Assembly: GCA_017549805.1 (NCBI GenBank)
Contig: JAFYNJ010000008.1
Coordinates: 62,001-126,000, forward strand
Source: Bacteroidales bacterium
GTDB taxonomy: Bacteria; Bacteroidota; Bacteroidia; Bacteroidales; F082
DNA length: 64,000 nucleotides
Direction: 5' to 3'
Under the pieces are notes generated by a model. It was not told where the DNA came from. It did no database searches and worked only from the letters and a program-made list of their open reading frames with translations. Made by a program: the position numbers and the translations under genes. Shown piece by piece: positions 1-64,000 of this stretch (position 1 is the stretch's first letter; the number at the start of each line of letters is the position of its first letter).

Positions 1-674
1 TAGAGCCCTCGTCAGGAGCCTTTGCCGTACAGTTTGAGCTGGCAGAGATGGATACGCTACGCGGCGTTCAGATTCTTTTCAACCACACTCTCAAGGATGC
101 CAACAACAAGTACTTCGACATTGTTGTCTGGAAAGACAACAACGGCAAACCAGGAGATGAGGTTTACCGTTTGTCGGGCAGAAAGCCCAAATGGGACGAA
201 CAACTGTATAAATTTGCCTATTACCAATTCGATCAGCGCATCCGTCTCAACGGAGTCTTTTATGTAGGTATCGTACAACAAAACTCAGGTCTCATCAACG
301 TGGGCTTCGACACCTCAAACGACAACTCACAATACAACTACTTCAATGTTACAGGTTCATGGCAGAATAGCACCAAACCGGGATCCATCATGATCCGTCC
401 CGTGGTCGGGGCAGGCTATTACATTGGGGTATCCGAAGACCAAGTGGACAATCAAATCTCCATCTATCCCAATCCCGCCACCTCCACCATCCACATTGAA
501 GGGATTGTCCATGGTTCCTCCATCACAATGTATGACCTCACCGGAAGAGTCGTCGTGCAGCGTCCCTATTCGAACGAAATCTCCATCGAGCACCTCCATA
601 ACGGTCTTTACTTCTTGAATGTCACCACTGCCGACGGCGTTGTCATCGGCAAAAAAATCATGGTTAACCGATGA
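1..674 (+). CDS. T9SS cargo protein, C-terminal part (5' end outside window)
   Basis: The reading frame is open from base 3 and enters from the left, so only the last 224 residues are present. The visible part is a beta-rich extracellular region with no family I recognise. It ends in a typical type IX secretion sorting domain of about 75 residues: an IYPNPA start (near 463-480), a YDLTGRVV strand and a GLYFLNV strand before the last basic residues. Such domains direct proteins through the T9SS to the cell surface in Bacteroidota, where they are cleaved. The catalytic or adhesive part lies outside the window, so function cannot be told. The stop overlaps the next gene's start by 4 bases (ATGA), suggesting co-transcription. 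Confidence 0.85.
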   Translation, partial: EPSSGAFAVQFELAEMDTLRGVQILFNHTLKDANNKYFDIVVWKDNNGKPGDEVYRLSGRKPKWDEQLYKFAYYQFDQRIRLNGVFYVGIVQQNSGLINVGFDTSNDNSQYNYFNVTGSWQNSTKPGSIMIRPVVGAGYYIGVSEDQVDNQISIYPNPATSTIHIEGIVHGSSITMYDLTGRVVVQRPYSNEISIEHLHNGLYFLNVTTADGVVIGKKIMVNR

Positions 675-1723
675 GTGAGGAGCTTCTTGACGACATCTTG
701 GAAAACGATAACACCGACGAGGAAAACGGTGAACTTTACGAGCATATCCGCATCGTAGTCGATAAAGGCCAGGCACAGGAACGCATCGACACCTTCCTGA
801 CCAACCACATCCAGAACATTTCACGCAACCGCGTGCAGAATGCCGCCAAGGCAGGTAACATCCTTGTCAACGACAAGGTGGTGAAACAAAACTACAAGGT
901 GAAGCCGAACGATGTCATCTCCATCGTGTTCAGCTATCCTCCACGGGAAATCAACATCACGCCGCAGGAGATTCCGTTGAACATCGTCTATGAAGACGAT
1001 GACATCATCGTGATCAACAAGCAGGCGGGACTGGTGGTGCATCCTGGCCACGGCAACTTCGAAGGCACGCTGCTGCACGGCTTGGCATGGCATTTCCAAC
1101 AAACCCATCAAAATGTAGAAAACAAGTTCGGATATTTAGTACACCGCATCGACAAGGACACTACCGGCTTGATGATCGTGGCCAAGAACGAAACCGCCCA
1201 AGCCATCCTGGCGCACCAGTTTTTCGAGCACACCATTCACCGCAGATACCATGCCTTGGTTTGGGGCGACTTCAACGAGGACGAAGGAACCATTGAGGGC
1301 AACATCGGGCGAAGCCCCAACGACCGCCGCAAGATGACGGTCTATCCCAACGGAGACCATGGCAAGGAGGCCATCACCCACTGGCATGTCATTGAACGCT
1401 TCGGTTATGTCACACTCAACGAGTACCGCCTGGAGACTGGACGCACCCACCAAATCCGTGTCCACTCGCAATACATAGGCCATCCATTGTTTAATGACGC
1501 AGTGTATGGTGGCAACATCATCCTCAAAGGAACCACCTTCTCAAAATACCGTCAGTTTATCGACAACTGCTTCAAACTCCTACCTCGACATGCACTGCAC
1601 GCCAAGGAACTGGGATTCATTCATCCCACGACCAAGAAAGAAATGCTGTTCACCTCCGAACTCCCCGACGACATGACTGCCGTCTTAGAGAAATGGCGGA
1701 GATATGTTAAAGTTGAGAGTTGA
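671..1723 (+). CDS. RluA-family pseudouridine synthase
   Basis: A 350-residue protein of standard RluD length. An S4 RNA-binding domain covers about residues 37-82 and the RluA catalytic domain follows. The motif LVHRIDKDTTGL (156-167) contains the catalytic aspartate Asp161. The family isomerises uridines in rRNA, RluD in 23S helix 69; the exact target here is inference. The N-terminal 25 residues are acidic and lie outside the domains. The start is set by a 4-base overlap with the preceding gene. The final codons and stop lie inside a degenerate 7-bp tandem repeat (1710-1743) that also encodes the end of the convergent gene, so the C-terminus may vary between strains. Confidence 0.9.
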   Translation: MSEELLDDILENDNTDEENGELYEHIRIVVDKGQAQERIDTFLTNHIQNISRNRVQNAAKAGNILVNDKVVKQNYKVKPNDVISIVFSYPPREINITPQEIPLNIVYEDDDIIVINKQAGLVVHPGHGNFEGTLLHGLAWHFQQTHQNVENKFGYLVHRIDKDTTGLMIVAKNETAQAILAHQFFEHTIHRRYHALVWGDFNEDEGTIEGNIGRSPNDRRKMTVYPNGDHGKEAITHWHVIERFGYVTLNEYRLETGRTHQIRVHSQYIGHPLFNDAVYGGNIILKGTTFSKYRQFIDNCFKLLPRHALHAKELGFIHPTTKKEMLFTSELPDDMTAVLEKWRRYVKVES

Positions 1724-1743
1724 GGGTTTAGAGTTGAGAGTAT
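1710..1743. repeat. Heptad tandem repeat between convergent genes
   Basis: Units of 7 bp around AGTTGAG (for example AGTTGAG and GGTTTAG) run across the junction of two convergent genes. The stop codons of the pseudouridine synthase (1721-1723) and of the epimerase (1728-1730) both lie in the array, so each C-terminus is repeat-encoded. Confidence 0.75.
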
Positions 1744-2684
1744 AGGAAATCAATATATTCCTTCACGCCATTTTCGAGGCTGGTGAACGGCTCCGAGTAT
1801 CCTACACCACGCAACTTGGCCATATTGGCCTCTGTGAAGTATTGGTATTTGTCACGGATTTCCAAAGGCGTGTCGATAAACTCAACATTCGTCTCTATAC
1901 CCATGGCCTTAAAGGTGTTGTCCGCCAAGTCATAAAACGAGCGGGCATGTCCGGTTCCGACATTATAGAGACCACTTTCAGGCCGATGCTCCATCAGCCA
2001 AAGGATCACCTTGGCCACATCCTTCACATAAACGAAGTCGCGAAGCTGTTGTCCGTCGGCATAAGCAAGATTGTGAGAGCGAAACAGCTTCACTTTGCCT
2101 GTCTCTCGAATCTGCCGATAGGCATGAAGGATCACTGAAGCCATCTTCCCCTTGTGGAACTCGTTGGGACCATACACATTGAAGAATTTCAATCCCGCCC
2201 AAAAAGGAGGCTGCTCCTTTTGGCCCAAAATGAACTTGTCTATTTCATTTTTGGAACGGCCGTATGGATTCAGCGGCTTCAGTTGGGGAACGATGTCATG
2301 TCGGTCATCATAGCCCAACTCGCCCATGCCGTATGTGGCAGCCGAAGAAGCATAAACCAAAGGGATGTGATATTCCGTGCAAAGATTCCATAAGCCAAGA
2401 GTGTAATCCACATTCAACTGTTGGAACACATTGTAATCGAATTCAGTAGTGTCGGTACGAGCACCAAGGTGAACAATGAAATCAATCTTTTCATGGTTCT
2501 TGTCAAACCAATCGAAAAAGGCGTTACGGTCAACCAATTCAGAAAAAGCAAGGTTCTCATAGTTCCTTTTCTTTTCAGTCTTCGAGAAATCGTCCACAAG
2601 AACCAAATCATTGAAACCATGCTGGTTCAATGACATTGCCACATTGCTCGCAATAAAACCCGCTGCGCCGGTAACAACTATCAT
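1728..2684 (-). CDS. hldD: ADP-L-glycero-D-manno-heptose 6-epimerase
   Basis: A 318-residue short-chain dehydrogenase-type epimerase that converts ADP-D-glycero- to ADP-L-glycero-D-manno-heptose for the LPS inner core. The start at 2684 was chosen because the protein then opens directly with the nucleotide-binding strand MIVVTGAAGF (GxxGF, residues 6-10); the open frame upstream overlaps the MerR gene and looks non-native. A Ser-rich SSAATYG segment (113-119) and the YGRSK catalytic Tyr/Lys motif (141-145) are present. Length and motifs fit HldD better than generic sugar epimerases. The gene lies one base past the MerR gene's stop, probably one transcript. The last residues (SQL) come from the heptad repeat. 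Confidence 0.88.
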   Translation of the reverse strand: MIVVTGAAGFIASNVAMSLNQHGFNDLVLVDDFSKTEKKRNYENLAFSELVDRNAFFDWFDKNHEKIDFIVHLGARTDTTEFDYNVFQQLNVDYTLGLWNLCTEYHIPLVYASSAATYGMGELGYDDRHDIVPQLKPLNPYGRSKNEIDKFILGQKEQPPFWAGLKFFNVYGPNEFHKGKMASVILHAYRQIRETGKVKLFRSHNLAYADGQQLRDFVYVKDVAKVILWLMEHRPESGLYNVGTGHARSFYDLADNTFKAMGIETNVEFIDTPLEIRDKYQYFTEANMAKLRGVGYSEPFTSLENGVKEYIDFLYSQL

Positions 2685-2685
2685 C

Positions 2686-3054
2686 TTATTTCTCCGTTGC
2701 TGCCGACAGGGCATCCTTGCGGGATGCGAGTTCCTTATCCAATTCCACCAAGAACTTCCTCGTCTTATCAAGGGTCTCAAGCATGATCACACGCTCCTCG
2801 TAATCCGAGAACTTCTCCTTCAAAGCCTGCTTGGCACCTGCCAGGGTATAGCCCTTTACCTTGGTAAGATGATAGATGACATGGACATATCGGACATCAC
2901 GCTGAGTGAACAAACGGTTGCCTTTCTTGTTTTTGCGGGGTCGCAAGACATCAAACTCGTTTTCCCAATACCGAATCATGGAAGTGTTGACGCCAAACAT
3001 CTTGGCCACTTCACCGATGCTGTAATAATACTTTTCCGTTTTGTTCTCTTCCAT
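2686..3054 (-). CDS. MerR family transcriptional regulator
   Basis: A 122-residue protein with an N-terminal MerR helix-turn-helix (about 10-78): YSIGEVAKMFGVNTSMIRYW, then the wing region with GNRLFTQRDV. The C-terminal 40 residues are a charged helix, probably the dimerising coiled coil. No cysteine-rich effector site is visible, so it is not an obvious metal or redox sensor. It lies 4 bases downstream of the M23 peptidase gene and directly upstream of hldD, so all three probably form one operon. MerR genes next to M23 peptidases are common in Bacteroidota. The regulated genes are unknown. Confidence 0.85.
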   Translation of the reverse strand: MEENKTEKYYYSIGEVAKMFGVNTSMIRYWENEFDVLRPRKNKKGNRLFTQRDVRYVHVIYHLTKVKGYTLAGAKQALKEKFSDYEERVIMLETLDKTRKFLVELDKELASRKDALSAATEK

Positions 3055-3058
3055 AGCT

Positions 3059-4042
3059 TTAATCCATTGTTAATGAAGGCATTGCCGCTTGTTCCAAAAT
3101 AGTCTCATATTCCTCGGGCGAGAGGTCGTTGAAGAAGAAATGGATTGGATCCACAGGCGTGTCATTCTTCAGGACTTCATAATGCAGATGCGTTCCTGTG
3201 GACTTGCCTGTACTCCCCACATATCCTATGAGTTGTCCCCTTTTCACCTTTTGCCCTTTGTGCGTAGCAAACATGGAAAGGTGAGCATATTGCGTCTTGT
3301 AACCATAGCCGTGATCAATCGTAACCAAATTGCCGTATCCCCAATAATTGCTTTCCGCCTTTTCCACCACGCCGTCGCCCGTAGCGAAGACCTCGGTACC
3401 AAGGGGGGCGGCAAAATCAATACCGCTGTGAAACTTGTCCACTTTGTAAATGGGATCGGTGCGATAGCCAAAATACGATGAAATCTGCCGTATCTCGTTT
3501 TCCTTCAGTGGAATGATTGCCGGGATGCACATCAACATCTGCGACTTGTTTTTGGCCATCATAAACAGGTCGTCGTACGATTTCGACTGGTAATACAGTT
3601 GGCTGGAGATCATGTCAAGTTTGGCAGCAGCCTTAATGACAATCTCCGAGGTTTTATATCCGTAGAGCGATTCATAACGATCCTTATGGGTAAAGCCTGA
3701 CATTCTCACTGAAGCAGGGATTGGATCCGCTTCAAAAATCATCCGATATATATTGTTATCCCTTTGCTGCATGTCCTGCACAAGGATCTCCGTCTCATCC
3801 AGCTTGTCTTCAAGAATCTGATACTGAAGCTTCAAATACTCGATTTCACGAGCTTGCATCTTCTCCTTTGGCGATCCGAAAAAGAAGAAAATCATGAGCA
3901 CGATTAAAAAAGCGAAAGCTACGGTGGTAAGCAAAAACACAAAAACCCGACCGACTCTCTCTCGCAACGGCTCTTTGAACCTGTCAAAAGTCAGGGTGTC
4001 GGGGTTGTAAACGTATTTGTTATCTTTGTTTCGCTTTACCAT
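3059..4042 (-). CDS. M23 family (LytM-type) peptidoglycan endopeptidase
   Basis: A 327-residue membrane-anchored protein. A cytoplasmic basic N-terminus is followed by one transmembrane helix (about 32-56), a periplasmic coiled-coil stretch (60-100) and a C-terminal LytM/M23 domain. The zinc site is complete: His205 and Asp209 in HSGIDFAAP, and His285/His287 in GTHLHYEV. Such proteins cut peptide cross-links of peptidoglycan or regulate amidases; an intact site suggests an active enzyme. It is divergent from alaS, and the shared intergenic region carries two mirrored TAACTTTG boxes. Confidence 0.9.
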   Translation of the reverse strand: MVKRNKDNKYVYNPDTLTFDRFKEPLRERVGRVFVFLLTTVAFAFLIVLMIFFFFGSPKEKMQAREIEYLKLQYQILEDKLDETEILVQDMQQRDNNIYRMIFEADPIPASVRMSGFTHKDRYESLYGYKTSEIVIKAAAKLDMISSQLYYQSKSYDDLFMMAKNKSQMLMCIPAIIPLKENEIRQISSYFGYRTDPIYKVDKFHSGIDFAAPLGTEVFATGDGVVEKAESNYWGYGNLVTIDHGYGYKTQYAHLSMFATHKGQKVKRGQLIGYVGSTGKSTGTHLHYEVLKNDTPVDPIHFFFNDLSPEEYETILEQAAMPSLTMD

Positions 4043-4060
4043 TTTCTATATTAAAGAATA

Positions 4061-4087
4061 CAAAGTTACAAAAAAAGCCTAACTTTG
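4061..4087. promoter_or_regulatory. Mirrored divergent -7 boxes for the M23 gene and alaS
   Basis: TAACTTTG is present at 4080-4087 on the plus strand (24 bases ahead of the alaS ATG) and at 4068-4061 on the minus strand (ahead of the M23 gene). Both match the Bacteroidota -7 consensus TAnnTTTG. Together they form an 8-bp inverted repeat with an 11-base spacer. No clear -33 TTTG is visible for either. Confidence 0.6.
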
Positions 4088-4111
4088 CATGTTTTTTAGA
4101 AAATACTTTAG

Positions 4112-6721
4112 ATGAACGCTTACGAAATCAGGAACAGCTTTTTGGACTTTTTCCGTTCCAAGGAGCATGCCATAGTACCTTCTTCCCCCATCGTCGTGAA
4201 GAACGACCCGACCTTGATGTTCACCAATGCTGGCATGAACCAGTTCAAGGATATTTTCCTTGGCAACCAGCCCGCCAAGTGGAACCGTGCCGCCGACACG
4301 CAGAAATGCCTGCGCGTCTCCGGCAAGCACAACGACCTTGAGGAAGTGGGGCACGACACCTACCATCATACCATGTTCGAGATGTTGGGCAACTGGTCGT
4401 TTGGCGACTACTTCAAGAAAGAAGCCATCGCCTACGCTTGGGAATACCTCACCGAGGTAGTGAAGATTGACAAGGACAGACTCTATGTCACTGTCTTCGG
4501 AGGCGATGAAAAAGACGGCCAACCTGCCGACATGGAAGCCTACGGCTATTGGAAAGAGCACGTCGACGAAGATCGCATCATCTACGGCAACAAAAAGGAC
4601 AACTTTTGGGAGATGGGCGAGACCGGTCCCTGCGGTCCCTGCTCCGAAATCCATATCGACCTGCGTGACGATGAAGCCAGAAAACAGATTCCCGGCCGCG
4701 ACCTCGTTAATATGGACGACCCTCAAGTGATTGAAATCTGGAACCTTGTGTTCATGCAATACAACCGTATGGCCGATGGTCACTTGGTGGAACTCCCCGC
4801 CAAGCACGTCGACACAGGCATGGGCTTCGAGCGCTTAGTGCGCGTGCTGCAAGGCAAAACCTCCAACTACGACACCGACGTGTTCCAACCCATCATCCAA
4901 GCCATCGCCAAGATGTCGGGCATCGAATATGGCAAGGCCGAAAAGACCGATGTCGCCATGCGCGTCGTCGCAGACCACCTGCGCGCCGTCAGCTTTGCCA
5001 TCGCCGATGGCCAGCTGCCGTCGAACAACGGCGCCGGATATGTTATCCGCCGCGTGTTGCGCCGCGCCGTGCGCTATGGCTTTACCTTCTTGGGCTTTGA
5101 AGAGCCTTTCGTGTACAAATTGTTGCCCATACTGGTGCAGCAAATGGAATACAACTTCCCTGAAATCAAGGCACAACAGGAATTGGTCAGCAAGGTCATC
5201 CGCGAAGAGGAAGCTTCCTTCCTGCGCACCTTGGCGCAAGGCATCAAGCGCTTCGAGGGTTATGTGGAGCAGCATCCCCAACAGGACATCGACGGCAACT
5301 TCGCCTTCGAGTTGTTCGACACCTACGGCTTCCCCATCGACCTTACCCAACTGATGGCCACTGAAAAAGGCATCAGCGTCGATATGGACGGCTTCAAGGT
5401 CAACCTCGAAGAGCAGAAAAACCGCTCACGCAAAGCTGCCGAGAAAGCCAACGGCGACTGGGTCGTGGTGAACGCATCGGAGCAACCCACCGAATTTGTG
5501 GGCTACACCGACATGAGCTGCGAGAGTCACATCCTCCGTTTCCGCGAGGTGGTGGCCAAGAAAAAGACCCACTTCGAGATCGTCCTCGACAAGACCCCGT
5601 TCTATGCCGAAATGGGCGGTGAAGTGGGCGACACCGGCACCTTGACCTCCGAAAATGAGACCATCCAAATCGTCAATACCGTCAAGGAAAACAATCTTGT
5701 CATCCATATCACCGAACAGCTGCCACAGAATCCCGAGGTGACCTTCACCGCCGCCATCGACGCCGAACGCCGTCAGCGCATCGCCAACAACCACAGTGCG
5801 ACCCACCTGATGCATGCCGCCTTGCGACAAGTGTTGGGAACCCATGTGGAACAAAAAGGCAGCCTTGTCGATGACCAGCGCCTACGTTTCGACTTCAGCC
5901 ACTTCTCCAAGATGAGCACGGAGGAAATCCGTCAAGTGGAAAAGATCGTCAACCAAAAGATTCGTGAGAACATCGCGAATGTAACCTACGCCGAAATCCC
6001 GATTGATGAGGCCAAGGCCATGGGCGCTACGGCCCTGTTTGGCGAAAAATATGGTGACAAAGTGCGCGTAGTGGTGTTCGACAAAGACTACTCCATGGAA
6101 CTCTGCGGCGGCTGCCACACCAGTGCCACAGGTAACATCGGCATGTTCAAGATCGTCAGCGAAGGCGCCATTGCAGCGGGCATCCGCCGCATCGAAGCCA
6201 TCACAGGCGAAGCTGTGGAGCAATACCTCGACGAGCAACTTGACCTTATCAGCCAAATCCGTGAATCCGTCAAGGCAAATGACTTGGTGAAAGGAGTGGT
6301 TTCACTTAACGAACAAAACGCCGCATTGAGAAAAGAGGTGGAACACCTGATGCAGGAAAAAGCACAGGATACCGCTGATAAACTCATGGGTAAGGCGGTG
6401 GATCACGAAGGTTGCAAGCTCATTACGGAAAGGCTTAACGTCACCGGCGACCAACTTCGCAACATCGCATTGATGCTCAAACAGGCCAACGAGAACACTA
6501 TCGCCATCCTCGGCTCTGTCGTGGAAGGCAAGCCTTCGCTCTGCCTCCTGCTGCCCGAGGCTTACGCCGATGCCAAGGGACTGGATGCCACCAAGCTCAT
6601 CCGCGAGGTAGCCAAGGAAATCCAAGGCGGAGGAGGTGGCCAGAAGACCCTCTGCACTGCAGGTGGTCGCAACGCCGACGGTCTGCCGAAAGCGATGCAA
6701 TTACTACAAGAAAAGATCTGA
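4112..6721 (+). CDS. alaS: Alanine--tRNA ligase
   Basis: An 869-residue class II aminoacyl-tRNA synthetase of usual length. The N-terminal catalytic domain has ALMF-type motif 2 features (DPTLMFTNAGMNQFKD) and the TGPCGPCSEIH segment. The editing domain follows with HSATH (561-565) and the CGGCH zinc/editing motif (Cys665, Cys668, His669). The C-terminal DHHA1 region has a glycine-rich GGGGGQ segment near 835-850. It charges tRNA-Ala and removes mischarged Ser or Gly. It is a single gene with its own promoter, ending 11 bases from the convergent rdgB stop. Confidence 0.98.
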   Translation: MNAYEIRNSFLDFFRSKEHAIVPSSPIVVKNDPTLMFTNAGMNQFKDIFLGNQPAKWNRAADTQKCLRVSGKHNDLEEVGHDTYHHTMFEMLGNWSFGDYFKKEAIAYAWEYLTEVVKIDKDRLYVTVFGGDEKDGQPADMEAYGYWKEHVDEDRIIYGNKKDNFWEMGETGPCGPCSEIHIDLRDDEARKQIPGRDLVNMDDPQVIEIWNLVFMQYNRMADGHLVELPAKHVDTGMGFERLVRVLQGKTSNYDTDVFQPIIQAIAKMSGIEYGKAEKTDVAMRVVADHLRAVSFAIADGQLPSNNGAGYVIRRVLRRAVRYGFTFLGFEEPFVYKLLPILVQQMEYNFPEIKAQQELVSKVIREEEASFLRTLAQGIKRFEGYVEQHPQQDIDGNFAFELFDTYGFPIDLTQLMATEKGISVDMDGFKVNLEEQKNRSRKAAEKANGDWVVVNASEQPTEFVGYTDMSCESHILRFREVVAKKKTHFEIVLDKTPFYAEMGGEVGDTGTLTSENETIQIVNTVKENNLVIHITEQLPQNPEVTFTAAIDAERRQRIANNHSATHLMHAALRQVLGTHVEQKGSLVDDQRLRFDFSHFSKMSTEEIRQVEKIVNQKIRENIANVTYAEIPIDEAKAMGATALFGEKYGDKVRVVVFDKDYSMELCGGCHTSATGNIGMFKIVSEGAIAAGIRRIEAITGEAVEQYLDEQLDLISQIRESVKANDLVKGVVSLNEQNAALRKEVEHLMQEKAQDTADKLMGKAVDHEGCKLITERLNVTGDQLRNIALMLKQANENTIAILGSVVEGKPSLCLLLPEAYADAKGLDATKLIREVAKEIQGGGGGQKTLCTAGGRNADGLPKAMQLLQEKI

Positions 6722-6732
6722 TAATAGCAGCT

Positions 6733-7314
6733 CTATTGCTGTTGCTTTAAAAACGCTATCAGTTTTTGTGTGGCGCGACCACGGTGGCTGATGGCGTTTT
6801 TCACTTCATGTCCCAGCTCGGCGAAGGTCTGGTCGTAACCGTCAGGCTGGAAGATGGGGTCGTAGCCGAAACCTTCTGTGCCACGCTGCACTTCGGCAAT
6901 TTGTCCGTCGCAGCGACCCTCGAAATAATACGATTTACCGTCAAGGTTCAGTGCTATGCAGGTACGAAAGGCAGCCTTGCGGTTGGTCTGCCCTTTCATG
7001 GCAGCAAGCATCTTGTCCACATTGTCCTGATAGCTGCAATGCTCACCGGCATAACGGGCCGAATACACGCCAGGAGCACCGCCCAATGCCTCTACTTCAA
7101 GTCCCGTGTCGTCGGCGAAGCAATCCACATGAAACTTGTTCGTGACGAAGTCAGCCTTGATCTTGGCGTTGCCTTCGATGGTGTCGGCGTCTTCGATGAT
7201 GTCCTCATGGCAGCCGATGTCGTCGAGACTCAAAACCTCATAGAGGCCTTCCATGATTTCGCGCATCTCGCGCAGCTTGTTTTTATTGTTCGTGGCAAAA
7301 ACTATCTGTTTCAT
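6733..7314 (-). CDS. rdgB: XTP/dITP diphosphatase (RdgB/HAM1)
   Basis: A 193-residue house-cleaning nucleotidase that hydrolyses dITP, XTP and ITP to monophosphates, keeping deaminated purines out of DNA. Family motifs are clear: FATNNKNK near the N-terminus (6-13), the DDTGLEV acid site, GVYSARYAG, and the C-terminal SHRGRA. The ATG at 7314 was chosen over a TTG at 7323 because it gives a 4-base ATGA overlap with the ung stop. ung and rdgB form a two-gene unit for removing uracil and hypoxanthine lesions; the functional link is inference. Confidence 0.95.
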
Positions 7315-7988
7315 AAGCTCCAATCTATAGGTTCGATGCCGTGAAGCATCAAGTAATTGTTGGTTTGCGAAAAATGATGGCAGCCAAAGAAGCCGCGGCT
7401 GGCCGACAAAGGAGAAGGGTGCACTGATCTCAAGATCAAATGCTTCGAAGAATCGATCAAGACCTGCTTGGCAATGGCGTAATTACCCCAAAGGATGAAG
7501 ACGAGATGCTCCCTTTGTTCCGAGAGGGCGCGGATGGCAGCGTCAGTAAACTGTTCCCAGCCGTGACGCGAATGTGAGGCCGCCTGACCGGCACGGACCG
7601 TCAGCGAGGCATTAAGCAGCAGCACTCCTTCCCTCGCCCACTTCTCGAGGTTGCCGGAACGAGCAATGGGTATGCCCAAGTCGTCATGTAGCTCCTTGAA
7701 GATGTTTTGAAGGCTGGGCGGGAATGGCACGCCATCGGGCACCGAAAACGAAAGTCCATGAGCCTGTCCCGGGCCATGATAGGGATCCTGACCCAAGATG
7801 ACCACTTTCACCTTGTTAAAAGGCGTGAGATTGAAGGCGTTGAATATCAGCGGTCCTGGGGGATAAACGGCATATTGCCGTTTCTCACTAACGAGAAACG
7901 ATTTAAGATCGGCGAAGTAAGGCGCCTCGAACTGTGGGCGCAAAACTTGATACCAGCTTTCGTCAATATTCGGTTTTTTGACTTCCAT
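7311..7988 (-). CDS. ung: Uracil-DNA glycosylase, family 1
   Basis: A 225-residue enzyme of standard Ung length that excises uracil from DNA. The water-activating motif GQDPYHG is at 66-72 (Asp68) and the DNA-intercalation motif HPSPLS at 190-195. The ATG at 7988 was chosen because it places the first helix as in other Ung proteins; the frame stays open upstream but there runs antisense through a small lipoprotein gene. The stop overlaps the rdgB start. Confidence 0.96.
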
Positions 7989-8064
7989 GGTTGCAAAATA
8001 TTTCTGCAAAGATGGCAATTTTCCCAAGAAAAATGCGTTATTTTGCAAATCAAATCCGATCAAA

Positions 8065-8202
8065 ATGAAAAAAATCGCGAAAATACTCGCCATTGCCATG
8101 TTAATCGCACTTGTCTCGGGCATCCTCTCCTCGTGCAGATCCTCAAGCACCTGCCCTGCCTACGGTGAGACCAGCAAGTACCAAATTGAAACTCGCTATT
8201 GA
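8065..8202 (+). CDS. Small lipoprotein with a CPAYG motif
   Basis: Encodes 45 residues: a lysine-start signal peptide, a hydrophobic core and a lipobox ending in SSC (Cys24), giving a mature peptide of only about 22 residues with a CPAYG segment. I recall very short Bacteroidota lipoproteins with a similar Cys-Pro-Ala-Tyr segment, but no function is known to me. It is divergent from ung, and its stop overlaps the start of the next gene by 4 bases, so the two are probably translated together. This supports its being a real gene despite its size. Confidence 0.7.
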
Positions 8203-8978
8203 GACTCAATCGCCTTTTCATTGCGATAAGCTTTGCCCTGACGCCCGTCATCCTTGACGCGCAGGAGATTTCTATTGGTAACAATGAAGACCAGCCAATA
8301 GAAGAGCGAATCATTTACAACCATGAGACCACCCTACACGCCACCATTCACACACGGGGATTAGGCGGAGGCATCAAGATCGGACGCATCCGAAGCATCT
8401 ACAAGACCACCAACTGGGATTTTGAGATATCTTATCTGCGCTCTCAAAAACAAATCAAACTTTTGGGACCCTATTTCAGTTCCACCTCGTTTGTTTATGG
8501 AAAACTCAACGATGTACTGGCGCTTCGAGCCGGCTATGAAGTTGAGAGAAGGATCTACGGCAAACCTTATTGGGGCGGGGTGGAATTGCGTTGGCTCTAT
8601 GGGTTTGGAGGCTCTTTGGCTTTGCTGAAACCCTACTATTACGCCGTGGTGGTAGTTGCGCCATCTACAAATGGAGAATATGTCCAAGTCATGGAATACC
8701 AGACCTTTGACGATAAAGAGCAATGGGTTGAAATCATCGGAAAGGCTCCGTTCAAGTACGGTTTAGATGAAATCAAGCTGCAGCCGGGCATCTACGCCAA
8801 AGGAGGAATGAGTTTTGAGATTGGAACCAGTAAAATCATGTCACAATCCATAGAATTCGGCTTGATTGCAGAGTACTATCCATTAGGCATCCCGATGATG
8901 GCTGACAACCCGAAGGATTACTTCCTTCCAGCCTTGTATCTATCGTACAATTGGGGCTCGCGTTACAACAAATACTAG
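8199..8978 (+). CDS. Outer-membrane beta-barrel-like protein, unrecognised
   Basis: A 259-residue protein starting at TTG (8199), which overlaps the stop of the small lipoprotein gene. It has a signal peptide (about 1-22, cut after LDAQ) and then alternating aromatic/polar strands with no further hydrophobic helix. The C-terminus (LYLSYNWGSRYNKY) resembles the last strand of a barrel. I assign it no family. The TTG start is preferred because no earlier ATG is in frame and the signal peptide follows at once. Co-translation with the lipoprotein suggests they act together in the outer membrane; this is inference. Confidence 0.7.
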   Translation: MRLNRLFIAISFALTPVILDAQEISIGNNEDQPIEERIIYNHETTLHATIHTRGLGGGIKIGRIRSIYKTTNWDFEISYLRSQKQIKLLGPYFSSTSFVYGKLNDVLALRAGYEVERRIYGKPYWGGVELRWLYGFGGSLALLKPYYYAVVVVAPSTNGEYVQVMEYQTFDDKEQWVEIIGKAPFKYGLDEIKLQPGIYAKGGMSFEIGTSKIMSQSIEFGLIAEYYPLGIPMMADNPKDYFLPALYLSYNWGSRYNKY

Positions 8979-9001
8979 TGTTTGTTTTTTATAGGCATAA
9001 A

Positions 9002-9033
9002 AAAATCGGGAAGCCTGTCGGCTTCCCGATTTT
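9002..9033. terminator. Bidirectional intrinsic terminator
   Basis: A perfect 14-bp stem (9002-9015 with 9020-9033, core ATCGGGAAGCC) with a 4-base loop TGTC, flanked by A and T runs. It lies between the convergent barrel gene and the large T9SS protein gene and can serve both. Confidence 0.9.
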
Positions 9034-9054
9034 AGTTTCTCAATGTCCCAAGGA

Positions 9055-12030
9055 TCAGAACACCATGAACTTCACACTGGAGGTGTAGTTTCCAGCGCTC
9101 AAGCGAAGGATGTAGGATCCGTTGGCCAAGCCACTCACAGAGACGCTGGCTTCGTGTGAACCCTCGGCGAAGTTGCCGATAACTTCATTCTTCACCATGC
9201 GACCCTTGATGTCGAACACCTGATAGGAAACGGTGGCGCTGTTATTCAGCTCAAAGCTGACCCTTGCCTCGTCGCCACTGACAGGATTCGGATACATGCT
9301 GATGTTACTCTTAGCAACAACGGCGGTAGGAGCCTCCGGAACACTGGCAGGGCTTTGGCGATAGGTCTCGCAACGGAACAAGCCTCTACCGTAGGTGGCA
9401 GCATAGATCGTTCCTTCATTGTCCGTTCCAGGATAAACGACCGTTTCGCTGGCGTCGTCGGTAGTGGTGGTGACATACTGTGCATCTTTCCTGATGATCT
9501 GTTGCTTCAGCTCCATCACCGGGACATCGCCCATGTTGCCGTTTTCAGCAACCCAAACAGGAGATGAGGCGTTGATATTGGTGGTCCTATAGATACCATG
9601 CTCGGTACCAATCAGGACATGGCCTTCATTGGAGCCGTCATAAGTGCTGGTGTAAACACTGGAGTAAACAGGCATCTTGGGAAGATCGCCTTGTTTTGCA
9701 ACAAAGGTAGGATTGTCTGACAGGGCATTTTCTGAATACAACACGTATGCGTCGTTGCCATAGTTGCCCAAGGTAACCACAACCTTGTTGGCATTATCAG
9801 TAAAGACAGCCACGCTAGTAACACATTGACCAGAAACTGGCAGTGTGATGGTAGTGGAAACAGGAGCAAAGTCGGCTGAGTCGGGGCATGAAGTGTAAGC
9901 ATCCACAGCAGCATTCATATTGCTGACGCGAATTAAAGTACCGTTGCCAGTACCTACAAAGATTGCATCACCATCAGGGGTGATAGCAAGACTCGTCGGA
10001 TAGGCTCCCATATTAGCCGAAACTTTATACCATTTGGTTTCAGCATTGAACTTCAGAGCGTCTCTGGTATAATACAAATTGTATACGCTACTCTCTTTGG
10101 TAGCAACAAACAGCTTAGTACTCACAGGATCTTGGACGAGAATGGAATCGCTTAATGCGGGATGTGCAGTGTCATAGTGCATGGCAATAGGAAGCTCGTA
10201 GTCAAACGGGAAACCGCCATTCTCACTAAAGCATTGAACCACTGCGCCTGCATTGAGTTCTTCCTTGCACTTGAACCAAACCGAATCCAAGTTATTTTCA
10301 TCGGTGAAGGTTTCCCACAGCAGCAAAGGCATGCGGTATCCGTCAAAACCGTCGAAAGATTGACCAGCGGTGAAATTAGCTTGGTCATAGTCGGCACCAG
10401 CGGATTCAGTACGATAAAGGCCACCATCATTGGTTGTCATGAAGAATGCATTGGGGTTGATTACAGAGACAGCGCAGAAACCGGCAGCCATCGATTCATC
10501 GAAGGAGCCATAATGAGCAGGAGTGATGGTGTTGGGTGGAGAAAGCAGGTCAGCAGTACTCATGTTATTGGTTCCTTCCAAACCTTCAATCAAGATCGGG
10601 CCATGCTCGAGCAAGCCGGCAACTACACGGGTGCCTTTGCCCGAAGGAGCGATGTTGAAGCAACGGGTGGAAATATAGCCTCTGTTGCAGTCAACGAACG
10701 AGAAATACTCGTTAACAGCAGTTGCCTTGAAAATACCACCATCGGTTGCCACATAGGCTTTCTTGGGATCTCTTGGATCAAAAGCAAAAGCATTGATGCC
10801 AATGTGAAGATTGCTTTCAGATGAAACCTTTAAGGCGATGTAGTAACCATTGATATCCACGGTCGGTCTGTCAAGACGCCAGATACTATTGGCATAAACG
10901 AACAAAGTATTGGGGTCGGATGGATCCACAACCAAACCATGGTGGTACAAGCCCTTGCCCTCATAGACCTGATGGCCGAGATTGTTGGTTACCGAGGGAA
11001 GAATAATGCGCCAAGATTGACCCTTGTCTTCAGTTGCATAGAACTTGACGTGATTACCACTGGCATTAATCGTGGCAGCATAAATCACATTTGGATCCGA
11101 TGGAGCAATGGCAATGTCCAGAAGACCAGCGGCAGCACCAATAGCCGTCATGACGCCAGTGCTGTCAATGACATCGAGAGCAGAGGAAGAGGAATGGCAA
11201 GTCATCACCAGTTCACCTCCTTCAAAAGCACCAATGTAAATCAATCCGTCAACAGAAGCAATAACCGTTTGGTCTGAACCAACTTTCACTTCGATGGCAT
11301 CGCCGGTAAGATTTTCACCGTCAACCTTGGCATAGTTCCAAGTATTCTCATCAGCACTGTATCTCAAACCATCACTTGTGGCAACAATAATAGTGCGTCC
11401 TGCAAGAGCGATGTCGTTGATGAAGCTCCATTCAGCAACGTCATTGTTGGTGGATGGCACCGTGCTCTCAATACGGCTCATCACATTGTTCTTGATCTTG
11501 TAAAGGCCAGAACCGACAAAGCCGTTTTCGTAGGAGATATCAGCCAAGCCATTGTAGTTGGCAGCTTCACCGCCGTCACCAGTTCCAACATAGATGGTGC
11601 CGTCTTCAGCTTGGACCATGCAACTGACCATCAGGTTCTCACCCACCTGATGCCAGGAGATACCCAGATTCCATGTATAGAACACGCCACCGCCCATTGA
11701 GCCGATGTAAACTTCGTTCATGTTGTCCTTGTTATAGACAATCGAAGTAGTTTTACCGCCCAAGTTGTCGGGACCCATGGATTTCCAATACACAACATCT
11801 GCATATTTGCCGTCGGTATTGGCATTTGCAGCCTGCTTTGCAGCCGCAATCATCCAGGCTGGATCAATCAAGCCAGTGTGTTGATTGACACGCATGCTGT
11901 TCAGGTATGCCGCAGCACTGGAGTTTTCTTTTGCACGTGGCACATAATGCCCACCTTGATCAGCCATGACAGACTGACCCAGAATCATGATTACCAAAAG
12001 TAAACTGAAAGGTAAAAATCTTTTCTTCAT
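9055..12030 (-). CDS. Large T9SS-secreted beta-propeller (sortilin/BNR-like) protein
   Basis: A 991-residue exported protein with a signal peptide (about 1-23, ending SVMA), then many propeller repeats of the BNR/VPS10-like type. Examples are GSMGGGVFYTWNLGISW, YATEDKGQSW and repeated ITPDGDAIFVGTGNG strands. It ends in a T9SS sorting domain beginning at MYPNPVSG (about 915) with YQVFDIKGRMV and GSYILRL strands. Such propellers are found in surface glycosidases and adhesins; no catalytic Asp-box set was confirmed, so activity is unknown. It has a -7-like box upstream (12110-12103) and shares a terminator with the convergent barrel gene. Confidence 0.85.
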   Translation of the reverse strand: MKKRFLPFSLLLVIMILGQSVMADQGGHYVPRAKENSSAAAYLNSMRVNQHTGLIDPAWMIAAAKQAANANTDGKYADVVYWKSMGPDNLGGKTTSIVYNKDNMNEVYIGSMGGGVFYTWNLGISWHQVGENLMVSCMVQAEDGTIYVGTGDGGEAANYNGLADISYENGFVGSGLYKIKNNVMSRIESTVPSTNNDVAEWSFINDIALAGRTIIVATSDGLRYSADENTWNYAKVDGENLTGDAIEVKVGSDQTVIASVDGLIYIGAFEGGELVMTCHSSSSALDVIDSTGVMTAIGAAAGLLDIAIAPSDPNVIYAATINASGNHVKFYATEDKGQSWRIILPSVTNNLGHQVYEGKGLYHHGLVVDPSDPNTLFVYANSIWRLDRPTVDINGYYIALKVSSESNLHIGINAFAFDPRDPKKAYVATDGGIFKATAVNEYFSFVDCNRGYISTRCFNIAPSGKGTRVVAGLLEHGPILIEGLEGTNNMSTADLLSPPNTITPAHYGSFDESMAAGFCAVSVINPNAFFMTTNDGGLYRTESAGADYDQANFTAGQSFDGFDGYRMPLLLWETFTDENNLDSVWFKCKEELNAGAVVQCFSENGGFPFDYELPIAMHYDTAHPALSDSILVQDPVSTKLFVATKESSVYNLYYTRDALKFNAETKWYKVSANMGAYPTSLAITPDGDAIFVGTGNGTLIRVSNMNAAVDAYTSCPDSADFAPVSTTITLPVSGQCVTSVAVFTDNANKVVVTLGNYGNDAYVLYSENALSDNPTFVAKQGDLPKMPVYSSVYTSTYDGSNEGHVLIGTEHGIYRTTNINASSPVWVAENGNMGDVPVMELKQQIIRKDAQYVTTTTDDASETVVYPGTDNEGTIYAATYGRGLFRCETYRQSPASVPEAPTAVVAKSNISMYPNPVSGDEARVSFELNNSATVSYQVFDIKGRMVKNEVIGNFAEGSHEASVSVSGLANGSYILRLSAGNYTSSVKFMVF

Positions 12031-12102
12031 ATTACGTAATTTTGATTGAATTTCAGTAGATTATTATTCTTTTAGATAATTTTACCTATAAGTAATAGTT
12101 TG

Positions 12103-12110
12103 CAAATATA
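12103..12110 (-). promoter_or_regulatory. -7 box for the T9SS propeller gene
   Basis: TATATTTG on the minus strand matches TAnnTTTG, 73 bases ahead of the start at 12030. No convincing -33 TTTG lies at the expected distance. The intervening leader is A/T-rich and otherwise featureless. Confidence 0.45.
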
Positions 12111-12174
12111 AAACATTCTTCCAAAGAAAAATTACTTTGGAGGAATTTTTTTTTGCCTTTTTTTAAAAACAATT

Positions 12175-12190
12175 AAAAAACCCGAACGGG
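12175..12190 (-). terminator. Weak terminator after batE
   Basis: On the minus strand CCCGTTCGGG is followed by six T residues, just past the batE stop. The stem is short, so this is a weak candidate for the end of the Bat operon. Confidence 0.35.
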
Positions 12191-12195
12191 CAGGT

Positions 12196-12963
12196 TCAGA
12201 AAACAATCATGTTTTCCTCTTGCAGCCAACCGACACTGCCGTCGGCAATCTTGATCTTGTTCCAACCGTTGGCACCATCCATGACGCGCACCTTGGAACC
12301 TTCATGAAGCACAAACAGATCGACACTGTTCACACTCGGAGAACTCTTTACCGTCACCGTAGGCGTCATGATAATGGCCTCATCCTGACACTTCAGATCC
12401 TTCTGTTTTGCGAAAGCGAAATACACCGACAGCACCAGGCACAAAACCGCCAATAATCCAACAAAAAAGCCGGTTTTTCGCATTCCAGTCCTCCTCGACA
12501 TCAAGAACAGGAACAAACACACCAAGAGCAAGGCAAATGCCGCTACGCTTAGCCACGCCCAACCATCAGCAGAAAACGCTGAAGCCAGCCCGTTCCACCA
12601 CTTTTCGATAAACGACTGGGGGACGGGGTTGATCTTGTCCACAATGGCCATGTTGGCAATCTCCAGATTTGTCTTGATATCTTCGTTGGACGGATCCAAT
12701 TTCAAAGCCTTCTCGAAATACAGGATAGCCCTTGGAAAATCTTTCATTTTATAATAGGTATTGCCCATGTTGTAGTACAAGTCGGCCGATTCCATACCGC
12801 TTTCTACAACCGAATTGTAGAAGGTCAGTGCCTGTTCGTAATTACCTTCATTGTATGCGGCATTACCATCCTCAAACCAATTGTCATACGAAACCGACGA
12901 CAGTTGCGCCATGCCTGCAACCGACATCATCAGCGCCAACAATATCAATGCTATCTTCTTCAT
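12196..12963 (-). CDS. batE: BatE: TPR and SH3-domain membrane protein
   Basis: A 255-residue last gene of the Bat operon. It has a signal peptide (1-19), two TPR units (about 28-100: YNEGNYEQALTFYNSVV and YYKMKDFPRAILYFEKAL), two transmembrane helices (about 136-155 and 166-185) and a C-terminal SH3b-like domain (about 197-255). In Bacteroides fragilis the Bat genes were linked to aerotolerance; in general these operons resemble MoxR/vWA chaperone systems of the envelope. It starts 2 bases after the batD stop. Confidence 0.88.
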   Translation of the reverse strand: MKKIALILLALMMSVAGMAQLSSVSYDNWFEDGNAAYNEGNYEQALTFYNSVVESGMESADLYYNMGNTYYKMKDFPRAILYFEKALKLDPSNEDIKTNLEIANMAIVDKINPVPQSFIEKWWNGLASAFSADGWAWLSVAAFALLLVCLFLFLMSRRTGMRKTGFFVGLLAVLCLVLSVYFAFAKQKDLKCQDEAIIMTPTVTVKSSPSVNSVDLFVLHEGSKVRVMDGANGWNKIKIADGSVGWLQEENMIVF

Positions 12964-12964
12964 G

Positions 12965-14848
12965 TTAAATCGCTTTTTCCACTTTCATAATCATATCCAA
13001 TCCTTTTTCGTACAATCCCTCCATCTTGGAGGCAGCATCGCCAGGGGCGAAACGGGCAAACTCACAAGTATTGAGTGTGTCCACAAACTGGTTGGACAAG
13101 GATTCGTCGATGCCCTTGCCCATCATGGCTTCCTTCACCGTATCCATGGACAAAACGGAACGCTCGATGCCCAATTTGTCGGAAATATAGCCCCACAGAG
13201 CCTGTGACATCTCCTCATAGAAATGATTCTGATCCTGGTCCTTCAGGAACTTGTAGGCATTCTTCAACCTCCCTTTGGCCACCTTGGTCGCCTGCCTGTT
13301 GCGGACCAGCACGACATCCTGTTTGTATTGGCGTCTCCTCTTGACAAGCAACAAGGCAATCAAGAAAAGCAGAAGCAAAACGGCAAGGATGATGAAATAC
13401 ACCGTGGAGCCAAAGAAATAGGAGTTCATCGGCTGCAGTGTGGATGTCCCAGTCTTGATATGGCGGATGTCACTGCCCAGGTATTTGATACCCTCCTGAT
13501 TGTTGGCATACACACCGCCTTCGTTATAGTCACCGCCCGCTCCCTTGGCCACGTTAATGTTCATCGGAGAGGAATTCAAGGTGACGTATTGTCCTTTGGC
13601 GGGGTTGAAATAAGAGAATTCCAGCGGAGCGATGTTGAAATTGCCAGCCCTGCGCGGGATAATCAAATACTCCGCCTTCTTGGTACCGCTCATCCCTTGG
13701 GTGCTTGCTTCGACAGAAGATACGATCTTAGGATCATAGACTTCGAAATCGGGAGGAAAGACCGGCGCGGGAGGATTGACCAGCTCGATATTGCCACTTC
13801 CCGACACGGTCACCGTCAAAGTGACCGCCTCGTTGGCGTTCAACTCAGTCTTGTCGATAGAGGCCGAAAAATTGTAATTGCCAACGGCACCGGCAAAACT
13901 CGACGGTTTGCCGTTCTCGGGCAAGCTCTTTGCCTCAAAGGTCAGCGTCGGAGTCTCCACCTTCTTTTGCACATTGGTATAACTCCTAGTGAAGAATGGA
14001 TCATTGAAGAAAACGTCAAAAGGATCGTTGCTACGTTGGCTGTTGCGTTGCGTGATGATTTGAGCCACACACTCGATTGCCATGGGTTCAATGGTCAGTT
14101 TGCCAGCCTTTTGCGGAATCAGCACCACTTTTTGCACTTCAGCGGTAGTGTATTCAATGCCGTTGATAACCTCTGAAGATTGTCGCAACTGGCCATTGTT
14201 GCCGTTCTCGTTGGCCTCCTTCATCCAAAAACCACCATACGAAGGCATCTTCGAAACAGAGAGCTGCGACACGGGGACGCGAGTGTATAGCTTATATGTC
14301 AACACCACAGGTTCACCCACATACGCCGAACGCTTTGACGGAATCACCTTCAGGAACAGATCTTGACCGCTGACCGTAGGATCGTTGGAACTTTGTTGGC
14401 TTTGTCCTCCTCCTTGTTGCACCCCTTGGGAAGTTGAGCTTTGCGATGAAGCGCCTGAAGCCGAACCTGCCACAACGCGAATGTTGAAAGGCTGACTCTT
14501 CACAGTCTCGCCATCAACAACCATCGAGGCCGAGCCTATGGTGAATTCACCCTCACGCTCAGCCCGAAGGACATACGAATAGGTGTTCTTCACGGTACGG
14601 GTCATGGATCCATTTATAATCTGCACACTGGAGCTGGTGGAATTGAAGGGGCCTCCCACCACGGTGAATCCATCGAAACTCGGTGCCGAGAACTTCTTCC
14701 CGTCCACATTGGCCTCGAAAGCAATCTTGAACTGCTCTCCCACCGACACTTCGCTCTGCGATATCACGGCAATATTGGGAGTCTGTGCCCACAATGCCAT
14801 CGGTATCAACAACCCGATGATAAATCCAATAAAAACTGTTCTCTTCAT
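12965..14848 (-). CDS. batD: BatD: oxygen-tolerance family membrane protein
   Basis: A 627-residue protein with a signal peptide (MKRTVFIGFIIGLL...), a long run of Ig-like beta domains, one transmembrane helix near residue 500 (YFIILAVLLLLFLIALLLV) and a cytoplasmic helical tail. The ATG at 14848 was chosen because it starts the signal peptide; the frame continues upstream through a 7-bp repeat. A Ser/Gln-rich linker lies near residue 140. It is thought to work with the vWA proteins BatA and BatB at the inner membrane. The spacer from batC is made only of five heptads. Confidence 0.9.
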   Translation of the reverse strand: MKRTVFIGFIIGLLIPMALWAQTPNIAVISQSEVSVGEQFKIAFEANVDGKKFSAPSFDGFTVVGGPFNSTSSSVQIINGSMTRTVKNTYSYVLRAEREGEFTIGSASMVVDGETVKSQPFNIRVVAGSASGASSQSSTSQGVQQGGGQSQQSSNDPTVSGQDLFLKVIPSKRSAYVGEPVVLTYKLYTRVPVSQLSVSKMPSYGGFWMKEANENGNNGQLRQSSEVINGIEYTTAEVQKVVLIPQKAGKLTIEPMAIECVAQIITQRNSQRSNDPFDVFFNDPFFTRSYTNVQKKVETPTLTFEAKSLPENGKPSSFAGAVGNYNFSASIDKTELNANEAVTLTVTVSGSGNIELVNPPAPVFPPDFEVYDPKIVSSVEASTQGMSGTKKAEYLIIPRRAGNFNIAPLEFSYFNPAKGQYVTLNSSPMNINVAKGAGGDYNEGGVYANNQEGIKYLGSDIRHIKTGTSTLQPMNSYFFGSTVYFIILAVLLLLFLIALLLVKRRRQYKQDVVLVRNRQATKVAKGRLKNAYKFLKDQDQNHFYEEMSQALWGYISDKLGIERSVLSMDTVKEAMMGKGIDESLSNQFVDTLNTCEFARFAPGDAASKMEGLYEKGLDMIMKVEKAI

Positions 14849-14883
14849 CTTCTGTCTTCTTTCTTCTGTCTTCTTACTTCTTA
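14849..14883. repeat. Five heptads filling the batC-batD spacer
   Basis: Five consecutive 7-bp units (CTTCTGT and CTTCTTA types on the plus strand). On the coding strand the first unit is TAAGAAG, whose TAA is the batC stop, and the last unit directly touches the batD ATG. The purine-rich mRNA there could assist ribosome binding. Confidence 0.85.
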
Positions 14884-16515
14884 CCAATCCTTATCTGTCT
14901 TGCGTTTTGGTTGGGTTCTGATTTTTTGCTCGTTCACCTTCTCCATGGTTTTCTTTTCCTGGTTCTCCAGTGCATCCAGCATTCGCTGGGCATCTTCCTT
15001 GGAAATATCCTGTGAACTTTGTTTTTGCTGTTGCTGCTGTTGTTGGTTCTGTTGATCCTGCTGCTGGTCTTGCTGTTGTTCTTGCTGATCTTGTTGATCC
15101 TGTTGGTCTTGTTGCTGGTCTTGTTGGTTCTGTTGTTGATCCTGGTTTTCACCTTCCTGTTTCTCAAACACAGCACTGACCATCACATCCATGCCAGGCA
15201 TGGTGAAGAAATTGCCCAGCGGTTGGACATGCACCGAAGTGTCGCCCAACTGGCAGATCTTGTATTCCTTGAACTGATATTCGGGATCGGGTTCATTTCG
15301 CAGGCTGACCGTCTCCCCTCGCGTCGCCTTATCCACTTCGAGCAGCACACGACCACCTTCGATGGTAGTATCCGCCACCACTTTATAATAATCCTGCGCC
15401 TCCACGAAGCTTGCCTTCACCGTGACATCGGAGTCAAGCATTTGGAACACATTCATATCGGAAACTGGTGCCGAGGTGGTAGGATCGTTGTCGCTTATCA
15501 CATTGAGTTCGTTCAACTGATAGCCCGGGTTGGGCTTGACTATGATGCCGATGTTCTGTCCAGGCAAGGCCAACGAATCGGTAACCATTACCTTGCCGTT
15601 TTCAGTGGAATCCACCCTAATGCGGAGCGCCGTGCGGAAAAGCGCAGAAACCGTCACATCGAAATCGGGCATCTGGAACACCGTGTCGTTGACAGGCACT
15701 GTATCGGCAGGACTGCCCGTCTTGGTCACGATATACTTGTCAACCATGTATTTCGGTTCCGGCTGGGCATGCAAGACAACTTGCTGACCCTCCACCGCTT
15801 TTTGCCGGTCGGCCGACACGGTTCCGTGCTTGGTATCCTTGTCGATGGAAATCTTATGGTATTGCTTGAATTCTGCCGAAACCAACACATCGAACTTTGG
15901 CATCTCGAAACTGTTACCGGTCACATTCACCGTAACCTGCTGGTCATCGGCCTTGACTACAACAAATCGCGACAAGCCAAAGCCGTCGTCAGCTTTACCA
16001 GACAAGGTGATTGTTTGGCCATTGTAGGCCGTTTTCTCGCTGGCCTCAATCTTGCCGTGAGGAATTTGGGGATTCACCCAAATGTTACTTTTGACCAAAT
16101 GCGCCCTGCAATACTCCAAATTATACAAGGCATCGGCATTGTTAGAATCGAGTTTTAACGAGACCTTGTAGATATTGAAGGCATCGTAGTATTTGCCTTG
16201 CTCCAACAGACAATTGCCCATGTTGAAGACCGCCTGCGACTTCAGCTTGGCATCGGGAGTGAGTTCCAATACTTTCTGGAAAGCGTCGAAAGCGTCCTTA
16301 TAGTTTTCTTGTTTGTATAAGGCATCTCCCAGATTGAACTGGGCGTCGGCACAAGTTGGTTTATCCTCAAGCACCTTGCGGTACTGGATCTCCGCTTCAG
16401 TGTAATTGCCTTTGCGGTATTGACGGTTACCTTTGCGAATCTGCTGCTCAACCGTCTGGGCCTGCACGGCCAAAGCCGAAAGCAGGCATATCACGATCAT
16501 CAGTCTCTTACTCAT
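14881..16515 (-). CDS. batC: BatC: TPR protein with four inserted InlB-like repeats
   Basis: A 544-residue protein, roughly twice the size expected for BatC. It has a signal peptide (1-20), TPR units (about 20-140), then four tandem repeats of about 65-75 residues (150-216, 228-293, 305-370, 385-451). Each runs from a G-x-V/I strand through a PDPEY/PNPGY-like turn to F-x-M-P-x-x-D-V-x-V-x-A-x-F. This fits the divergent InlB B-repeat pattern. A Gln/Asp-rich linker (455-502) precedes the typical BatC tail DISKEDAQRMLDALENQ. The start at 16515 overlaps the batB stop by 8 bases. The repeat block is the unusual part; the rest is standard. Confidence 0.88.
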   Translation of the reverse strand: MSKRLMIVICLLSALAVQAQTVEQQIRKGNRQYRKGNYTEAEIQYRKVLEDKPTCADAQFNLGDALYKQENYKDAFDAFQKVLELTPDAKLKSQAVFNMGNCLLEQGKYYDAFNIYKVSLKLDSNNADALYNLEYCRAHLVKSNIWVNPQIPHGKIEASEKTAYNGQTITLSGKADDGFGLSRFVVVKADDQQVTVNVTGNSFEMPKFDVLVSAEFKQYHKISIDKDTKHGTVSADRQKAVEGQQVVLHAQPEPKYMVDKYIVTKTGSPADTVPVNDTVFQMPDFDVTVSALFRTALRIRVDSTENGKVMVTDSLALPGQNIGIIVKPNPGYQLNELNVISDNDPTTSAPVSDMNVFQMLDSDVTVKASFVEAQDYYKVVADTTIEGGRVLLEVDKATRGETVSLRNEPDPEYQFKEYKICQLGDTSVHVQPLGNFFTMPGMDVMVSAVFEKQEGENQDQQQNQQDQQQDQQDQQDQQEQQQDQQQDQQNQQQQQQQKQSSQDISKEDAQRMLDALENQEKKTMEKVNEQKIRTQPKRKTDKDW

Positions 16516-17569
16516 CACCCTCTCCTTTCCTCTCAAAGATGTTAAACTTGGTCTCCCATCCTTTCTTACCCGACGACATGAAGATCAAGACCAACAGCAG
16601 GACGATGGCGGCTCCAACAAACCATTGGAACTGGTCCTCATAGTCGGTGAACACCTGGGTCTCAATTTCAGTCTTATCCAATTTGGAGATGTCGTCATAG
16701 ATTTTTTCCAGACCCACATTGGAGTTGTTGGCTCTCACATACATGCCGCTTCCCGCATCGGCAATGCGGCGGAGCATGTCTTCATCAAGACGGGTCACGA
16801 TGGTATTGCCGTTTTTGTCTTTCTTATAGCCGACCATGCGACCATATTGGTTGTATTCCGGGATGGGTGCTCCGTCGGGAAGGCCCATGCCGATCGTATA
16901 AATCCTGATTCCTTTCTTGGCGGCAGCCTTGGCGGCTTCCATTGCAGCGTCGTTCTCGTGGTCCTCGCCATCTGATATGATGATGATGGCCTTGCTGCGC
17001 TCATCGTCGGCAAAAGAATTCACCGCCAGGGTGATGGCTTCACCGATGGCCGTGCCTTGCGATGCCACACTGCTCGTGTTGACAGAGGCAAGGAACATTT
17101 TGGCCGCACCGTAGTCGGTAGTGATAGGCAACTGCACAAAAGCCTTTTCAGCAAACACAATCACTCCGAGACGGTCGCCCTGCAGGTCGCCGATTAACTT
17201 GTTGATGGCCTGCTTGGAGCGGTCGAGACGACTCGGCACGATATCTTGCGCATTCATTGAGTTCGATACGTCAACGGCAATGTAAAGGTCGATGCCCTCA
17301 CGCTTTACCTCCTCCATCTTGGATCCACTCTGCAAATTGGCCAAACCCAGAATCAAAAAGGCAATCAACAGCAGGAACACGATGAACTTGAAGATGCTGC
17401 GGCGACCCGAACGCTGTGGAACCAGGTACTCGCGCATCTCCACCTGGGCAAAGCGCTTGAAGACCTTGTCCTGACGCAAACGGATCAGGATATAGATGAT
17501 GATCAGCACTGGAATGATGGCCAACCAGTACAGATATTCAGGATGCTCAAATCTCAATACATTTTCCAT
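16508..17569 (-). CDS. batB: BatB: membrane-anchored vWA protein
   Basis: A 353-residue protein: two N-terminal transmembrane helices (about 13-30 and 55-75), a von Willebrand factor A domain (about 85-290) with an intact metal site AVDVSNSMNAQD (DxSxS), and a C-terminal membrane helix near 325-343. BatA and BatB are paralogues that probably pair in the membrane with periplasmic or cytosolic vWA partners. The ATG at 17569 lies 6 bases after the batA stop; a GTG at 17575 is possible. Confidence 0.92.
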   Translation of the reverse strand: MENVLRFEHPEYLYWLAIIPVLIIIYILIRLRQDKVFKRFAQVEMREYLVPQRSGRRSIFKFIVFLLLIAFLILGLANLQSGSKMEEVKREGIDLYIAVDVSNSMNAQDIVPSRLDRSKQAINKLIGDLQGDRLGVIVFAEKAFVQLPITTDYGAAKMFLASVNTSSVASQGTAIGEAITLAVNSFADDERSKAIIIISDGEDHENDAAMEAAKAAAKKGIRIYTIGMGLPDGAPIPEYNQYGRMVGYKKDKNGNTIVTRLDEDMLRRIADAGSGMYVRANNSNVGLEKIYDDISKLDKTEIETQVFTDYEDQFQWFVGAAIVLLLVLIFMSSGKKGWETKFNIFERKGEGDE

Positions 17570-17574
17570 AACCA

Positions 17575-18573
17575 CTACTCCGAAATCGTTCTAAAAACAG
17601 TCTTACGCAAAATGAATTCCAATAAAAGCAATGCCAATGCCCAAGCTACCAACGGATAAAACTCCTCATGGAGATGCCTGAACTCGGTCACTTCGATCTT
17701 TGAACGCTCCAACTTGTCGATCTCAGCATAGATCTCGTCAAGTTTCTGGTTGGAAGTGGCGCGGAAATACTTGCCGCCCGAGCTATTGGCGATGGTCGCC
17801 AGCAATTTCTCGTCGATTTCCACTTTCATCTGTTGGTATTGCACACCGAAGATGGTTTGCACGGGGAATGGCGCTGTGCCATAGCTGCCCACGCCAACGG
17901 TATATACACGGATGCCGTAGAGTTTGGCCATTTCGGCGGCGGTATAAGGATCCACCGAGCCGGCATTGTTCATACCGTCGGTAAGCAAAATGATGACCTT
18001 GGAGATGGCCTCGCTATCCTTCAAACGGTTGATGGCAGTAGCCAAACCGTCGCCAATGGCGGTACCGTCCTCAATCATGCCACTTTTCAGTTCCTTAAGC
18101 ATGTTCAGCATCACCCCGTGGTCGGTGGTCAAGGGAACTTGGGTAAACGACTCACCCGCAAAGACCACCAAGCCCATGCGGTCGGTGGGACGTCCTTCCA
18201 CAAAATCGGCAGCCACTTGCTTGGAGGCTTCCAAGCGGTCGGGTTTGAAGTCACGGGCAAGCATACTGCCCGAGATGTCTTGGGCCAAGATAATGTCAAT
18301 GCCTTCAATGTTGGAAGTTTGGCTCGTGGAAGAGCTCTGCGGACGTGCCATTGCAACAATCAGCAACGCCAATGCCGCCAATTGCAAGGCAAACAGGAGG
18401 TGACGCGCATAAACCTTCCAGCTTCTCGGCAGGTTGTCAAAACCCGTCGTGTCGGAATAGCGCACCGAGGCTTCTTGCTTCTTGTGACGGAAGATATACC
18501 AAACGATGGCAGCGGGGATGATCAACAAGCCCCACAGCAGCTTAGGATTCGCAAAGGTGATGTTCTCAAGCAT
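17575..18573 (-). CDS. batA: BatA: membrane-anchored vWA protein
   Basis: A 332-residue paralogue of BatB with the same plan: two N-terminal hydrophobic helices (about 10-28 and 58-77), a vWA domain with a complete metal site AQDISGSMLARD (near 92-103), and a C-terminal transmembrane helix (about 308-325). The start overlaps the stop of the upstream membrane protein by 8 bases. vWA proteins with MoxR ATPases are thought to act as metal-dependent chaperones; the substrate is unknown. Confidence 0.92.
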   Translation of the reverse strand: MLENITFANPKLLWGLLIIPAAIVWYIFRHKKQEASVRYSDTTGFDNLPRSWKVYARHLLFALQLAALALLIVAMARPQSSSTSQTSNIEGIDIILAQDISGSMLARDFKPDRLEASKQVAADFVEGRPTDRMGLVVFAGESFTQVPLTTDHGVMLNMLKELKSGMIEDGTAIGDGLATAINRLKDSEAISKVIILLTDGMNNAGSVDPYTAAEMAKLYGIRVYTVGVGSYGTAPFPVQTIFGVQYQQMKVEIDEKLLATIANSSGGKYFRATSNQKLDEIYAEIDKLERSKIEVTEFRHLHEEFYPLVAWALALLLLEFILRKTVFRTISE

Positions 18574-19546
18574 GTTGACGAGCCTCCTCCTCTTCCTTAG
18601 CCTTCACAGCCTGATAGTGGGCATAACTGTCGTTCACAAAATCCGTCATATTGCTCATGGCATTGTCGTTTTCCAACGGAGAAGTGGTACATTTGGCAAA
18701 CTTCACCAAATCGGCCAACTCCATCGTGTCCTTCAACTTGCCATAAAGCTCTGGAGTAAAGTCCAATTCGCGGACTTCCTGCAGTATGTCGTCGGTAGTC
18801 ATCTCCACAGCGTTGACCTGGAACTGACCCTCGATGTATTCACGGGCGATATCCGTCAAACTGGAATAGTATTCTTTCACCTTGCCCACTTGCCACAGCT
18901 TCTGCTGCTTCAAGTTCTCAAGATCGCCAATGGCCTTGTTGTAAGGAGGAATCACCGGACCTTTCACAGGCTCGCCGTTTTCATCCAGTTTCGGCTTGCG
19001 ATGCCTAAGAACATACCAGACAACCAAACCAATCAATGCCAGTATCAAAACGCCCAAAATCCAAGGGAAAACCTCCTTCATCGATACTGGCTGTTCTACG
19101 GGAGGCACTATCGGCTTGAAAGCCTGTGTGGTATCCACCGTGATAGTGGTAACATAAAGCTGTACAGGATCGGTGAAAGCCTTCATGCGCAATCCGTTAT
19201 CGGCCGACTTGGCGTAGGTCAAGCCCACCGAAGGCACTTGCACATAGCCTGTGTCGAAGGTCATCAACGTCAGTTGCTGTTGCACGATAGTGTTGCTGTC
19301 AGCATCGGCGGTGCGCACCAAATCGCCGCGTTTCAATATGTCAATTTGTTCTGACAAGGTGTCAGTGGCAAACTCGTTCCATTCCACATAATAGCCGTAA
19401 GGCACCTTCATCGTCAAATCAAGCGAGAAAGGCTTACCCACGGCGACATGATCGTCCTGGACCTTTGCGGAAACTTCAACACTCTGCGCCAGAGCCCATC
19501 CGAAAAGGCCCAAAACCAAACCAATCATCAAAACCAATCTTTTCAT
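18566..19546 (-). CDS. Bat-operon membrane protein, unnamed
   Basis: A 326-residue protein between DUF58 and batA. It has a signal peptide (1-20), a beta-rich extracytoplasmic region (21-170) resembling the start of BatD-like domains, one transmembrane helix (about 179-201: WILGVLILALIGLVVWYVL) and a charged helical cytoplasmic tail ending in an acidic/basic stretch. Genes of this type occur in this position in Bacteroidota Bat operons. It overlaps both neighbours by 4-8 bases, so translation is tightly coupled. Confidence 0.8.
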   Translation of the reverse strand: MKRLVLMIGLVLGLFGWALAQSVEVSAKVQDDHVAVGKPFSLDLTMKVPYGYYVEWNEFATDTLSEQIDILKRGDLVRTADADSNTIVQQQLTLMTFDTGYVQVPSVGLTYAKSADNGLRMKAFTDPVQLYVTTITVDTTQAFKPIVPPVEQPVSMKEVFPWILGVLILALIGLVVWYVLRHRKPKLDENGEPVKGPVIPPYNKAIGDLENLKQQKLWQVGKVKEYYSSLTDIAREYIEGQFQVNAVEMTTDDILQEVRELDFTPELYGKLKDTMELADLVKFAKCTTSPLENDNAMSNMTDFVNDSYAHYQAVKAKEEEEARQHA

Positions 19547-20421
19547 CGTCTCGATTCCCTCTTCTTGAAAAGTTGCATCAATGGCTTCACATAGTCTTCA
19601 TCGGTATAGATCAGCGTATTGTCGATGCCCTGCATGGTAAAGAGCCTGTTCAAGGCAAGCGACTCGCGTTGGATCATCTGGAGGTAAGCATCGTGCCAGG
19701 CGCGGCTGGAAGTGTCAACCCATTTCTCACGCCCTGTCTCAGCGTCCTTGAACTTCACCAAACCCACCTTCGGGATCTCCATCTCACGACGGTCGGTGAT
19801 ACGCAAGGCCACCAAGTCGTGTTTGTTGGCAGCAATACGCAGTTCCTGTTCAAAGTCCTTCGCTGTCATAAAGTCGGAGATAAGAAAGGCTGTTGTACGG
19901 CGCTTGATGGCCGAAGTGAGGAAACGAAGTCCCTCGCCGATATCGGTACCGTTCTCCTCCGGCTTGAAGTCAACAATCTCGCGGATGATACGCAGGATAT
20001 GGGTACTGCCTTTCTTGGGCGGGATGAACTTCTCGATCTTGCTGCTGAAGAAGATGACGCCGACCTTGTCGTTGTTTTGGATGGCAGAGAAAGCCAACAC
20101 AGCGGCAAGCTCAGCAGTCAGGTCACGTTTCGACTGTTGGCGCGAACCGAAATCGTTCGAAGCCGACACATCGATGAGCAACATCACTGTCATCTCACGC
20201 TCTTCCTCAAAAATCTTGACAAAAGGCTTGTTGAAACGGGCGGTAACGTTCCAGTCGATGTTGCGGATGTCGTCGCCATACTCGTATTCGCGCACCTCAC
20301 TGAAGGTCATACCACGCCCCTTGAAGGCACTGTGGTACTGTCCTGAGAAGATGTGGTTCGACAGCCCTCGAGTCTTGATTTCGATTTTACGGACTTTCTT
20401 AAATATTTCTGTTGATTCCAT
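19543..20421 (-). CDS. DUF58 domain protein
   Basis: A 292-residue protein with the DUF58 signature EYGDDIRNIDWNVTAR (about 52-67) and a vWA-like fold behind it (LLIDVSASNDFGSR near 84-97). DUF58 proteins accompany MoxR ATPases and are thought to link the ATPase to vWA effectors. The ATG at 20421 was chosen because it begins the conserved N-terminus; the frame upstream runs into a GC-rich hairpin repeat. It follows moxR by 54 bases. Confidence 0.9.
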   Translation of the reverse strand: MESTEIFKKVRKIEIKTRGLSNHIFSGQYHSAFKGRGMTFSEVREYEYGDDIRNIDWNVTARFNKPFVKIFEEEREMTVMLLIDVSASNDFGSRQQSKRDLTAELAAVLAFSAIQNNDKVGVIFFSSKIEKFIPPKKGSTHILRIIREIVDFKPEENGTDIGEGLRFLTSAIKRRTTAFLISDFMTAKDFEQELRIAANKHDLVALRITDRREMEIPKVGLVKFKDAETGREKWVDTSSRAWHDAYLQMIQRESLALNRLFTMQGIDNTLIYTDEDYVKPLMQLFKKRESRR

Positions 20422-20436
20422 ATTGATCACATTGGC

Positions 20437-20458
20437 GGGCGGACACACAGGTCCGCCC
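20437..20458. repeat. GC-rich hairpin repeat element between moxR and DUF58
   Basis: Perfect 8-bp arms GGGCGGAC and GTCCGCCC around loop ACACAG, followed by CCTACGG and two ACGGATT units. The composition differs from the A/T-rich neighbours. I recall similar dispersed GC-rich hairpins in unrelated genomes. It could act as an intra-operon hairpin that adjusts expression of genes after moxR. Confidence 0.65.
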
Positions 20459-20475
20459 CTACGGATTATTACGGA

Positions 20476-21468
20476 TTACGGGACTTCGACGGTATTCAAG
20501 ATTTCGTTGATAATCTCCTCGGTGGTCACGTTCTCGGCTTCCGCCTCGTAGGTCAGGCCAATACGGTGACGCAGCACGTCATGAGCGACAGCACGGACGT
20601 CTTCGGGGATGACATAGCCACGGCGTTTGATGAAAGCGTAGGCCTTCGATGCCAATGCCAAGTTGATGGTAGCACGGGGCGATCCACCGTAACCGATCAT
20701 GTTGGCGAACTTTTTCAGCTTATAGTCGCTCGGGAAACGTGAGGCGAACACGATGTCGGTGATATAGTTCTCAATCTTCTCGTCGAGATAGATCTCGCGG
20801 CAGACTTCGCGCGCACGGATGATGTCCTCGGGCTTGATGACAGCGTTAATCTTGCTATCCGCATTGCCGATGTTCTGGCGGAGGATCAGCTTTTCCTCTT
20901 CTTTCTTGGGATAGTTGATCACGACCTTGAGCATGAAACGGTCCACCTGGGCTTCTGGCAACGGATAGGTACCTTCTTGCTCAATGGGGTTCTGGGTTGC
21001 CATCACGAGGAAAGGATCCGGCAACTTGAAGGTCTCGTCGCCGATAGTCACCTGATGCTCTTGCATGGCTTCGAGCAAGGCACTCTGTACCTTGGCGGGC
21101 GAACGGTTGATTTCATCTGCAAGGATGAAATTGGCGAAGATGGGACCACGACGAGTCACAAACTCCTCTTTCTTTTGGCTGTAAATCATGGTACCGATCA
21201 GGTCGGCTGGCAGCAAGTCGGGAGTAAATTGAATACGGCTAAAGTCGGCATCAATGGCCTGTGCCATCGATTTGATGGCAAGGGTTTTTGCCAATCCCGG
21301 GACACCTTCAAGAAGAATGTGTCCATTAGCCAAAAGGCCAATCAGCAAACGTTCGGTCATCTGTTTTTGTCCGACGATGACTTTGTTCATCTCCAGGTTG
21401 ATCAAGTCAACAAACTGGCTCTCACGCTGGATTTTCTCGTTCAATTCACGAATGTCAGTTTCAATCAT
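20476..21468 (-). CDS. MoxR family AAA+ ATPase
   Basis: A 330-residue AAA_3 ATPase with Walker A GVPGLAKT (near 55-62), Walker B ILADEINR, sensor motif ATQNP and the C-terminal lid. As the first gene of the Bat operon it probably remodels or loads metal cofactors into partner complexes, together with DUF58 and BatA/B. The start is preceded by an octad repeat. It is the most conserved gene of the cluster and fixes the operon's identity. Confidence 0.95.
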   Translation of the reverse strand: MIETDIRELNEKIQRESQFVDLINLEMNKVIVGQKQMTERLLIGLLANGHILLEGVPGLAKTLAIKSMAQAIDADFSRIQFTPDLLPADLIGTMIYSQKKEEFVTRRGPIFANFILADEINRSPAKVQSALLEAMQEHQVTIGDETFKLPDPFLVMATQNPIEQEGTYPLPEAQVDRFMLKVVINYPKKEEEKLILRQNIGNADSKINAVIKPEDIIRAREVCREIYLDEKIENYITDIVFASRFPSDYKLKKFANMIGYGGSPRATINLALASKAYAFIKRRGYVIPEDVRAVAHDVLRHRIGLTYEAEAENVTTEEIINEILNTVEVP

Positions 21469-21477
21469 CTTTATGTA

Positions 21478-21500
21478 GTTGTTAGTTGTTCAGTTGTTCA
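21478..21500. repeat. Octad repeat ahead of moxR
   Basis: Units GTTGTTA, GTTGTTCA and GTTGTTCA on the plus strand, i.e. TGAACAAC on the coding strand, ending 9 bases before the moxR ATG. The rest of the 146-base gap to the next gene is A/T-rich with no clear promoter. Confidence 0.7.
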
Positions 21501-21614
21501 ATTTCATGAGCGAGCTGCCCGTCAAAAAGCATGCAAAACTGATGCTTTGTCAGGAAAAATAACTCCTAATTAATAATTTTATTGCCTTGCCAGAGATAAT
21601 CTTAATTTCTCCCA

Positions 21615-22244
21615 TTATTTCAAATTTTGGCAATGCGACTTGATGAAGTCGTACACGAAGTCGTAATCCTCCTTGGGAACATAGATCTGGTTCCGTTCAA
21701 GCAGTTGGTTCACTTTGATGGTATGGAGCCAGCGACGGCTGCGAACACGCCTAACCTTACTGAATTCAGAGGTACTGGAGTTTTTCACCGTGGAGAGCAA
21801 TCCGGCACCCATGGTAGAGGGTCGCTTGGCAAAAAGACCGACAAGAAATGTGAGCATTCCCAGTTTGCGAGCTTTCTGCTGTTGCACAGCCAACTGGCTG
21901 TGAACAATCTCTTTGTCGTCCATTTCGAAAAGAGCTACATATTTTCCACCGAATATCCATGAAAGGATGGCGGTGCCCAAAAAAGTCAGCACAGCGAAGA
22001 CACCCAATGCGATACCCATCGACTTAAGCATGCCCAGTACTCCCATCCAGTCATCGTCAACGAAGTACAAGATCGGGCAAAAAAACAAGAACAGTATCAG
22101 CACAGTGTATAAGAAGACCTTGAACACAGTGATCATAATGACCGGGTTTGTGATCATGTTGAGTTCATATTTCCAACGGTACTTGCCATCCTCACATAGC
22201 CTGACCCTGGAACCCATATAATCAATGCTTTCGATATCTTTCAT
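21615..22244 (-). CDS. Unrecognised two-helix membrane protein
   Basis: A 209-residue protein with a soluble start, two transmembrane helices (about 37-58 and 71-96) and a basic cytoplasmic tail of about 110 residues with KVRRVRSRRWLHTIKVNQL. I do not recognise the family. The ATG at 22244 was chosen because it lies 2 bases after the stop of the zinc-ribbon gene upstream. That spacing suggests the two encode partners. No catalytic motif is visible. Confidence 0.65.
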   Translation of the reverse strand: MKDIESIDYMGSRVRLCEDGKYRWKYELNMITNPVIMITVFKVFLYTVLILFLFFCPILYFVDDDWMGVLGMLKSMGIALGVFAVLTFLGTAILSWIFGGKYVALFEMDDKEIVHSQLAVQQQKARKLGMLTFLVGLFAKRPSTMGAGLLSTVKNSSTSEFSKVRRVRSRRWLHTIKVNQLLERNQIYVPKEDYDFVYDFIKSHCQNLK

Positions 22245-22246
22245 AA

Positions 22247-25000
22247 TCACTTTTTCGTTTTTGGTTCTAAATAGCGACAAAACACAAAAACAGAGCCTTG
22301 GCCGTCATAACTCTCACTCTTTATCCAATCCGCAGTGCTGCTGAAACGACGTGAGACCTTAACCGGGAAACGGATGCATACGGATTCAAGCGCTACATAT
22401 TCATGATCCGTAAAAGTCCATTTGAAGAAAGCATCGTCCATCGACAATGTTTTTTCTTTCGTTTCGGGCTCACTAAGGGTCATGGTACACACATCTTCTT
22501 TATAACCGTTTCCCAGTAAATATTTAAACTTCAAAGTCGAAGGCGACATTTTCAGGCTTTTGGCTACGATCCTGCCATGTTTATCTATATAATTGTCACG
22601 TCCCTCTACTGGTTGAAAACGACCTTCCAATGAAAACCCGGAAAAATCGTAATTGACTTCCATACCATCCACATCAAACATGTGCATATCGGGCATTTCG
22701 AAAAAGAATTTGTCGCCCTCTATGACAAGATGGCACTTAACAGCATTATAGTCATTTTTGTAAGGAACGGCTTTATTATAATTGATGCAATTTTCAAAAC
22801 CATTGCAATCAATACTTGAGATGTACCAAAAAGCATCCACTGTAAGAGCGTTGAGGTCAACCACTGTGGTAGCGCCCGTCGTATCCACCTTGAAACCGAT
22901 AGCTTCCAAAGGCTTTTTGCCTTGTTTGAAATCATTTTCGTTTTCATAGATCAATACTTGGTTCGGCATCCCCATCGCCTTGTATTGACTCAAGAGACAG
23001 GGAGACGCATCCTCGAATGGGAATTCCACACTCCAACCCTCGTCGCGATAGACGTCTTCGTCAGGAATATTGCAATGCCAGCCCCGATAGGGTATTTCTT
23101 TGGCACCCAAGCAAATAGTGCGGCCTACATAGACGGCGTGTCCTGATTCCGCCCCGAGTTCTTCTTGGATCACGATATTAATTTCCGGATCGTATTTCGG
23201 TCCTTCTTCTTTCCACAACAGGGCATCCAACTTGTCATAGTCTTTCTCCAGCTGCCTATAATTGTAGCCGTTTTGAGCCAACCATCCATAAAACTTCTCT
23301 TGGTCGGGATAGCACTCAAAGTACTTGTTGATCACGAAACACAATTGTTCATTGATTGATTTGGGATTACCCAGTACCCGTCTGTATCCATCGTCATAGT
23401 AAACCAACTCACCGCCTTTATCAACCAGTTCATTGCGGAACCGATCCATAAGGTTGTTCACAATGGTCAGGCGTTGGACATAGTCGAACTTCTTTTTCTC
23501 AAGGCACTCGCTATCCAAATCCACGAGCTTTTCTATGATGTCCAAGGTCTTTCTGATCTCTTCCTTCCGCTTGTTGATCTCCACCTTTTCGCGATAGCGT
23601 TCCTCCAGCATGGCTTTGATTTCCGCATCGCTCATGCCGTGCAGAAACTCGGGAGTGGAAAGTCGATAACTAATGATATTCCAATGATCCTGATTGACAA
23701 CGCCGCCATTCTCATCGGCAATCTTCTCAAAGCTCTCGTACAAATCGTTCATCTGAGTAGATGCCCAGAACTTCTTTCCGATTTCCACCGCTTTGGCCGT
23801 TGCCTGAACGGTCTTGATATAAGGAAGCAATTTTACCGCCTTTGCCTTCAATTGGTCTTTTGCAAAATCCTTGATATGTTCACAGGCATAGACATAGCAC
23901 TTTTTCATACCGGGTTCCTCGCCCAACTGGGCACCCACTTTTTCCACATTGTCGATGGAGAAGCGGTTCTCAAGCACATTGATGATTTTGTTTCGCCGGC
24001 TATCGATCTTTTCGATCTCCGTTTTATACACAAACTCTCCTTTTTTCTCACTCTTCATCTCATCAAGCACCTTTTTCTTCTTGGTATCCTCCTCCTTAAG
24101 CTTGTCAAGCAAATAGGACAGCATTTTGGTTTCGGCCACTTTCACCATATTCTCGGAAGCCACTTTCAGGCGCTCTTCAAGACTAGCGTTCTCCATGTCG
24201 TGGGCGTTGACGATGTCCATGCCGATTTTAACGACATCGTTGTCGGCAAACAGCTCTCGAGCGGCAATGCCGCCCAGGTCGTTTTCGCCCAGACAATGGT
24301 CGTTGGCGAACTTCGTCAGCTGTTCCTTCCATGTCGGTTCCAAGGCCTTATTGTCCATGTTTCTTTGCCATCCATTGACAGCGACTTTTTCGATGAACCT
24401 CTCACGCAGCTTTTCCTTGTCCTCTACAGCACCTGCTTCGCAGAAATGACTGGTCTCAAACTTGACAACACCATCACGAAGGGCGAAATAGTCCGGAATT
24501 CTGTAAATCGGGCCCTCATCGGTAATGAGCACACCGACCAAATTCTTATAATTGCTCTTTGGAAAGTCCTTTGGAATGTCAATGCTGACCGTCGCCGTCC
24601 CATCCAATTGGACATGCTCTTCGCCGTTGAGTGTTACACTGAGGGGCGTAGCGATGAAGTTGTACCCCTGCTTCTTCAGCTGGGCCAGACGCTCGTCTGT
24701 CACAGGCACACATTCAACATCCTTGGCACTTGCCGGCAACTCCAGCTTATAATCCTCTCCGTTGAGAACAATCGAAGGTCGAAGGAAATTGAACTTGTCG
24801 GGATTGTTTTGGTAATATCTCACCGCACCATAGACCACCACGGCTATGAGCGCCACGATGAGGATAGCCTTGCCACAACCTCCTTTTTTCTTTTTAGGAG
24901 CCTCAGGTTGAGGTTTCGGAGTTACCGGATGTCCACATCCCGGGCAATATTTTACACCTTCTTTTAATTGAGTGCCACAATAGCCACAAAAGTTTTGCAT
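22247..25000 (-). CDS. Large zinc-ribbon membrane protein of unknown function
   Basis: A 917-residue protein. It begins with a four-cysteine zinc ribbon (Cys5, Cys8, Cys19, Cys22; FCGYCG and YCPGCG), a proline/lysine linker, and one transmembrane helix (about 44-61). An extracytoplasmic part of about 850 residues follows: beta-rich up to about 200, a long charged helical section (about 210-480) and then a mixed region with no domain I know. Zinc ribbon plus single-helix proteins are common, but this very large extension is not. It lies 6 bases after murF-alr and 2 bases before its small partner, so an operon is likely. Function cannot be assigned. Confidence 0.75.
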   Translation of the reverse strand: MQNFCGYCGTQLKEGVKYCPGCGHPVTPKPQPEAPKKKKGGCGKAILIVALIAVVVYGAVRYYQNNPDKFNFLRPSIVLNGEDYKLELPASAKDVECVPVTDERLAQLKKQGYNFIATPLSVTLNGEEHVQLDGTATVSIDIPKDFPKSNYKNLVGVLITDEGPIYRIPDYFALRDGVVKFETSHFCEAGAVEDKEKLRERFIEKVAVNGWQRNMDNKALEPTWKEQLTKFANDHCLGENDLGGIAARELFADNDVVKIGMDIVNAHDMENASLEERLKVASENMVKVAETKMLSYLLDKLKEEDTKKKKVLDEMKSEKKGEFVYKTEIEKIDSRRNKIINVLENRFSIDNVEKVGAQLGEEPGMKKCYVYACEHIKDFAKDQLKAKAVKLLPYIKTVQATAKAVEIGKKFWASTQMNDLYESFEKIADENGGVVNQDHWNIISYRLSTPEFLHGMSDAEIKAMLEERYREKVEINKRKEEIRKTLDIIEKLVDLDSECLEKKKFDYVQRLTIVNNLMDRFRNELVDKGGELVYYDDGYRRVLGNPKSINEQLCFVINKYFECYPDQEKFYGWLAQNGYNYRQLEKDYDKLDALLWKEEGPKYDPEINIVIQEELGAESGHAVYVGRTICLGAKEIPYRGWHCNIPDEDVYRDEGWSVEFPFEDASPCLLSQYKAMGMPNQVLIYENENDFKQGKKPLEAIGFKVDTTGATTVVDLNALTVDAFWYISSIDCNGFENCINYNKAVPYKNDYNAVKCHLVIEGDKFFFEMPDMHMFDVDGMEVNYDFSGFSLEGRFQPVEGRDNYIDKHGRIVAKSLKMSPSTLKFKYLLGNGYKEDVCTMTLSEPETKEKTLSMDDAFFKWTFTDHEYVALESVCIRFPVKVSRRFSSTADWIKSESYDGQGSVFVFCRYLEPKTKK

Positions 25001-25006
25001 ATATAG

Positions 25007-27475
25007 TTATTCTTGGTAGTAGACTCGTTTCACCCTTTGCGAGATACGGGTCATTACCTCGTAGGGAATGGTCTGGCAGGCCTTGGCGATGTCGTTGATG
25101 CTGTGGTCTGCATCAAAAATCACCACCGTGTCGCCTTCCTGGGCTTCAACATCCGTCAAGTCAAGCATGCACATATCCATGCAAATGTCGCCGACAATGG
25201 AAACCGGTTGGTTGTTGATGTAGAACTTCCCATTGCCGTTGCCTAATAAACGTGAGAGCCCGTCGGCATAGCCGATGGGCACGATGCCGATGCGCATATC
25301 GTGCACCGCACGGCCATGACGGTTGTAGCCGATGCTGTCGCCTGCCGGGACCTCCTTGATCTGGTTGATGGTGGTCTTCAGCGAGACAACCGTTTCCAAC
25401 ACGCCCTCATCGGCCTTACAGGTAGGCACGCCATAGAGACCGATTCCCAACCGTACCATGTCGAACTGATACTTGGTAAACCGCGTGATGCCGGCTGTGT
25501 TCAAGATATGACGCAACACCTTGTAGGGGAAGGCATCGACAATCATCTGACTGCCTTCCTCAAAGACCCTAATCTGGCTCATCGTGAACTCATCCTCCTC
25601 GGGATTGTCAGCCGTGGCCAGATGTGAGAACACACTCCTCACATGAATCAACGGATTCGCCTGAATGCGGCGAATCAGCTCGGGAAGCTCCTTCAAAGAA
25701 AAACCTAAGCGATGCATGCCTGTGTCCAACTTCACATGGACGTTCAGCGGTATGGTAACACCCGTGATGGCCAAGGTGCGCTCAATGAGTTCCAGGTTGC
25801 GGAAACTAAACACTTCGGGCTCCAAATGATACTTGATGATGTTGTCATAACTGTTGATCTCAGGACTCATCACCATGATCGGCAAATTGATGCCAGCTCG
25901 GCGCAGCTCCACGCCCTCATCAGCAAAGGCCACCGTCAGGTAATCGGCTCGATGGAACTGGAGGATGTTGGAAACCTCGTAGTTGCCACTACCATAGCCA
26001 AAGGCCTTAACCATGACCATTAGCTTGGTCTCGGGTTTAATCAGCGATCGGAAGTGGTTGAAATTGTTAATCAAATGGTTGAAATTGATCTCCAACACCG
26101 TCTCATGGGCCTTTTCCTGCAACTCCATGCTAATCTGCTCAAACTCAAAGGCTCGGGCTCCCTTTAGCAGAATGGTCTGGTTGCGGAACTGGGATAATGG
26201 GAAGCGCTGCAAGAAATCATTGACATCCTTGAAGAAATGACTCTTCATCTTAAAATAGCGCTCCTGACGAGAGATGGCCTCACCGATGCCGATCAATAGG
26301 CCCACACCCTTGTTCTCAAGCAGCTGGGCAATATAGCTGTAAAGCTCGTGTTCATCCTTGCCACTCTGAAGAATATCGGATAGAATCAGCACCTTGTCCT
26401 GATGCTGTCGCTGCTGGTTCATCACGTCGAGGGCGATGGACAGCGAGTTGACATCGGAGTTGTAGTAGTCGTTGACGATGGTGCAGTTGTTGATGCCTGA
26501 CTTGATCTCCAAGCGCATGGCGATGGAGGTAAGTCCTTGAAGCCGCTCCGCAATCACTGTCGCAGGCATCTTCAAGAAAAGGCACATCACGATACAATGG
26601 ATGGCATTCTCAATGGAGGCGTCATCATTGAACGGAATGGAAAATTGATAGGACTCCCCTTTTACTTGCAGTTTCAACAGCGTGTCCCGCTCCTGTTTTT
26701 CCACCGCCTCAACATAGGCCTCCGCCTCCTTGAACTTCCGGCTCCAGGGAATCAAGCGCACCTTCTTTCCCAAGTCGGCGCGCAAGATTACCTGTTGGAT
26801 GTCGTAATAGTCCATGCAATACACCAAGGTCTCTGCCTGGGTGAAGAGGTTGAGCTTCTCGCCTGCCTTCTGCATGAAGCTGATGAAATTCTCCTCATGG
26901 GCTTGGCCGATATTGGTAAAGATGCCGATGGTCGGCTTGATGATCTTCTGAAGCGCCATCATCTCATCGGGTTTGGAGATGCCCGCCTCAAAGATACCCA
27001 TTTGGTGTGTTCCGTTCATCTGCCAAACAGAGAGTGGCACACCTACTTGGGAGTTGTAGCTCTTGGGGCTGCGAACGAGGTTGTAATCGGGACTCAACAG
27101 CTGAGCCAGCCATTCCTTTACGATGGTCTTGCCATTGCTACCCGTGATGCCGATGACAGGGATGTCGAACTGAGACCTGTGATAGGATGCCAACTGCTGT
27201 AAGGCTTTCAGCACATCCGGCACCACTATATAACACGCATCGGGATGCACCATTTCAGGCATCCTTCCAACCACAAAAGCCCTGACGCCATTCTGGTACA
27301 GGTCTTCGATGTATTTGTGACCGTCGTTTCGATGGCTCAGCAAAGCAAAAAACAAGGTCTTCCCAGCCACATCAAGACGACGGCTGTCAATGAGTAGATG
27401 TTGTATCATCCGATCCTCTTCGGAACCTACTAAACGGCCACCTACAACTTCCGATATTTGCTTTATACTATACAT
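25007..27475 (-). CDS. murF: MurF-alanine racemase fusion
   Basis: An 822-residue bifunctional protein. The MurF half (about 1-450) has the ATP-binding GITGSNGKT loop (109-117) and joins D-Ala-D-Ala to the UDP-MurNAc-tripeptide. The alanine racemase half (about 460-822) begins at ETVLEINFNHL and has the PLP-binding lysine Lys490 in VMVKAFGYGSG and the C-terminal barrel with GDICMDMCMLD. It thus makes D-Ala and uses D-Ala-D-Ala in one chain. This fusion is known from Bacteroidota. It follows ackA by 48 bases that include a heptad array and a short GC-rich stretch. Confidence 0.95.
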   Translation of the reverse strand: MYSIKQISEVVGGRLVGSEEDRMIQHLLIDSRRLDVAGKTLFFALLSHRNDGHKYIEDLYQNGVRAFVVGRMPEMVHPDACYIVVPDVLKALQQLASYHRSQFDIPVIGITGSNGKTIVKEWLAQLLSPDYNLVRSPKSYNSQVGVPLSVWQMNGTHQMGIFEAGISKPDEMMALQKIIKPTIGIFTNIGQAHEENFISFMQKAGEKLNLFTQAETLVYCMDYYDIQQVILRADLGKKVRLIPWSRKFKEAEAYVEAVEKQERDTLLKLQVKGESYQFSIPFNDDASIENAIHCIVMCLFLKMPATVIAERLQGLTSIAMRLEIKSGINNCTIVNDYYNSDVNSLSIALDVMNQQRQHQDKVLILSDILQSGKDEHELYSYIAQLLENKGVGLLIGIGEAISRQERYFKMKSHFFKDVNDFLQRFPLSQFRNQTILLKGARAFEFEQISMELQEKAHETVLEINFNHLINNFNHFRSLIKPETKLMVMVKAFGYGSGNYEVSNILQFHRADYLTVAFADEGVELRRAGINLPIMVMSPEINSYDNIIKYHLEPEVFSFRNLELIERTLAITGVTIPLNVHVKLDTGMHRLGFSLKELPELIRRIQANPLIHVRSVFSHLATADNPEEDEFTMSQIRVFEEGSQMIVDAFPYKVLRHILNTAGITRFTKYQFDMVRLGIGLYGVPTCKADEGVLETVVSLKTTINQIKEVPAGDSIGYNRHGRAVHDMRIGIVPIGYADGLSRLLGNGNGKFYINNQPVSIVGDICMDMCMLDLTDVEAQEGDTVVIFDADHSINDIAKACQTIPYEVMTRISQRVKRVYYQE

Positions 27476-27504
27476 TTTGTATCCGGGGGTAACGCGGGGC
27501 GTAA

Positions 27505-27538
27505 ACCTTCCAACTACAAACTCCTAACTCCTAACTAA
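27505..27538. repeat. Heptad array at the ackA stop
   Basis: Units of AACTCCT on the plus strand (GTTAGGA on the coding strand), two exact copies plus diverged units. The ackA stop codon (27524-27526) and last codons lie inside. A GC-rich stretch with CGCCCCGCGTTACCCCC on the coding strand separates it from the murF start. Confidence 0.7.
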
Positions 27539-28729
27539 GTTAAAAGTATCTTGTGCAATGACGAATTCCTCGTCGGTAGGATATACCACCACGGCAACTT
27601 TGGAATCGGGCGTGGAGATGATGCCAGCGTCGCCAGCGATCTCTTTGTTGGCACGATGGTCGAGCTTGATACCGAGGAACTCCATGTCTTCGAGGATGGC
27701 TTCACGCATGAACCAAGCGTTCTCGCCGATGCCGCCAGTCATCACAAGGACATCGGCGCCGTTCATCACGGCCATGTAGGCACCAATGTATTTCTTCACA
27801 CGGTGTGCAAACATGTTGAAAGCGTAGGTGCAGCGTTCGTCACCTTCTTCCTTGCCGGCGCGGACGTCACGCATGTCCTGCTTGCCGCCAGTGATGCCGA
27901 CGAGACCCGACTTCTTGTTCACCAAGGTGTTCATCTCCTTAGTGTTGAGTCCTTCCTTGTCCATGATATACATAAAGACGCCCAAGTCCAGGTCGCCCGT
28001 GCGGCTGCCCATCACGAGACCTTCCACTGGAGTAAAGCCCATGGAAGTTTCGACGGACTTGCCGTATTGCACGGCAGCAATGGAAGCACCGCTACCAAGG
28101 TGGCAGGTGACGATCTTGCTCTTCTTCCAGTCCTTATCCACGAAAGCGGCGGCTTTTTCGGCAACAAACTTGTGGCTGGTACCATGGAAGCCGTAACGGC
28201 GCACACGATATTTCTCATAGTATTCGTAAGGCACGGCATAGAGATAGGCCTCGGGCGGCATGGTGCTGTGGAACGAGGTATCGAACACGGCAGCCATCGG
28301 TATGCCTGGGAGCACTTCTTCCATGGCATGGATGCCTTGCAAGCTGCCCGGGTTGTGCAAAGGAGCAAGGTCGGTGAGCGACTCGATGCCTTCGATGACT
28401 TTCTCGTCAATCAAGACACTCTTCGGGAACAATTCACCACCATGGGCAACGCGGTGTCCCACAGCATTGATTTCCTTCAAATCCTTGATGACCCCCATCT
28501 TGGGATCGACCAAAGCTTTCAGCACCAACTTGATGCCTTCGGTATGGTTCGGGATGGGAAGCTGTTCGTAATACTTCTCACCGTTGTATTTGTGGGTGAA
28601 CTCACCCATTTCAAGACCGATGCGTTCCAAAAGACCCTTGGCGAGCAAACGGGCGCGATCTGCGTTTTCCATTTCCAGCAGCTGGTATTTGATGGAAGAG
28701 CTGCCGCAATTTAAGACTAATATTTTCAT
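27524..28729 (-). CDS. ackA: Acetate kinase
   Basis: A 401-residue enzyme, usual length. N-terminal LVLNCGSSSIKY (4-15) binds phosphate; RYGFHGTSHKFV and the SIAAVQYGKSVETSMGFTP segment complete the active site of this ASKHA-fold kinase. It converts acetyl phosphate and ADP to acetate and ATP, the last step of fermentative acetate formation. It lies 30 bases after pta in the same direction, the usual pta-ackA pair. The last residues (LVRS) are encoded in a heptad repeat. Confidence 0.98.
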   Translation of the reverse strand: MKILVLNCGSSSIKYQLLEMENADRARLLAKGLLERIGLEMGEFTHKYNGEKYYEQLPIPNHTEGIKLVLKALVDPKMGVIKDLKEINAVGHRVAHGGELFPKSVLIDEKVIEGIESLTDLAPLHNPGSLQGIHAMEEVLPGIPMAAVFDTSFHSTMPPEAYLYAVPYEYYEKYRVRRYGFHGTSHKFVAEKAAAFVDKDWKKSKIVTCHLGSGASIAAVQYGKSVETSMGFTPVEGLVMGSRTGDLDLGVFMYIMDKEGLNTKEMNTLVNKKSGLVGITGGKQDMRDVRAGKEEGDERCTYAFNMFAHRVKKYIGAYMAVMNGADVLVMTGGIGENAWFMREAILEDMEFLGIKLDHRANKEIAGDAGIISTPDSKVAVVVYPTDEEFVIAQDTFNLVRS

Positions 28730-28731
28730 GA

Positions 28732-28762
28732 GTTTTCAGTTGTTCGGTTATTCAGTTGTTCA
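28732..28762. repeat. Octad repeat filling the pta-ackA spacer
   Basis: Units GTTTTCA, GTTGTTCG, GTTATTCA, GTTGTTCA on the plus strand; on the coding strand each starts with TGA. The pta stop codon (28760-28762) is the TGA of the first unit, and the array ends 2 bases before the ackA ATG. Confidence 0.8.
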
Positions 28763-29770
28763 ATTTTTCTGGGCGATGGCCTGGTTACAGGTGATGGCCA
28801 CCAGTTTGTAAACATCATCGATGGAGCAGCCACGACTCAAGTCGTTGCAGGGCTTGGCGAGACCTTGGAGCACGGGACCCACTGCTTCGGCACCAGCCAG
28901 ACGCTGGACGAGCTTATAGGCAATGTTGCCCACTTCGAGGCAGGGGAACACTAAGGTGTTGGCCTTGCCGGCAACGGGGCTGCCAGGGGCTTTGCTGGAA
29001 CCCACCGAAGGCACGATGGCGGCATCGGCTTGCAGTTCGCCATCGAGGACGAGGTCGGGACGGCGTTCTTTGGCGATGCGAGTTGCCTCGATGACTTTGT
29101 CAACCACCTCATGTTTGGCACTGCCCTTGGTGGAGAAGCTCAGGATGGCGGTAACGGGATCAATCTTGGCGATGGCCTTGGCGGTGTCGGCAGTGCAGAT
29201 GGCAATCTCAGCCAGCTGCTCGGCAGTCGGCATGGGCGTAACGGCACAGTCGGCGAAGACCATGCGGCCATCGGTGCCGTAAGGACAGCCTTCAGGCAGG
29301 AACATGGTAAAGGCACCGCTGACACAGGTAACGCCAGGCACCGTCTTGATGATCTGCAAGGCGGGACGGAGCATGTCGCCCGTAGTGCTACGGGCACCGC
29401 TCACAAGGCCGTCAGCCTCGCCTGCCTTCACTAATAGGATGCCAAGATACATGAAGTTTTCAGCAAGGTCGTTGGCCTGCTCAGGCGTCATTCCTTTGGC
29501 TTTACGGATCTCATAAAGCAGGTCGGCGTATTTCTGTTTATCAGGATTGTTCTTGGGGTCGATGATGCGGGCCTTGCCAATATGTTGCAGACCGAATTCC
29601 GCTGTCATCTCTTTGATTTTTTCGGCAGGACCGATAAGGATGATGTCGGCTACACCATCGGCAAGAAGACGGTCGGCGGCTTTCAAGGTACGGGGTTCAT
29701 CCCCTTCGGGGAGCACAATGCGCTGCTTGTGGGCTTGCGCGTTGGCGATGATTTCATGCATTAAATCCAT
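28760..29770 (-). CDS. pta: Phosphate acetyltransferase
   Basis: A 336-residue short-form Pta. It makes acetyl phosphate from acetyl-CoA and phosphate. Motifs: RIVLPEGDEPRTLKAA at 18-33, LVSGARSTTGDMLRP in the middle, and GSSKAPGSPVAGKANTLVFP near 257-276. It lacks the extra N-terminal DRTGG/AAA region of long forms. It is first in a leftward transcript with ackA; a near-perfect promoter lies upstream (29854-29824), followed by a leader containing octads. Confidence 0.97.
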   Translation of the reverse strand: MDLMHEIIANAQAHKQRIVLPEGDEPRTLKAADRLLADGVADIILIGPAEKIKEMTAEFGLQHIGKARIIDPKNNPDKQKYADLLYEIRKAKGMTPEQANDLAENFMYLGILLVKAGEADGLVSGARSTTGDMLRPALQIIKTVPGVTCVSGAFTMFLPEGCPYGTDGRMVFADCAVTPMPTAEQLAEIAICTADTAKAIAKIDPVTAILSFSTKGSAKHEVVDKVIEATRIAKERRPDLVLDGELQADAAIVPSVGSSKAPGSPVAGKANTLVFPCLEVGNIAYKLVQRLAGAEAVGPVLQGLAKPCNDLSRGCSIDDVYKLVAITCNQAIAQKN

Positions 29771-29785
29771 GGTAATAGTTTTTCT

Positions 29786-29809
29786 GTTGTTCAGTTATTC
29801 AGTTGTTCA
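29786..29809. repeat. Octad repeat in the pta leader
   Basis: Three units (GTTGTTCA, GTTATTCA, GTTGTTCA on the plus strand) 15 bases ahead of the pta ATG, within the untranslated leader predicted from the promoter at 29824-29854. Confidence 0.75.
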
Positions 29810-29823
29810 ATTTTTGTAAAGCG

Positions 29824-29854
29824 CAAAATTATGAATTTTTATTATTTTTGCAAA
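29824..29854 (-). promoter_or_regulatory. Promoter of pta, overlapping a divergent -7 box
   Basis: On the minus strand TTTG (29854-29851), a 19-base spacer and TAATTTTG (29831-29824) match the Bacteroidota consensus exactly. The plus strand has TATTTTTG (29843-29850), a -7 box for the DUF4271 gene. The TTTGCAAA at 29847-29854 therefore serves both strands. Confidence 0.7.
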
Positions 29855-29873
29855 CTATTTTATCACCAAGGTC

Positions 29874-30605
29874 ATGAACGGGGATACAACCTTTATCACA
29901 TCGGGTTTCGAGGGTGTCATCAGCCCCATGGTCAGAGTCACACACGAGGTTCTGGATGGATGGAACTTGATTGTGCTGGCGGCAGTATTGCTTCTCGTGG
30001 TCATCAACAAACAGTTGTATCCTCGACAGTTCCGGCAACTGCTTTCAGTCCCTGGAGGCGTGGCACACACCAACCAACTGCTTCGTGAATGGACACCCAC
30101 TCGAAGCTTCATTGGGTTTTCCTTCTTGATTTCCTATATTTTGGTAATCGCGCTCTTCGTTCAGAAGACCTGCGTGATTTTTTCCCGCGATGTGTTGGCC
30201 TACAACAGCTTCAACATCTTTAGCATTGTATGTGCGTGTGTTGCAGGTTGGATCATTGTCAGACACTTGATTCTGGCCTTGATGGGATGGCTGTTTCGCC
30301 AAAAGGAACTGGTCACCAGACAAATCACCGTTGAGCTCTCCTCTTCAACGCTCTGCTTTTTCGTCATCACACCCATCATGTTGTTGGTATTGTATATGCC
30401 CTACACCATTTTCGTTTGGATAGGGATTGGCATCTTGTTTGCAACAGCGTTGATGAAGCTCTTTTTGGAGTTTATTGAGACTAGAGTTTTTTCGAAAATG
30501 CCTTCGTTATATATTTTTTTGTATTTTTGCACGCTCGAAATCGTACCACTAACCCTGCTTTTGGTAGCGGGATTGCGCTATTTTACTCACAATACTGTCA
30601 TTTAA
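29874..30605 (+). CDS. DUF4271 membrane protein
   Basis: A 243-residue polytopic membrane protein with about six helices (28-44, 74-94, 108-130, 156-178, 180-200, 215-236). Size and the TRSFIGFSFLISY region fit DUF4271, a Bacteroidota family of unknown function that typically precedes hemD. It ends 15 bases before hemD. Confidence 0.82.
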   Translation: MNGDTTFITSGFEGVISPMVRVTHEVLDGWNLIVLAAVLLLVVINKQLYPRQFRQLLSVPGGVAHTNQLLREWTPTRSFIGFSFLISYILVIALFVQKTCVIFSRDVLAYNSFNIFSIVCACVAGWIIVRHLILALMGWLFRQKELVTRQITVELSSSTLCFFVITPIMLLVLYMPYTIFVWIGIGILFATALMKLFLEFIETRVFSKMPSLYIFLYFCTLEIVPLTLLLVAGLRYFTHNTVI

Positions 30606-30620
30606 CAAGATAGATAGATA

Positions 30621-31385
30621 ATGAAAATCAAATCCATATTGGTGTCGCAGCCGCAGCCTACCGATGTCACAAAGACACCTTACGGCGATCTGATGAAGAA
30701 GTACGGCGTCAATTTCACTTTTGAGAAATTTATCAAATTGGAAGGCGTCACCGCGAGCGAGCTTCGCCAAGAACACATCAAATTACCTGACTATACAGCC
30801 ATCATCCTTTCCAGTCGCAATGCAATCGACCATTTCTTCAGAGTGGCCAAGGAGATGCGCTACACGGTTCCCGAAACACTGAAGTATTTCTGCATCAACG
30901 AATCCACGGCATTGTATTTACAACGCTACGTTCAATACAGAAAACGCAAGGTTTTTTACGGCAACCAGACATTTAACGACCTACTTGAGATCATCAAGAA
31001 GCATAAGGACGAGAAATACCTTTACTGCTGCTCCGACATCAGTTCCGACAGCACCACCGATCTGTTAACCGAGGCAAAGATCAATTTCACCAAGGCTGTG
31101 ATGTTCCGCACCGTTTCTGCCGACCTGACCAAGGTCATCAAGATTGGCGACTACGACATGCTGGTATTCTTCAGCCCTGCAGGTATTGAGTCGTTGAAGG
31201 CAAACTTCCCGAAGTTCAAACAGAAAGATGTTGCCATCGGCGGTTTCGGAGAAGCCACCTGCCAAGCCATCATCGACTCCGGCTTCCAACTTGACTTCCA
31301 CGCACCCACTGAAACCGCTCCTTCCATGACCATGGCCATCGAGGAGTTCATCGCCGCGGAGATCAAGAAGAACAAAAAGAAATAA
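30621..31385 (+). CDS. hemD: Uroporphyrinogen-III synthase
   Basis: A 254-residue two-lobed HemD. Sequence similarity in this family is low; the call rests on the SSRNAIDHFF segment (57-66), the IGDYDMLVFFSPAGIESL segment (173-190) and the GGFGEATCQAI region (201-211). It cyclises hydroxymethylbilane to uroporphyrinogen III for haem, sirohaem or B12. Its stop overlaps the rnpA start by one base. The order DUF4271-hemD-rnpA-yidD is conserved in the phylum. Confidence 0.85.
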   Translation: MKIKSILVSQPQPTDVTKTPYGDLMKKYGVNFTFEKFIKLEGVTASELRQEHIKLPDYTAIILSSRNAIDHFFRVAKEMRYTVPETLKYFCINESTALYLQRYVQYRKRKVFYGNQTFNDLLEIIKKHKDEKYLYCCSDISSDSTTDLLTEAKINFTKAVMFRTVSADLTKVIKIGDYDMLVFFSPAGIESLKANFPKFKQKDVAIGGFGEATCQAIIDSGFQLDFHAPTETAPSMTMAIEEFIAAEIKKNKKK

Positions 31386-31786
31386 TGCAGGACTTCCCGA
31401 AATACGAACGCATCTGCAATTCAAACGAGATCCAGTCCCTTTTCGAAAAAGGGGCTGGATTTTCTTGTTATCCTTATAGGGTCGTGTATCTTTTCAAGCC
31501 CGTCGGCGACAAACCCGTCACTTGCCGACTCCTGTTGTCCGTATCGAAAAGGCGCTTTCACCATGCTTTCAAGCGCAACCGCGTAAAACGCCTTATCCGA
31601 GAATCATGGCGGAGAAGCAAGGACAGGCTCTACGAAATCTGCAACAGAGATACTATTTCGGTCGATGTAGCGTTAATTTATAACGCCACCGTCATCCATT
31701 CCTACGAAGAGATGTTCAACAAAACAGGCAAAGCCGTCAACGAGCTCATCAACAGATATGAAAAAACGATTCAGACCACTCACTAA
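31385..31786 (+). CDS. rnpA: Ribonuclease P protein component
   Basis: A 133-residue basic protein that assists the RNase P RNA in cutting the 5' leader of pre-tRNAs. The family RNR motif is clear in [20 protein letters not shown] (about 55-74). It overlaps hemD by one base and yidD by 29 bases. rpmH and dnaA, neighbours in other phyla, are not here. Confidence 0.95.
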
Positions 31787-31988
31787 GCTTCTCATCGGGT
31801 TGATCCGGCTCTACCAAATCACTTTGTCACCTTGGCTCGGTGGGGCCTGCCGCTATACGCCCACCTGCTCCAATTATGGCATCCAGGCCTTGGAGAAGTA
31901 CGGCGCTTTCAAAGGTGGTTGGCTGACCATCAAAAGGGTGCTCTCGTGCAACCCCTGGGGAGGGAGTGGATATGATCCGGTACCGTGA
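31758..31988 (+). CDS. yidD: Membrane protein insertion efficiency factor YidD
   Basis: A 76-residue protein with the hallmark [20 protein letters not shown] (20-39), three cysteines and [14 protein letters not shown] at the end. It is thought to aid YidC-dependent insertion of inner-membrane proteins. The frame starts inside rnpA. The stop (31986-31988) lies in the first heptad of the spacer to ctpA. Confidence 0.96.
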
Positions 31989-32028
31989 GAGGTGAAAGAT
32001 AAAAGGTTAAAAGTGAAAGATGAAAGTT
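31987..32028. repeat. Six heptads filling the yidD-ctpA spacer
   Basis: Six consecutive 7-bp purine-rich units (for example GAGAGGT and GAAAGAT) start inside the yidD stop codon and end at the base before the ctpA ATG (32029). Confidence 0.8.
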
Positions 32029-33699
32029 ATGAAAAATATCAAACTGCTATTTATCGCCTTGCTGATGCCAATCTTCCTGATTGGTCAGGAAAAGCAAAAC
32101 AACTTTGAGATCTCAAAGAGCATCGACATCTATAACAGCCTGCTAAGGGAGTTGAACTTGAACTATGTCGATGAAATCAACCCCGCAGAATTGAACGAAG
32201 CCGCCATCGACGCCATGCTCGAAGGTCTGGATCCTTATACCGTCTTTATCCCCGAGTCGGAGATTGAGAATTACAAACTCATGACCACAGGTGAATATGG
32301 CGGCATCGGCGCCCTTATCCAATATGACGGGGAATACACCCGCATTTCCGACCCATACGAAGGCTGGCCTGCCCAAAAAGCCGGACTCCAGGCCGGTGAC
32401 GCCATCCTTTCCATTAATGGAGTGGATGCCCACAAGAAACCCACCGACCAGGTCAGCGAACTCCTCAAGGGACAACCCGGCACCGAGGTGACCATCAAAA
32501 TCAAACGGTATGGCTCTGACACACCCATTGAAAAGACCCTGAAACGCGAGAAGGTCAAGATCGACAACATCCCATACGCCACGGTGTTCGACAATGGCAT
32601 CGGCTACGTAAGCTTCAACAGCTTCACCAAGGATGCCGCCAACGAGCTGAAACAGCATCTGATCGACATGAAGAAAAACCATGATCTCAAAGGCTTTATC
32701 ATCGACCTGCGTGGCAACGGAGGAGGATTGATGAACGAGGCTGTTGATATCGTCAACCTTTTCATCCCCAAGGGCAAGCCCGTGGTATTTACCAAAGGCA
32801 AGTCACAGCATGCAGGTAGCGTTTATTCAACCAGCAACCAACCCGTTGACGAACAAATTCCATTGGCCATCTTGGTTGACGGCGGCAGCGCCTCTGCAAG
32901 TGAAATCGTCTCAGGTGCCATCCAAGACTACGACCGAGGTGTGATCATTGGCCAGCGCACCTTTGGCAAGGGTTTGGTTCAAAACATCCTGCCTTTGACC
33001 TACAACACACAAATGAAGGTCACCATCGCCAAGTATTATATCCCCAGTGGGCGTTGCATCCAAGAAATCGACTACTCGAAGAACGGAAAGCGGAGAACGG
33101 AAAACGATTCCCTCAACTCCCAACTCTCAACTCCCAATTCTCAAGACACTTTAGGAAAACCTTTCACCACGATGGCCGGGCGCACCGTTTACGAAGGTCA
33201 TGGCATTACGCCAGATATAAAAATAGAACCCAGGAAATACGCCACGGCAACAGCCTATCTCTACGCCAAGAACTACATCTTCGACTATGCCACCAAGTTC
33301 GCCTACGAGCATAAGAGCATCGCTCCTGCCAAGGAATTCAAGATCGATGATGCCACATACAACGACTTCATGAACTTCGTAAAAGAAAAGAAGTTCACTT
33401 ATACCACCGAGAGTGAAAAGAAGCTGAAGGAACTCAAGAAAATGGCCAAAGAGGAAGGCTATCTCGAAAGCCTGCAACCACAGCTGGAATCCCTTGAAAA
33501 GCGGCTTCAGGACGACAAGGAAAACGATTTGATCAAGAATCGCAGAGACATCGAAGAACTGTTGCGCCTGGAAATTGTGGGACGTTACTACTACCAAGTC
33601 GGACGCATCATGGCTTCTCTTGAAAACGATGAGGATCTGGAGGAAGCCTTCAACGTGCTGCTCAACAAAAACAAGTATGAATCCATCCTAAGACCTTGA
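32029..33699 (+). CDS. S41 (CtpA-type) carboxy-terminal processing protease
   Basis: A 556-residue periplasmic protease. It has a signal peptide (1-19), a PDZ domain (about 80-165) and an S41 catalytic domain with GGSASASE (285-292, catalytic Ser within) and the general-base Lys314 in TFGKGLVQ. Such enzymes trim C-termini of envelope proteins. The ATG at 32029 was chosen because it begins the signal peptide and abuts the heptads; an ATG at 32020 is in frame. Residues about 352-372 are encoded by nine heptads, replacing a variable loop between RCIQEIDYSK and the GRTVYEGHGI strand. The C-terminal 150 residues are helical. Confidence 0.93.
   Translation: MKNIKLLFIALLMPIFLIGQEKQNNFEISKSIDIYNSLLRELNLNYVDEINPAELNEAAIDAMLEGLDPYTVFIPESEIENYKLMTTGEYGGIGALIQYDGEYTRISDPYEGWPAQKAGLQAGDAILSINGVDAHKKPTDQVSELLKGQPGTEVTIKIKRYGSDTPIEKTLKREKVKIDNIPYATVFDNGIGYVSFNSFTKDAANELKQHLIDMKKNHDLKGFIIDLRGNGGGLMNEAVDIVNLFIPKGKPVVFTKGKSQHAGSVYSTSNQPVDEQIPLAILVDGGSASASEIVSGAIQDYDRGVIIGQRTFGKGLVQNILPLTYNTQMKVTIAKYYIPSGRCIQEIDYSKNGKRRTENDSLNSQLSTPNSQDTLGKPFTTMAGRTVYEGHGITPDIKIEPRKYATATAYLYAKNYIFDYATKFAYEHKSIAPAKEFKIDDATYNDFMNFVKEKKFTYTTESEKKLKELKKMAKEEGYLESLQPQLESLEKRLQDDKENDLIKNRRDIEELLRLEIVGRYYYQVGRIMASLENDEDLEEAFNVLLNKNKYESILRP
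33081..33143. repeat. Nine heptads inside ctpA
   Basis: A purine-rich half (GAACGGA and AAGCGGA units) is followed by a pyrimidine-rich half (ACTCCCA and ACTCTCA units). The 63 bases equal 21 codons and keep the frame. The peptide contains RRTEN and NSQLSTPNS. Confidence 0.8.
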
Positions 33700-35282
33700 G
33701 CTGGAGAGAACAGACACGGAAATACGAGCCGGCAGCTTACCTCATCTGTCTGGCCATCATGGCGGCAAGCCTTACCCTGTCGCCATTCATGATGAGTGTT
33801 TCCCAAATTCTCCTCTTCGCTGTATGGCTCTTCATGGGCGATCCCATCAAGGAAAAATGCCAACGGTTCCTTCACAACAGAATCGCCCTCGTGCTGGTTT
33901 CATTGTATTTGCTTCACATCATCGGTCTGGCATGGACATCCGACTTCCAATACGCCTTCAAAGACCTGAAAATCAAGCTACCCATCCTCCTACTGCCTTT
34001 GGTGCTATCTTCAGTGAAACCTTTGGAGAAAAAGCATTTCGACCTATTGATGCTATTGTATGTCTTGGCCGTTTTTGTTGCCACCTGCATTAGCTTCGGC
34101 ACCTATCTGCAGCACAACTATGAGGATGTCAGGGAGATATCAAGGTTTATCAGCCACATCCGTTTCTGCCTCAATATCGTTTTGGCAATCGGCATCATCG
34201 GCTATTACCTGTTCACGCGGCACGCCCCTTGGTGGGAAAAACTATTACTGATCGCTTTCATCGCATGGTTCCTCTATCTGCTATATATCTTTGAATCCAT
34301 ATCAGGATATCTCGCTCTTCTTGGCCTGTTGGTCGCTTCTGCACTCTATTTGTATTTCACTAAATTGAGCAGCACCATTTGGCGTGTGACCGGCATCCTC
34401 GTCATTGTCGGCCTACCTTTGGCGATTGGCATTTGCGGCTACCGTTTAGCCTCTGACATGCTGACGGTTCCCACAGTTGATCTCGACACGCTGGAGAAGA
34501 CCACGGCACAAGGCAATGACTATTGGCACGACACCATTTATTTCCCTGTGGAAAACGGCAAGTTTGTAGGCCTTTATTTCTGCCGTCCCGAGATGCGAGA
34601 GGCATGGAACATGCGTAGTGCAATGGATTACGATGGCTTGACGTCAAATGGCGAGAACTTGGAGGCCACCCTGGCAAGATACCTGACTTCCAAAGACCTT
34701 CGCAAGGACGCCCAAGGCGTTGCAGCCTTGACCGAACAAGACGTCCACAATGTGGAGCAAGGCATTGCCAACTATGTCAACTGGGAACACCCGGGAGTGT
34801 ATGCACGCCTTTCATCGACCCTATTCGAGTACAACCAATATCGCCGAAACAACAACCCCAACGGGGGATCGCTCTCGCAACGCATTGAATATACCAAAGC
34901 CTCATTGCACCTCATCAAAAAACATCCGGTTTTCGGAGTGGGCACTGGTGATATCCCCAATGCCTACCAACAAGCCTACGATGAGATGCAGTCTCCATTG
35001 AAACCCGAGTTCCGGCACAAGGCACACAACCAATTTCTTTCCATAACCGTAGGCTTCGGTATCGTGGGATTGGTGTTGTTCCTGCTGGTGCTTTGTTATC
35101 CTTATCTCTCATCGAAACGTTATCGGACCTATTTATACACTGTTTTTTTGGTCATCCTGCTGATTTCCATGCTACCCGAAGACACGATCGAAACACAAGC
35201 CGGCGTGTCTTTTTATGCATTATTCAATTCTTTGTTTATCTTTGCGTTCAAAAAGAGGGATGACAGTCCCGAAACAGAATAA
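33696..35282 (+). CDS. O-antigen ligase-like membrane protein
   Basis: A 528-residue polytopic protein with about ten helices and a large periplasmic loop (about 255-420) before the last helices, the plan of WaaL/Wzy_C proteins. The HPVFGVGTGDIPNAY motif followed by HKAHNQFLSITVGFG (about 405-450) is typical. It would join O-antigen to lipid A-core or polymerise glycans; which one is not decidable. The start is TTG, overlapping the ctpA stop (TTGA), the only start that keeps the first helix. Confidence 0.82.
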   Translation: MSWREQTRKYEPAAYLICLAIMAASLTLSPFMMSVSQILLFAVWLFMGDPIKEKCQRFLHNRIALVLVSLYLLHIIGLAWTSDFQYAFKDLKIKLPILLLPLVLSSVKPLEKKHFDLLMLLYVLAVFVATCISFGTYLQHNYEDVREISRFISHIRFCLNIVLAIGIIGYYLFTRHAPWWEKLLLIAFIAWFLYLLYIFESISGYLALLGLLVASALYLYFTKLSSTIWRVTGILVIVGLPLAIGICGYRLASDMLTVPTVDLDTLEKTTAQGNDYWHDTIYFPVENGKFVGLYFCRPEMREAWNMRSAMDYDGLTSNGENLEATLARYLTSKDLRKDAQGVAALTEQDVHNVEQGIANYVNWEHPGVYARLSSTLFEYNQYRRNNNPNGGSLSQRIEYTKASLHLIKKHPVFGVGTGDIPNAYQQAYDEMQSPLKPEFRHKAHNQFLSITVGFGIVGLVLFLLVLCYPYLSSKRYRTYLYTVFLVILLISMLPEDTIETQAGVSFYALFNSLFIFAFKKRDDSPETE

Positions 35283-35283
35283 C

Positions 35284-35766
35284 ATGAAAAAGCAACAATT
35301 CATCTCCGACTACGTCGTCTATGACAATGAAGGGGAACTGGATCCAAAGGATGCGGAGCTCCTGCGCCAGGCACACGAAGCCACTCTGAATTCCTACGCA
35401 CCCTATTCGAAATTCCATGTAGGTGCAGCTGTAAGACTGGCCAACGGCATCATCATCAAAGGCAACAATATCGAAAACGCCGCCTACCCCAGCGGATTGT
35501 GTGCCGAACGCGTGACTTTGTTCTCAGCTCAGGCACAGTATCCTGATGTGCCGGTTGAAGCCATCGCCCTTACGGCCCAGTCGGAGCACAGCGAAGTCAA
35601 CGAACCCATCGCCCCCTGTGGCGCCTGCCGTCAGGTGATGGTAGAGAATGAACAGCGTTCAGGCTGTCCCATGAGAATCATTTGCCAGGGTCATACGGGA
35701 CCCATCATGGTTTTCGATGGCATTGAGACATTGATGCCTTTTATCTTTGTGGATAAGTTTCTATAA
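35284..35766 (+). CDS. cdd: Cytidine deaminase
   Basis: A 160-residue enzyme that deaminates cytidine and deoxycytidine. Motifs: YAPYSKFHVGAAV (substrate side), CAER (zinc Cys and catalytic Glu) and PCGACRQ (two zinc Cys). The ATG at 35284 is used because an upstream in-frame ATG lies inside the previous gene and adds residues not seen in the family. It overlaps the GtrA gene start by one base. Confidence 0.95.
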   Translation: MKKQQFISDYVVYDNEGELDPKDAELLRQAHEATLNSYAPYSKFHVGAAVRLANGIIIKGNNIENAAYPSGLCAERVTLFSAQAQYPDVPVEAIALTAQSEHSEVNEPIAPCGACRQVMVENEQRSGCPMRIICQGHTGPIMVFDGIETLMPFIFVDKFL

Positions 35767-36170
35767 TGGTTAGACTTGGCATCAGCATTACCAAGGAATT
35801 CATCTTGAAATTCCTGAAGTTCGGCGTCGTGGGCCTCTCCGGCGTGTTTGTCAACTTCGTTGTGACATGGTTTTTCAAGGAGATCTGCAAGCTGAACAAA
35901 TATGTCAGCAACATCCTAGGCTTTGTCTTCGCCGCCACCACCAACTATCTACTTAACCGCTGGTGGACTTTCCAAAGCACCAACCCGCAAGTCGGGACGG
36001 AATACGCCAAATATTTCCTGATTTCCGTGGTCGGATTAGGCATCGATACTTTGACGGTGTACCTGTTCCACAATAAGCTGAAATGGAACTTCTACCTCAG
36101 CAAGGTCTTCGCCATTGGTGCCGCCACGCTGTGGAATTTCTTCGGGAACCTTTTGTTTACTTTTAGTTAG
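35766..36170 (+). CDS. GtrA family membrane protein
   Basis: A 134-residue protein with four transmembrane helices (about 15-35, 45-60, 82-102, 112-130). The FGVVGLSGVFVNFVVTW start and the NYLLNRWWTF motif mark GtrA. GtrA proteins help flip or use polyprenyl-linked sugars at the membrane; a role beside the ligase upstream is inference. The stop lies in a heptad array. Confidence 0.88.
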   Translation: MVRLGISITKEFILKFLKFGVVGLSGVFVNFVVTWFFKEICKLNKYVSNILGFVFAATTNYLLNRWWTFQSTNPQVGTEYAKYFLISVVGLGIDTLTVYLFHNKLKWNFYLSKVFAIGAATLWNFFGNLLFTFS

Positions 36171-36235
36171 GAATTAGGAGTGAGGAGTGAGGAATGCTCC
36201 CAACTCCTCATTCCTAACTCCTCATTCCTCACTTT
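36166..36235. repeat. Ten-heptad array with inverted symmetry (gtrA end)
   Basis: A purine-rich half (GTTAGGA, GTGAGGA) is followed by a pyrimidine-rich half (TCATTCC, TAACTCC). The halves form an imperfect hairpin: 36180-36196 pairs with 36209-36225 (15 of 17) around a 12-base loop, and GTGAGGAATG at 36187-36196 also pairs perfectly with 36223-36232. It lies between convergent genes, where no other terminator is seen. Confidence 0.75.
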
Positions 36236-36585
36236 TATCCTCTATCGTAATGGGGCATTTCCTCTGGAAGGATGATCGAAAACTCCACCAACCCTGCCGG
36301 TTCTAGTTTTCCGTTTTCCGTTCTCCGTTCTCCGTTTTCCTCTTCGTACCACGGTGTCTGATAAATCAGCTTTTTCTTTCCCTTTTTTGAGATGGTATAG
36401 ACGTTGGAGACATTCTCCTTCAGCATATGGCAGATCATCTCCCATGACCTTGGGTTGTGGCATTGCTCCAAATTTCTGCCCCGAGCGTCACCGTTCACGT
36501 CAATGGAGCTGTCGTTCTGATAAATTACATTGCCGTCCTTGTCACTGACGGTCACAGCGATATTTATACCTTTGAAATAGTCCAT
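36235..36585 (-). CDS. Small PAS-domain protein
   Basis: A 116-residue single-domain protein. AVTVSDKDGNVIYQND (10-25), NLEQCHNP and NVYTISKKGKKKLIYQTPWY match a small PAS family I know as stand-alone sensors, usually ending in a GLVEFSIILPEEMPHY-like tail. Here residues about 82-93 are encoded by five heptads and separate the PWYE and AGLVEF strands, an insertion in a loop. It may bind a small ligand or haem; no output domain is attached. The gene ends at the base where the gtrA repeat ends. Confidence 0.75.
   Translation of the reverse strand: MDYFKGINIAVTVSDKDGNVIYQNDSSIDVNGDARGRNLEQCHNPRSWEMICHMLKENVSNVYTISKKGKKKLIYQTPWYEEENGERRTENGKLEPAGLVEFSIILPEEMPHYDRG
36307..36341. repeat. Five heptads inside the PAS gene
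   Basis: TTTTCCG and TTCTCCG units on the plus strand; on the coding strand GGAAAAC/GGAGAAC. They encode an ERRTENGKLE-like peptide in the middle of the PAS fold. Confidence 0.8.
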
Positions 36586-36586
36586 A

Positions 36587-36640
36587 GTTGTTCAGTTATT
36601 CAGTTATTCAGTTATTCAGTTGTTCAGTTTTCAGTTTTCC
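36587..36640. repeat. Seven-unit octad/heptad array between DUF4249 and PAS genes
   Basis: GTTGTTCA, three GTTATTCA copies, GTTGTTCA, then GTTTTCA and GTTTTCC. The DUF4249 stop codon is inside (36631-36633), and the array begins 1 base before the PAS start. It is the longest octad array in the window. Confidence 0.85.
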
Positions 36641-37608
36641 GTTAAATCAATCGTCATTGTTACGGGCCTGCTTTGCGCACCGACCACCCCCACGCCGTTT
36701 TTCACATTAGAATACACCTGGATAGGCTCGGTGAATAATCCTAAGATTTCGTCATCATTCTCCTGATAGAGGTTGAGTGATTTCTTGTATCGGTAGAAAT
36801 TTTCATCCACCCGTGACACTTCCACCGTGAAAGGTTCCGGATAGTTGTCGGCATAGAAATTGACCCTCATGCTCACCGAATATTGCGTTCCGTCAAAATA
36901 AGAATCATTGAACAAATTATAGGAACCGCGTCCGTAATAATCTTCCTGTCCAAACAAGTCATCCACATGCACAATATCCATGAAGTCGGAAAATACAGGA
37001 TCGTTGGATATAAAGCCTTCGAGCCCATCCAAAGGACGTAAATTATAATAGTCTTTTCCTGCAGGATCGTCAATCTTCAGTGAGAAATAAATGTTCTTTT
37101 CACCATAGCCGTCGCCGTTTTCCACAATGCGAACGGTATCGAAGCTAATCACGTTGGGAGCATAGGGCATCTTGGTCTCGACCACAGCCACCTTGTCGAA
37201 CTCGCTCGAGCTCACCTCGAAACGAAGTTCATCTCCTTCACAGAGGAGATAGGTCCCTTCGCAATAGTTGAAAGCGCAACGCAGACGTTCTTCTGTTAAA
37301 ATACTATCCGGGTCCTCGCTCCAAATGCCGTACGTCTCCATGATCAAGGAATCGCGCACTTGCAACGACTCCTTGAAAACACCGTTCACATAGAGGTCCG
37401 CACGGACATCCTTCACCCGGAAATCCCTTTCGGCATGAATGACAAACGAACTTTTCTCCACACAGAGACGGGCTGGTTCGCCGACATGCTGCAAGCCGTT
37501 CACCACCAGCAGTGGTTCCGGGGCGATGTCATCATAAAGGATGTCTTTCTCGCAAGCCGTCAAGCCCGCCATCAATATAATGATTGATAATAATTTGATA
37601 TGTTTCAT
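36631..37608 (-). CDS. DUF4249 domain lipoprotein
   Basis: A 325-residue lipoprotein: signal peptide with a lipobox ending LTAC (Cys19), then a beta-rich domain with PLLVVNGL near the start and CEGDELRFEVSS (about 122-133) in the middle. This fits DUF4249, which usually sits next to a TonB receptor and may act as its outer-membrane companion, as here. Its final LTEN is encoded in an octad/heptad array. The spacer to the receptor gene is again repeat-made. Confidence 0.82.
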   Translation of the reverse strand: MKHIKLLSIIILMAGLTACEKDILYDDIAPEPLLVVNGLQHVGEPARLCVEKSSFVIHAERDFRVKDVRADLYVNGVFKESLQVRDSLIMETYGIWSEDPDSILTEERLRCAFNYCEGTYLLCEGDELRFEVSSSEFDKVAVVETKMPYAPNVISFDTVRIVENGDGYGEKNIYFSLKIDDPAGKDYYNLRPLDGLEGFISNDPVFSDFMDIVHVDDLFGQEDYYGRGSYNLFNDSYFDGTQYSVSMRVNFYADNYPEPFTVEVSRVDENFYRYKKSLNLYQENDDEILGLFTEPIQVYSNVKNGVGVVGAQSRPVTMTIDLTEN

Positions 37609-37609
37609 T

Positions 37610-37644
37610 CTTCTTGCTCCTTTCTACTGACTTCTATCTTCTTA
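37610..37644. repeat. Five heptads between the TonB receptor and DUF4249 genes
   Basis: Units CTTCTTG, CTCCTTT, then CTACTGA and related on the plus strand; TAAGAAG-like on the coding strand. They end 1 base before the DUF4249 ATG, as in the batC-batD spacer. Confidence 0.75.
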
Positions 37645-37648
37645 AAAA

Positions 37649-40126
37649 CTACCATTTATATTGCCAACTCAAGGTCGGAATGATGGGGAAAATACAGATT
37701 TGCTTTAGAACCTTTATCCGTTTATATTCATCTAAATCAGGATAATAGATCTCCTCTTCCCTAGGAATCACGACAAATGGATTGTTGTGGCACAGAGTGT
37801 TGTAGACATTGATGCTGAAGATACGCTCGCAATGTTTCTTCTGTTCGTGGAAATTGGCCACCAAGTCAAGACGCTGGTAGCTGTTGAAGCGGTAGTTGTT
37901 TCGGCTCTCGATATGGTTAATCACCGTCGGATCGTAATACCCGTAATATGCGTAATCTCCCAGTCCATGATAACCTTGTAGCGGTAACGTGGCGCAATTG
38001 CCCGAGCTGTAGATCCAAGTAGCACCCAAGTCGATCCAATCGTTGACATCGTACATCAGCACGATGTTCAAGTCGTGGCGACGGTCGTACTTGGCAGGGA
38101 ACACCTCGCCGAAGTTCAGCTCTTGTCCCGGGCGGTCGAAAAGGCGGTTGGCGTGTGCCCAGGTATAGCCCACCCAGCCGGTGAACTTGCCCACTTGCTT
38201 TTGGGCAAACAGCTCGATGCCATACGACCAGCCATCGCCCATCACCACTTTATCCTGCCAGTCGGTCTGGTCGAGCGAGAAGAACGAAGATCCGTCCTTG
38301 TATTCCATCACGTTGTTCAACTTCTTGAAATAGCCTTCCACCGAGAACTCGAATCCCTTCCAGTCGTAAAAAGCTCCCAAAGCCACTTGATGGGCATTCA
38401 TCGGGATGACGTTGCCTGTCACAGGCACCCAAAGATCGGTGGGCAGGCTGATGGCATTGTTTGAAAGGAGGTGGATGTATTGACTCATATAGGCATAGCC
38501 TGCCTTGAGCGAGAAATCCTCCGTCACCAAGGCCCTTAAGCTCAAACGAGGCTGAAGGCTGTGGTAGGTTTTGTGATCGACACTGAACGTGGAATAATGC
38601 AATCCGGCATTCAACTTGAAGAAATTGTTGATGCTCCAGTTGTCCTCTATGTAAAGGTCGGTCTCCAAAGCCCTGATTTTCGCATCGTTCGACACGCTAT
38701 CGAAGGCATAGCCCGTTTGGTTGTTTTCGGTCTCTTTCAGATGGACGGCTGTGGTCGTAGGACTATAAGTATGGAATGTGAGGTTGGCACCGAATTTAAC
38801 ATCATGGTTTTCGAATGGATTATAGTCAAAATCAGCCTTTGCACTGTAATCGTAAATGCCCGAATGCACTCCCAAGTCCATGCTTTCCGAATAGCTTGAG
38901 TGGGCGCTGCTCGACTCTTCTGAGAAGCCCGCCCCCATAAAATGTCGGTATTGGGTGTAAGCTCCGGTGACGTTCATGAAGAGGTTAGGCTGGATCACGT
39001 GGTTCCAACGCAAAGCGGCGATACGGTTGCCCCATTTCCAGTCGAGGTTCAGCTTTTCAATGCCGGTCACATGGCCATTATAATCATTGGAATACTCATC
39101 CTTGTATTTTATGTTGGCGTAAACCTTGTCGTCGCCCGAATAGATGCTGAGGAAGAGACGGTCTTTGTCGGAAAACTTATGGTTCACTTTCAGGTTGAGG
39201 TCGTAGAAATAATAGCCTGCCCAGGCAGAGGCGTTACCATTATGAATATCTTGTTTCACCATAATATTGGCCAAAGGCGCTGTGATCAGGTCATAGTAGG
39301 TGCGGCGGAACGAGAGGTTGAACGAGGTCTTGCCCTTGATGATGGGACCTTCAACATTGACCTTCGAGGCAATCAATCCCAAGCTGACATTGCCATGATA
39401 CTCATACATGTCGCCGTCCTTCATTCGCACATCGACCACCGATGAGAGGCGGCCTCCAAAACGTGCCGGGAAGTTGCCTTTATAAAGGGTGACGTTTTTG
39501 ATGGCGTCGGAGTTGAAAGCCGAGAAGAAGCCTGCTGCGTGGTTCACGTTATAGAGCGGCACACCATCAAGAAGGATGAGATTCTCATCGGGACCGCCGC
39601 CACGGACGTACATGCCTGCCGAACCTTCGGTGCCGGACTGCACGCCTGGCAGTAGTTGCAAGGCCTTGATCACGTCGGTCTCGCCGAACAAGGCTGGGAT
39701 CTTTTTCATCTGCATCATCGGCAATTCGATGGTACTCATTTGGGTACCTTTCACATTGCTCTCAATGGCGCGTGCCGTCACCGTCACCTCGTTCAGCTGG
39801 TTCGACTGCGCCAAAGCGATGTTGATCACCGTATCGTTCTTCAATTCAAAACGAGCTTGATAGGGATCGTACCCTACAAAGGAAGCCCTGAAATCCACTT
39901 GGCCATCGGTCAACTTCAAGGTATAGTACCCGAAGTTGTTTGTCACGGAACCTTTCATCGTGGCGGCATCATACACCGAAGCCCCCAACAAGGTCTCCTG
40001 ACTCTTGCCATCGGTGACATAGCCGCTGATGGTGTGTGATTTTGAGGTGTTTTGTGCCATCGCTGGGCCCATCGGGAAAAAGAGCGACAGCTGCCATAGA
40101 ATTAAAACCAATACCGTTTTTCTCAT
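37649..40126 (-). CDS. TonB-dependent outer-membrane receptor
   Basis: An 825-residue receptor with a signal peptide, an N-terminal carboxypeptidase-like beta domain (about 30-110, ISGYVTDGKSQETLLGASV), a plug domain (GGGPDENLILLDGVPLYN and following) and a 22-strand-type barrel. It imports a large ligand across the outer membrane using TonB energy. The start is uncertain: ATGs at 40144, 40135 and 40126 are in frame; 40126 gives the best signal peptide and leaves a short leader from the -7 box at 40160-40153. It lies just before DUF4249. Confidence 0.92.
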   Translation of the reverse strand: MRKTVLVLILWQLSLFFPMGPAMAQNTSKSHTISGYVTDGKSQETLLGASVYDAATMKGSVTNNFGYYTLKLTDGQVDFRASFVGYDPYQARFELKNDTVINIALAQSNQLNEVTVTARAIESNVKGTQMSTIELPMMQMKKIPALFGETDVIKALQLLPGVQSGTEGSAGMYVRGGGPDENLILLDGVPLYNVNHAAGFFSAFNSDAIKNVTLYKGNFPARFGGRLSSVVDVRMKDGDMYEYHGNVSLGLIASKVNVEGPIIKGKTSFNLSFRRTYYDLITAPLANIMVKQDIHNGNASAWAGYYFYDLNLKVNHKFSDKDRLFLSIYSGDDKVYANIKYKDEYSNDYNGHVTGIEKLNLDWKWGNRIAALRWNHVIQPNLFMNVTGAYTQYRHFMGAGFSEESSSAHSSYSESMDLGVHSGIYDYSAKADFDYNPFENHDVKFGANLTFHTYSPTTTAVHLKETENNQTGYAFDSVSNDAKIRALETDLYIEDNWSINNFFKLNAGLHYSTFSVDHKTYHSLQPRLSLRALVTEDFSLKAGYAYMSQYIHLLSNNAISLPTDLWVPVTGNVIPMNAHQVALGAFYDWKGFEFSVEGYFKKLNNVMEYKDGSSFFSLDQTDWQDKVVMGDGWSYGIELFAQKQVGKFTGWVGYTWAHANRLFDRPGQELNFGEVFPAKYDRRHDLNIVLMYDVNDWIDLGATWIYSSGNCATLPLQGYHGLGDYAYYGYYDPTVINHIESRNNYRFNSYQRLDLVANFHEQKKHCERIFSINVYNTLCHNNPFVVIPREEEIYYPDLDEYKRIKVLKQICIFPIIPTLSWQYKW

Positions 40127-40152
40127 GTAATTCATATTTGTCATCTTGAACG

Positions 40153-40160
40153 CAAAGATA
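40153..40160 (-). promoter_or_regulatory. -7 box of the TonB receptor gene
   Basis: TATCTTTG on the minus strand, 8 bases ahead of the first possible ATG (40144). If used, that ATG would be almost leaderless, which favours 40135 or 40126. Confidence 0.5.
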
Positions 40161-40201
40161 GTATTAAAAAGTATAATTTGCCTCTTCTTTCTATCGTTTT
40201 C

Positions 40202-41503
40202 TCAAAGCTTCAATTCTATTCCGATGCTTCTAAACTTTTCGTCGGTGACACCTGGCTTGCACTCTGGCAGAAGGTTGGTGAACACCCTCACGCCATGGAT
40301 AACTCCCAAGTGATTGGTGTTGAAGCTGAGACCCACTTCCAATTTCCAGGGGTTGAAGATGTCCTCCATGGGGGTCGTTGAGTAACCAAAACCACCTTGA
40401 ACAAGGAGGGTGGGATCGTTGCTGGTACGGAGAACCTCACCAATAAGGCGACCACAGAAGAGGTCTAACGAAAAGCTCTCGGTTTGTTGTTTGCCAAGAT
40501 AATAGTTCAAGGAAATCGGGATACCTAAGTAAGTGTTTGACAATGTGTTGCGTTGGTAATCCCCTTGTCCGTCGATTACCACCAATGCGTTGTCTTCATA
40601 GCTCACCTGATGGCACAAGTACTTCCTGTTCATATTCATCTGCAAACCTGTTCTCAAACCCCAATGGTTGCTGAAATTAAAATAGGTGCCAAGGCCAAAG
40701 TTGATTGATAATGTTCCGTTTTGCAAGAAGGGGCTGTCGGCATTTTTGGGATTGGTGCCTAAGCGGTATCCAAATCCGGCTTCTATGTTGATGGCGTTGT
40801 TCCAGATCTTTTTGTGATCGGTGGTGATCCAAATGCCATCCTCTCCCTTGCTTTTGATTTCTCTCCAATCTGTTTGCTGGTAATGCCATCCGGGCGTTAC
40901 TTCATATTCATATAGGATGATTTTCCCGTTTAATTGGTTTGTAATAATTTGAAAATCAGATTCATATAGTTTTACAGCGGCATTTGCTGTGCCGGAAATC
41001 GTATCCAAGGTGAGTTTAGAACGTTCCCAGACCTCGATGCCTGGTCCGCAAACCGAGTCGGGAATGAGGTAATGCTGGATGTGAAAGTCGGCGTCACGAC
41101 TGATGAAAATGTTGTCTAACCGGCAATCGCTTTGAGTGGCAATGACTTGGTTGGCTTTGACTGTTGCTTCGTTCATCAAGTTGATTCGTTGGAACTTCAT
41201 GGGGCCTTCAACCTCCACCACAGTGCCTCGTGGCAGTTGGGTGTTATCCAAGATGGTCAGGGTGTCGCCTTTCACGCTGCAAAGTTGAACGTTGAAGGCA
41301 AAGGGGGCGTAGTCCTCGTTGGTGACGATGGCGACGCGGTAGCCGCTATCAGCCTCGTTATGAAGCAGGTGTACGTCCCAACCGCGATTGATTTCCAGCG
41401 TGTTGATGGGTTGTTCGATACGTTGCTCGATGGCAACTTCTTCTTGGGCTAAGCCCATATTTAAAGTGAAAAGAATGGCGATGAATAAAGTGATGCGTTT
41501 CAT
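40202..41503 (-). CDS. Secreted protein with head domain and C-terminal barrel
   Basis: A 433-residue protein with a signal peptide (1-19), an N-terminal beta region (about 30-200) that resembles the GIN/DUF2807 adhesin-head type (repeating strand/turn, LEINRGWDVHLLH near the start), and a C-terminal half (about 240-433) with alternating aromatic strands like an outer-membrane barrel, ending RSIGIELKL. The family is uncertain. It lies between the anti-sigma-like gene and the TonB receptor and is probably part of the same regulated set. Confidence 0.65.
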   Translation of the reverse strand: MKRITLFIAILFTLNMGLAQEEVAIEQRIEQPINTLEINRGWDVHLLHNEADSGYRVAIVTNEDYAPFAFNVQLCSVKGDTLTILDNTQLPRGTVVEVEGPMKFQRINLMNEATVKANQVIATQSDCRLDNIFISRDADFHIQHYLIPDSVCGPGIEVWERSKLTLDTISGTANAAVKLYESDFQIITNQLNGKIILYEYEVTPGWHYQQTDWREIKSKGEDGIWITTDHKKIWNNAINIEAGFGYRLGTNPKNADSPFLQNGTLSINFGLGTYFNFSNHWGLRTGLQMNMNRKYLCHQVSYEDNALVVIDGQGDYQRNTLSNTYLGIPISLNYYLGKQQTESFSLDLFCGRLIGEVLRTSNDPTLLVQGGFGYSTTPMEDIFNPWKLEVGLSFNTNHLGVIHGVRVFTNLLPECKPGVTDEKFRSIGIELKL

Positions 41504-41514
41504 GATTCAAGGTT

Positions 41515-42363
41515 TTAATGGAGTTTGAGTTCAAAAGCCAGCGATCCGTTTTTCATGTTAGGATCTGGTTCAAACGGAGAACGGAAAACGGAAAACGGAA
41601 AGTTCTCAGTTCTCAGCTCTCCATTTTCATTTTTACACTCGTAGCATACCAGGTTGAGGCTCCGGATGACTCTACGCTGGGGAGGTGAAAGGTGAAAGGT
41701 GAGAGGTGAGAGGTCTTCTTCGTTTGAAGACAGTGTGGTGGTGACTCCAATATTATTAGAGGTGTCGATGGTTTCTGCTTTGGTGGATTCTATGGCGGTA
41801 TTTTCGGCTAACATCGGTTCTTCGTTGTTTGTTGGGGTTGGTTTAAGAGCTTTTGTTTTTTGAATTGTCGGTTTGACAAGCGTCTCTTCGGCCAAAAGTT
41901 TCTCTGGAACAGGTTCTTCAAGGATAACGGTTTCTTCCATGATTTCAACCTCTTCTTGAGTCGTCATGGCGTCTTTGATAAACGTTTCTTCCACCAGGAT
42001 TTTCTCATCTATATTAGGTGTTTTTTTCATGGCAGGCTTGGCAAGCAACCATAGCAACAAAAGGGCAGCGACTGCGCCGATTGCCCACCAAAGAGGATAA
42101 AGCCCTCTGCGCTTCGCGTCATTGCGAGGAGCGGAGCTTGCGGAGCGACGTGGCAATCCAACTTGAACTGGCTTTGTTTGGATCAGGTTGGATTGCCGCG
42201 CTCCACTGCGTTCCGCTCGCAATGACGTACCCGTCCCTGCTTCCAAGCTATCTAACAAATCGCTCAACTCTTTCTGCCGCCGTACGTTTCTTCCATGTTC
42301 CTCCAAGCTGTCCAACAACTGTCGCACTTCTTCGGTAATTTCATTTTCCTCTTTCATTATCAT
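41515..42363 (-). CDS. Anti-sigma-like membrane protein carrying three in-frame repeats
   Basis: A 282-residue protein that overlaps the sigma-factor stop by 4 bases (ATGA). An N-terminal helix (1-43) may bind sigma and one transmembrane helix lies at about 93-108 (AIGAVAALLLLWLLAK). The periplasmic part is low in complexity. Three repeat insertions are translated: a palindromic element (residues about 46-82, with SLRAERSGARQSN), a heptad stretch (217-227, LSPLTFHLSP) and a second heptad stretch (246-264, with LRTEN and FRSPFE). Without these about 67 residues it would be near 215 residues. The anti-sigma role rests on position and topology only. Confidence 0.65.
   Translation of the reverse strand: MIMKEENEITEEVRQLLDSLEEHGRNVRRQKELSDLLDSLEAGTGTSLRAERSGARQSNLIQTKPVQVGLPRRSASSAPRNDAKRRGLYPLWWAIGAVAALLLLWLLAKPAMKKTPNIDEKILVEETFIKDAMTTQEEVEIMEETVILEEPVPEKLLAEETLVKPTIQKTKALKPTPTNNEEPMLAENTAIESTKAETIDTSNNIGVTTTLSSNEEDLSPLTFHLSPPQRRVIRSLNLVCYECKNENGELRTENFPFSVFRSPFEPDPNMKNGSLAFELKLH
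41573..41628. repeat. Eight heptads near the 3' end of the anti-sigma-like gene
   Basis: AACGGAG/AACGGAA units (four) then AGTTCTC/AGCTCTC units on the plus strand. On the coding strand the purine-rich half again comes first and encodes GELRTEN. Confidence 0.8.
41683..41713. repeat. Four heptads in the anti-sigma-like gene
   Basis: AGGTGAA twice and AGGTGAG twice on the plus strand, translated on the other strand as a LSPLTFHLSP peptide. The array is close to the longer one at 41573-41628. Confidence 0.8.
42117..42227. repeat. 111-bp palindromic element in frame in a gene
   Basis: The outer ends are inverted: CGTCATTGCG (42117-42126) and CGCAATGACG (42218-42227). Inner arms GGCAATCCAAC (42152-42162) and GTTGGATTGCC (42187-42197) pair perfectly. 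The length, 37 codons, keeps the host frame open. The GCGAGGAGCG-type core resembles widely dispersed bacterial palindromic repeats, and the in-frame placement recalls Rickettsia palindromic elements; the relation is inference. Confidence 0.85.
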
Positions 42364-42845
42364 TCCTCCTTAATTTGGTTAATGGCGGTTCTCAATGCTT
42401 TATAAGCCCTCGAGATGGTGGCGTAAAGGTGGGTGCTGCTCATCCCGGTAGCTTGTTCGATTTCTTTATTGCTCATTCCCTCTTCATATTTCATTAGGAT
42501 GATGTCACGCTGTCGGTCGGGCAGCCTATCTACCAGCTGTCGGGCCAAGTGGTAGCGCTCTTCCAAGTCGTCCTGCGGTGCTTCGGCCAGCATCAGGCTC
42601 TCCGTATCAATGGGCACGGTGGGTTTTTGTTTCCTGAGCAAGTCGATGCTGCGGCGCTTCACCACCGTCAAACCCAGCTTTTCCAGATCTTGACTGCTGA
42701 TCGTCGAGCGTTGTTTCCATAATGTGATGACGGCTTCTTGTACGGCATCCGCTGCGCTATCAGGATCGCCGACAATGCTTTCGGCAGTCCGCTGCAAACG
42801 AGGTTGCAGTAGCAAGATGCTTCGCTTGAAGTCTTCTATTGTCAT
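42360..42845 (-). CDS. ECF sigma factor
   Basis: A 161-residue RNA polymerase sigma-70 family protein. Region 2 spans about 5-75 (AVQEAVITLWKQRSTI resembles the region 2.2 D/E-x-x-Q-x-x-F/L-x-x-x-W pattern) and region 4 spans about 105-155 with the helix-turn-helix EGMSNKEIEQATGMSSTHLYA. It is followed by the anti-sigma-like gene and then the barrel and TonB receptor genes. By analogy with FecI/FecR systems it may drive this cluster; no recognition box was identified. Confidence 0.9.
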   Translation of the reverse strand: MTIEDFKRSILLLQPRLQRTAESIVGDPDSAADAVQEAVITLWKQRSTISSQDLEKLGLTVVKRRSIDLLRKQKPTVPIDTESLMLAEAPQDDLEERYHLARQLVDRLPDRQRDIILMKYEEGMSNKEIEQATGMSSTHLYATISRAYKALRTAINQIKEE

Positions 42846-42894
42846 TACATTGATTCGTTTATCTATATATCGTTGAAGACCGCAAAATCTTACA

Positions 42895-42922
42895 TTGTTT
42901 TTGAGAAAAATTATTATCTTTG
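42895..42922 (+). promoter_or_regulatory. Promoter of the LptF/G-like gene
   Basis: TTG (42895-42897), a 17-base spacer and TATCTTTG (42915-42922) match the -33/-7 pattern. It leaves about 10 bases before the GTG start at 42938. Confidence 0.6.
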
Positions 42923-42937
42923 CATATTTATAGACAA

Positions 42938-44380
42938 GTGAAAAAGCTCTACAAACTCATATTAAAATCGTTTCTCGGCAGTTTCGTCTTCACGTTTTTT
43001 ATCGTGATTTTCGTATTGCTGATGCAATTTTTATGGGTTTATGTTGATGATCTGGTGGGCAAGGGGCTCTCATTCAAGATTCTCATGGAGCTGTTCTTTC
43101 ATGCTTCCATCACTTTTGTGCCCATGGCCTTGCCGTTGGCTATCCTACTTGCCTCCATCATGAGTTTCGGTGACTTAGGCGAGCATTACGAGCTGGTAGC
43201 CATAAAAGCCTCGGGGATCTCCATCTGGAAAGCCATGAAGCCGGTTTTCATTTTTTCAGTCATGCTTAGTGGTCTGGCCTTCATCTTCTCAAACAGCATC
43301 AACCCCGTGGCCATGCTGAAATTCAAGACGCTTCTCTTCGATGTCAGGAAGCAAAAACTTGCCTTCGATATCAAGGAAGGCGTGTTTTACAAGGATATCG
43401 ACAACTATGTGATCTATGTTGACAAGAAAGGGAAAGACGGCAGCACCATCTATGGGGTGAAGATCTACGACCATACTGACCGCGAAGGCAACAGCAAGAT
43501 CATGGTGGCCGACTCTGGATCCATGTCGTTGAGTCCCAACCAACGCACCATCATTTTTACCTTGTACAATGGGAACAACTACACAGAAGACAATTCCAAC
43601 AAACAAACCTTCAAATATAACCGACCCTTCGAGCGGATGTCGTTTCGCGAGGAACAGATCAAGTTCAGCTTGGCCAGCTTCGACCTGACCCGGTCCAACG
43701 AAGACCTCTACAAGTCGTACCAGGCCATGATGAACATCCATCAGCTCAGCACGGCATTGGATTCGCTGGAACGACGGTTCGACGACAAGCAAGAACTTTT
43801 TAGCCAAGGTTTCCAAAAACGTCTAAGCAATTATGAAAGTGGAAGGTTGAGAACGGAAAACTCTCAGCTCTCCGCTCTTAGCTCTCCGCTTCAATGGCCG
43901 CTTGTCGAGCATCTCGATCCCGAAACCCGAAGTGCCGTGTTGGATGTGGCCGTAGGCATATCGCGTAACGCCAAGGATAACGTCTCGTTCAACAAGCAAG
44001 ATTTCGGGGCGCAAGACCTCAACATCAAGAAACACAAGAAGGAATGGCACAAGAAATTCACCTTGAGCTTTGCCTGTCTCATCTTCTTCTTCATCGGAGC
44101 TCCTTTGGGAGCCATCATCCGCAAAGGAGGACTGGGGCTGCCTGTCGTGATTTCCGTGCTTTTCTTTGTCATCTACTATATCATCTCCACCGTGGCGGAA
44201 CGCATGGCCGAATTCGGCGACCTGAACATGTTCTTAGGCGTTTGGATTTCTTCCCTTTTGATCTTCCCCATCGGCCTATTCCTGACTTTCAAGGCAACCA
44301 CCGACTCCTCCCTGTTTGACGCCGACAGTTGGAAGAAACTATTTCACAATCTATTCCACAGAAAAACTTCAGCACAATGA
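42938..44380 (+). CDS. LptF/LptG (YjgP/YjgQ) family permease
   Basis: A 480-residue inner-membrane protein of the LPS transporter: three N-terminal helices (about 8-31, 51-75 and 95-118), a large periplasmic beta domain (about 130-355) and three C-terminal helices (about 371-450). It would work with the LptB ATPase encoded at 52.6 kb. GTG at 42938 is chosen because a TTG farther up lies inside the -7 box. Residues about 300-318, at the end of the periplasmic domain, are encoded by eight heptads and include RLRTENSQLS. It overlaps the next gene by ATGA. Confidence 0.88.
   Translation: MKKLYKLILKSFLGSFVFTFFIVIFVLLMQFLWVYVDDLVGKGLSFKILMELFFHASITFVPMALPLAILLASIMSFGDLGEHYELVAIKASGISIWKAMKPVFIFSVMLSGLAFIFSNSINPVAMLKFKTLLFDVRKQKLAFDIKEGVFYKDIDNYVIYVDKKGKDGSTIYGVKIYDHTDREGNSKIMVADSGSMSLSPNQRTIIFTLYNGNNYTEDNSNKQTFKYNRPFERMSFREEQIKFSLASFDLTRSNEDLYKSYQAMMNIHQLSTALDSLERRFDDKQELFSQGFQKRLSNYESGRLRTENSQLSALSSPLQWPLVEHLDPETRSAVLDVAVGISRNAKDNVSFNKQDFGAQDLNIKKHKKEWHKKFTLSFACLIFFFIGAPLGAIIRKGGLGLPVVISVLFFVIYYIISTVAERMAEFGDLNMFLGVWISSLLIFPIGLFLTFKATTDSSLFDADSWKKLFHNLFHRKTSAQ
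43835..43890. repeat. Eight heptads inside the LptF/G-like gene
   Basis: GAAAGTG/GAAGGTT/GAGAACG purine units then CTCAGCT/CTCCGCT units on the coding strand, the same order and peptide core (RTEN) as in three other genes. 56 bases are clearly periodic, so the flanks must hold one more base of the insertion. Confidence 0.8.
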
Positions 44381-45594
44381 ACATACTACTGCTTTGCAAT
44401 AAATCCCCCTATCCGGCCTTCGAGGGTGGTCCCATGGCCATGAACAGCATCGTCAACGGCTTGCTCAATGCGGGACATAAGGTCAAAATCATGGCAGTCA
44501 ACAGCCAGAAGTTCAACGTCACCATGGAGGACATCCCTGAGGACTATCGACAAAAAACCGGCATCGAACTCATTGATGTGGATTTGCGCGTCAAGCCTTT
44601 CAAAGCCTTCAAGAACCTTTTCTCTTCCAAGTCGTATCATGTGGAACGTTTCATCTCGAAGGATTTTACCAACCGCTTAATCGAAGTATTGAAGAAAAAT
44701 ACATACGACGTGGTGCAGTTGGAGACACTTTTCATGGCGCCTTACATTGAGACGATTCGCGAGCATTCAAAGGCCATGATTGTGTTGCGTGCGCACAATG
44801 TGGAACACTTGATTTGGGAACGGATGGCCAAAGGAACGAGGTTTTTCCTCAAGAGAGCCTATATCAACCACCTGGCACGAACCCTAAAGAACTATGAACT
44901 CAATGCCATCAGCCAGGTTGACGGCATCGCCGCCATCACTCGCAAGGATGCCGCATTTTTCAGAAAATACTCCGCCACCACCACCATCGACATCCCCTTC
45001 GGCGTCTATCCCGAGGAGTTCCACCCGAACTATGAGATCGAAGGGAAGCCTACCTTCTACCACATAGGATCCATGAACTGGATGCCCAACGAAGAAGGCA
45101 TCAAGTGGTTCATCGACAACTGCTTGGAGGCGGTGGTGGCCAAAGTCCCCGATTTCGTCTTCCATCTGGCTGGACGCAACATGCCAGAGTGGTTGAAAAA
45201 CAACAAAAACAAGCATCTTGACGTCATTGGCGAAGTGCCCGACGCCAAAGAGTTCGTTGCCAACCACGACGTAGCCATCGTTCCCCTTCTTTCAGGTAGC
45301 GGCATTCGCATCAAGATCATCGAGTCGATGGCGCTGGGCAAAACAGTGATCACTACGATGGTTGGCGCCGAAGGCATCCTCTATGACGAGGATGTCAACA
45401 TCATCATTGCAGAGAACAAAGCTAAAATGGCAGAAGCCATACGCCGTATCAACGAGAACCCCGCCATGGCCGAGGAAATCGGAAAAGCAGCACGTAAGTT
45501 GGTTGAAGACCTTTACGACAATCGAAAAATCACTGAAAGGCTACTTCTGTTCTACGAGCAAATCAAGCCTTCGTCAAAAATCACCTTCGTTTAG
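44377..45594 (+). CDS. Glycosyltransferase family 4
   Basis: A 405-residue GT-B enzyme. The N-terminal lobe begins MNILLLCNKSPYPAFEGGP, and the C-terminal Rossmann lobe has the donor-site signature PLLSGSGIRIKIIESMALGK (about 303-322) with the E-x7-E-like glutamates. The donor and acceptor are unknown. The start at 44377 is fixed by ATGA overlap with the permease gene. It is 2 bases upstream of a second glycosyltransferase, so both probably act on one surface glycan. Confidence 0.9.
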   Translation: MNILLLCNKSPYPAFEGGPMAMNSIVNGLLNAGHKVKIMAVNSQKFNVTMEDIPEDYRQKTGIELIDVDLRVKPFKAFKNLFSSKSYHVERFISKDFTNRLIEVLKKNTYDVVQLETLFMAPYIETIREHSKAMIVLRAHNVEHLIWERMAKGTRFFLKRAYINHLARTLKNYELNAISQVDGIAAITRKDAAFFRKYSATTTIDIPFGVYPEEFHPNYEIEGKPTFYHIGSMNWMPNEEGIKWFIDNCLEAVVAKVPDFVFHLAGRNMPEWLKNNKNKHLDVIGEVPDAKEFVANHDVAIVPLLSGSGIRIKIIESMALGKTVITTMVGAEGILYDEDVNIIIAENKAKMAEAIRRINENPAMAEEIGKAARKLVEDLYDNRKITERLLLFYEQIKPSSKITFV

Positions 45595-45596
45595 CC

Positions 45597-46761
45597 ATGA
45601 AGATCTTTGTACTCCTGCCTCGCATACCCTATCCACTGGAAAAAGGCGACAAACTGAGGGCTTACAACCAAATCAAACAGTTGTCGCAACGCCACGAGAT
45701 TGTATTGTGTGCCATCAACGACAACGCCAAGGTTGATGAGCAACAGGCCTTTCATGCCTTGCAACCCTATTGCAGCTCCATCAACTTCATCAAAATCTCC
45801 AAGCTCCAAATCCTGCTCGGACTGATTCGGGCTTTTCTGAAAGGTTTACCCATGCAATGCGGCTACTTCTACAACCGCAAGGCTGCGCACAAAGTGGATG
45901 CGCTGATCGAGAAACACCAGCCCGACATGCTCTTTGGACAGTTGCTTCGCGTGGCTGAATACATCCGTCATAAAGAACTTCCCAAAGCCATCGACTACCA
46001 AGATGTCTTTTCATACGGCATGAAACGCCGCCGCGACATCGCCTCATGGATCACCCGTCCCGTCTTCAACATGGAATACAAGCGGCTCTGTCGCTATGAG
46101 GCCGCCATCTTCGACGACTTCGATGTGAAGACCATCATCAGCGAACCCGACCGCGACCTCATCCCGCATCCCAAGAAAAGCGAAATCCTCATCATCCCCA
46201 ATGGAGTCGATCATGAGTATTTCAAACCCCAACAGCAAACAAAGCAATACGACATCGTGTTTACCGGCAACATGAGCTATGCACCCAATGTGAATGCCGT
46301 GGAATACCTTGCCAACGAAATCCTGCCCATCGTGTGGCAAACTTTACCTAATACCAAGATGTACATCGCTGGCGCCTCGCCCGATCCCAAGGTGAAAAAA
46401 GCCGCTTGCGAAAGAATCGTCGTCAGCGGCTGGCTCAACGACATCCGTGAAGCCTACGCCCAAAGCCGTGTCTTCATCGCCCCAATGCGCATCGGCACCG
46501 GCCTGCAAAACAAACTGCTAGAAGCCATGTCGATGGGGCTTCCTGCCATCACCACTCCCTTGGCCAACGCCTCCTTAGGCGCCCAGCCCGACAAGGAAAT
46601 CCTGATTGGCAGCAATGCGGAAGAACTGGCCCAGCACATCGTCACCCTCTTGACCGACACCTCGAAGACACAGCAAATCGCCCAAGCGGGCTACGATTTT
46701 ACCAACCGTGTTTATGACTGGGGCAAATCCACCGAACTGTTAGAACAAGAAATGAAGAAAT

Positions 46762-46775
<14 letters not shown>
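45597..46775 (+). CDS. Glycosyltransferase family 4 (TIGR03087-like)
   Basis: A 392-residue GT-B protein starting MKIFVLLPRIPYPLEKGDKL. Midway it has PNGVDHEYF and TGNMSYAPNVNAVEYL, and the donor-binding PMRIGTGLQNKLLEAMSMGL near 302-321. The start motif and LPNTKMYIAGASPDPKVKK segment resemble the glycosyltransferases annotated as TIGR03087. It overlaps ettA by 14 bases. Adjacent to the previous enzyme, it likely adds the next sugar. Confidence 0.88.
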
Positions 46776-48438
<1,663 letters not shown>

Positions 48439-48455
48439 CTTTTTTGAAAAATAGT

Positions 48456-48485
48456 TTTGATAATTTCGTTTTTTCTCTAACTTTG
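48456..48485 (+). promoter_or_regulatory. Promoter of the DUF805 gene
   Basis: TTTG (48456-48459), 18 bases, TAACTTTG (48478-48485), close to the consensus, 37 bases ahead of the ATG at 48523. Confidence 0.65.
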
Positions 48486-48522
48486 TCTTTGAAAATAAAT
48501 GTCTTACTAAATACTAAACATC

Positions 48523-48888
48523 ATGGATGAATTTATCGCCATTGTCAAGAAAGTATTCTTGGACAACTATTTCAATTTTGACGGCCGCGCAAACCGCAAA
48601 GAGTTCTGGTACGCATTTCTGGCCTACTTCGTTGTCAACCTTATCATTGGTTTTATTCCTGGATGGGTTGGATTGATCCTCCGTATCGTATGGTGGCTGG
48701 CCACCTTGCTCCCCATTCTGGGTGTTGGATGCCGTCGTTTGCACGACATCAACAAGGAGGGTTTGTACCTGTTGCTGGGTCTCATCCCGATTGCGGGTAT
48801 CATCATCCTCATCGTTTGGTGGGCTCAGGAAGGCGATCCTAATGAGAATCAATATGGTCCAGTCCCAGAGACGCCTAAAGCCGAATAA
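48523..48888 (+). CDS. DUF805 membrane protein
   Basis: A 121-residue protein with about three membrane helices (32-50, 52-70, 80-100). FNFDGRANRKEFWYAFL (17-33) and GCRRLHDINKEG (68-79) are signatures of DUF805, a widespread small integral membrane family of unknown role. It ends with a polar Pro/Glu-rich tail. The gene stands alone with its own promoter. Confidence 0.9.
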   Translation: MDEFIAIVKKVFLDNYFNFDGRANRKEFWYAFLAYFVVNLIIGFIPGWVGLILRIVWWLATLLPILGVGCRRLHDINKEGLYLLLGLIPIAGIIILIVWWAQEGDPNENQYGPVPETPKAE

Positions 48889-48909
48889 TTAAATCGGAAT
48901 TTGAGATCA

Positions 48910-48952
48910 AGAATGCGGTATTATTCCCGATTTGGGTTTGATTCCGCATTCT
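48910..48952. terminator. Possible hairpin between convergent DUF805 and DUF4296 genes
   Basis: AGAATGCGG (48910-48918) and CCGCATTCT (48944-48952) can pair, with a 25-base loop and GCATTTTT after. It overlaps the end of the DUF4296 gene. A nested AAATCGG/CCGATTT pair is also possible. As a terminator it is weak because of the loop length. Confidence 0.35.
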
Positions 48953-49283
48953 GCATTTTTATAAACCGATTCGACACGGAATCCATGATGCGCTCCAGGG
49001 TTGGCAACTGGTGCGTGTAGTAATACATGTTCTCCTCGAAGATGCTGTCGTTGATGCCGTAATGTGCAAACAGCTGGTCATAATAAACCTTTTGCAAGTC
49101 GGAGACTTCTACGCCCGACGACTTTTTCTGGGTAAGCTCGGCTTCAATCAAATAGGAATCCGACAATACATCGATCATCTGCTGCTCGGTAAGAAACACC
49201 TTGGGCTTTTTTACCTTTTCATTGTTGTTGCAGGAAGCAAATAGCAGCAACGCCAACAGCGCGATAAAGCAACACCTTCCCAT
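48921..49283 (-). CDS. DUF4296 lipoprotein
   Basis: A 120-residue lipoprotein: signal peptide MGRCCFIALLALLLFASC with lipobox Cys18, then helical segments LTEQQMIDVLSDSYLIEAEL and YYYTHQLPTLERIMDSV, typical of DUF4296. Function unknown; widely present in Bacteroidota. The start at 49283 gives a proper signal peptide, 7 bases after the recQ stop. Confidence 0.85.
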   Translation of the reverse strand: MGRCCFIALLALLLFASCNNNEKVKKPKVFLTEQQMIDVLSDSYLIEAELTQKKSSGVEVSDLQKVYYDQLFAHYGINDSIFEENMYYYTHQLPTLERIMDSVSNRFIKMQNAESNPNRE

Positions 49284-49290
49284 CACCGCA

Positions 49291-51495
49291 TCAGTTACCC
49301 ACATCCGACATGAACTTGATACGCATTAGGCGAACTTCCTCCTCGCTGTATTCATCCTCACCGAGTTCCCTAAGTGCTTGCTGCACATCGTCCGACTCGG
49401 CTTCCTGGAAATAGTCGAGGATGTCCTCCTGATGGTAGATGTCGATGTTGTCCTCGATATAGTAATTCAGGTCGAGGCGGGTGCCCGACGAGACGATGCT
49501 CTCAATTTCCGACAACAGCTCGTCGAACGAGAGCCCCTTGCCGTAGGCGATGTCCTCCAACGGGATGCGCTTGTCAATGTTTTGGATGATGCTGATCTTG
49601 AGCGCCGACTTGTTGACTACCGACTTCACCACCATGTCGTTCGGACGGGTGATGTCGTTTTCCTCCACGTATTCCTTAATCAACTTGATGAAAGGCTCGC
49701 CAAACTTCTCCGCCTTGCCAGCGCCCACACCGACGATTTGCGTCATTTCCTCCTTAGTGATGGGGTATTGGATAGCCATGTCTTCCAATGAAGGATCCTG
49801 GAAGATGACGAAAGGCGGCAGGTTGTTTTGCTTGGCAATGGTCTTGCGAAGGTCCTTGAGCATGGTAAACAAGGTGCGGTCGGTGCCACTGTCCTTGCTC
49901 ATGCCCATCGCCATGGCTTCGGATTCCTCATCATCTGCGGCATCATAGTCATGGTCCTTGACCAGCATGAGGGAATACGGCTTCTTGATGAAGTCCTTGC
50001 CTTCCTTGGTGATCTTCAACACACCATAGTTCTCGATATCCTTGCTCAGCAGCTTATGCACCAAGGCCTGACGAATGATGGCGGTCCAATACTTCTCATC
50101 ATGGTCGCCGCCGGCTCCAAAGAACTCGTTGTTTTCCTGCTTGGCCGCCTTGATGTCGCCCGTCAGCTTACCGACAAGCAATTCAGCAATATGTTTGGTC
50201 TTGAACAGCTGCTTGGTATCCACCACAGCTTCAAGGATCAATTTCATGTCCTCTTTGCCGTCAAACTTCTCCTTCGGAAAACGACAATTGTCGCATGATC
50301 CGCAGTTGTCTTTTTCGTATTCCTCGCCGAAGTAGTGGAGCAACAGGCGATGACGGCACACCGCCGATTCGGCGTAGGTCACCGTCTCGTTCAACAACTC
50401 CCGGGCAATCTCCTGTTCGGCAACATTCTTGCCTTTGTTGAACTTCTCCAGCTTGTGGATATCCTCGTAATCGTAAAATGCGATGCAATTGCCCTCGCCG
50501 CCATCACGGCCGGCACGACCTGTTTCTTGATAATAGCCTTCAAGGCTCTTCGGAATGTCGTGATGGATCACGAAACGCACATCGGGCTTGTCGATGCCCA
50601 TGCCAAAGGCGATGGTTGCCACAATGACGTCGACTTCCTCCATGAGGAACTTGTCTTGATTCTCCTTGCGGGTTTGGCTGTCGAGTCCGGCATGGTAAGG
50701 CAGGGCCCTGATACCGTTGACCACAAGCGTTTCGGCCAGTTCCTCCACTTTCTTGCGGCTCAAGCAATATACAATGCCCGACTTGCCAGGATTCTGCTTG
50801 ATATATTTGATGATATCCTTGATGACATCCTTTGTCTTCGGACGGACCTCATAATATAGGTTGGGACGGTCGAACGACGACTTGAAGACTTTGGCATCCA
50901 TGATCTCCAAGTTCTTCATGATGTCCTGCTGCACCTTCAAGGTAGCTGTTGCCGTCAAGGCAATCACAGGAAGGTTCTTCCCGATGGCATTGATGATGGG
51001 ACGCAAACGACGGTATTCAGGGCGGAAGTCATGTCCCCACTCCGAGATACAATGCGCCTCGTCAATCGCCACAAAAGAAATCTTCAACGTCCTTAAGAAA
51101 TCAACGGTCTCATCCTTGGTCAAGGACTCGGGAGCGACATACAGCATCTTCGTTTTCCCAGACTTCAAGTCTTCCTTTACCTCCAACAGCTCGGCCTTCG
51201 ACAAGGATGAATTCATCACATGGGCGATGCCCAATTCGGCACCGAAGTTACGGATCATATCCACCTGATTCTTCATCAAGGCGATGAGGGGAGAGACCAC
51301 AATGGCAGTACCCGTCTTCATCAAGGCAGGCAACTGATAGCACAGAGACTTGCCTCCGCCGGTAGGCATCAACACGAAAGTATTGTTGCCCGCTAGCACA
51401 CTTTTGATGATCGCCTCCTGGTTGCCCTTGAACTGATCAAACCCGAAGACCTCCTTCAATAGTGCGTGGATTGATTTCTCTTCTTTTTTAGCCAT
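49291..51495 (-). CDS. recQ: ATP-dependent DNA helicase RecQ
   Basis: A 734-residue superfamily 2 helicase: Walker A MPTGGGKSL (38-46), DEAHCISEWGHDFRPEY (about 145-161), RecQ zinc-binding domain with CRHR ... CGSCDNC (about 379-405), winged helix, an HRDC domain (about 545-620), and an extra C-terminal helix-rich tail with an acidic end. It unwinds recombination and replication intermediates. The C-terminal tail makes it longer than E. coli RecQ (about 610). Upstream -7 box at 51576-51569. Confidence 0.96.
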   Translation of the reverse strand: MAKKEEKSIHALLKEVFGFDQFKGNQEAIIKSVLAGNNTFVLMPTGGGKSLCYQLPALMKTGTAIVVSPLIALMKNQVDMIRNFGAELGIAHVMNSSLSKAELLEVKEDLKSGKTKMLYVAPESLTKDETVDFLRTLKISFVAIDEAHCISEWGHDFRPEYRRLRPIINAIGKNLPVIALTATATLKVQQDIMKNLEIMDAKVFKSSFDRPNLYYEVRPKTKDVIKDIIKYIKQNPGKSGIVYCLSRKKVEELAETLVVNGIRALPYHAGLDSQTRKENQDKFLMEEVDVIVATIAFGMGIDKPDVRFVIHHDIPKSLEGYYQETGRAGRDGGEGNCIAFYDYEDIHKLEKFNKGKNVAEQEIARELLNETVTYAESAVCRHRLLLHYFGEEYEKDNCGSCDNCRFPKEKFDGKEDMKLILEAVVDTKQLFKTKHIAELLVGKLTGDIKAAKQENNEFFGAGGDHDEKYWTAIIRQALVHKLLSKDIENYGVLKITKEGKDFIKKPYSLMLVKDHDYDAADDEESEAMAMGMSKDSGTDRTLFTMLKDLRKTIAKQNNLPPFVIFQDPSLEDMAIQYPITKEEMTQIVGVGAGKAEKFGEPFIKLIKEYVEENDITRPNDMVVKSVVNKSALKISIIQNIDKRIPLEDIAYGKGLSFDELLSEIESIVSSGTRLDLNYYIEDNIDIYHQEDILDYFQEAESDDVQQALRELGEDEYSEEEVRLMRIKFMSDVGN

Positions 51496-51505
51496 AGTTT
51501 CTCAT

Positions 51506-51537
51506 TTTGGTTTATCCAAACTTTTCAATTATTTTTG
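51506..51537 (+). promoter_or_regulatory. Promoter of kdsD
   Basis: TTTG (51506-51509), 20 bases, TATTTTTG (51530-51537). The kdsD ATG (51618) follows at 80 bases. A minus-strand box TAACTTTG (51576-51569) for recQ lies inside the leader, so the divergent transcripts overlap. Confidence 0.65.
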
Positions 51538-51617
51538 CAATCTCAATTCGATTATTTCGTTATCATTACAAAGTTATAATAAATAGTTCGTATCAAGCAA
51601 GAAAAAACATAGAAAAA

Positions 51618-52583
51618 ATGCTTTCTACCGAAGATATTCATAAAATCGCCGTCCAAGTAGTTGAAAATGAATCAAATGCAATAAAGAGCATCATTCCTCA
51701 ACTGAACCAAAGCTTCAGCGAAGTGGTGCTTCTCATGCTTGAGAACAAGGGCAACATCGTCTTTTCCGGCATTGGGAAAAGCGCCATTATCGCCCAAAAA
51801 ATAGCCGCGACGATGAACTCTACCGGAACCTCTTCCGTGTTCATGCACGCTGCCGATGCCATTCATGGCGACCTTGGCATCATCCGGGAAAACGACTTGG
51901 TGGTTCTGCTCTCGAAAAGCGGAGAAACGCCGGAGATCAAGGTGTTGGTGCCATTGATCAAACTGCGGGGCAACAAGATCATTGCCATCGTGGGCAACCG
52001 GAATAGCTATCTTGCCCATCAGGCCGACTATGTGCTCGATGTTACCGTAGATAACGAAGGCTTCCCCAACAATCCCGCTCCCACGAGCAGCACCACCGCG
52101 CAACTGGTCATGGGCGACGCCCTGGCCATCTGCCTCATGCAATGCCGTGGCTTTTCCACCGATGACTTTGCCAAGTTCCATCCCGGCGGTGCTTTGGGCA
52201 AACAGCTTTACCTACGCGTCAAAGACCTTTATATTAATAATGAGAAACCCGAAGTCGGTCCAAACGACAGTTTGGCACAAGTCATCATCGAGATGACAAA
52301 GAGACGGCTCGGAGCCGCAGTCGTGACTGACAACGGGAAACTGATTGGCATCATTACCGACGGCGACTTGCGAAGGATGCTGCTGAAACATCCCGACATC
52401 GAGCATGTAAAGGCAAAAGAAATCATGACCCCCAACCCCAAGACCATCGGGGAAGACGACCTGGTCGCCGACGCGCTCCACAAGATGCGCCAAAACAGCA
52501 TTACCCAACTGCCCGTGCTCAAGGAAGGACAATACGTCGGCGTCATCCACCTTCATGACATTTTAAAGGAGGGCGTATTATGA
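51618..52583 (+). CDS. kdsD: Arabinose-5-phosphate isomerase (KpsF/GutQ/KdsD)
   Basis: A 321-residue isomerase making D-arabinose 5-phosphate for Kdo synthesis. SIS domain about 35-170 ([18 protein letters not shown] and [12 protein letters not shown]) followed by two CBS domains (about 205-260 and 270-320). The ATG at 51618 is the first after the promoter that gives the usual N-terminus. It overlaps lptB by ATGA, linking Kdo/LPS formation to transport. Confidence 0.93.
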
Positions 52584-53317
52584 AACTTTGGACGCAGAAC
52601 CTGATCAAGAAATACAAGCAGCGCACCGTCGTTGACAATGTGAGCGTGAAGTTGGAGCAAGGCCAAATTGTGGGCTTGTTAGGCCCTAACGGCGCTGGTA
52701 AAACCACCACCTTCTATATGATTGTGGGTCTCATCAAGCCATTCTCGGGAAAGGTGTACCTTGATGAGCGCGAAATCACAGGAGAACCCATGTACAAAAG
52801 GGCTCAGATGGGCATCGGTTACTTGGCGCAGGAAGCATCCGTGTTTCGGCAGATGACCGTGGAAGACAACATCTTCTCGGTAATGCAGTTCAAGAAAGGG
52901 ATGACCAAGGACGAACGCTTGGAAAAACTCGAGTCACTTTTGGATGAATTCGGCTTGCAACATGTTCGCAAAAACAAGGGTATCCAGCTTTCAGGCGGCG
53001 AACGACGCAGGACGGAGATTGCCCGTGCCCTGGCCGTCGACCCCAACTTCATCCTCCTCGACGAGCCTTTTGCCGGTGTCGACCCCATTGCCGTCGAAGA
53101 CATTCAGCGTATCATCGTCAAGCTGAAAAAGAAAAACATTGGCGTGCTCATCACCGACCATAACGTCCACGAAACCCTGTCGATCACCGATTACGACTAC
53201 CTGCTCTTCGAAGGCAAGGTGCTCATGTCAGGCATTCCAGAAGAACTGGCCGACAATCCCCATGTCCGCGATGTCTATCTCGGACACAATTTCATCTTGC
53301 AAAAGAAGGACTTTTAG
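52580..53317 (+). CDS. lptB: LPS export ABC transporter ATP-binding protein LptB
   Basis: A 245-residue ATPase with Walker A GPNGAGKT (about 36-43), the [19 protein letters not shown] signature (136-154) and Walker [13 protein letters not shown]. Length and [15 protein letters not shown] match LptB more closely than other ABC subunits. It drives LptF/G in LPS extraction from the inner membrane. The stop overlaps that of the convergent pssA by 3 bases. Confidence 0.95.
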
Positions 53318-54021
53318 CGTTGAAACAGCACCGACATCAAGATGTAAAGCAACAGGATAAACGGCAAGGCCAGGAAGCGGAAGACAGCGAATGCAGCTAC
53401 CGCCACAATCAAAAAGATCCACTGCAGTTCATTGCCTTTCCATGAGAACGACTTCATTTTGAACGAGAAGAAACGAAGACGGCTTACCATCATGAACGAG
53501 AAGATCAATGTGATGCCGAGACAAACCCAGAAGTTCAATACACCGTCCAAAACACGACCCATCTGACCCAATGCCAAAGGCAAAGAAGCCACGAAGATGG
53601 CCATGGCAGGAGTCGGGAGGCCCTGGAATGAAGTGATCTGGCTCTCATCATTGTTGAACTTGGCCAATCGTACCGCCGAGAATACCGGCAACAAGAAAGC
53701 CAAGTATGCCCACGTCACGGGGAATTTCCAGACATAAGCGAAATACGGGTCGATGGTCTCGCCCATCAGGAAATACATGATGAATCCTGGTGCCACGCCA
53801 AACGAGACCACATCAGAAAGCGAATCGAGGTCTGCGCCTATGGTTGAATGGGCGTGAAAAACTCGTGCAGCAAGGCCGTCGAGAAAATCGAAAAGCCCTG
53901 CTACAAGGATCATGATAGCTGCCTTTACCGGCATCCCCAAACAGAGAAACAGGATAGACAAGCAACCCGAGAACAGGTTGCAGCACGTAATAGTGTTCGG
54001 AATGTGTTGTTTTAGTTTCAT
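53314..54021 (-). CDS. pssA: CDP-diacylglycerol--serine O-phosphatidyltransferase
   Basis: A 235-residue polytopic enzyme that makes phosphatidylserine, the precursor of phosphatidylethanolamine. The CDP-alcohol motif is complete: Asp45, Asp48-Gly49 ... Ala52-Arg53 ... Gly62 ... Asp66 ... Asp70. About six to eight membrane helices. It begins one base after the stop of the beta-helix gene upstream; it overlaps lptB at the other end. Confidence 0.95.
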
Positions 54022-54022
54022 A

Positions 54023-55603
54023 TTATTTAATAGTTTTTAAAGTACATTGCTTTCCGTTAACTGACACTTTAATCAAATAAACACCTGGGGCAAGACCCTT
54101 GACCAGGTCGCCTATCTCAACGATATGCGAGCTTTCAAGGGCAATGGACTTCTGTCCGAGACAACGTCCCAACAGCGAATATACCCTTACCGATACGGCT
54201 CCTTCCTTATCGGCATCCAGCTCAATAAAGCTCTGCTCCCCGAGAGGATTGCCTAAAATCCTTGCAAAGGCAGGCTGCATCGTATGTTGAAGCACCGAAG
54301 CCACCTGACTCTCATACGGACCCAAATCAATACGATTGTTGATGCAGCGAGGCAAGCCGTCCAAATCCAAGCCATCAGTGATGTAGTCCGGTGTGTCAAC
54401 CGACCCCATGTCGAGACAAGGGCTATTTGAAGTCAATCGGAAATCATGGTTTGCTGCATCCACAAAAAGCGGATCCGTATCGATGATGTCTTCGAAAACA
54501 TTGATAAACTCAGCGCTATGAATCGATCTCAATCCTCCTTCAACCAAGCAGTTGCGAAATTCCGGCGCAAATCCATCGGTGGTCCATACCCACATCTGGG
54601 TGGTATCTTCAACGAGCCCGGATTCTGGAGGGTAGTTGCCGTAAACAATACAGTTAGTCAACATAGGAGAACTGTTCCCATAGAAAAAAATGCCATTGCA
54701 AGAAACGCCTTCCGACTGGTTGTTGATCACCAGAACATTGTAGATCTCCGGCGAAACATCTGCCAAGGCAAAACCTCCGCCAAAATGCCCTGAAAAATTG
54801 TCATCAAAAAGCAGATTGGACATACGACACTCTTTGTGATTGCTGCGCATCAAGTACATTCCACCGCCATTGATTCCAATATTGTTCACAAAAATGCTCC
54901 TGTCGAGAACCAAAGAACAGCTGTCAAGACTCAACGCGCCGCCAATACAGGTCTGGCCAACATTGTCGCGGAACTCCATTCGCTCCATTTCCACAGAGCA
55001 TTTCAGAAAACATGCACCTCCGCCATACATGGCATAGATGTTATCGCCTGTATAAACCTTATTCCCTTTGACACAACAATCCGTGAACCTAACCCTCGAA
55101 TCATTCGCATATACGGCACCTCCGAATTCTCTTGAGAAGTTGTATCGCAAGGTGCTATGGTTGATCTCCACATCCTTACAGCGAGAAATGTACAAGACAC
55201 CTCCCCACCTGTCCAAGGTATCAGCCGCCTTGCCATATTGCAACACACAGTAATCAAACAGGACCTTGTTCGCCTCTTGCAGTTGGAAACCGTTCCATCC
55301 CCCATTGCCATTGTTGTAAACGCTAAAACCCGTCGTGTCGGCTACCGTGAACACCACGCTATCCGTCTCCGAGCCAACGGCCTTAAAAACCGCACCGCTC
55401 CCAACACCAATACTATAAAACCCATCGAACAACACCAAAGTTCCAGCGTTCACAACCAAGGAATCCTGCACCTGCACATCCCCTACCACCATTACCGTGT
55501 CGGCATCCCATACGCCTGACTGAAAACCGCTCACAGAAACCGTCTGAGCCTGGGCAAAACAGCACACCATTAATAATAAGAGAAGTGAAATCCTTTTTTT
55601 CAT
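54023..55603 (-). CDS. T9SS-secreted right-handed beta-helix protein
   Basis: A 526-residue exported protein: signal peptide (1-19), then repeating short strands with Asn/Gly turns (NHSTLRYNFSREFGGAVYAND, LLFDDNFSGHFGGGFALAD pattern), typical of parallel beta-helix (polymorphic outer-membrane/pectate-lyase-like) folds. A T9SS sorting domain closes it (about 445-526; RVYSLLGRCLGQK, GVYLIKVSVNGK). It likely acts on or binds polysaccharide at the cell surface, but no catalytic residues are evident. A -7 box TATATTTG lies at 55633-55626. Confidence 0.82.
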   Translation of the reverse strand: MKKRISLLLLLMVCCFAQAQTVSVSGFQSGVWDADTVMVVGDVQVQDSLVVNAGTLVLFDGFYSIGVGSGAVFKAVGSETDSVVFTVADTTGFSVYNNGNGGWNGFQLQEANKVLFDYCVLQYGKAADTLDRWGGVLYISRCKDVEINHSTLRYNFSREFGGAVYANDSRVRFTDCCVKGNKVYTGDNIYAMYGGGACFLKCSVEMERMEFRDNVGQTCIGGALSLDSCSLVLDRSIFVNNIGINGGGMYLMRSNHKECRMSNLLFDDNFSGHFGGGFALADVSPEIYNVLVINNQSEGVSCNGIFFYGNSSPMLTNCIVYGNYPPESGLVEDTTQMWVWTTDGFAPEFRNCLVEGGLRSIHSAEFINVFEDIIDTDPLFVDAANHDFRLTSNSPCLDMGSVDTPDYITDGLDLDGLPRCINNRIDLGPYESQVASVLQHTMQPAFARILGNPLGEQSFIELDADKEGAVSVRVYSLLGRCLGQKSIALESSHIVEIGDLVKGLAPGVYLIKVSVNGKQCTLKTIK

Positions 55604-55625
55604 GATCTTTCTTTGTTAGTTTTTG

Positions 55626-55655
55626 CAAATATAGAAAAAGTAAATATTACTTTTG
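55626..55655. promoter_or_regulatory. Divergent -7 boxes for the beta-helix gene and queA
   Basis: TATATTTG on the minus strand (55633-55626) and TACTTTTG on the plus strand (55648-55655) point outwards. TTTG at 55622-55625 could be the -33 for queA (22-base spacer). Confidence 0.55.
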
Positions 55656-55670
55656 CATAAAAATTTGGCA

Positions 55671-56879
55671 ATGACGGACATCAAGAGCATTTCCATCGAC
55701 GAATACGACTATCCGCTTCCGGAAGAGCGTATTGCCAAGTATCCCTTGGCTGAACGCGATGCCTCAAAACTGTTGGTGTTGAAAGATGGAAAAATCCAGG
55801 ACTCGCAGTTCAAGCATATCGGAGATTTTTTGCCTCCCAAAGCTTTGCTGGTCTTTAACGAGACCAAGGTGATTCGCGCCAGGCTGCAATTCCAAAAGGC
55901 CACCGGTTCGCATATCGAGATATTCTGCCTTGAGCCTGAAAAAGACTATCAGATTGCCTTCAGCAGCACCTCGCCAATCCGCTGGAAATGTTTGGTGGGC
56001 AACTCGAAACGCTGGCGGGAAGGTTCTCTCCAGATGCCTTTGACGGTCAATGGAAATGAGGCGGTCATGACTGCAGAGCGACTGGAAAGAAACGACCAAT
56101 ACTCGCTGATTGAGTTCTCCTGGACGCCTTCCGACATTCCTTTTGCCACCATCCTCGAAGCTGCTGGAGAGATTCCGCTGCCACCTTATTTAAATAGGGA
56201 TGCCGAACCTGATGACCGCGACCGATACCAAACGGTTTTTGCCAAATATGATGGATCAGTTGCCGCCCCTACTGCCGGACTGCACTTCACCAAGCCTCTC
56301 ATGGAACAGCTCCAGGCCCAAGGGTTCGAGCTCGATGAGGTCACCCTACATGTAGGCGCCGGCACCTTCCGTCCCGTTGCCACCCAAACTATTGGCGAAC
56401 ATGCCATGCACTCAGAGACCGTCATTGTCAGAAAACCCTTGATCCGCAACCTCATCCAACATCTCAACGGCAGCATCATCCCCGTGGGAACCACCAGCAC
56501 CCGTACCTTGGAAAGCCTTTACTGGATTGGCATGATGCTCCATGAGCAAGGCATGGATTCGAGAATCCTGCACGTTGAACAATGGTATCCCTACGAAGAG
56601 CACCCGACGCTTTCAACCCAAGATTCGCTGCAGAAAGTATTGGATTATCTCGAGCTTCATCACATGGAACGTCTTGAGGCAAGTACCTCATTAATGATTG
56701 CTCCGGGATACAAAATAAAAGTCATTACGGGACTCATCACTAATTTTCACCAACCCAAAAGCACCTTGCTGCTTTTGGTGTCAGCCCTCATTGGAGACCA
56801 GTGGAAAAAGGCCTACCAGTATGCTTTGAACCATGATTTTAGATTCCTGAGTTATGGGGACAGCTGCATTTTTTTGTAA
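55671..56879 (+). CDS. queA: tRNA preQ1(34) S-adenosylmethionine ribosyltransferase-isomerase
   Basis: A 402-residue enzyme that moves the ribosyl part of SAM to preQ1 in tRNA, forming epoxyqueuosine. The motif YDYPLPEERIAKYPL (8-22) starts the fold; AAPTAGLHFT (about 200-209), TLHVGAGTFRPV, and LITNFHQPKSTLLLLVSA close to the end are family hallmarks. The ATG at 55671 gives the canonical N-terminus. It is somewhat longer than E. coli QueA (356), mostly in the middle. Confidence 0.95.
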   Translation: MTDIKSISIDEYDYPLPEERIAKYPLAERDASKLLVLKDGKIQDSQFKHIGDFLPPKALLVFNETKVIRARLQFQKATGSHIEIFCLEPEKDYQIAFSSTSPIRWKCLVGNSKRWREGSLQMPLTVNGNEAVMTAERLERNDQYSLIEFSWTPSDIPFATILEAAGEIPLPPYLNRDAEPDDRDRYQTVFAKYDGSVAAPTAGLHFTKPLMEQLQAQGFELDEVTLHVGAGTFRPVATQTIGEHAMHSETVIVRKPLIRNLIQHLNGSIIPVGTTSTRTLESLYWIGMMLHEQGMDSRILHVEQWYPYEEHPTLSTQDSLQKVLDYLELHHMERLEASTSLMIAPGYKIKVITGLITNFHQPKSTLLLLVSALIGDQWKKAYQYALNHDFRFLSYGDSCIFL

Positions 56880-56904
56880 ATTTTTTGAATTTTTTTTGAT
56901 CAAA

Positions 56905-56936
56905 TTTGTTTTTTGGTACGGTAATTGTTATTTTTG
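56905..56936 (+). promoter_or_regulatory. Promoter of the repetitive secreted protein
   Basis: TTTG (56905-56908), 20 bases, TATTTTTG (56929-56936), followed by a 55-base A-rich leader to the ATG at 56992. The poly-T stretch at 56877-56900 may also end queA transcription, though no stem is visible. Confidence 0.65.
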
Positions 56937-56991
56937 TGACGTGAAACGATAATTCAACTAAACAAATAATTAACCTTAAAAATTACACATT

Positions 56992-57534
56992 ATGAAAAAA
57001 GCATTGTTACTTGGTGCCATGGCATTTCTCGCCATCAACATCGCAGCCGTTCAAACCGCTAACGCACAAATCAAAGTAAATGTTAAGGACGCGCCTGTTA
57101 CTACAACTACAACCAGCGTGGATAAACCTAACAACAATCTCCACACCGCAACCCCGAATCCTGTTGCCACAAAAGATCAGGGAAAGGAAGTCTTCACCAA
57201 AGACGCCAAGACTGAAAGTGAAGTGAAGGCCGGTGTCAATGTCCAAAGAGAGCCCGTTTCAGTGGAAAAGAAGGAAGTTTTCACCAAAGATGCCAAGACT
57301 GAAAAAGAAGTGAAGGGTGCTGTCAAGAAAGAGCGCAAGATGATCAAGCCCGGCAAAATGAACCCCGCAGCTATCAACGGAAGCGTTCTCGCAAGCCCCA
57401 AAGATCAACCTGCAACCGTTGAACCCGCTCCTTCAAACTCTTCAAAGCATGTTCTTCCCAGCGACCAGAAGCCCAAGAAGCCGGCTGATCCTAAGAAGCA
57501 GACTGAGGATAACAAAATCAAGACCGACAAATAA
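56992..57534 (+). CDS. Secreted lysine-rich protein with KEVFTKDAKTE repeats
   Basis: A 180-residue exported protein with a signal peptide (about 1-25, ending ANA). The rest is disordered-looking: rich in Lys, Thr, Pro and Val. KEVFTKDAKTE occurs twice (about 65-75 and 95-105), each followed by a short EVK segment; a third weaker copy is uncertain. The C-terminal third is Pro/Lys-rich (KKPADPKKQTE). I know no homologue. A well-formed promoter and terminator frame it, so it is a free-standing and probably well expressed gene. Confidence 0.75.
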   Translation: MKKALLLGAMAFLAINIAAVQTANAQIKVNVKDAPVTTTTTSVDKPNNNLHTATPNPVATKDQGKEVFTKDAKTESEVKAGVNVQREPVSVEKKEVFTKDAKTEKEVKGAVKKERKMIKPGKMNPAAINGSVLASPKDQPATVEPAPSNSSKHVLPSDQKPKKPADPKKQTEDNKIKTDK

Positions 57535-57550
57535 TAGAATCCAAACAATA

Positions 57551-57580
57551 AAAAAAGCAGGCCAAAAGCCTGCTTTTTTT
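57551..57580. terminator. Bidirectional intrinsic terminator
   Basis: Stem GCAGGC (57557-57562) and GCCTGC (57568-57573), loop CAAAA, with A6 before and T7 after. It separates the secreted-protein gene from the convergent polyprenyl synthase gene. Confidence 0.9.
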
Positions 57581-58550
57581 ATTTGTCCCTGCCGGAAAGG
57601 AGATCGGCGTAATGCCTGAGATGAACTTTCCGATCATCGGGAAGCTTCACTGCGTCGAGACAAACCTTGGCCTGATGGAAATAATCTGTCATCTGCGATT
57701 CCACCGCTTCTTTCACACACAATTCGTCATACAAGGCAATCACCTCATCGATCTTCCGTTGTGGGTTGAGGACAATCGCCCCTGAGAAAAGCCCGCTCAA
57801 GCGGCTCCTTTGCTCCGGCGATGCCAATTCCAAAGCTTTCAGATACATCATGGTCTTCTTGTTTTCCACGATGTCGCCACCCGTCACCTTGCCAAATACT
57901 GCCACGTCGCTATAACAATCCAGGATATCGTCCTGCAGTTGGAAAGCCATGCCAAGCGCAAGGCCAAAGTCATACAAAAACTTCTGGTCCTCTTCATCGG
58001 CATTGGCAACCACAGCACCAATTTGAAGACTGGTGGCCAATAGTACGGCCGTCTTCAAACGGATCATCTCCAAGTATTCTGGAATGGTTACTTCTGTCTG
58101 GGTTTCAAAATCCATATCGTATTGCTGTCCTTCGCATATTTCAAGCAGCACCTGATTCAGCAAAGACACCACTTCCACTGGCCGATGGGTTCGAGTGGCA
58201 AAATCGTAAGCCATCACCAAAGCCGCATCGCCTGAAAGAATTGCCTGATTGGTATTCCATTTCTTGTAAACGGTCTCCTTGCCGCGACGCAAAGGTGCTT
58301 GATCCATGATGTCATCATGAATCAAAGTGAAGTTATGGGCTGTCTCCAAGGCCAAAGCAGGATACTTGGCTTCATGGAACTCGCCGCCAAACATGTCGCA
58401 AGCCAACAGGCACAACATGGGTCGCAACCTTTTCCCCTTTTGGAGAACAGTATAGGCAATAGGGTCGTAGAGTGCATTGGGAACCCTGTTGAAATCGACG
58501 CCGTTCATGAACGCATCGAATCTTTCCTTGAGTTGTTGAATCTTTTCCAT
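57579..58550 (-). CDS. Polyprenyl diphosphate synthase (trans-IPPS)
   Basis: A 323-residue all-helical prenyltransferase. The first aspartate-rich motif is HDDIMDQAPLRRG (DDxxD) and the second is QLQDDILD; GKRLRPMLCLLACDM also matches. It condenses IPP to a long or medium chain product; the chain length cannot be told safely. The ATG at 58550 was selected because upstream in-frame codons overlap the divergent promoter. A TATCTTTG box on the minus strand (58562-58555) lies only 5 bases ahead. Confidence 0.92.
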   Translation of the reverse strand: MEKIQQLKERFDAFMNGVDFNRVPNALYDPIAYTVLQKGKRLRPMLCLLACDMFGGEFHEAKYPALALETAHNFTLIHDDIMDQAPLRRGKETVYKKWNTNQAILSGDAALVMAYDFATRTHRPVEVVSLLNQVLLEICEGQQYDMDFETQTEVTIPEYLEMIRLKTAVLLATSLQIGAVVANADEEDQKFLYDFGLALGMAFQLQDDILDCYSDVAVFGKVTGGDIVENKKTMMYLKALELASPEQRSRLSGLFSGAIVLNPQRKIDEVIALYDELCVKEAVESQMTDYFHQAKVCLDAVKLPDDRKVHLRHYADLLSGRDK

Positions 58551-58554
58551 ACCG

Positions 58555-58562
58555 CAAAGATA
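58555..58562 (-). promoter_or_regulatory. -7 box touching the polyprenyl synthase start
   Basis: TATCTTTG on the minus strand ends 4 bases before the ATG at 58550, so the transcript would have little or no leader. Confidence 0.5.
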
Positions 58563-58619
58563 GTGTATTTTCGGTACAATATTTGTACATTTATTCTTTT
58601 TGTTTTTAACTGTCCAGCC

Positions 58620-59537
58620 ATGAAACACTTCATCCTTCCAGCAGCCTTGTTGATCATCGCCTCGATCACCTCTTGCAACACTACCAAGAAATTATATGAG
58701 GCCAAAGAATATGACCAAATCATCATGAGAGAGGCACCGAAAGTATGTGCCGGAAAAATCCGACCGAACACCATCAGCCTCATTGCCGCCGCCTATCACG
58801 AGGCCAACCAGGCCGACCATGAACGGATCCAAGCCCTCAAAGCCACGGGACAACCCGAGGTTTGGCCTGAAATCTTTGAGCGCTACAGCAGCATGAAAGG
58901 CCGGAACGACGCTTTGGCTTGCTTCCCAAAAGAAATCAAAAAAAGCATCAACTATACCAGGTTGAATCTTGACGACGAGTTGCAAGCGGCACAAAACAAA
59001 GCAGAGGCTTATCTGACGGCGAAAATCAACCAAGATCTGAATGCCAGCAATCCCGACTTCGACCAAGCCGACCGAATGATCCGACAATTGGAAGGCATCA
59101 ATCGGGAAAACTCACACCTCAACGACCTCAAGCTGAAATCGTTGGCTAAACGTCATGGCGACATCAGCCGACTTATGCATATCGAAATCTTCAAGCGCCA
59201 AGTCGGCCCCAACCGTGACGAGACTGCATCCTTCAAAGAGACCAAGGACGGCCTTACCGCCACTGTAACCGACCATAAGCTCAGCAAGACAGCGACCATC
59301 AAGGGCAAGGTGAACTTCATCGACCCGAGAAGCAAGCGCATGTTGCTTTCCATGCCCTACGAGGTCTCTTCCAATTTCGAGTACAACTACTCCACCGTCG
59401 AAGGAGCCCGGGAAGCCTGCTCGGCACAAACCCTGGAACGACTGCAACAAAAAGCCGTACCTTTCCCCACCGACGAAAGCCTGTTGAATGACGCGAAACA
59501 AAAACTGGTGGACTTGATTTACCAAAAGGTCCAATAA
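58620..59537 (+). CDS. Lipoprotein of unknown function
   Basis: A 305-residue lipoprotein: signal peptide MKHFILPAALLIIASITSC with lipobox Cys19. A TPR-like helical region follows (about 25-180) and then a beta-rich domain (about 200-260) with DGLTATVTDHKLSKTATI. It is divergent from the polyprenyl synthase gene. I do not recognise the family. An inverted pair GTACA/TGTAC (58574-58588 region) lies upstream and could bind a regulator, but it may be chance. Confidence 0.65.
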   Translation: MKHFILPAALLIIASITSCNTTKKLYEAKEYDQIIMREAPKVCAGKIRPNTISLIAAAYHEANQADHERIQALKATGQPEVWPEIFERYSSMKGRNDALACFPKEIKKSINYTRLNLDDELQAAQNKAEAYLTAKINQDLNASNPDFDQADRMIRQLEGINRENSHLNDLKLKSLAKRHGDISRLMHIEIFKRQVGPNRDETASFKETKDGLTATVTDHKLSKTATIKGKVNFIDPRSKRMLLSMPYEVSSNFEYNYSTVEGAREACSAQTLERLQQKAVPFPTDESLLNDAKQKLVDLIYQKVQ

Positions 59538-59566
59538 AAAAAAGCGAGGCGTGCCTCGCTTTTTTA
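59537..59566. terminator. Bidirectional intrinsic terminator
   Basis: AAAAAAAGCGAGG (59537-59549), loop CGTG, CCTCGCTTTTTT (59554-59565). It lies between the convergent lipoprotein and phosphofructokinase genes; the stem reaches the lipoprotein stop. Confidence 0.9.
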
Positions 59567-60784
59567 TTACCAATTTAGGATTTTCTTGAAATCATACTCC
59601 TCTGGATTCGGAAGATATTTCTTGGCCGCTTCGTAATCCTCAGGAGTAAGGTATTGTAGGCCTTCGTTGAAAATCAGCTCGGCCTTGGGACCGTTGAGGT
59701 TGACCAAACGGGGTTTGATCTTACCATTCTCGTCTTCAACATCCTTCAGATACAGCGGGATGATTTCGCCCTTGGGGTTCGTGGTAACCATGGCGCCCGT
59801 GACACCTTGCAAGAAGAGCTTCTTCACGCCATAACCCAACAGCGAGCAATAGGTAAGGTCGTAACCATTGGGCTGAACGCAACGAATGCCATAGCCGATC
59901 TCCACTGGGCGACTCTTGACGCTAATGCCGAGCAACTTTAGACGTTGTTGCAACAACAGGTTGAAGATATGGGCTTTGCTCACATTACCCAGCTCGGGAT
60001 GGCCGTGCTCATCGTAAGTAAAGGCCACGCCCGACTTCTCGATTTCCTCATCAGTCATAAAGTGGAACACGCCTTCACTGATGATGATGACACCATAGCC
60101 TACGCCTAAGATCTTACGTTTGACGATGGAGCTGACCATCAAATTGATGATGGCATCGAAAGTGACTGCTGCCTTGTTGAACATCTCGGGAATGACCACC
60201 ATGGGGCAATGACAGGCCGAGGTCATGCCAAAAGCCAGGTGACCAGCTTCACGTCCCATGGCGGAGAGCACAAACCAGTTGCCCGAGGTGCGGGCATCTT
60301 CATAGACGGTCTGCACCAGATGCACTGCAGCGTCCTTGGCGGAATAGTAGCCAAAGGTCGGGTTTCCATCGGGCAGCGGCAGGTCATTGTCAATGGTCTT
60401 GGGCACATGGATGTTTTGGATGGGCACGTTGTTCTCGTTCAGGTATTTGGAAATGCGGTTTGCCGTGGAGGCAGTGTCGTCGCCGCCAATGGTAACGAGC
60501 AACTTGATGTTGTTTTCCACGAAAAAGTCAGGGTTGAACTCCTCGTTCTTTGGCTTATAACGGCTCATGCGAAGGGCTGAACCGCCTTGTTTCTGAATGT
60601 CGTCGGCCCACATGAAGTCGATTTCTTCCAGCTCCTTTTCTTTCTTGAAAAGGTTTTTGTAGCCGTCGTGCAGGCCAAGCACACGGTAGCCGTCTTTGAG
60701 GAAGGTCTTGGCAACAGTGCTGATGACCGTGTTGATTCCGGGAGCCGGACCGCCGCCGGCAAGAATTACGATTGAGTCTTTCAT
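59567..60784 (-). CDS. pfp: Phosphofructokinase, pyrophosphate-type
   Basis: A 405-residue phosphofructokinase. GGDD (100-103) and PKTIDND (128-134) replace the GGDGS and GTIDND seen in ATP enzymes; such residues typify PPi-dependent PFK, which works in both glycolytic directions. Substrate use is inferred from these residues only. It follows GH92 in the same direction with an octad array between them. Confidence 0.88.
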   Translation of the reverse strand: MKDSIVILAGGGPAPGINTVISTVAKTFLKDGYRVLGLHDGYKNLFKKEKELEEIDFMWADDIQKQGGSALRMSRYKPKNEEFNPDFFVENNIKLLVTIGGDDTASTANRISKYLNENNVPIQNIHVPKTIDNDLPLPDGNPTFGYYSAKDAAVHLVQTVYEDARTSGNWFVLSAMGREAGHLAFGMTSACHCPMVVIPEMFNKAAVTFDAIINLMVSSIVKRKILGVGYGVIIISEGVFHFMTDEEIEKSGVAFTYDEHGHPELGNVSKAHIFNLLLQQRLKLLGISVKSRPVEIGYGIRCVQPNGYDLTYCSLLGYGVKKLFLQGVTGAMVTTNPKGEIIPLYLKDVEDENGKIKPRLVNLNGPKAELIFNEGLQYLTPEDYEAAKKYLPNPEEYDFKKILNW

Positions 60785-60799
60785 TGTATGAAGTTTATA

Positions 60800-60834
60800 G
60801 TTGTTCAGTTATTCAGTTGTCCAGTGGTTATTCA
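60800..60834. repeat. Octad array between GH92 and phosphofructokinase genes
   Basis: GTTGTTCA, GTTATTCA, GTTGTCCA, then a GTG slip and GTTATTCA. The GH92 stop codon (60828-60830) lies in the last unit, and the array ends 15 bases before the next ATG. Confidence 0.75.
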
Positions 60835-63713
60835 ATGACAAATTCGTCGCAGAAGATCCAGGCAGGTTGACCTGCTCCCACATGCCAGTCGGGGCATGTG
60901 CCCATGGTCTTGGCAACCATCTTTACATAACGTGCTTCACAACGCGGACGCACTGCCAACTCTTGGATGACGGCATCATCTTCGTCTTCCGCAATTTGGT
61001 TTGTCACCTTGCCTACACTGCGGAAACGCTTGCCGTCATCGCTGACAAAGAATTCCACCTCTTTGGGCATGAAAATCCAAGAGCCTTGGTCCTGAAGGAA
61101 ACTACCAGCCAAACGGTTGATACGCTGTTTGGCACCCAAGTCAATGGTAGCCACAAGGTCCACACCATGGTAGCCCTGCCACACCCCTGTACGGAAGTTG
61201 TCGCCACCGCGCTGATGGTCGATCAAAGCCTTCAAACCTCCTGCCTCATATTGTTCGGAATAAGGATGCTCCAACTTTACGGCGAGCTTCGCATCGATCA
61301 GGTGGAAATTGGCATCGATGACGGGACTCCATTGGCCATCCTGCAAAGCGGCAGCACGTATCTGGGTCGTTTGTTTCAAAACAAGAGGCTCCGAGTAAAT
61401 TGCACTATTCTCATTAGGTTCTGTGCCGTCAAGGGTATAGTAGACGGGTACGCCTTCAAGAGGATGGCTCATTGTGACGGTGATGCTGTCGAAGAAAGTG
61501 TTGGATTCGGCATTGATGGCCGGCACCACCAGGATGCTCTCGCCCGGAATGCGCTGCACCGGGCAGTTTTCCAGTTGGGTGGCCCATGGCGAGTCGGGGG
61601 ACAAGGTCATGGTGAACACCAATTCGCCTCCATTATAGATTTCGTCAAAGGTGATGTAGCTACGATCCAGGGACTTGCCATTGAGTTTCACCGACTTTAC
61701 ATAGCAGTTCTGCGGCGTAAGGTTTTTAGCCAGCACCTTGAACTGTTTGCCATTGTCGAAATTGAGCGTCACTTGGTCGAAACGCGGGATACCCAACACA
61801 TAACAACCCGAAGCAGGCGTGGCGGGATAGAATCCCATGGCGGAGAACACGCCCCATGCCGACATCTGGCCGCAGTCCTCATTGCCGCAAAGACCAGCGC
61901 GATCGTCGGTGTAGAACTCGTCCATCACCTGTTTCACATATTTCTGGGTCTTGGTAGGTTGACCGATGTAGTTATACATATAGACGGTATTGTGGCTCGG
62001 CTCGTTGCCGTGGGCATATTGCCCGATAAGACCGGTGATGTCAACCTGTTCGCGACCCGTGAGTTTGCTCGAAGCCGTGAAGAGGCCGTCCAATTTCTTG
62101 CCGTATGCTTCCCTGCCGCCCATCATGTCAATATGCGTATTGATGTCCTGCGGCACAAAGAAATTATACTGCCAAGTGTTGGCTTCAGTCAGAGTGAAGT
62201 TGACCTGAGTGGGATCGAATGGTTGCATGAAGCCACCGTTGCGACGGCCTTGGAAGAACTGGTTTTTCGGATTATATAGGTTCTTGTAAGCCTGGGCCCT
62301 TTGATAGAATTCCTGGGCGATGTCGGCCTTCCCCATCGCCTCGGCCATACGAGCAACGCACCAGTCGTCATAGGCATATTCCAAAGTCTTGGAAACGGCC
62401 TCGCCTTCCATATCCACTGGGATAAAGCCATATTTCACGTATGCGCCGATGCCACGGCGATCCTGACGAGAAGAGTTGACCATGGCCTCCAAGGCCTTCT
62501 CGGCATCGAAACCCTTGATACCGCTGAAATAGGCATCGGCGATGACAGGGATGGCATGGTTGCCAATCATACAATGCGTTTCGTTGGCGGCAAGTTCCCA
62601 AATTGGAAGCATGTGCTCTTCATCGGTTTCATAATTATTAATAAAGGTATTGATGAAATCGACGGTACGCTCCCGCTGGATCAGGCTGAACAATGGATGC
62701 AGGCTGCGGAAGGTGTCCCAAAGAGAAAACACCGTATAGACAGGACGGTCGGAATGATAAATCTGAAGGTCATGGGCACGGTAACGGCCGTCAGCATCGC
62801 TATAGAGGTTGGGAGCGATCATGGCGTGATACATATTGGTGTAGAACACCCTCATGTCAGCTTCATCTTTGCCTTGGACTTTGACACAGCCCAGCTCTTG
62901 GTTCCATTTGTCGAAGGACTTCCGAGCCAAGGCGTCGAGGTCGAAGTCACCATCCTTGAGCTCGGCTTTCAGGTTGTTTTTGGCACCCTCGGCATCGACT
63001 GCAGAGATGGCGATGCGCATGACAACCGACTCGCCCTCTTCGGTATCGAAGACGAACGAGGCATTGTGTTGCTCGTCGATGTTGTATGACTTGATGGGCT
63101 TTGAGAACTCGGCGTAGAAATAGAGGTACTGGTCGTCGGCCCAGTCTCTGGTACGACGGAAACCAACTACGGTAGTGGGCGATTCCACATCAAGAGCGGA
63201 TTCATAAACAAACTCGTCGTTGACACCTTGCACCATGTTCAACAACAGTTTGGCTTGGTCCGACTTGGGGAAGGTGCAGCTCATCATGCCTACGCGATCG
63301 CCAGCAGCCAAAGCCACTATCACCTGAGGATGGTCGAATGCCACGCAGTAATAGCCAGGTTTGGCCCATTCGTTTTCATGCTGGAAGGCGGAACACACTT
63401 GGTCGCCCACTGCTGGAGTAAAACGGAAGTCGCCGTAGTCGGAGCAGCCTGTGCCGCTAAGATGGGTAGTGCTGAAGCCAAGGATAGCATTGTCAGAGGT
63501 ATGGTAGCCTGAGCAGCCGTCCCAATCGTTCATACGGGTGTCGGGGCTGAACTGCATCATGCCGAAAGGCACCGTGGCGCCCGGGAAAGTGTGACCGTGT
63601 CCACCCGTACCGATAAAAGGATCGACCAACGATGCGGGATCCACAGAAGATTGCTTTTGACAGGAAGCCAATGCTATGATGGCCAGTAGAAAAAGAATCA
63701 GATAACGTTTCAT
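60828..63713 (-). CDS. GH92 family glycoside hydrolase (alpha-mannosidase type), lipoprotein
   Basis: A 961-residue lipoprotein: signal peptide with lipobox ALASC (Cys18), then GH92 N- and catalytic domains (VDPFIGTGGHGHTFPGATVPFG at 29-50, and the GNEDCGQMSAWGVFSAMG motif near 610-630). Two further domains follow: a chitobiase-like YTLDGTEPN region (about 765-830) and a discoidin-like carbohydrate-binding domain (about 850-961). GH92 enzymes remove alpha-mannose from N-glycans or yeast mannan using calcium. It lies alone, with no SusC/D pair nearby. Confidence 0.95.
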   Translation of the reverse strand: MKRYLILFLLAIIALASCQKQSSVDPASLVDPFIGTGGHGHTFPGATVPFGMMQFSPDTRMNDWDGCSGYHTSDNAILGFSTTHLSGTGCSDYGDFRFTPAVGDQVCSAFQHENEWAKPGYYCVAFDHPQVIVALAAGDRVGMMSCTFPKSDQAKLLLNMVQGVNDEFVYESALDVESPTTVVGFRRTRDWADDQYLYFYAEFSKPIKSYNIDEQHNASFVFDTEEGESVVMRIAISAVDAEGAKNNLKAELKDGDFDLDALARKSFDKWNQELGCVKVQGKDEADMRVFYTNMYHAMIAPNLYSDADGRYRAHDLQIYHSDRPVYTVFSLWDTFRSLHPLFSLIQRERTVDFINTFINNYETDEEHMLPIWELAANETHCMIGNHAIPVIADAYFSGIKGFDAEKALEAMVNSSRQDRRGIGAYVKYGFIPVDMEGEAVSKTLEYAYDDWCVARMAEAMGKADIAQEFYQRAQAYKNLYNPKNQFFQGRRNGGFMQPFDPTQVNFTLTEANTWQYNFFVPQDINTHIDMMGGREAYGKKLDGLFTASSKLTGREQVDITGLIGQYAHGNEPSHNTVYMYNYIGQPTKTQKYVKQVMDEFYTDDRAGLCGNEDCGQMSAWGVFSAMGFYPATPASGCYVLGIPRFDQVTLNFDNGKQFKVLAKNLTPQNCYVKSVKLNGKSLDRSYITFDEIYNGGELVFTMTLSPDSPWATQLENCPVQRIPGESILVVPAINAESNTFFDSITVTMSHPLEGVPVYYTLDGTEPNENSAIYSEPLVLKQTTQIRAAALQDGQWSPVIDANFHLIDAKLAVKLEHPYSEQYEAGGLKALIDHQRGGDNFRTGVWQGYHGVDLVATIDLGAKQRINRLAGSFLQDQGSWIFMPKEVEFFVSDDGKRFRSVGKVTNQIAEDEDDAVIQELAVRPRCEARYVKMVAKTMGTCPDWHVGAGQPAWIFCDEFVIE

Positions 63714-63746
63714 GGCAAGATTTTTGTATCACTAAAATTTTATGCT

Positions 63747-63804
63747 CAAAAGTAAGAAAAATTATCAGAAACCAACATCAAATAAAAATTTTTTATTATC
63801 TTTG
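63747..63804. promoter_or_regulatory. Divergent -7 boxes for GH92 and the last gene
   Basis: TACTTTTG on the minus strand (63754-63747) for GH92 and TATCTTTG on the plus strand (63797-63804) for the gene at 63873. A 7-bp hairpin TTTTGAG/CTCAAAA (63820-63835) follows in the plus leader. Confidence 0.5.
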
Positions 63805-63872
63805 CGCGTTAAACAGCCCTTTTGAGAACTCAAAAAAGACACTAAATAGTATTAACTTCAAATCATTAAAAC

Positions 63873-64000
63873 ATGAAAAGAGTTTTATTCTTAATGCTCG
63901 CTTTGGCCGTCGGTATGACTGCCTTTGCACAACAGAAAGTCGCCTACAAGAAAGGTGATGCTTTCAAGACTCCTGTTTTAACAAGAGTTCAGGACCTTCA
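63873..64000 (+). CDS. Secreted protein, N-terminal part (3' end outside window)
   Basis: 42 codons are visible. MKRVLFLMLALAVGMTAFAQ is a clear signal peptide (cut after AFA-Q), followed by a short polar stretch (KVAYKKGDAFKTPVLTRVQD). The rest runs off the window. A TATCTTTG box lies 69 bases upstream. The family cannot be named. Confidence 0.7.
   Translation, partial: MKRVLFLMLALAVGMTAFAQQKVAYKKGDAFKTPVLTRVQDL

What the first reader, a model, noticed from the sequence alone, without database searches (positions are those of the whole stretch)
33081..43890. Same foreign peptide core (RTEN) in four unrelated proteins
Heptad insertions in ctpA (33081-33143), the PAS gene (36307-36341), the anti-sigma-like gene (41573-41628) and the LptF/G-like gene (43835-43890) are translated in the same frame and orientation relative to coding. 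Each gives R-R/L-R-T-E-N-like peptides from GGAGAACGGAAAAC-type DNA. In three of the four a pyrimidine half follows. The inserts lie in loops and spare the fold, which suggests selected or self-spreading in-frame insertion.
Basis: partly seen in the sequence, partly recalled or inferred. Interest (0 to 1): 0.82.

Follow-up and report, generated by a model that had tools for sequence, protein, structure and literature searches.

The report
Seven-base repeats that invade protein loops

Summary
The four arrays are real: GGARAACGGARAAC occurs 90 times in this genome, its reversed control 0 times. But 'same peptide, same frame' is forced: 7 = 1 mod 3, so such an array reads the same cyclic heptapeptide in all three frames; [RK]TE[NS] appears in 58 of 66 frames of intergenic arrays and 57 of 69 of coding ones. 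Three are net in-frame gains (ctpA +12 aa, PAS-like +8, LptF/G +6); the anti-sigma-like one is a replacement (+1 aa).

The wider finding is stronger. The genome carries many heptad words (about ARNKGAR), 18 times denser outside genes than inside, yet also inside core enzymes, twice in IleRS. Sister species carry different words in the same loops. In 70 IleRS genes all 31 period-7 arrays (score 9 or more) fall in three loops, with at least 10 state changes each in two of them. Two-arm elements run purine arm then pyrimidine arm in 20 of 20 within the genus.

Best reading: invasive heptad DNA, perhaps written at broken 3' ends, kept where a linker tolerates it. The writing step is inferred; no enzyme was found. 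New variant of a known kind: repeats inside protein genes.

The parts
32020..33699 (+). ctpA-like gene (PDZ and Peptidase_S41 domains), host of an array
   Evidence: ORF; Pfam; orthologues in 40 of 40 relatives searched
33078..33105 (+). purine arm in ctpA (AACGGAA, AGCGGAG, AACGGAA), read NGKRRTEN
33112..33144 (+). pyrimidine arm in ctpA (CTCAACT, CCCAACT), read LNSQLSTPNSQ
36235..36585 (-). PAS-like gene (name recalled; no Pfam match at E 0.001), host of an array
   Evidence: ORF; three orthologues
36306..36340 (-). purine arm in the PAS-like gene, five GGARAAC units, read NGERRTENGK; 24 nt longer than the loop of G022, G010 and G004
41515..42363 (-). anti-sigma-like gene (name recalled; no Pfam match at E 0.001) with two heptad elements and a pair of CGTC-type palindromes
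41573..41601 (+). purine arm on the plus strand (AACGGAR), so pyrimidine-sense in the gene, read FPFSVFRSPF
41601..41621 (-). second arm, purine on the minus strand (AGCTGAG, AACTGAG), read GELRTEN in the gene
41683..41714 (-). further array in the same gene, AGGTGAR on the plus strand, read DLSPLTFHLSPP
42920..44380 (+). LptF/LptG-family gene, host of an array
   Evidence: ORF; Pfam
43841..43861 (+). purine arm in LptF/G, read GRLRTEN
43861..43890 (+). pyrimidine arm in LptF/G, read SQLSALSSPL; G010 has an AGGTGAR array in this loop, G004 none
36167..36233 (.). intergenic two-arm element, purine arm (AGGAGTG type) then pyrimidine arm, at the end of the gene 35766-36170

Best explanation
The four arrays belong to a population of short heptad arrays found through this genome and genus: a purine-rich arm of words like ARNKGAR and/or a following pyrimidine arm. 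A genome-wide process whose words differ from species to species keeps writing them. Purifying selection keeps only those that fall in linkers: gene ends, spacers inside operons, and tolerant protein loops, where they must be net in frame and free of stops. SHOWN: dispersal, few words per genome, recurrent occupation of the same loops by different words, purine-then-pyrimidine order. FORCED BY ARITHMETIC: the common peptide. INFERRED: how they are written. I think it most likely that purine heptads are added to one or both 3' ends of broken DNA before the ends are joined: both ends extended reads purine arm then pyrimidine arm on either strand, one end extended gives a one-arm array. My odds: invasion plus tolerance about 0.9; writing at broken ends about 0.4; the figure below is for the whole.
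For: Period spectrum of 464 kb of this genome: 33 period-7 arrays, 5 of period 8, otherwise only periods 14, 16, 21 and 24; none in shuffled sequence at any period 2-24. 155 units use 35 words. 39 elements: 15 inside genes, 16 overlapping a gene end, 8 intergenic, that is 3.5 per 100 kb of genes and 63 per 100 kb elsewhere. Sister loops at 13 own sites: 14 arrays in 3,882 nt against 2 in 35,925 nt of the same orthologues. IleRS in 70 species: 31 of 31 arrays in three loops, 17 species, different words. AACTGCV units in IleRS of four species go with hits of that pattern in those genomes, 4 of 4 against 10 of 66 (Fisher p 0.001). Arm order 14 of 14 in this genome and 6 of 6 in relatives, also where the two arms are of different families. 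The IleRS loop that takes heptads holds other palindromic DNA in G345 and G370 (by eye), as tolerance predicts.
Against: No enzyme: Y1_Tnp count (rho 0.05) and RVT_1 count (rho -0.005) do not follow heptad abundance, and Ku is found in 0 of 99 genus genomes, so joining would need another route; the abundance measure itself is impure, since its reversed control also hits real arrays. In loci from other taxa the arm order is 10 to 4, not strict. 20 of 23 GGARAAC arms in called genes are purine-sense, which tolerance alone does not predict. Mixed words within one array are odd for a single template. Some IleRS arrays are shared by descent (own, G325, G375). IleRS also has 8 arrays of period 10.
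Confidence: 0.5

Rival explanations
1. Local slippage plus copying between arrays: a short chance repeat expands in steps of seven, and ectopic recombination or template switching through the shared GAAA-type core spreads and homogenises words genome-wide.
For: Arrays mix words in phase; in the PPDK loop own, G013 and G022 keep the heptad phase while the variable triplet differs; heptamers are reported there as the most abundant class of long simple repeats in most bacterial genomes, with slippage proposed (Introduction passage of PMC4679880).
Against: Does not explain the strict purine-then-pyrimidine order with arms of different families (20 of 20), nor why period 7 stands almost alone.
Confidence: 0.3
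2. A REP- or MITE-like mobile element moved by a transposase such as RAYT.
For: Dispersed, hairpin-like two-arm form, inside and between genes; REPs and RPEs inside genes are known (passages of PMC3733652).
Against: Arms differ between copies and within a copy; no shared flank or tag seen by eye in the listings (not tested statistically); Y1_Tnp counts do not correlate with heptad counts (99 genomes, rho 0.05), and 5 genomes with 50 or more matches have no Y1_Tnp hit.
Confidence: 0.1
3. Selected peptide: the RTEN-type insert is kept because it does something in the proteins.
For: In frame in several proteins; purine-sense bias 20 of 23 for GGARAAC arms in called genes.
Against: RTEN-like readings are as frequent in intergenic arrays (58 of 66 frames vs 57 of 69); the same loops carry unrelated peptides or nothing in sisters.
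Confidence: 0.04
4. Contingency (phase-variation) loci: gain or loss of 7 nt switches the host gene's frame.
For: In this assembly the aspartate-semialdehyde dehydrogenase gene is in one frame before its heptad element and in another after it.
Against: Arrays are short and interrupted; hosts are core enzymes; ASD is the only frame break I found among the in-gene arrays that I compared with orthologues, and an assembly error is not excluded.
Confidence: 0.05
5. Assembly or binning artefact.
For: Draft assembly, 7.58% contamination estimate; one out-of-frame gene.
Against: Such arrays occur at the same loops in separately assembled species, flanked by conserved coding sequence.
Confidence: 0.01

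Closest known systems
TAACTGA heptamer repeats of Beggiatoaceae, Cyanobacteria and five Bacteroidetes (PMC4679880; passages, and sections 9, 12, 15, seen)
   Same: Short arrays of a heptamer dispersed over a genome; the argument that translation gives one cyclic peptide and that stops fix the allowed orientation; some inside ORFs; other heptamer repeats noted in Bacteroidetes spacers.
   Different: There one word, mostly upstream of start codons, within proteins mostly at their ends; here many related words, in internal loops of core enzymes, different words in the same loop of sister species, ordered arms.
Intragenic REPs and Rickettsia palindromic elements (PMC3733652; passages seen)
   Same: Non-coding repeat DNA inside protein genes, in frame and tolerated; unrelated host proteins taken there as a sign against functional constraint.
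   Different: Palindromes of fixed sequence with GTAG or CGTC tags; here tandem heptads of changing word, no tag seen.
PARCELs (PMC2996958; abstract and outline seen)
   Same: Coding repeats with dyad symmetry that spread within genomes.
   Different: A 25-residue motif in whole repeat proteins, not short inserts in core enzymes.
Interstitial telomeric sequences put in at double-strand breaks in eukaryotes (recalled, no paper opened)
   Same: Short arrays of a purine-rich word on a 3'-growing strand at repaired breaks.
   Different: No telomerase or template is known here; several words per genome.
Long simple sequence repeats of prokaryotes (Mrazek et al. 2007, known to me here only through PMC4679880)
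   Same: Heptanucleotide class dominant.
   Different: Here few words, dispersed, with arm order and parallel occupation of loops.

Membership tests
Intragenic selfish repeat (broad kind) | Dispersed repeat DNA inside unrelated protein genes, in frame, absent from the site in orthologues | tested here: met
   13 own sites, each without an array in at least one relative read; 39 elements in 464 kb
REP / RPE | Fixed palindrome with GTAG or CGTC tag | tested here: not met
   The arrays are heptad tandems of varying word; no such tag seen at array ends, by eye
REP / RAYT system | Abundance goes with a Y1 (RAYT-type) transposase | tested here: not met
   rho 0.05, p 0.63, 99 genomes; the abundance pattern is impure
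MITE | Terminal inverted repeats common to copies, target-site duplication | tested here: inconclusive
   Arms differ within and between copies; target duplication not testable at this divergence
Simple sequence repeat (slippage) | Unit length variable and unit sequence local | tested here: not met
   Period 7 almost alone, 35 words in 155 units
TAACTGA repeats | That word | tested here: not met
   Not among the 35 words listed; the octads AGTTATTC contain its core
Contingency locus | Copy number varies within a population and switches expression | not testable with these tools
   One genome per species; one frame break seen
Telomerase-type end addition | Reverse transcriptase present with a template matching the word | tested here: inconclusive
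   RVT_1 in 7 of 9 heptad-rich genomes and 49 of 90 others, p 0.29; no template was looked for
Ku-type end joining product | Ku gene present | tested here: not met
   0 of 99 genus genomes; control found it in Bacillus subtilis

The most novel reading that the evidence does not exclude
A bacterial end-healing activity adds species-specific purine heptads to the 3' ends of broken chromosomes, like telomerase at eukaryotic breaks, before the ends are joined; each two-arm element is the scar of one break with both ends extended. Because a seven-base word reads alike in all three frames, a stop-free word is close to frame-blind, which lets scars persist inside essential enzymes.
Probability: 0.15. 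Interest if true: 0.92.

Novelty: new variant of a known kind. Interest (0 to 1): 0.68.

Why it matters
It points to a bacterial genus in which a mutational or mobile process writes the sequence of protein loops and operon spacers, repeatedly at the same places in different species, even in IleRS. That gives a natural map of insertion-tolerant loops and a set of many independent events with a polarity, from which the writing mechanism can be worked out. It also warns that shared odd peptides in bacterial proteins can be the arithmetic of repeat DNA rather than shared function.

Tried and rejected
Selected-peptide reading: set aside because of the intergenic null and the different peptides in the same loops.

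Y1 transposase as mover: no correlation. RVT_1 as writer: no correlation. Ku: not found in 99 genomes.

Terminator role for intergenic elements: not supported; of 20 counted 16 lie between tandem genes, several filling the spacer, 3 convergent, 1 divergent.

GGARAAC as an order-wide element: 72 of 295 genomes have a match, nearly all with one to three, and reversed-control hits are about as scattered; own (90), G240 (64), G098 (8) and G166 (5) stand out. The ARNKGAR triple is not clean as an absolute count: its reversed control also hits real arrays (own 281 vs 81; G010 373 vs 307), and in several genomes (for example G319, G124, G309) the control is the larger. In a phylum-wide sample 127 of 296 genomes have a match, mostly few.

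Structure prediction was not run: by its stated rule the tool takes window proteins and loci of certain tools, not those of the genome search, and a single-sequence model would say little about loops. Literature searches. In what they listed I saw nothing of this kind for Bacteroidales; only open-licence papers are held, and all but three papers were seen as listings only.

Limits and rows left out. The 13-site table takes the four sites of the finding and nine from the 464 kb sample; not taken: L082 93 and L083 9754 (ORF ends), L086 6552 and L100 13272 (left out of the query for length), ASD (out of frame), and the second array of the anti-sigma-like gene. Orthologues with an internal stop or a length not divisible by 3 were dropped there. 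In one search the 90 matches were grouped into 46 arms or sites, some being the two arms of one element; one had no suitable locus, so 45 were classed. Gene calls are from my own simple caller, and several 'coding' arrays lie within a few codons of a gene end or in short ORFs. The IleRS loop masks (112 of 1305 columns) were drawn after seeing the hits; IleRS was read for 70 of 99 genomes; the change counts rest on one gene tree, midpoint-rooted.
Full report
CHECK OF THE OBSERVATION. The four arrays are in the sequence and Tandem Repeats Finder reports them with period 7 or 14. GGARAACGGARAAC has 18 places in the window with up to two mismatches against 1.83 in shuffles, and 90 exact places in the 2.73 Mb genome against 0 for the reversed pattern.

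WHY THE PEPTIDE IS THE SAME. Seven is one more than a multiple of three, so a heptad array passes through all frames and each frame gives the same cyclic heptapeptide: GGAGAAC gives GERRTEN in all three frames, its complement VLRSPFS in all three. I grouped the 90 matches into 46 arms or sites; of 45 that could be placed, 23 lie in called genes and 22 do not. [RK]TE[NS] occurs in 57 of 69 purine-sense frames of the coding ones and 58 of 66 of the others. So the shared RTEN and the shared frame say nothing about selection. The same kind of argument was made for TAACTGA repeats in PMC4679880 (section 9). In the arms, the eight in genes whose purine strand has no open frame are all read from the pyrimidine strand, as stops demand. 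One thing remains: of the 23 GGARAAC arms in called genes 20 are purine-sense (binomial p 0.0005) although both strands are open. Many of these sit at gene ends (for example RKTEN followed by the stop, three times), so the bias may reflect a place just downstream of genes rather than the peptide; I did not resolve this.

ARE THEY INSERTS. Against orthologues of the same genus the ctpA loop is 96 nt against 60 in G004 and G002, 69 in G013 and 72 in G011; the PAS-like loop 69 against 45 in three orthologues; LptF/G 87 against 69 in G004. The anti-sigma-like site is 87 against 84 in two homologues and is better called a replacement. ctpA: the insert follows the end of the Peptidase_S41 match (residue 349). 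LptF/G: it lies between the two halves matched in solved LptF. PAS-like and anti-sigma-like are recalled names; neither protein has a Pfam match at E 0.001.

THE LARGER POPULATION. In 464 kb of this genome not chosen for repeats (window plus twenty adjoining 20-kb stretches) period 7 stands almost alone: 33 arrays, 5 of period 8, otherwise only periods 14, 16, 21 and 24; none in shuffled sequence. 43 arms hold 155 units of 35 words, roughly A-R-N-K-G/A-A-R. 39 elements: 15 inside genes, 16 overlapping a gene end, 8 intergenic; 3.5 per 100 kb in genes, 63 per 100 kb outside with the gene-end ones counted as outside. Of 20 outside genes with both neighbours known, 16 lie between tandem genes, several filling the spacer. 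Host genes, named by recall from their sequence, include PPDK, MurE, a GltD-like protein, ApbE, a biotin-dependent carboxylase and a MauG-like protein; IleRS, with two arrays, is also named by Pfam and solved structures.

THE SAME LOOPS, DIFFERENT WORDS. For 13 own sites and six relatives (not every relative has every gene), 10 sites have an array of score 9 or more in the same loop of at least one relative, and all 13 have at least one relative with none; the relatives' loops hold 14 arrays in 3,882 nt, the rest of the same orthologues 2 in 35,925 nt. The words differ. MurE: AGTTGGG and AGTTGAG read from the pyrimidine strand in this species, AGTTGAG likewise in a longer array in G010, an AACGGAR arm followed by a pyrimidine arm in G022, nothing in G013 and G011. 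PPDK: own, G013 and G022 keep the heptad phase while the variable triplet differs; G004, G002 and G011 have none.

IleRS ACROSS THE GENUS. IleRS was read in 70 of 99 genomes: 31 period-7 arrays (score 9 or more) in 17 species, all in three loops (columns 312-345, 713-726, 772-792 of 1305). Of seven other periods tried, period 10 gave 8 arrays, period 9 two, period 6 one, the rest none. Loop A is occupied in 14 species, B in 2, C in 10; minimum state changes on the gene tree 10, 2 and 10, while a single gain would need 31, 11 and 16 losses. Some arrays are shared by descent (own, G325, G375). Loops A and C are gaps in the alignment with solved IleRS 8c8w. In G345 and G370 loop A holds other palindromic DNA, in G356 a degenerate CGTC-like piece (by eye), so the loop looks like a general landing place.

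VOCABULARY. AACTGCV units occur in IleRS of G010, G330, G380 and G371. The genome-wide pattern is found in these 4 of 4 and in 10 of the other 66 genomes whose IleRS was read (Fisher p 0.001); outside IleRS itself the counts are 34, 3, 1 and 32. AGTTAGG, found in IleRS of G368 and G334, has 20 and 21 genome hits there but is also frequent in several others (G327 31, G008 23, G366 21), so this second test is weak. The ARNKGAR triple runs from 0 to 373 hits over the 99 genomes, with an impure control.

POLARITY. Wherever two opposed arms lie within 25 nt the purine arm comes first: 14 of 14 in the DNA held of this genome, 6 of 6 distinct ones in relatives (the second scan also required one arm of score 12 or more), also where the arms are of different families and cannot pair. 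In loci from other taxa it is 10 to 4. A MITE-like inverted repeat would need matching arms. Independent 3' extension of the two ends of a break by a purine word gives this order, and one-arm arrays when one end is extended. This is inference.

SEARCH FOR MACHINERY. Y1_Tnp count against heptad count: rho 0.05. RVT_1: rho -0.005; 7 of 9 rich genomes, 49 of 90 others. Ku: 0 of 99. No partner is identified, and the break-fill step would need joining without Ku.

A COST. The ASD gene of this assembly changes frame at its heptad element: after it the frame-0 reading no longer resembles orthologues while another frame does. Four orthologues have open frames there, two of them (G004, G010) with heptad-like peptides in the loop. 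Real loss, recent indel and assembly error cannot be told apart here.

NOVELTY. Repeats inside protein genes are known (passages of PMC3733652), and heptamer repeats in Bacteroidetes are known (PMC4679880). What I did not find in seven literature searches (open-licence papers only) is many-word, species-specific heptads that re-enter the same loops of core enzymes, and the strict arm order.

Noticed in passing
window 42117-42227: A pair of CGTCATTGCGAG-type palindromes, head to head, lies in frame in the anti-sigma-like gene beside its two heptad elements; 17 CGTCATTGCGA heads in 464 kb of this genome.
   Followed up: partly
window 21476-21500, 28728-28768, 29777-29809, 36586-36644, 60799-60829: Octad arrays AGTTGTTC/AGTTATTC, period 8, that contain the AACTGA core of the heptads; none of the 5 period-8 arrays of the sample lies in a called gene.
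   Followed up: no
L099 9117-9164 (ASD gene): The aspartate-semialdehyde dehydrogenase gene changes reading frame at its two-arm heptad element in this assembly.
   Followed up: partly
L090 13417-13456, L093 4394-4423, L097 4301-4326: AGATAAR arrays fill whole spacers between genes of one direction, two of them running up to the next start codon.
   Followed up: partly
IleRS loop A in L278 (G345), L293 (G370), L289 (G356): The same loop is filled by other palindromic-looking repeats in these species (by eye).
   Followed up: no
G240 (another family of the order): 64 matches of the GGARAAC pair, many clustered near C6:201,000-205,200, while most other genomes of the order sample have none to three.
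   Followed up: no
own genome, 45 placed GGARAAC arms: 20 of 23 arms in called genes are purine-sense, and several form the last codons of a gene.
   Followed up: partly
   Followed up: no
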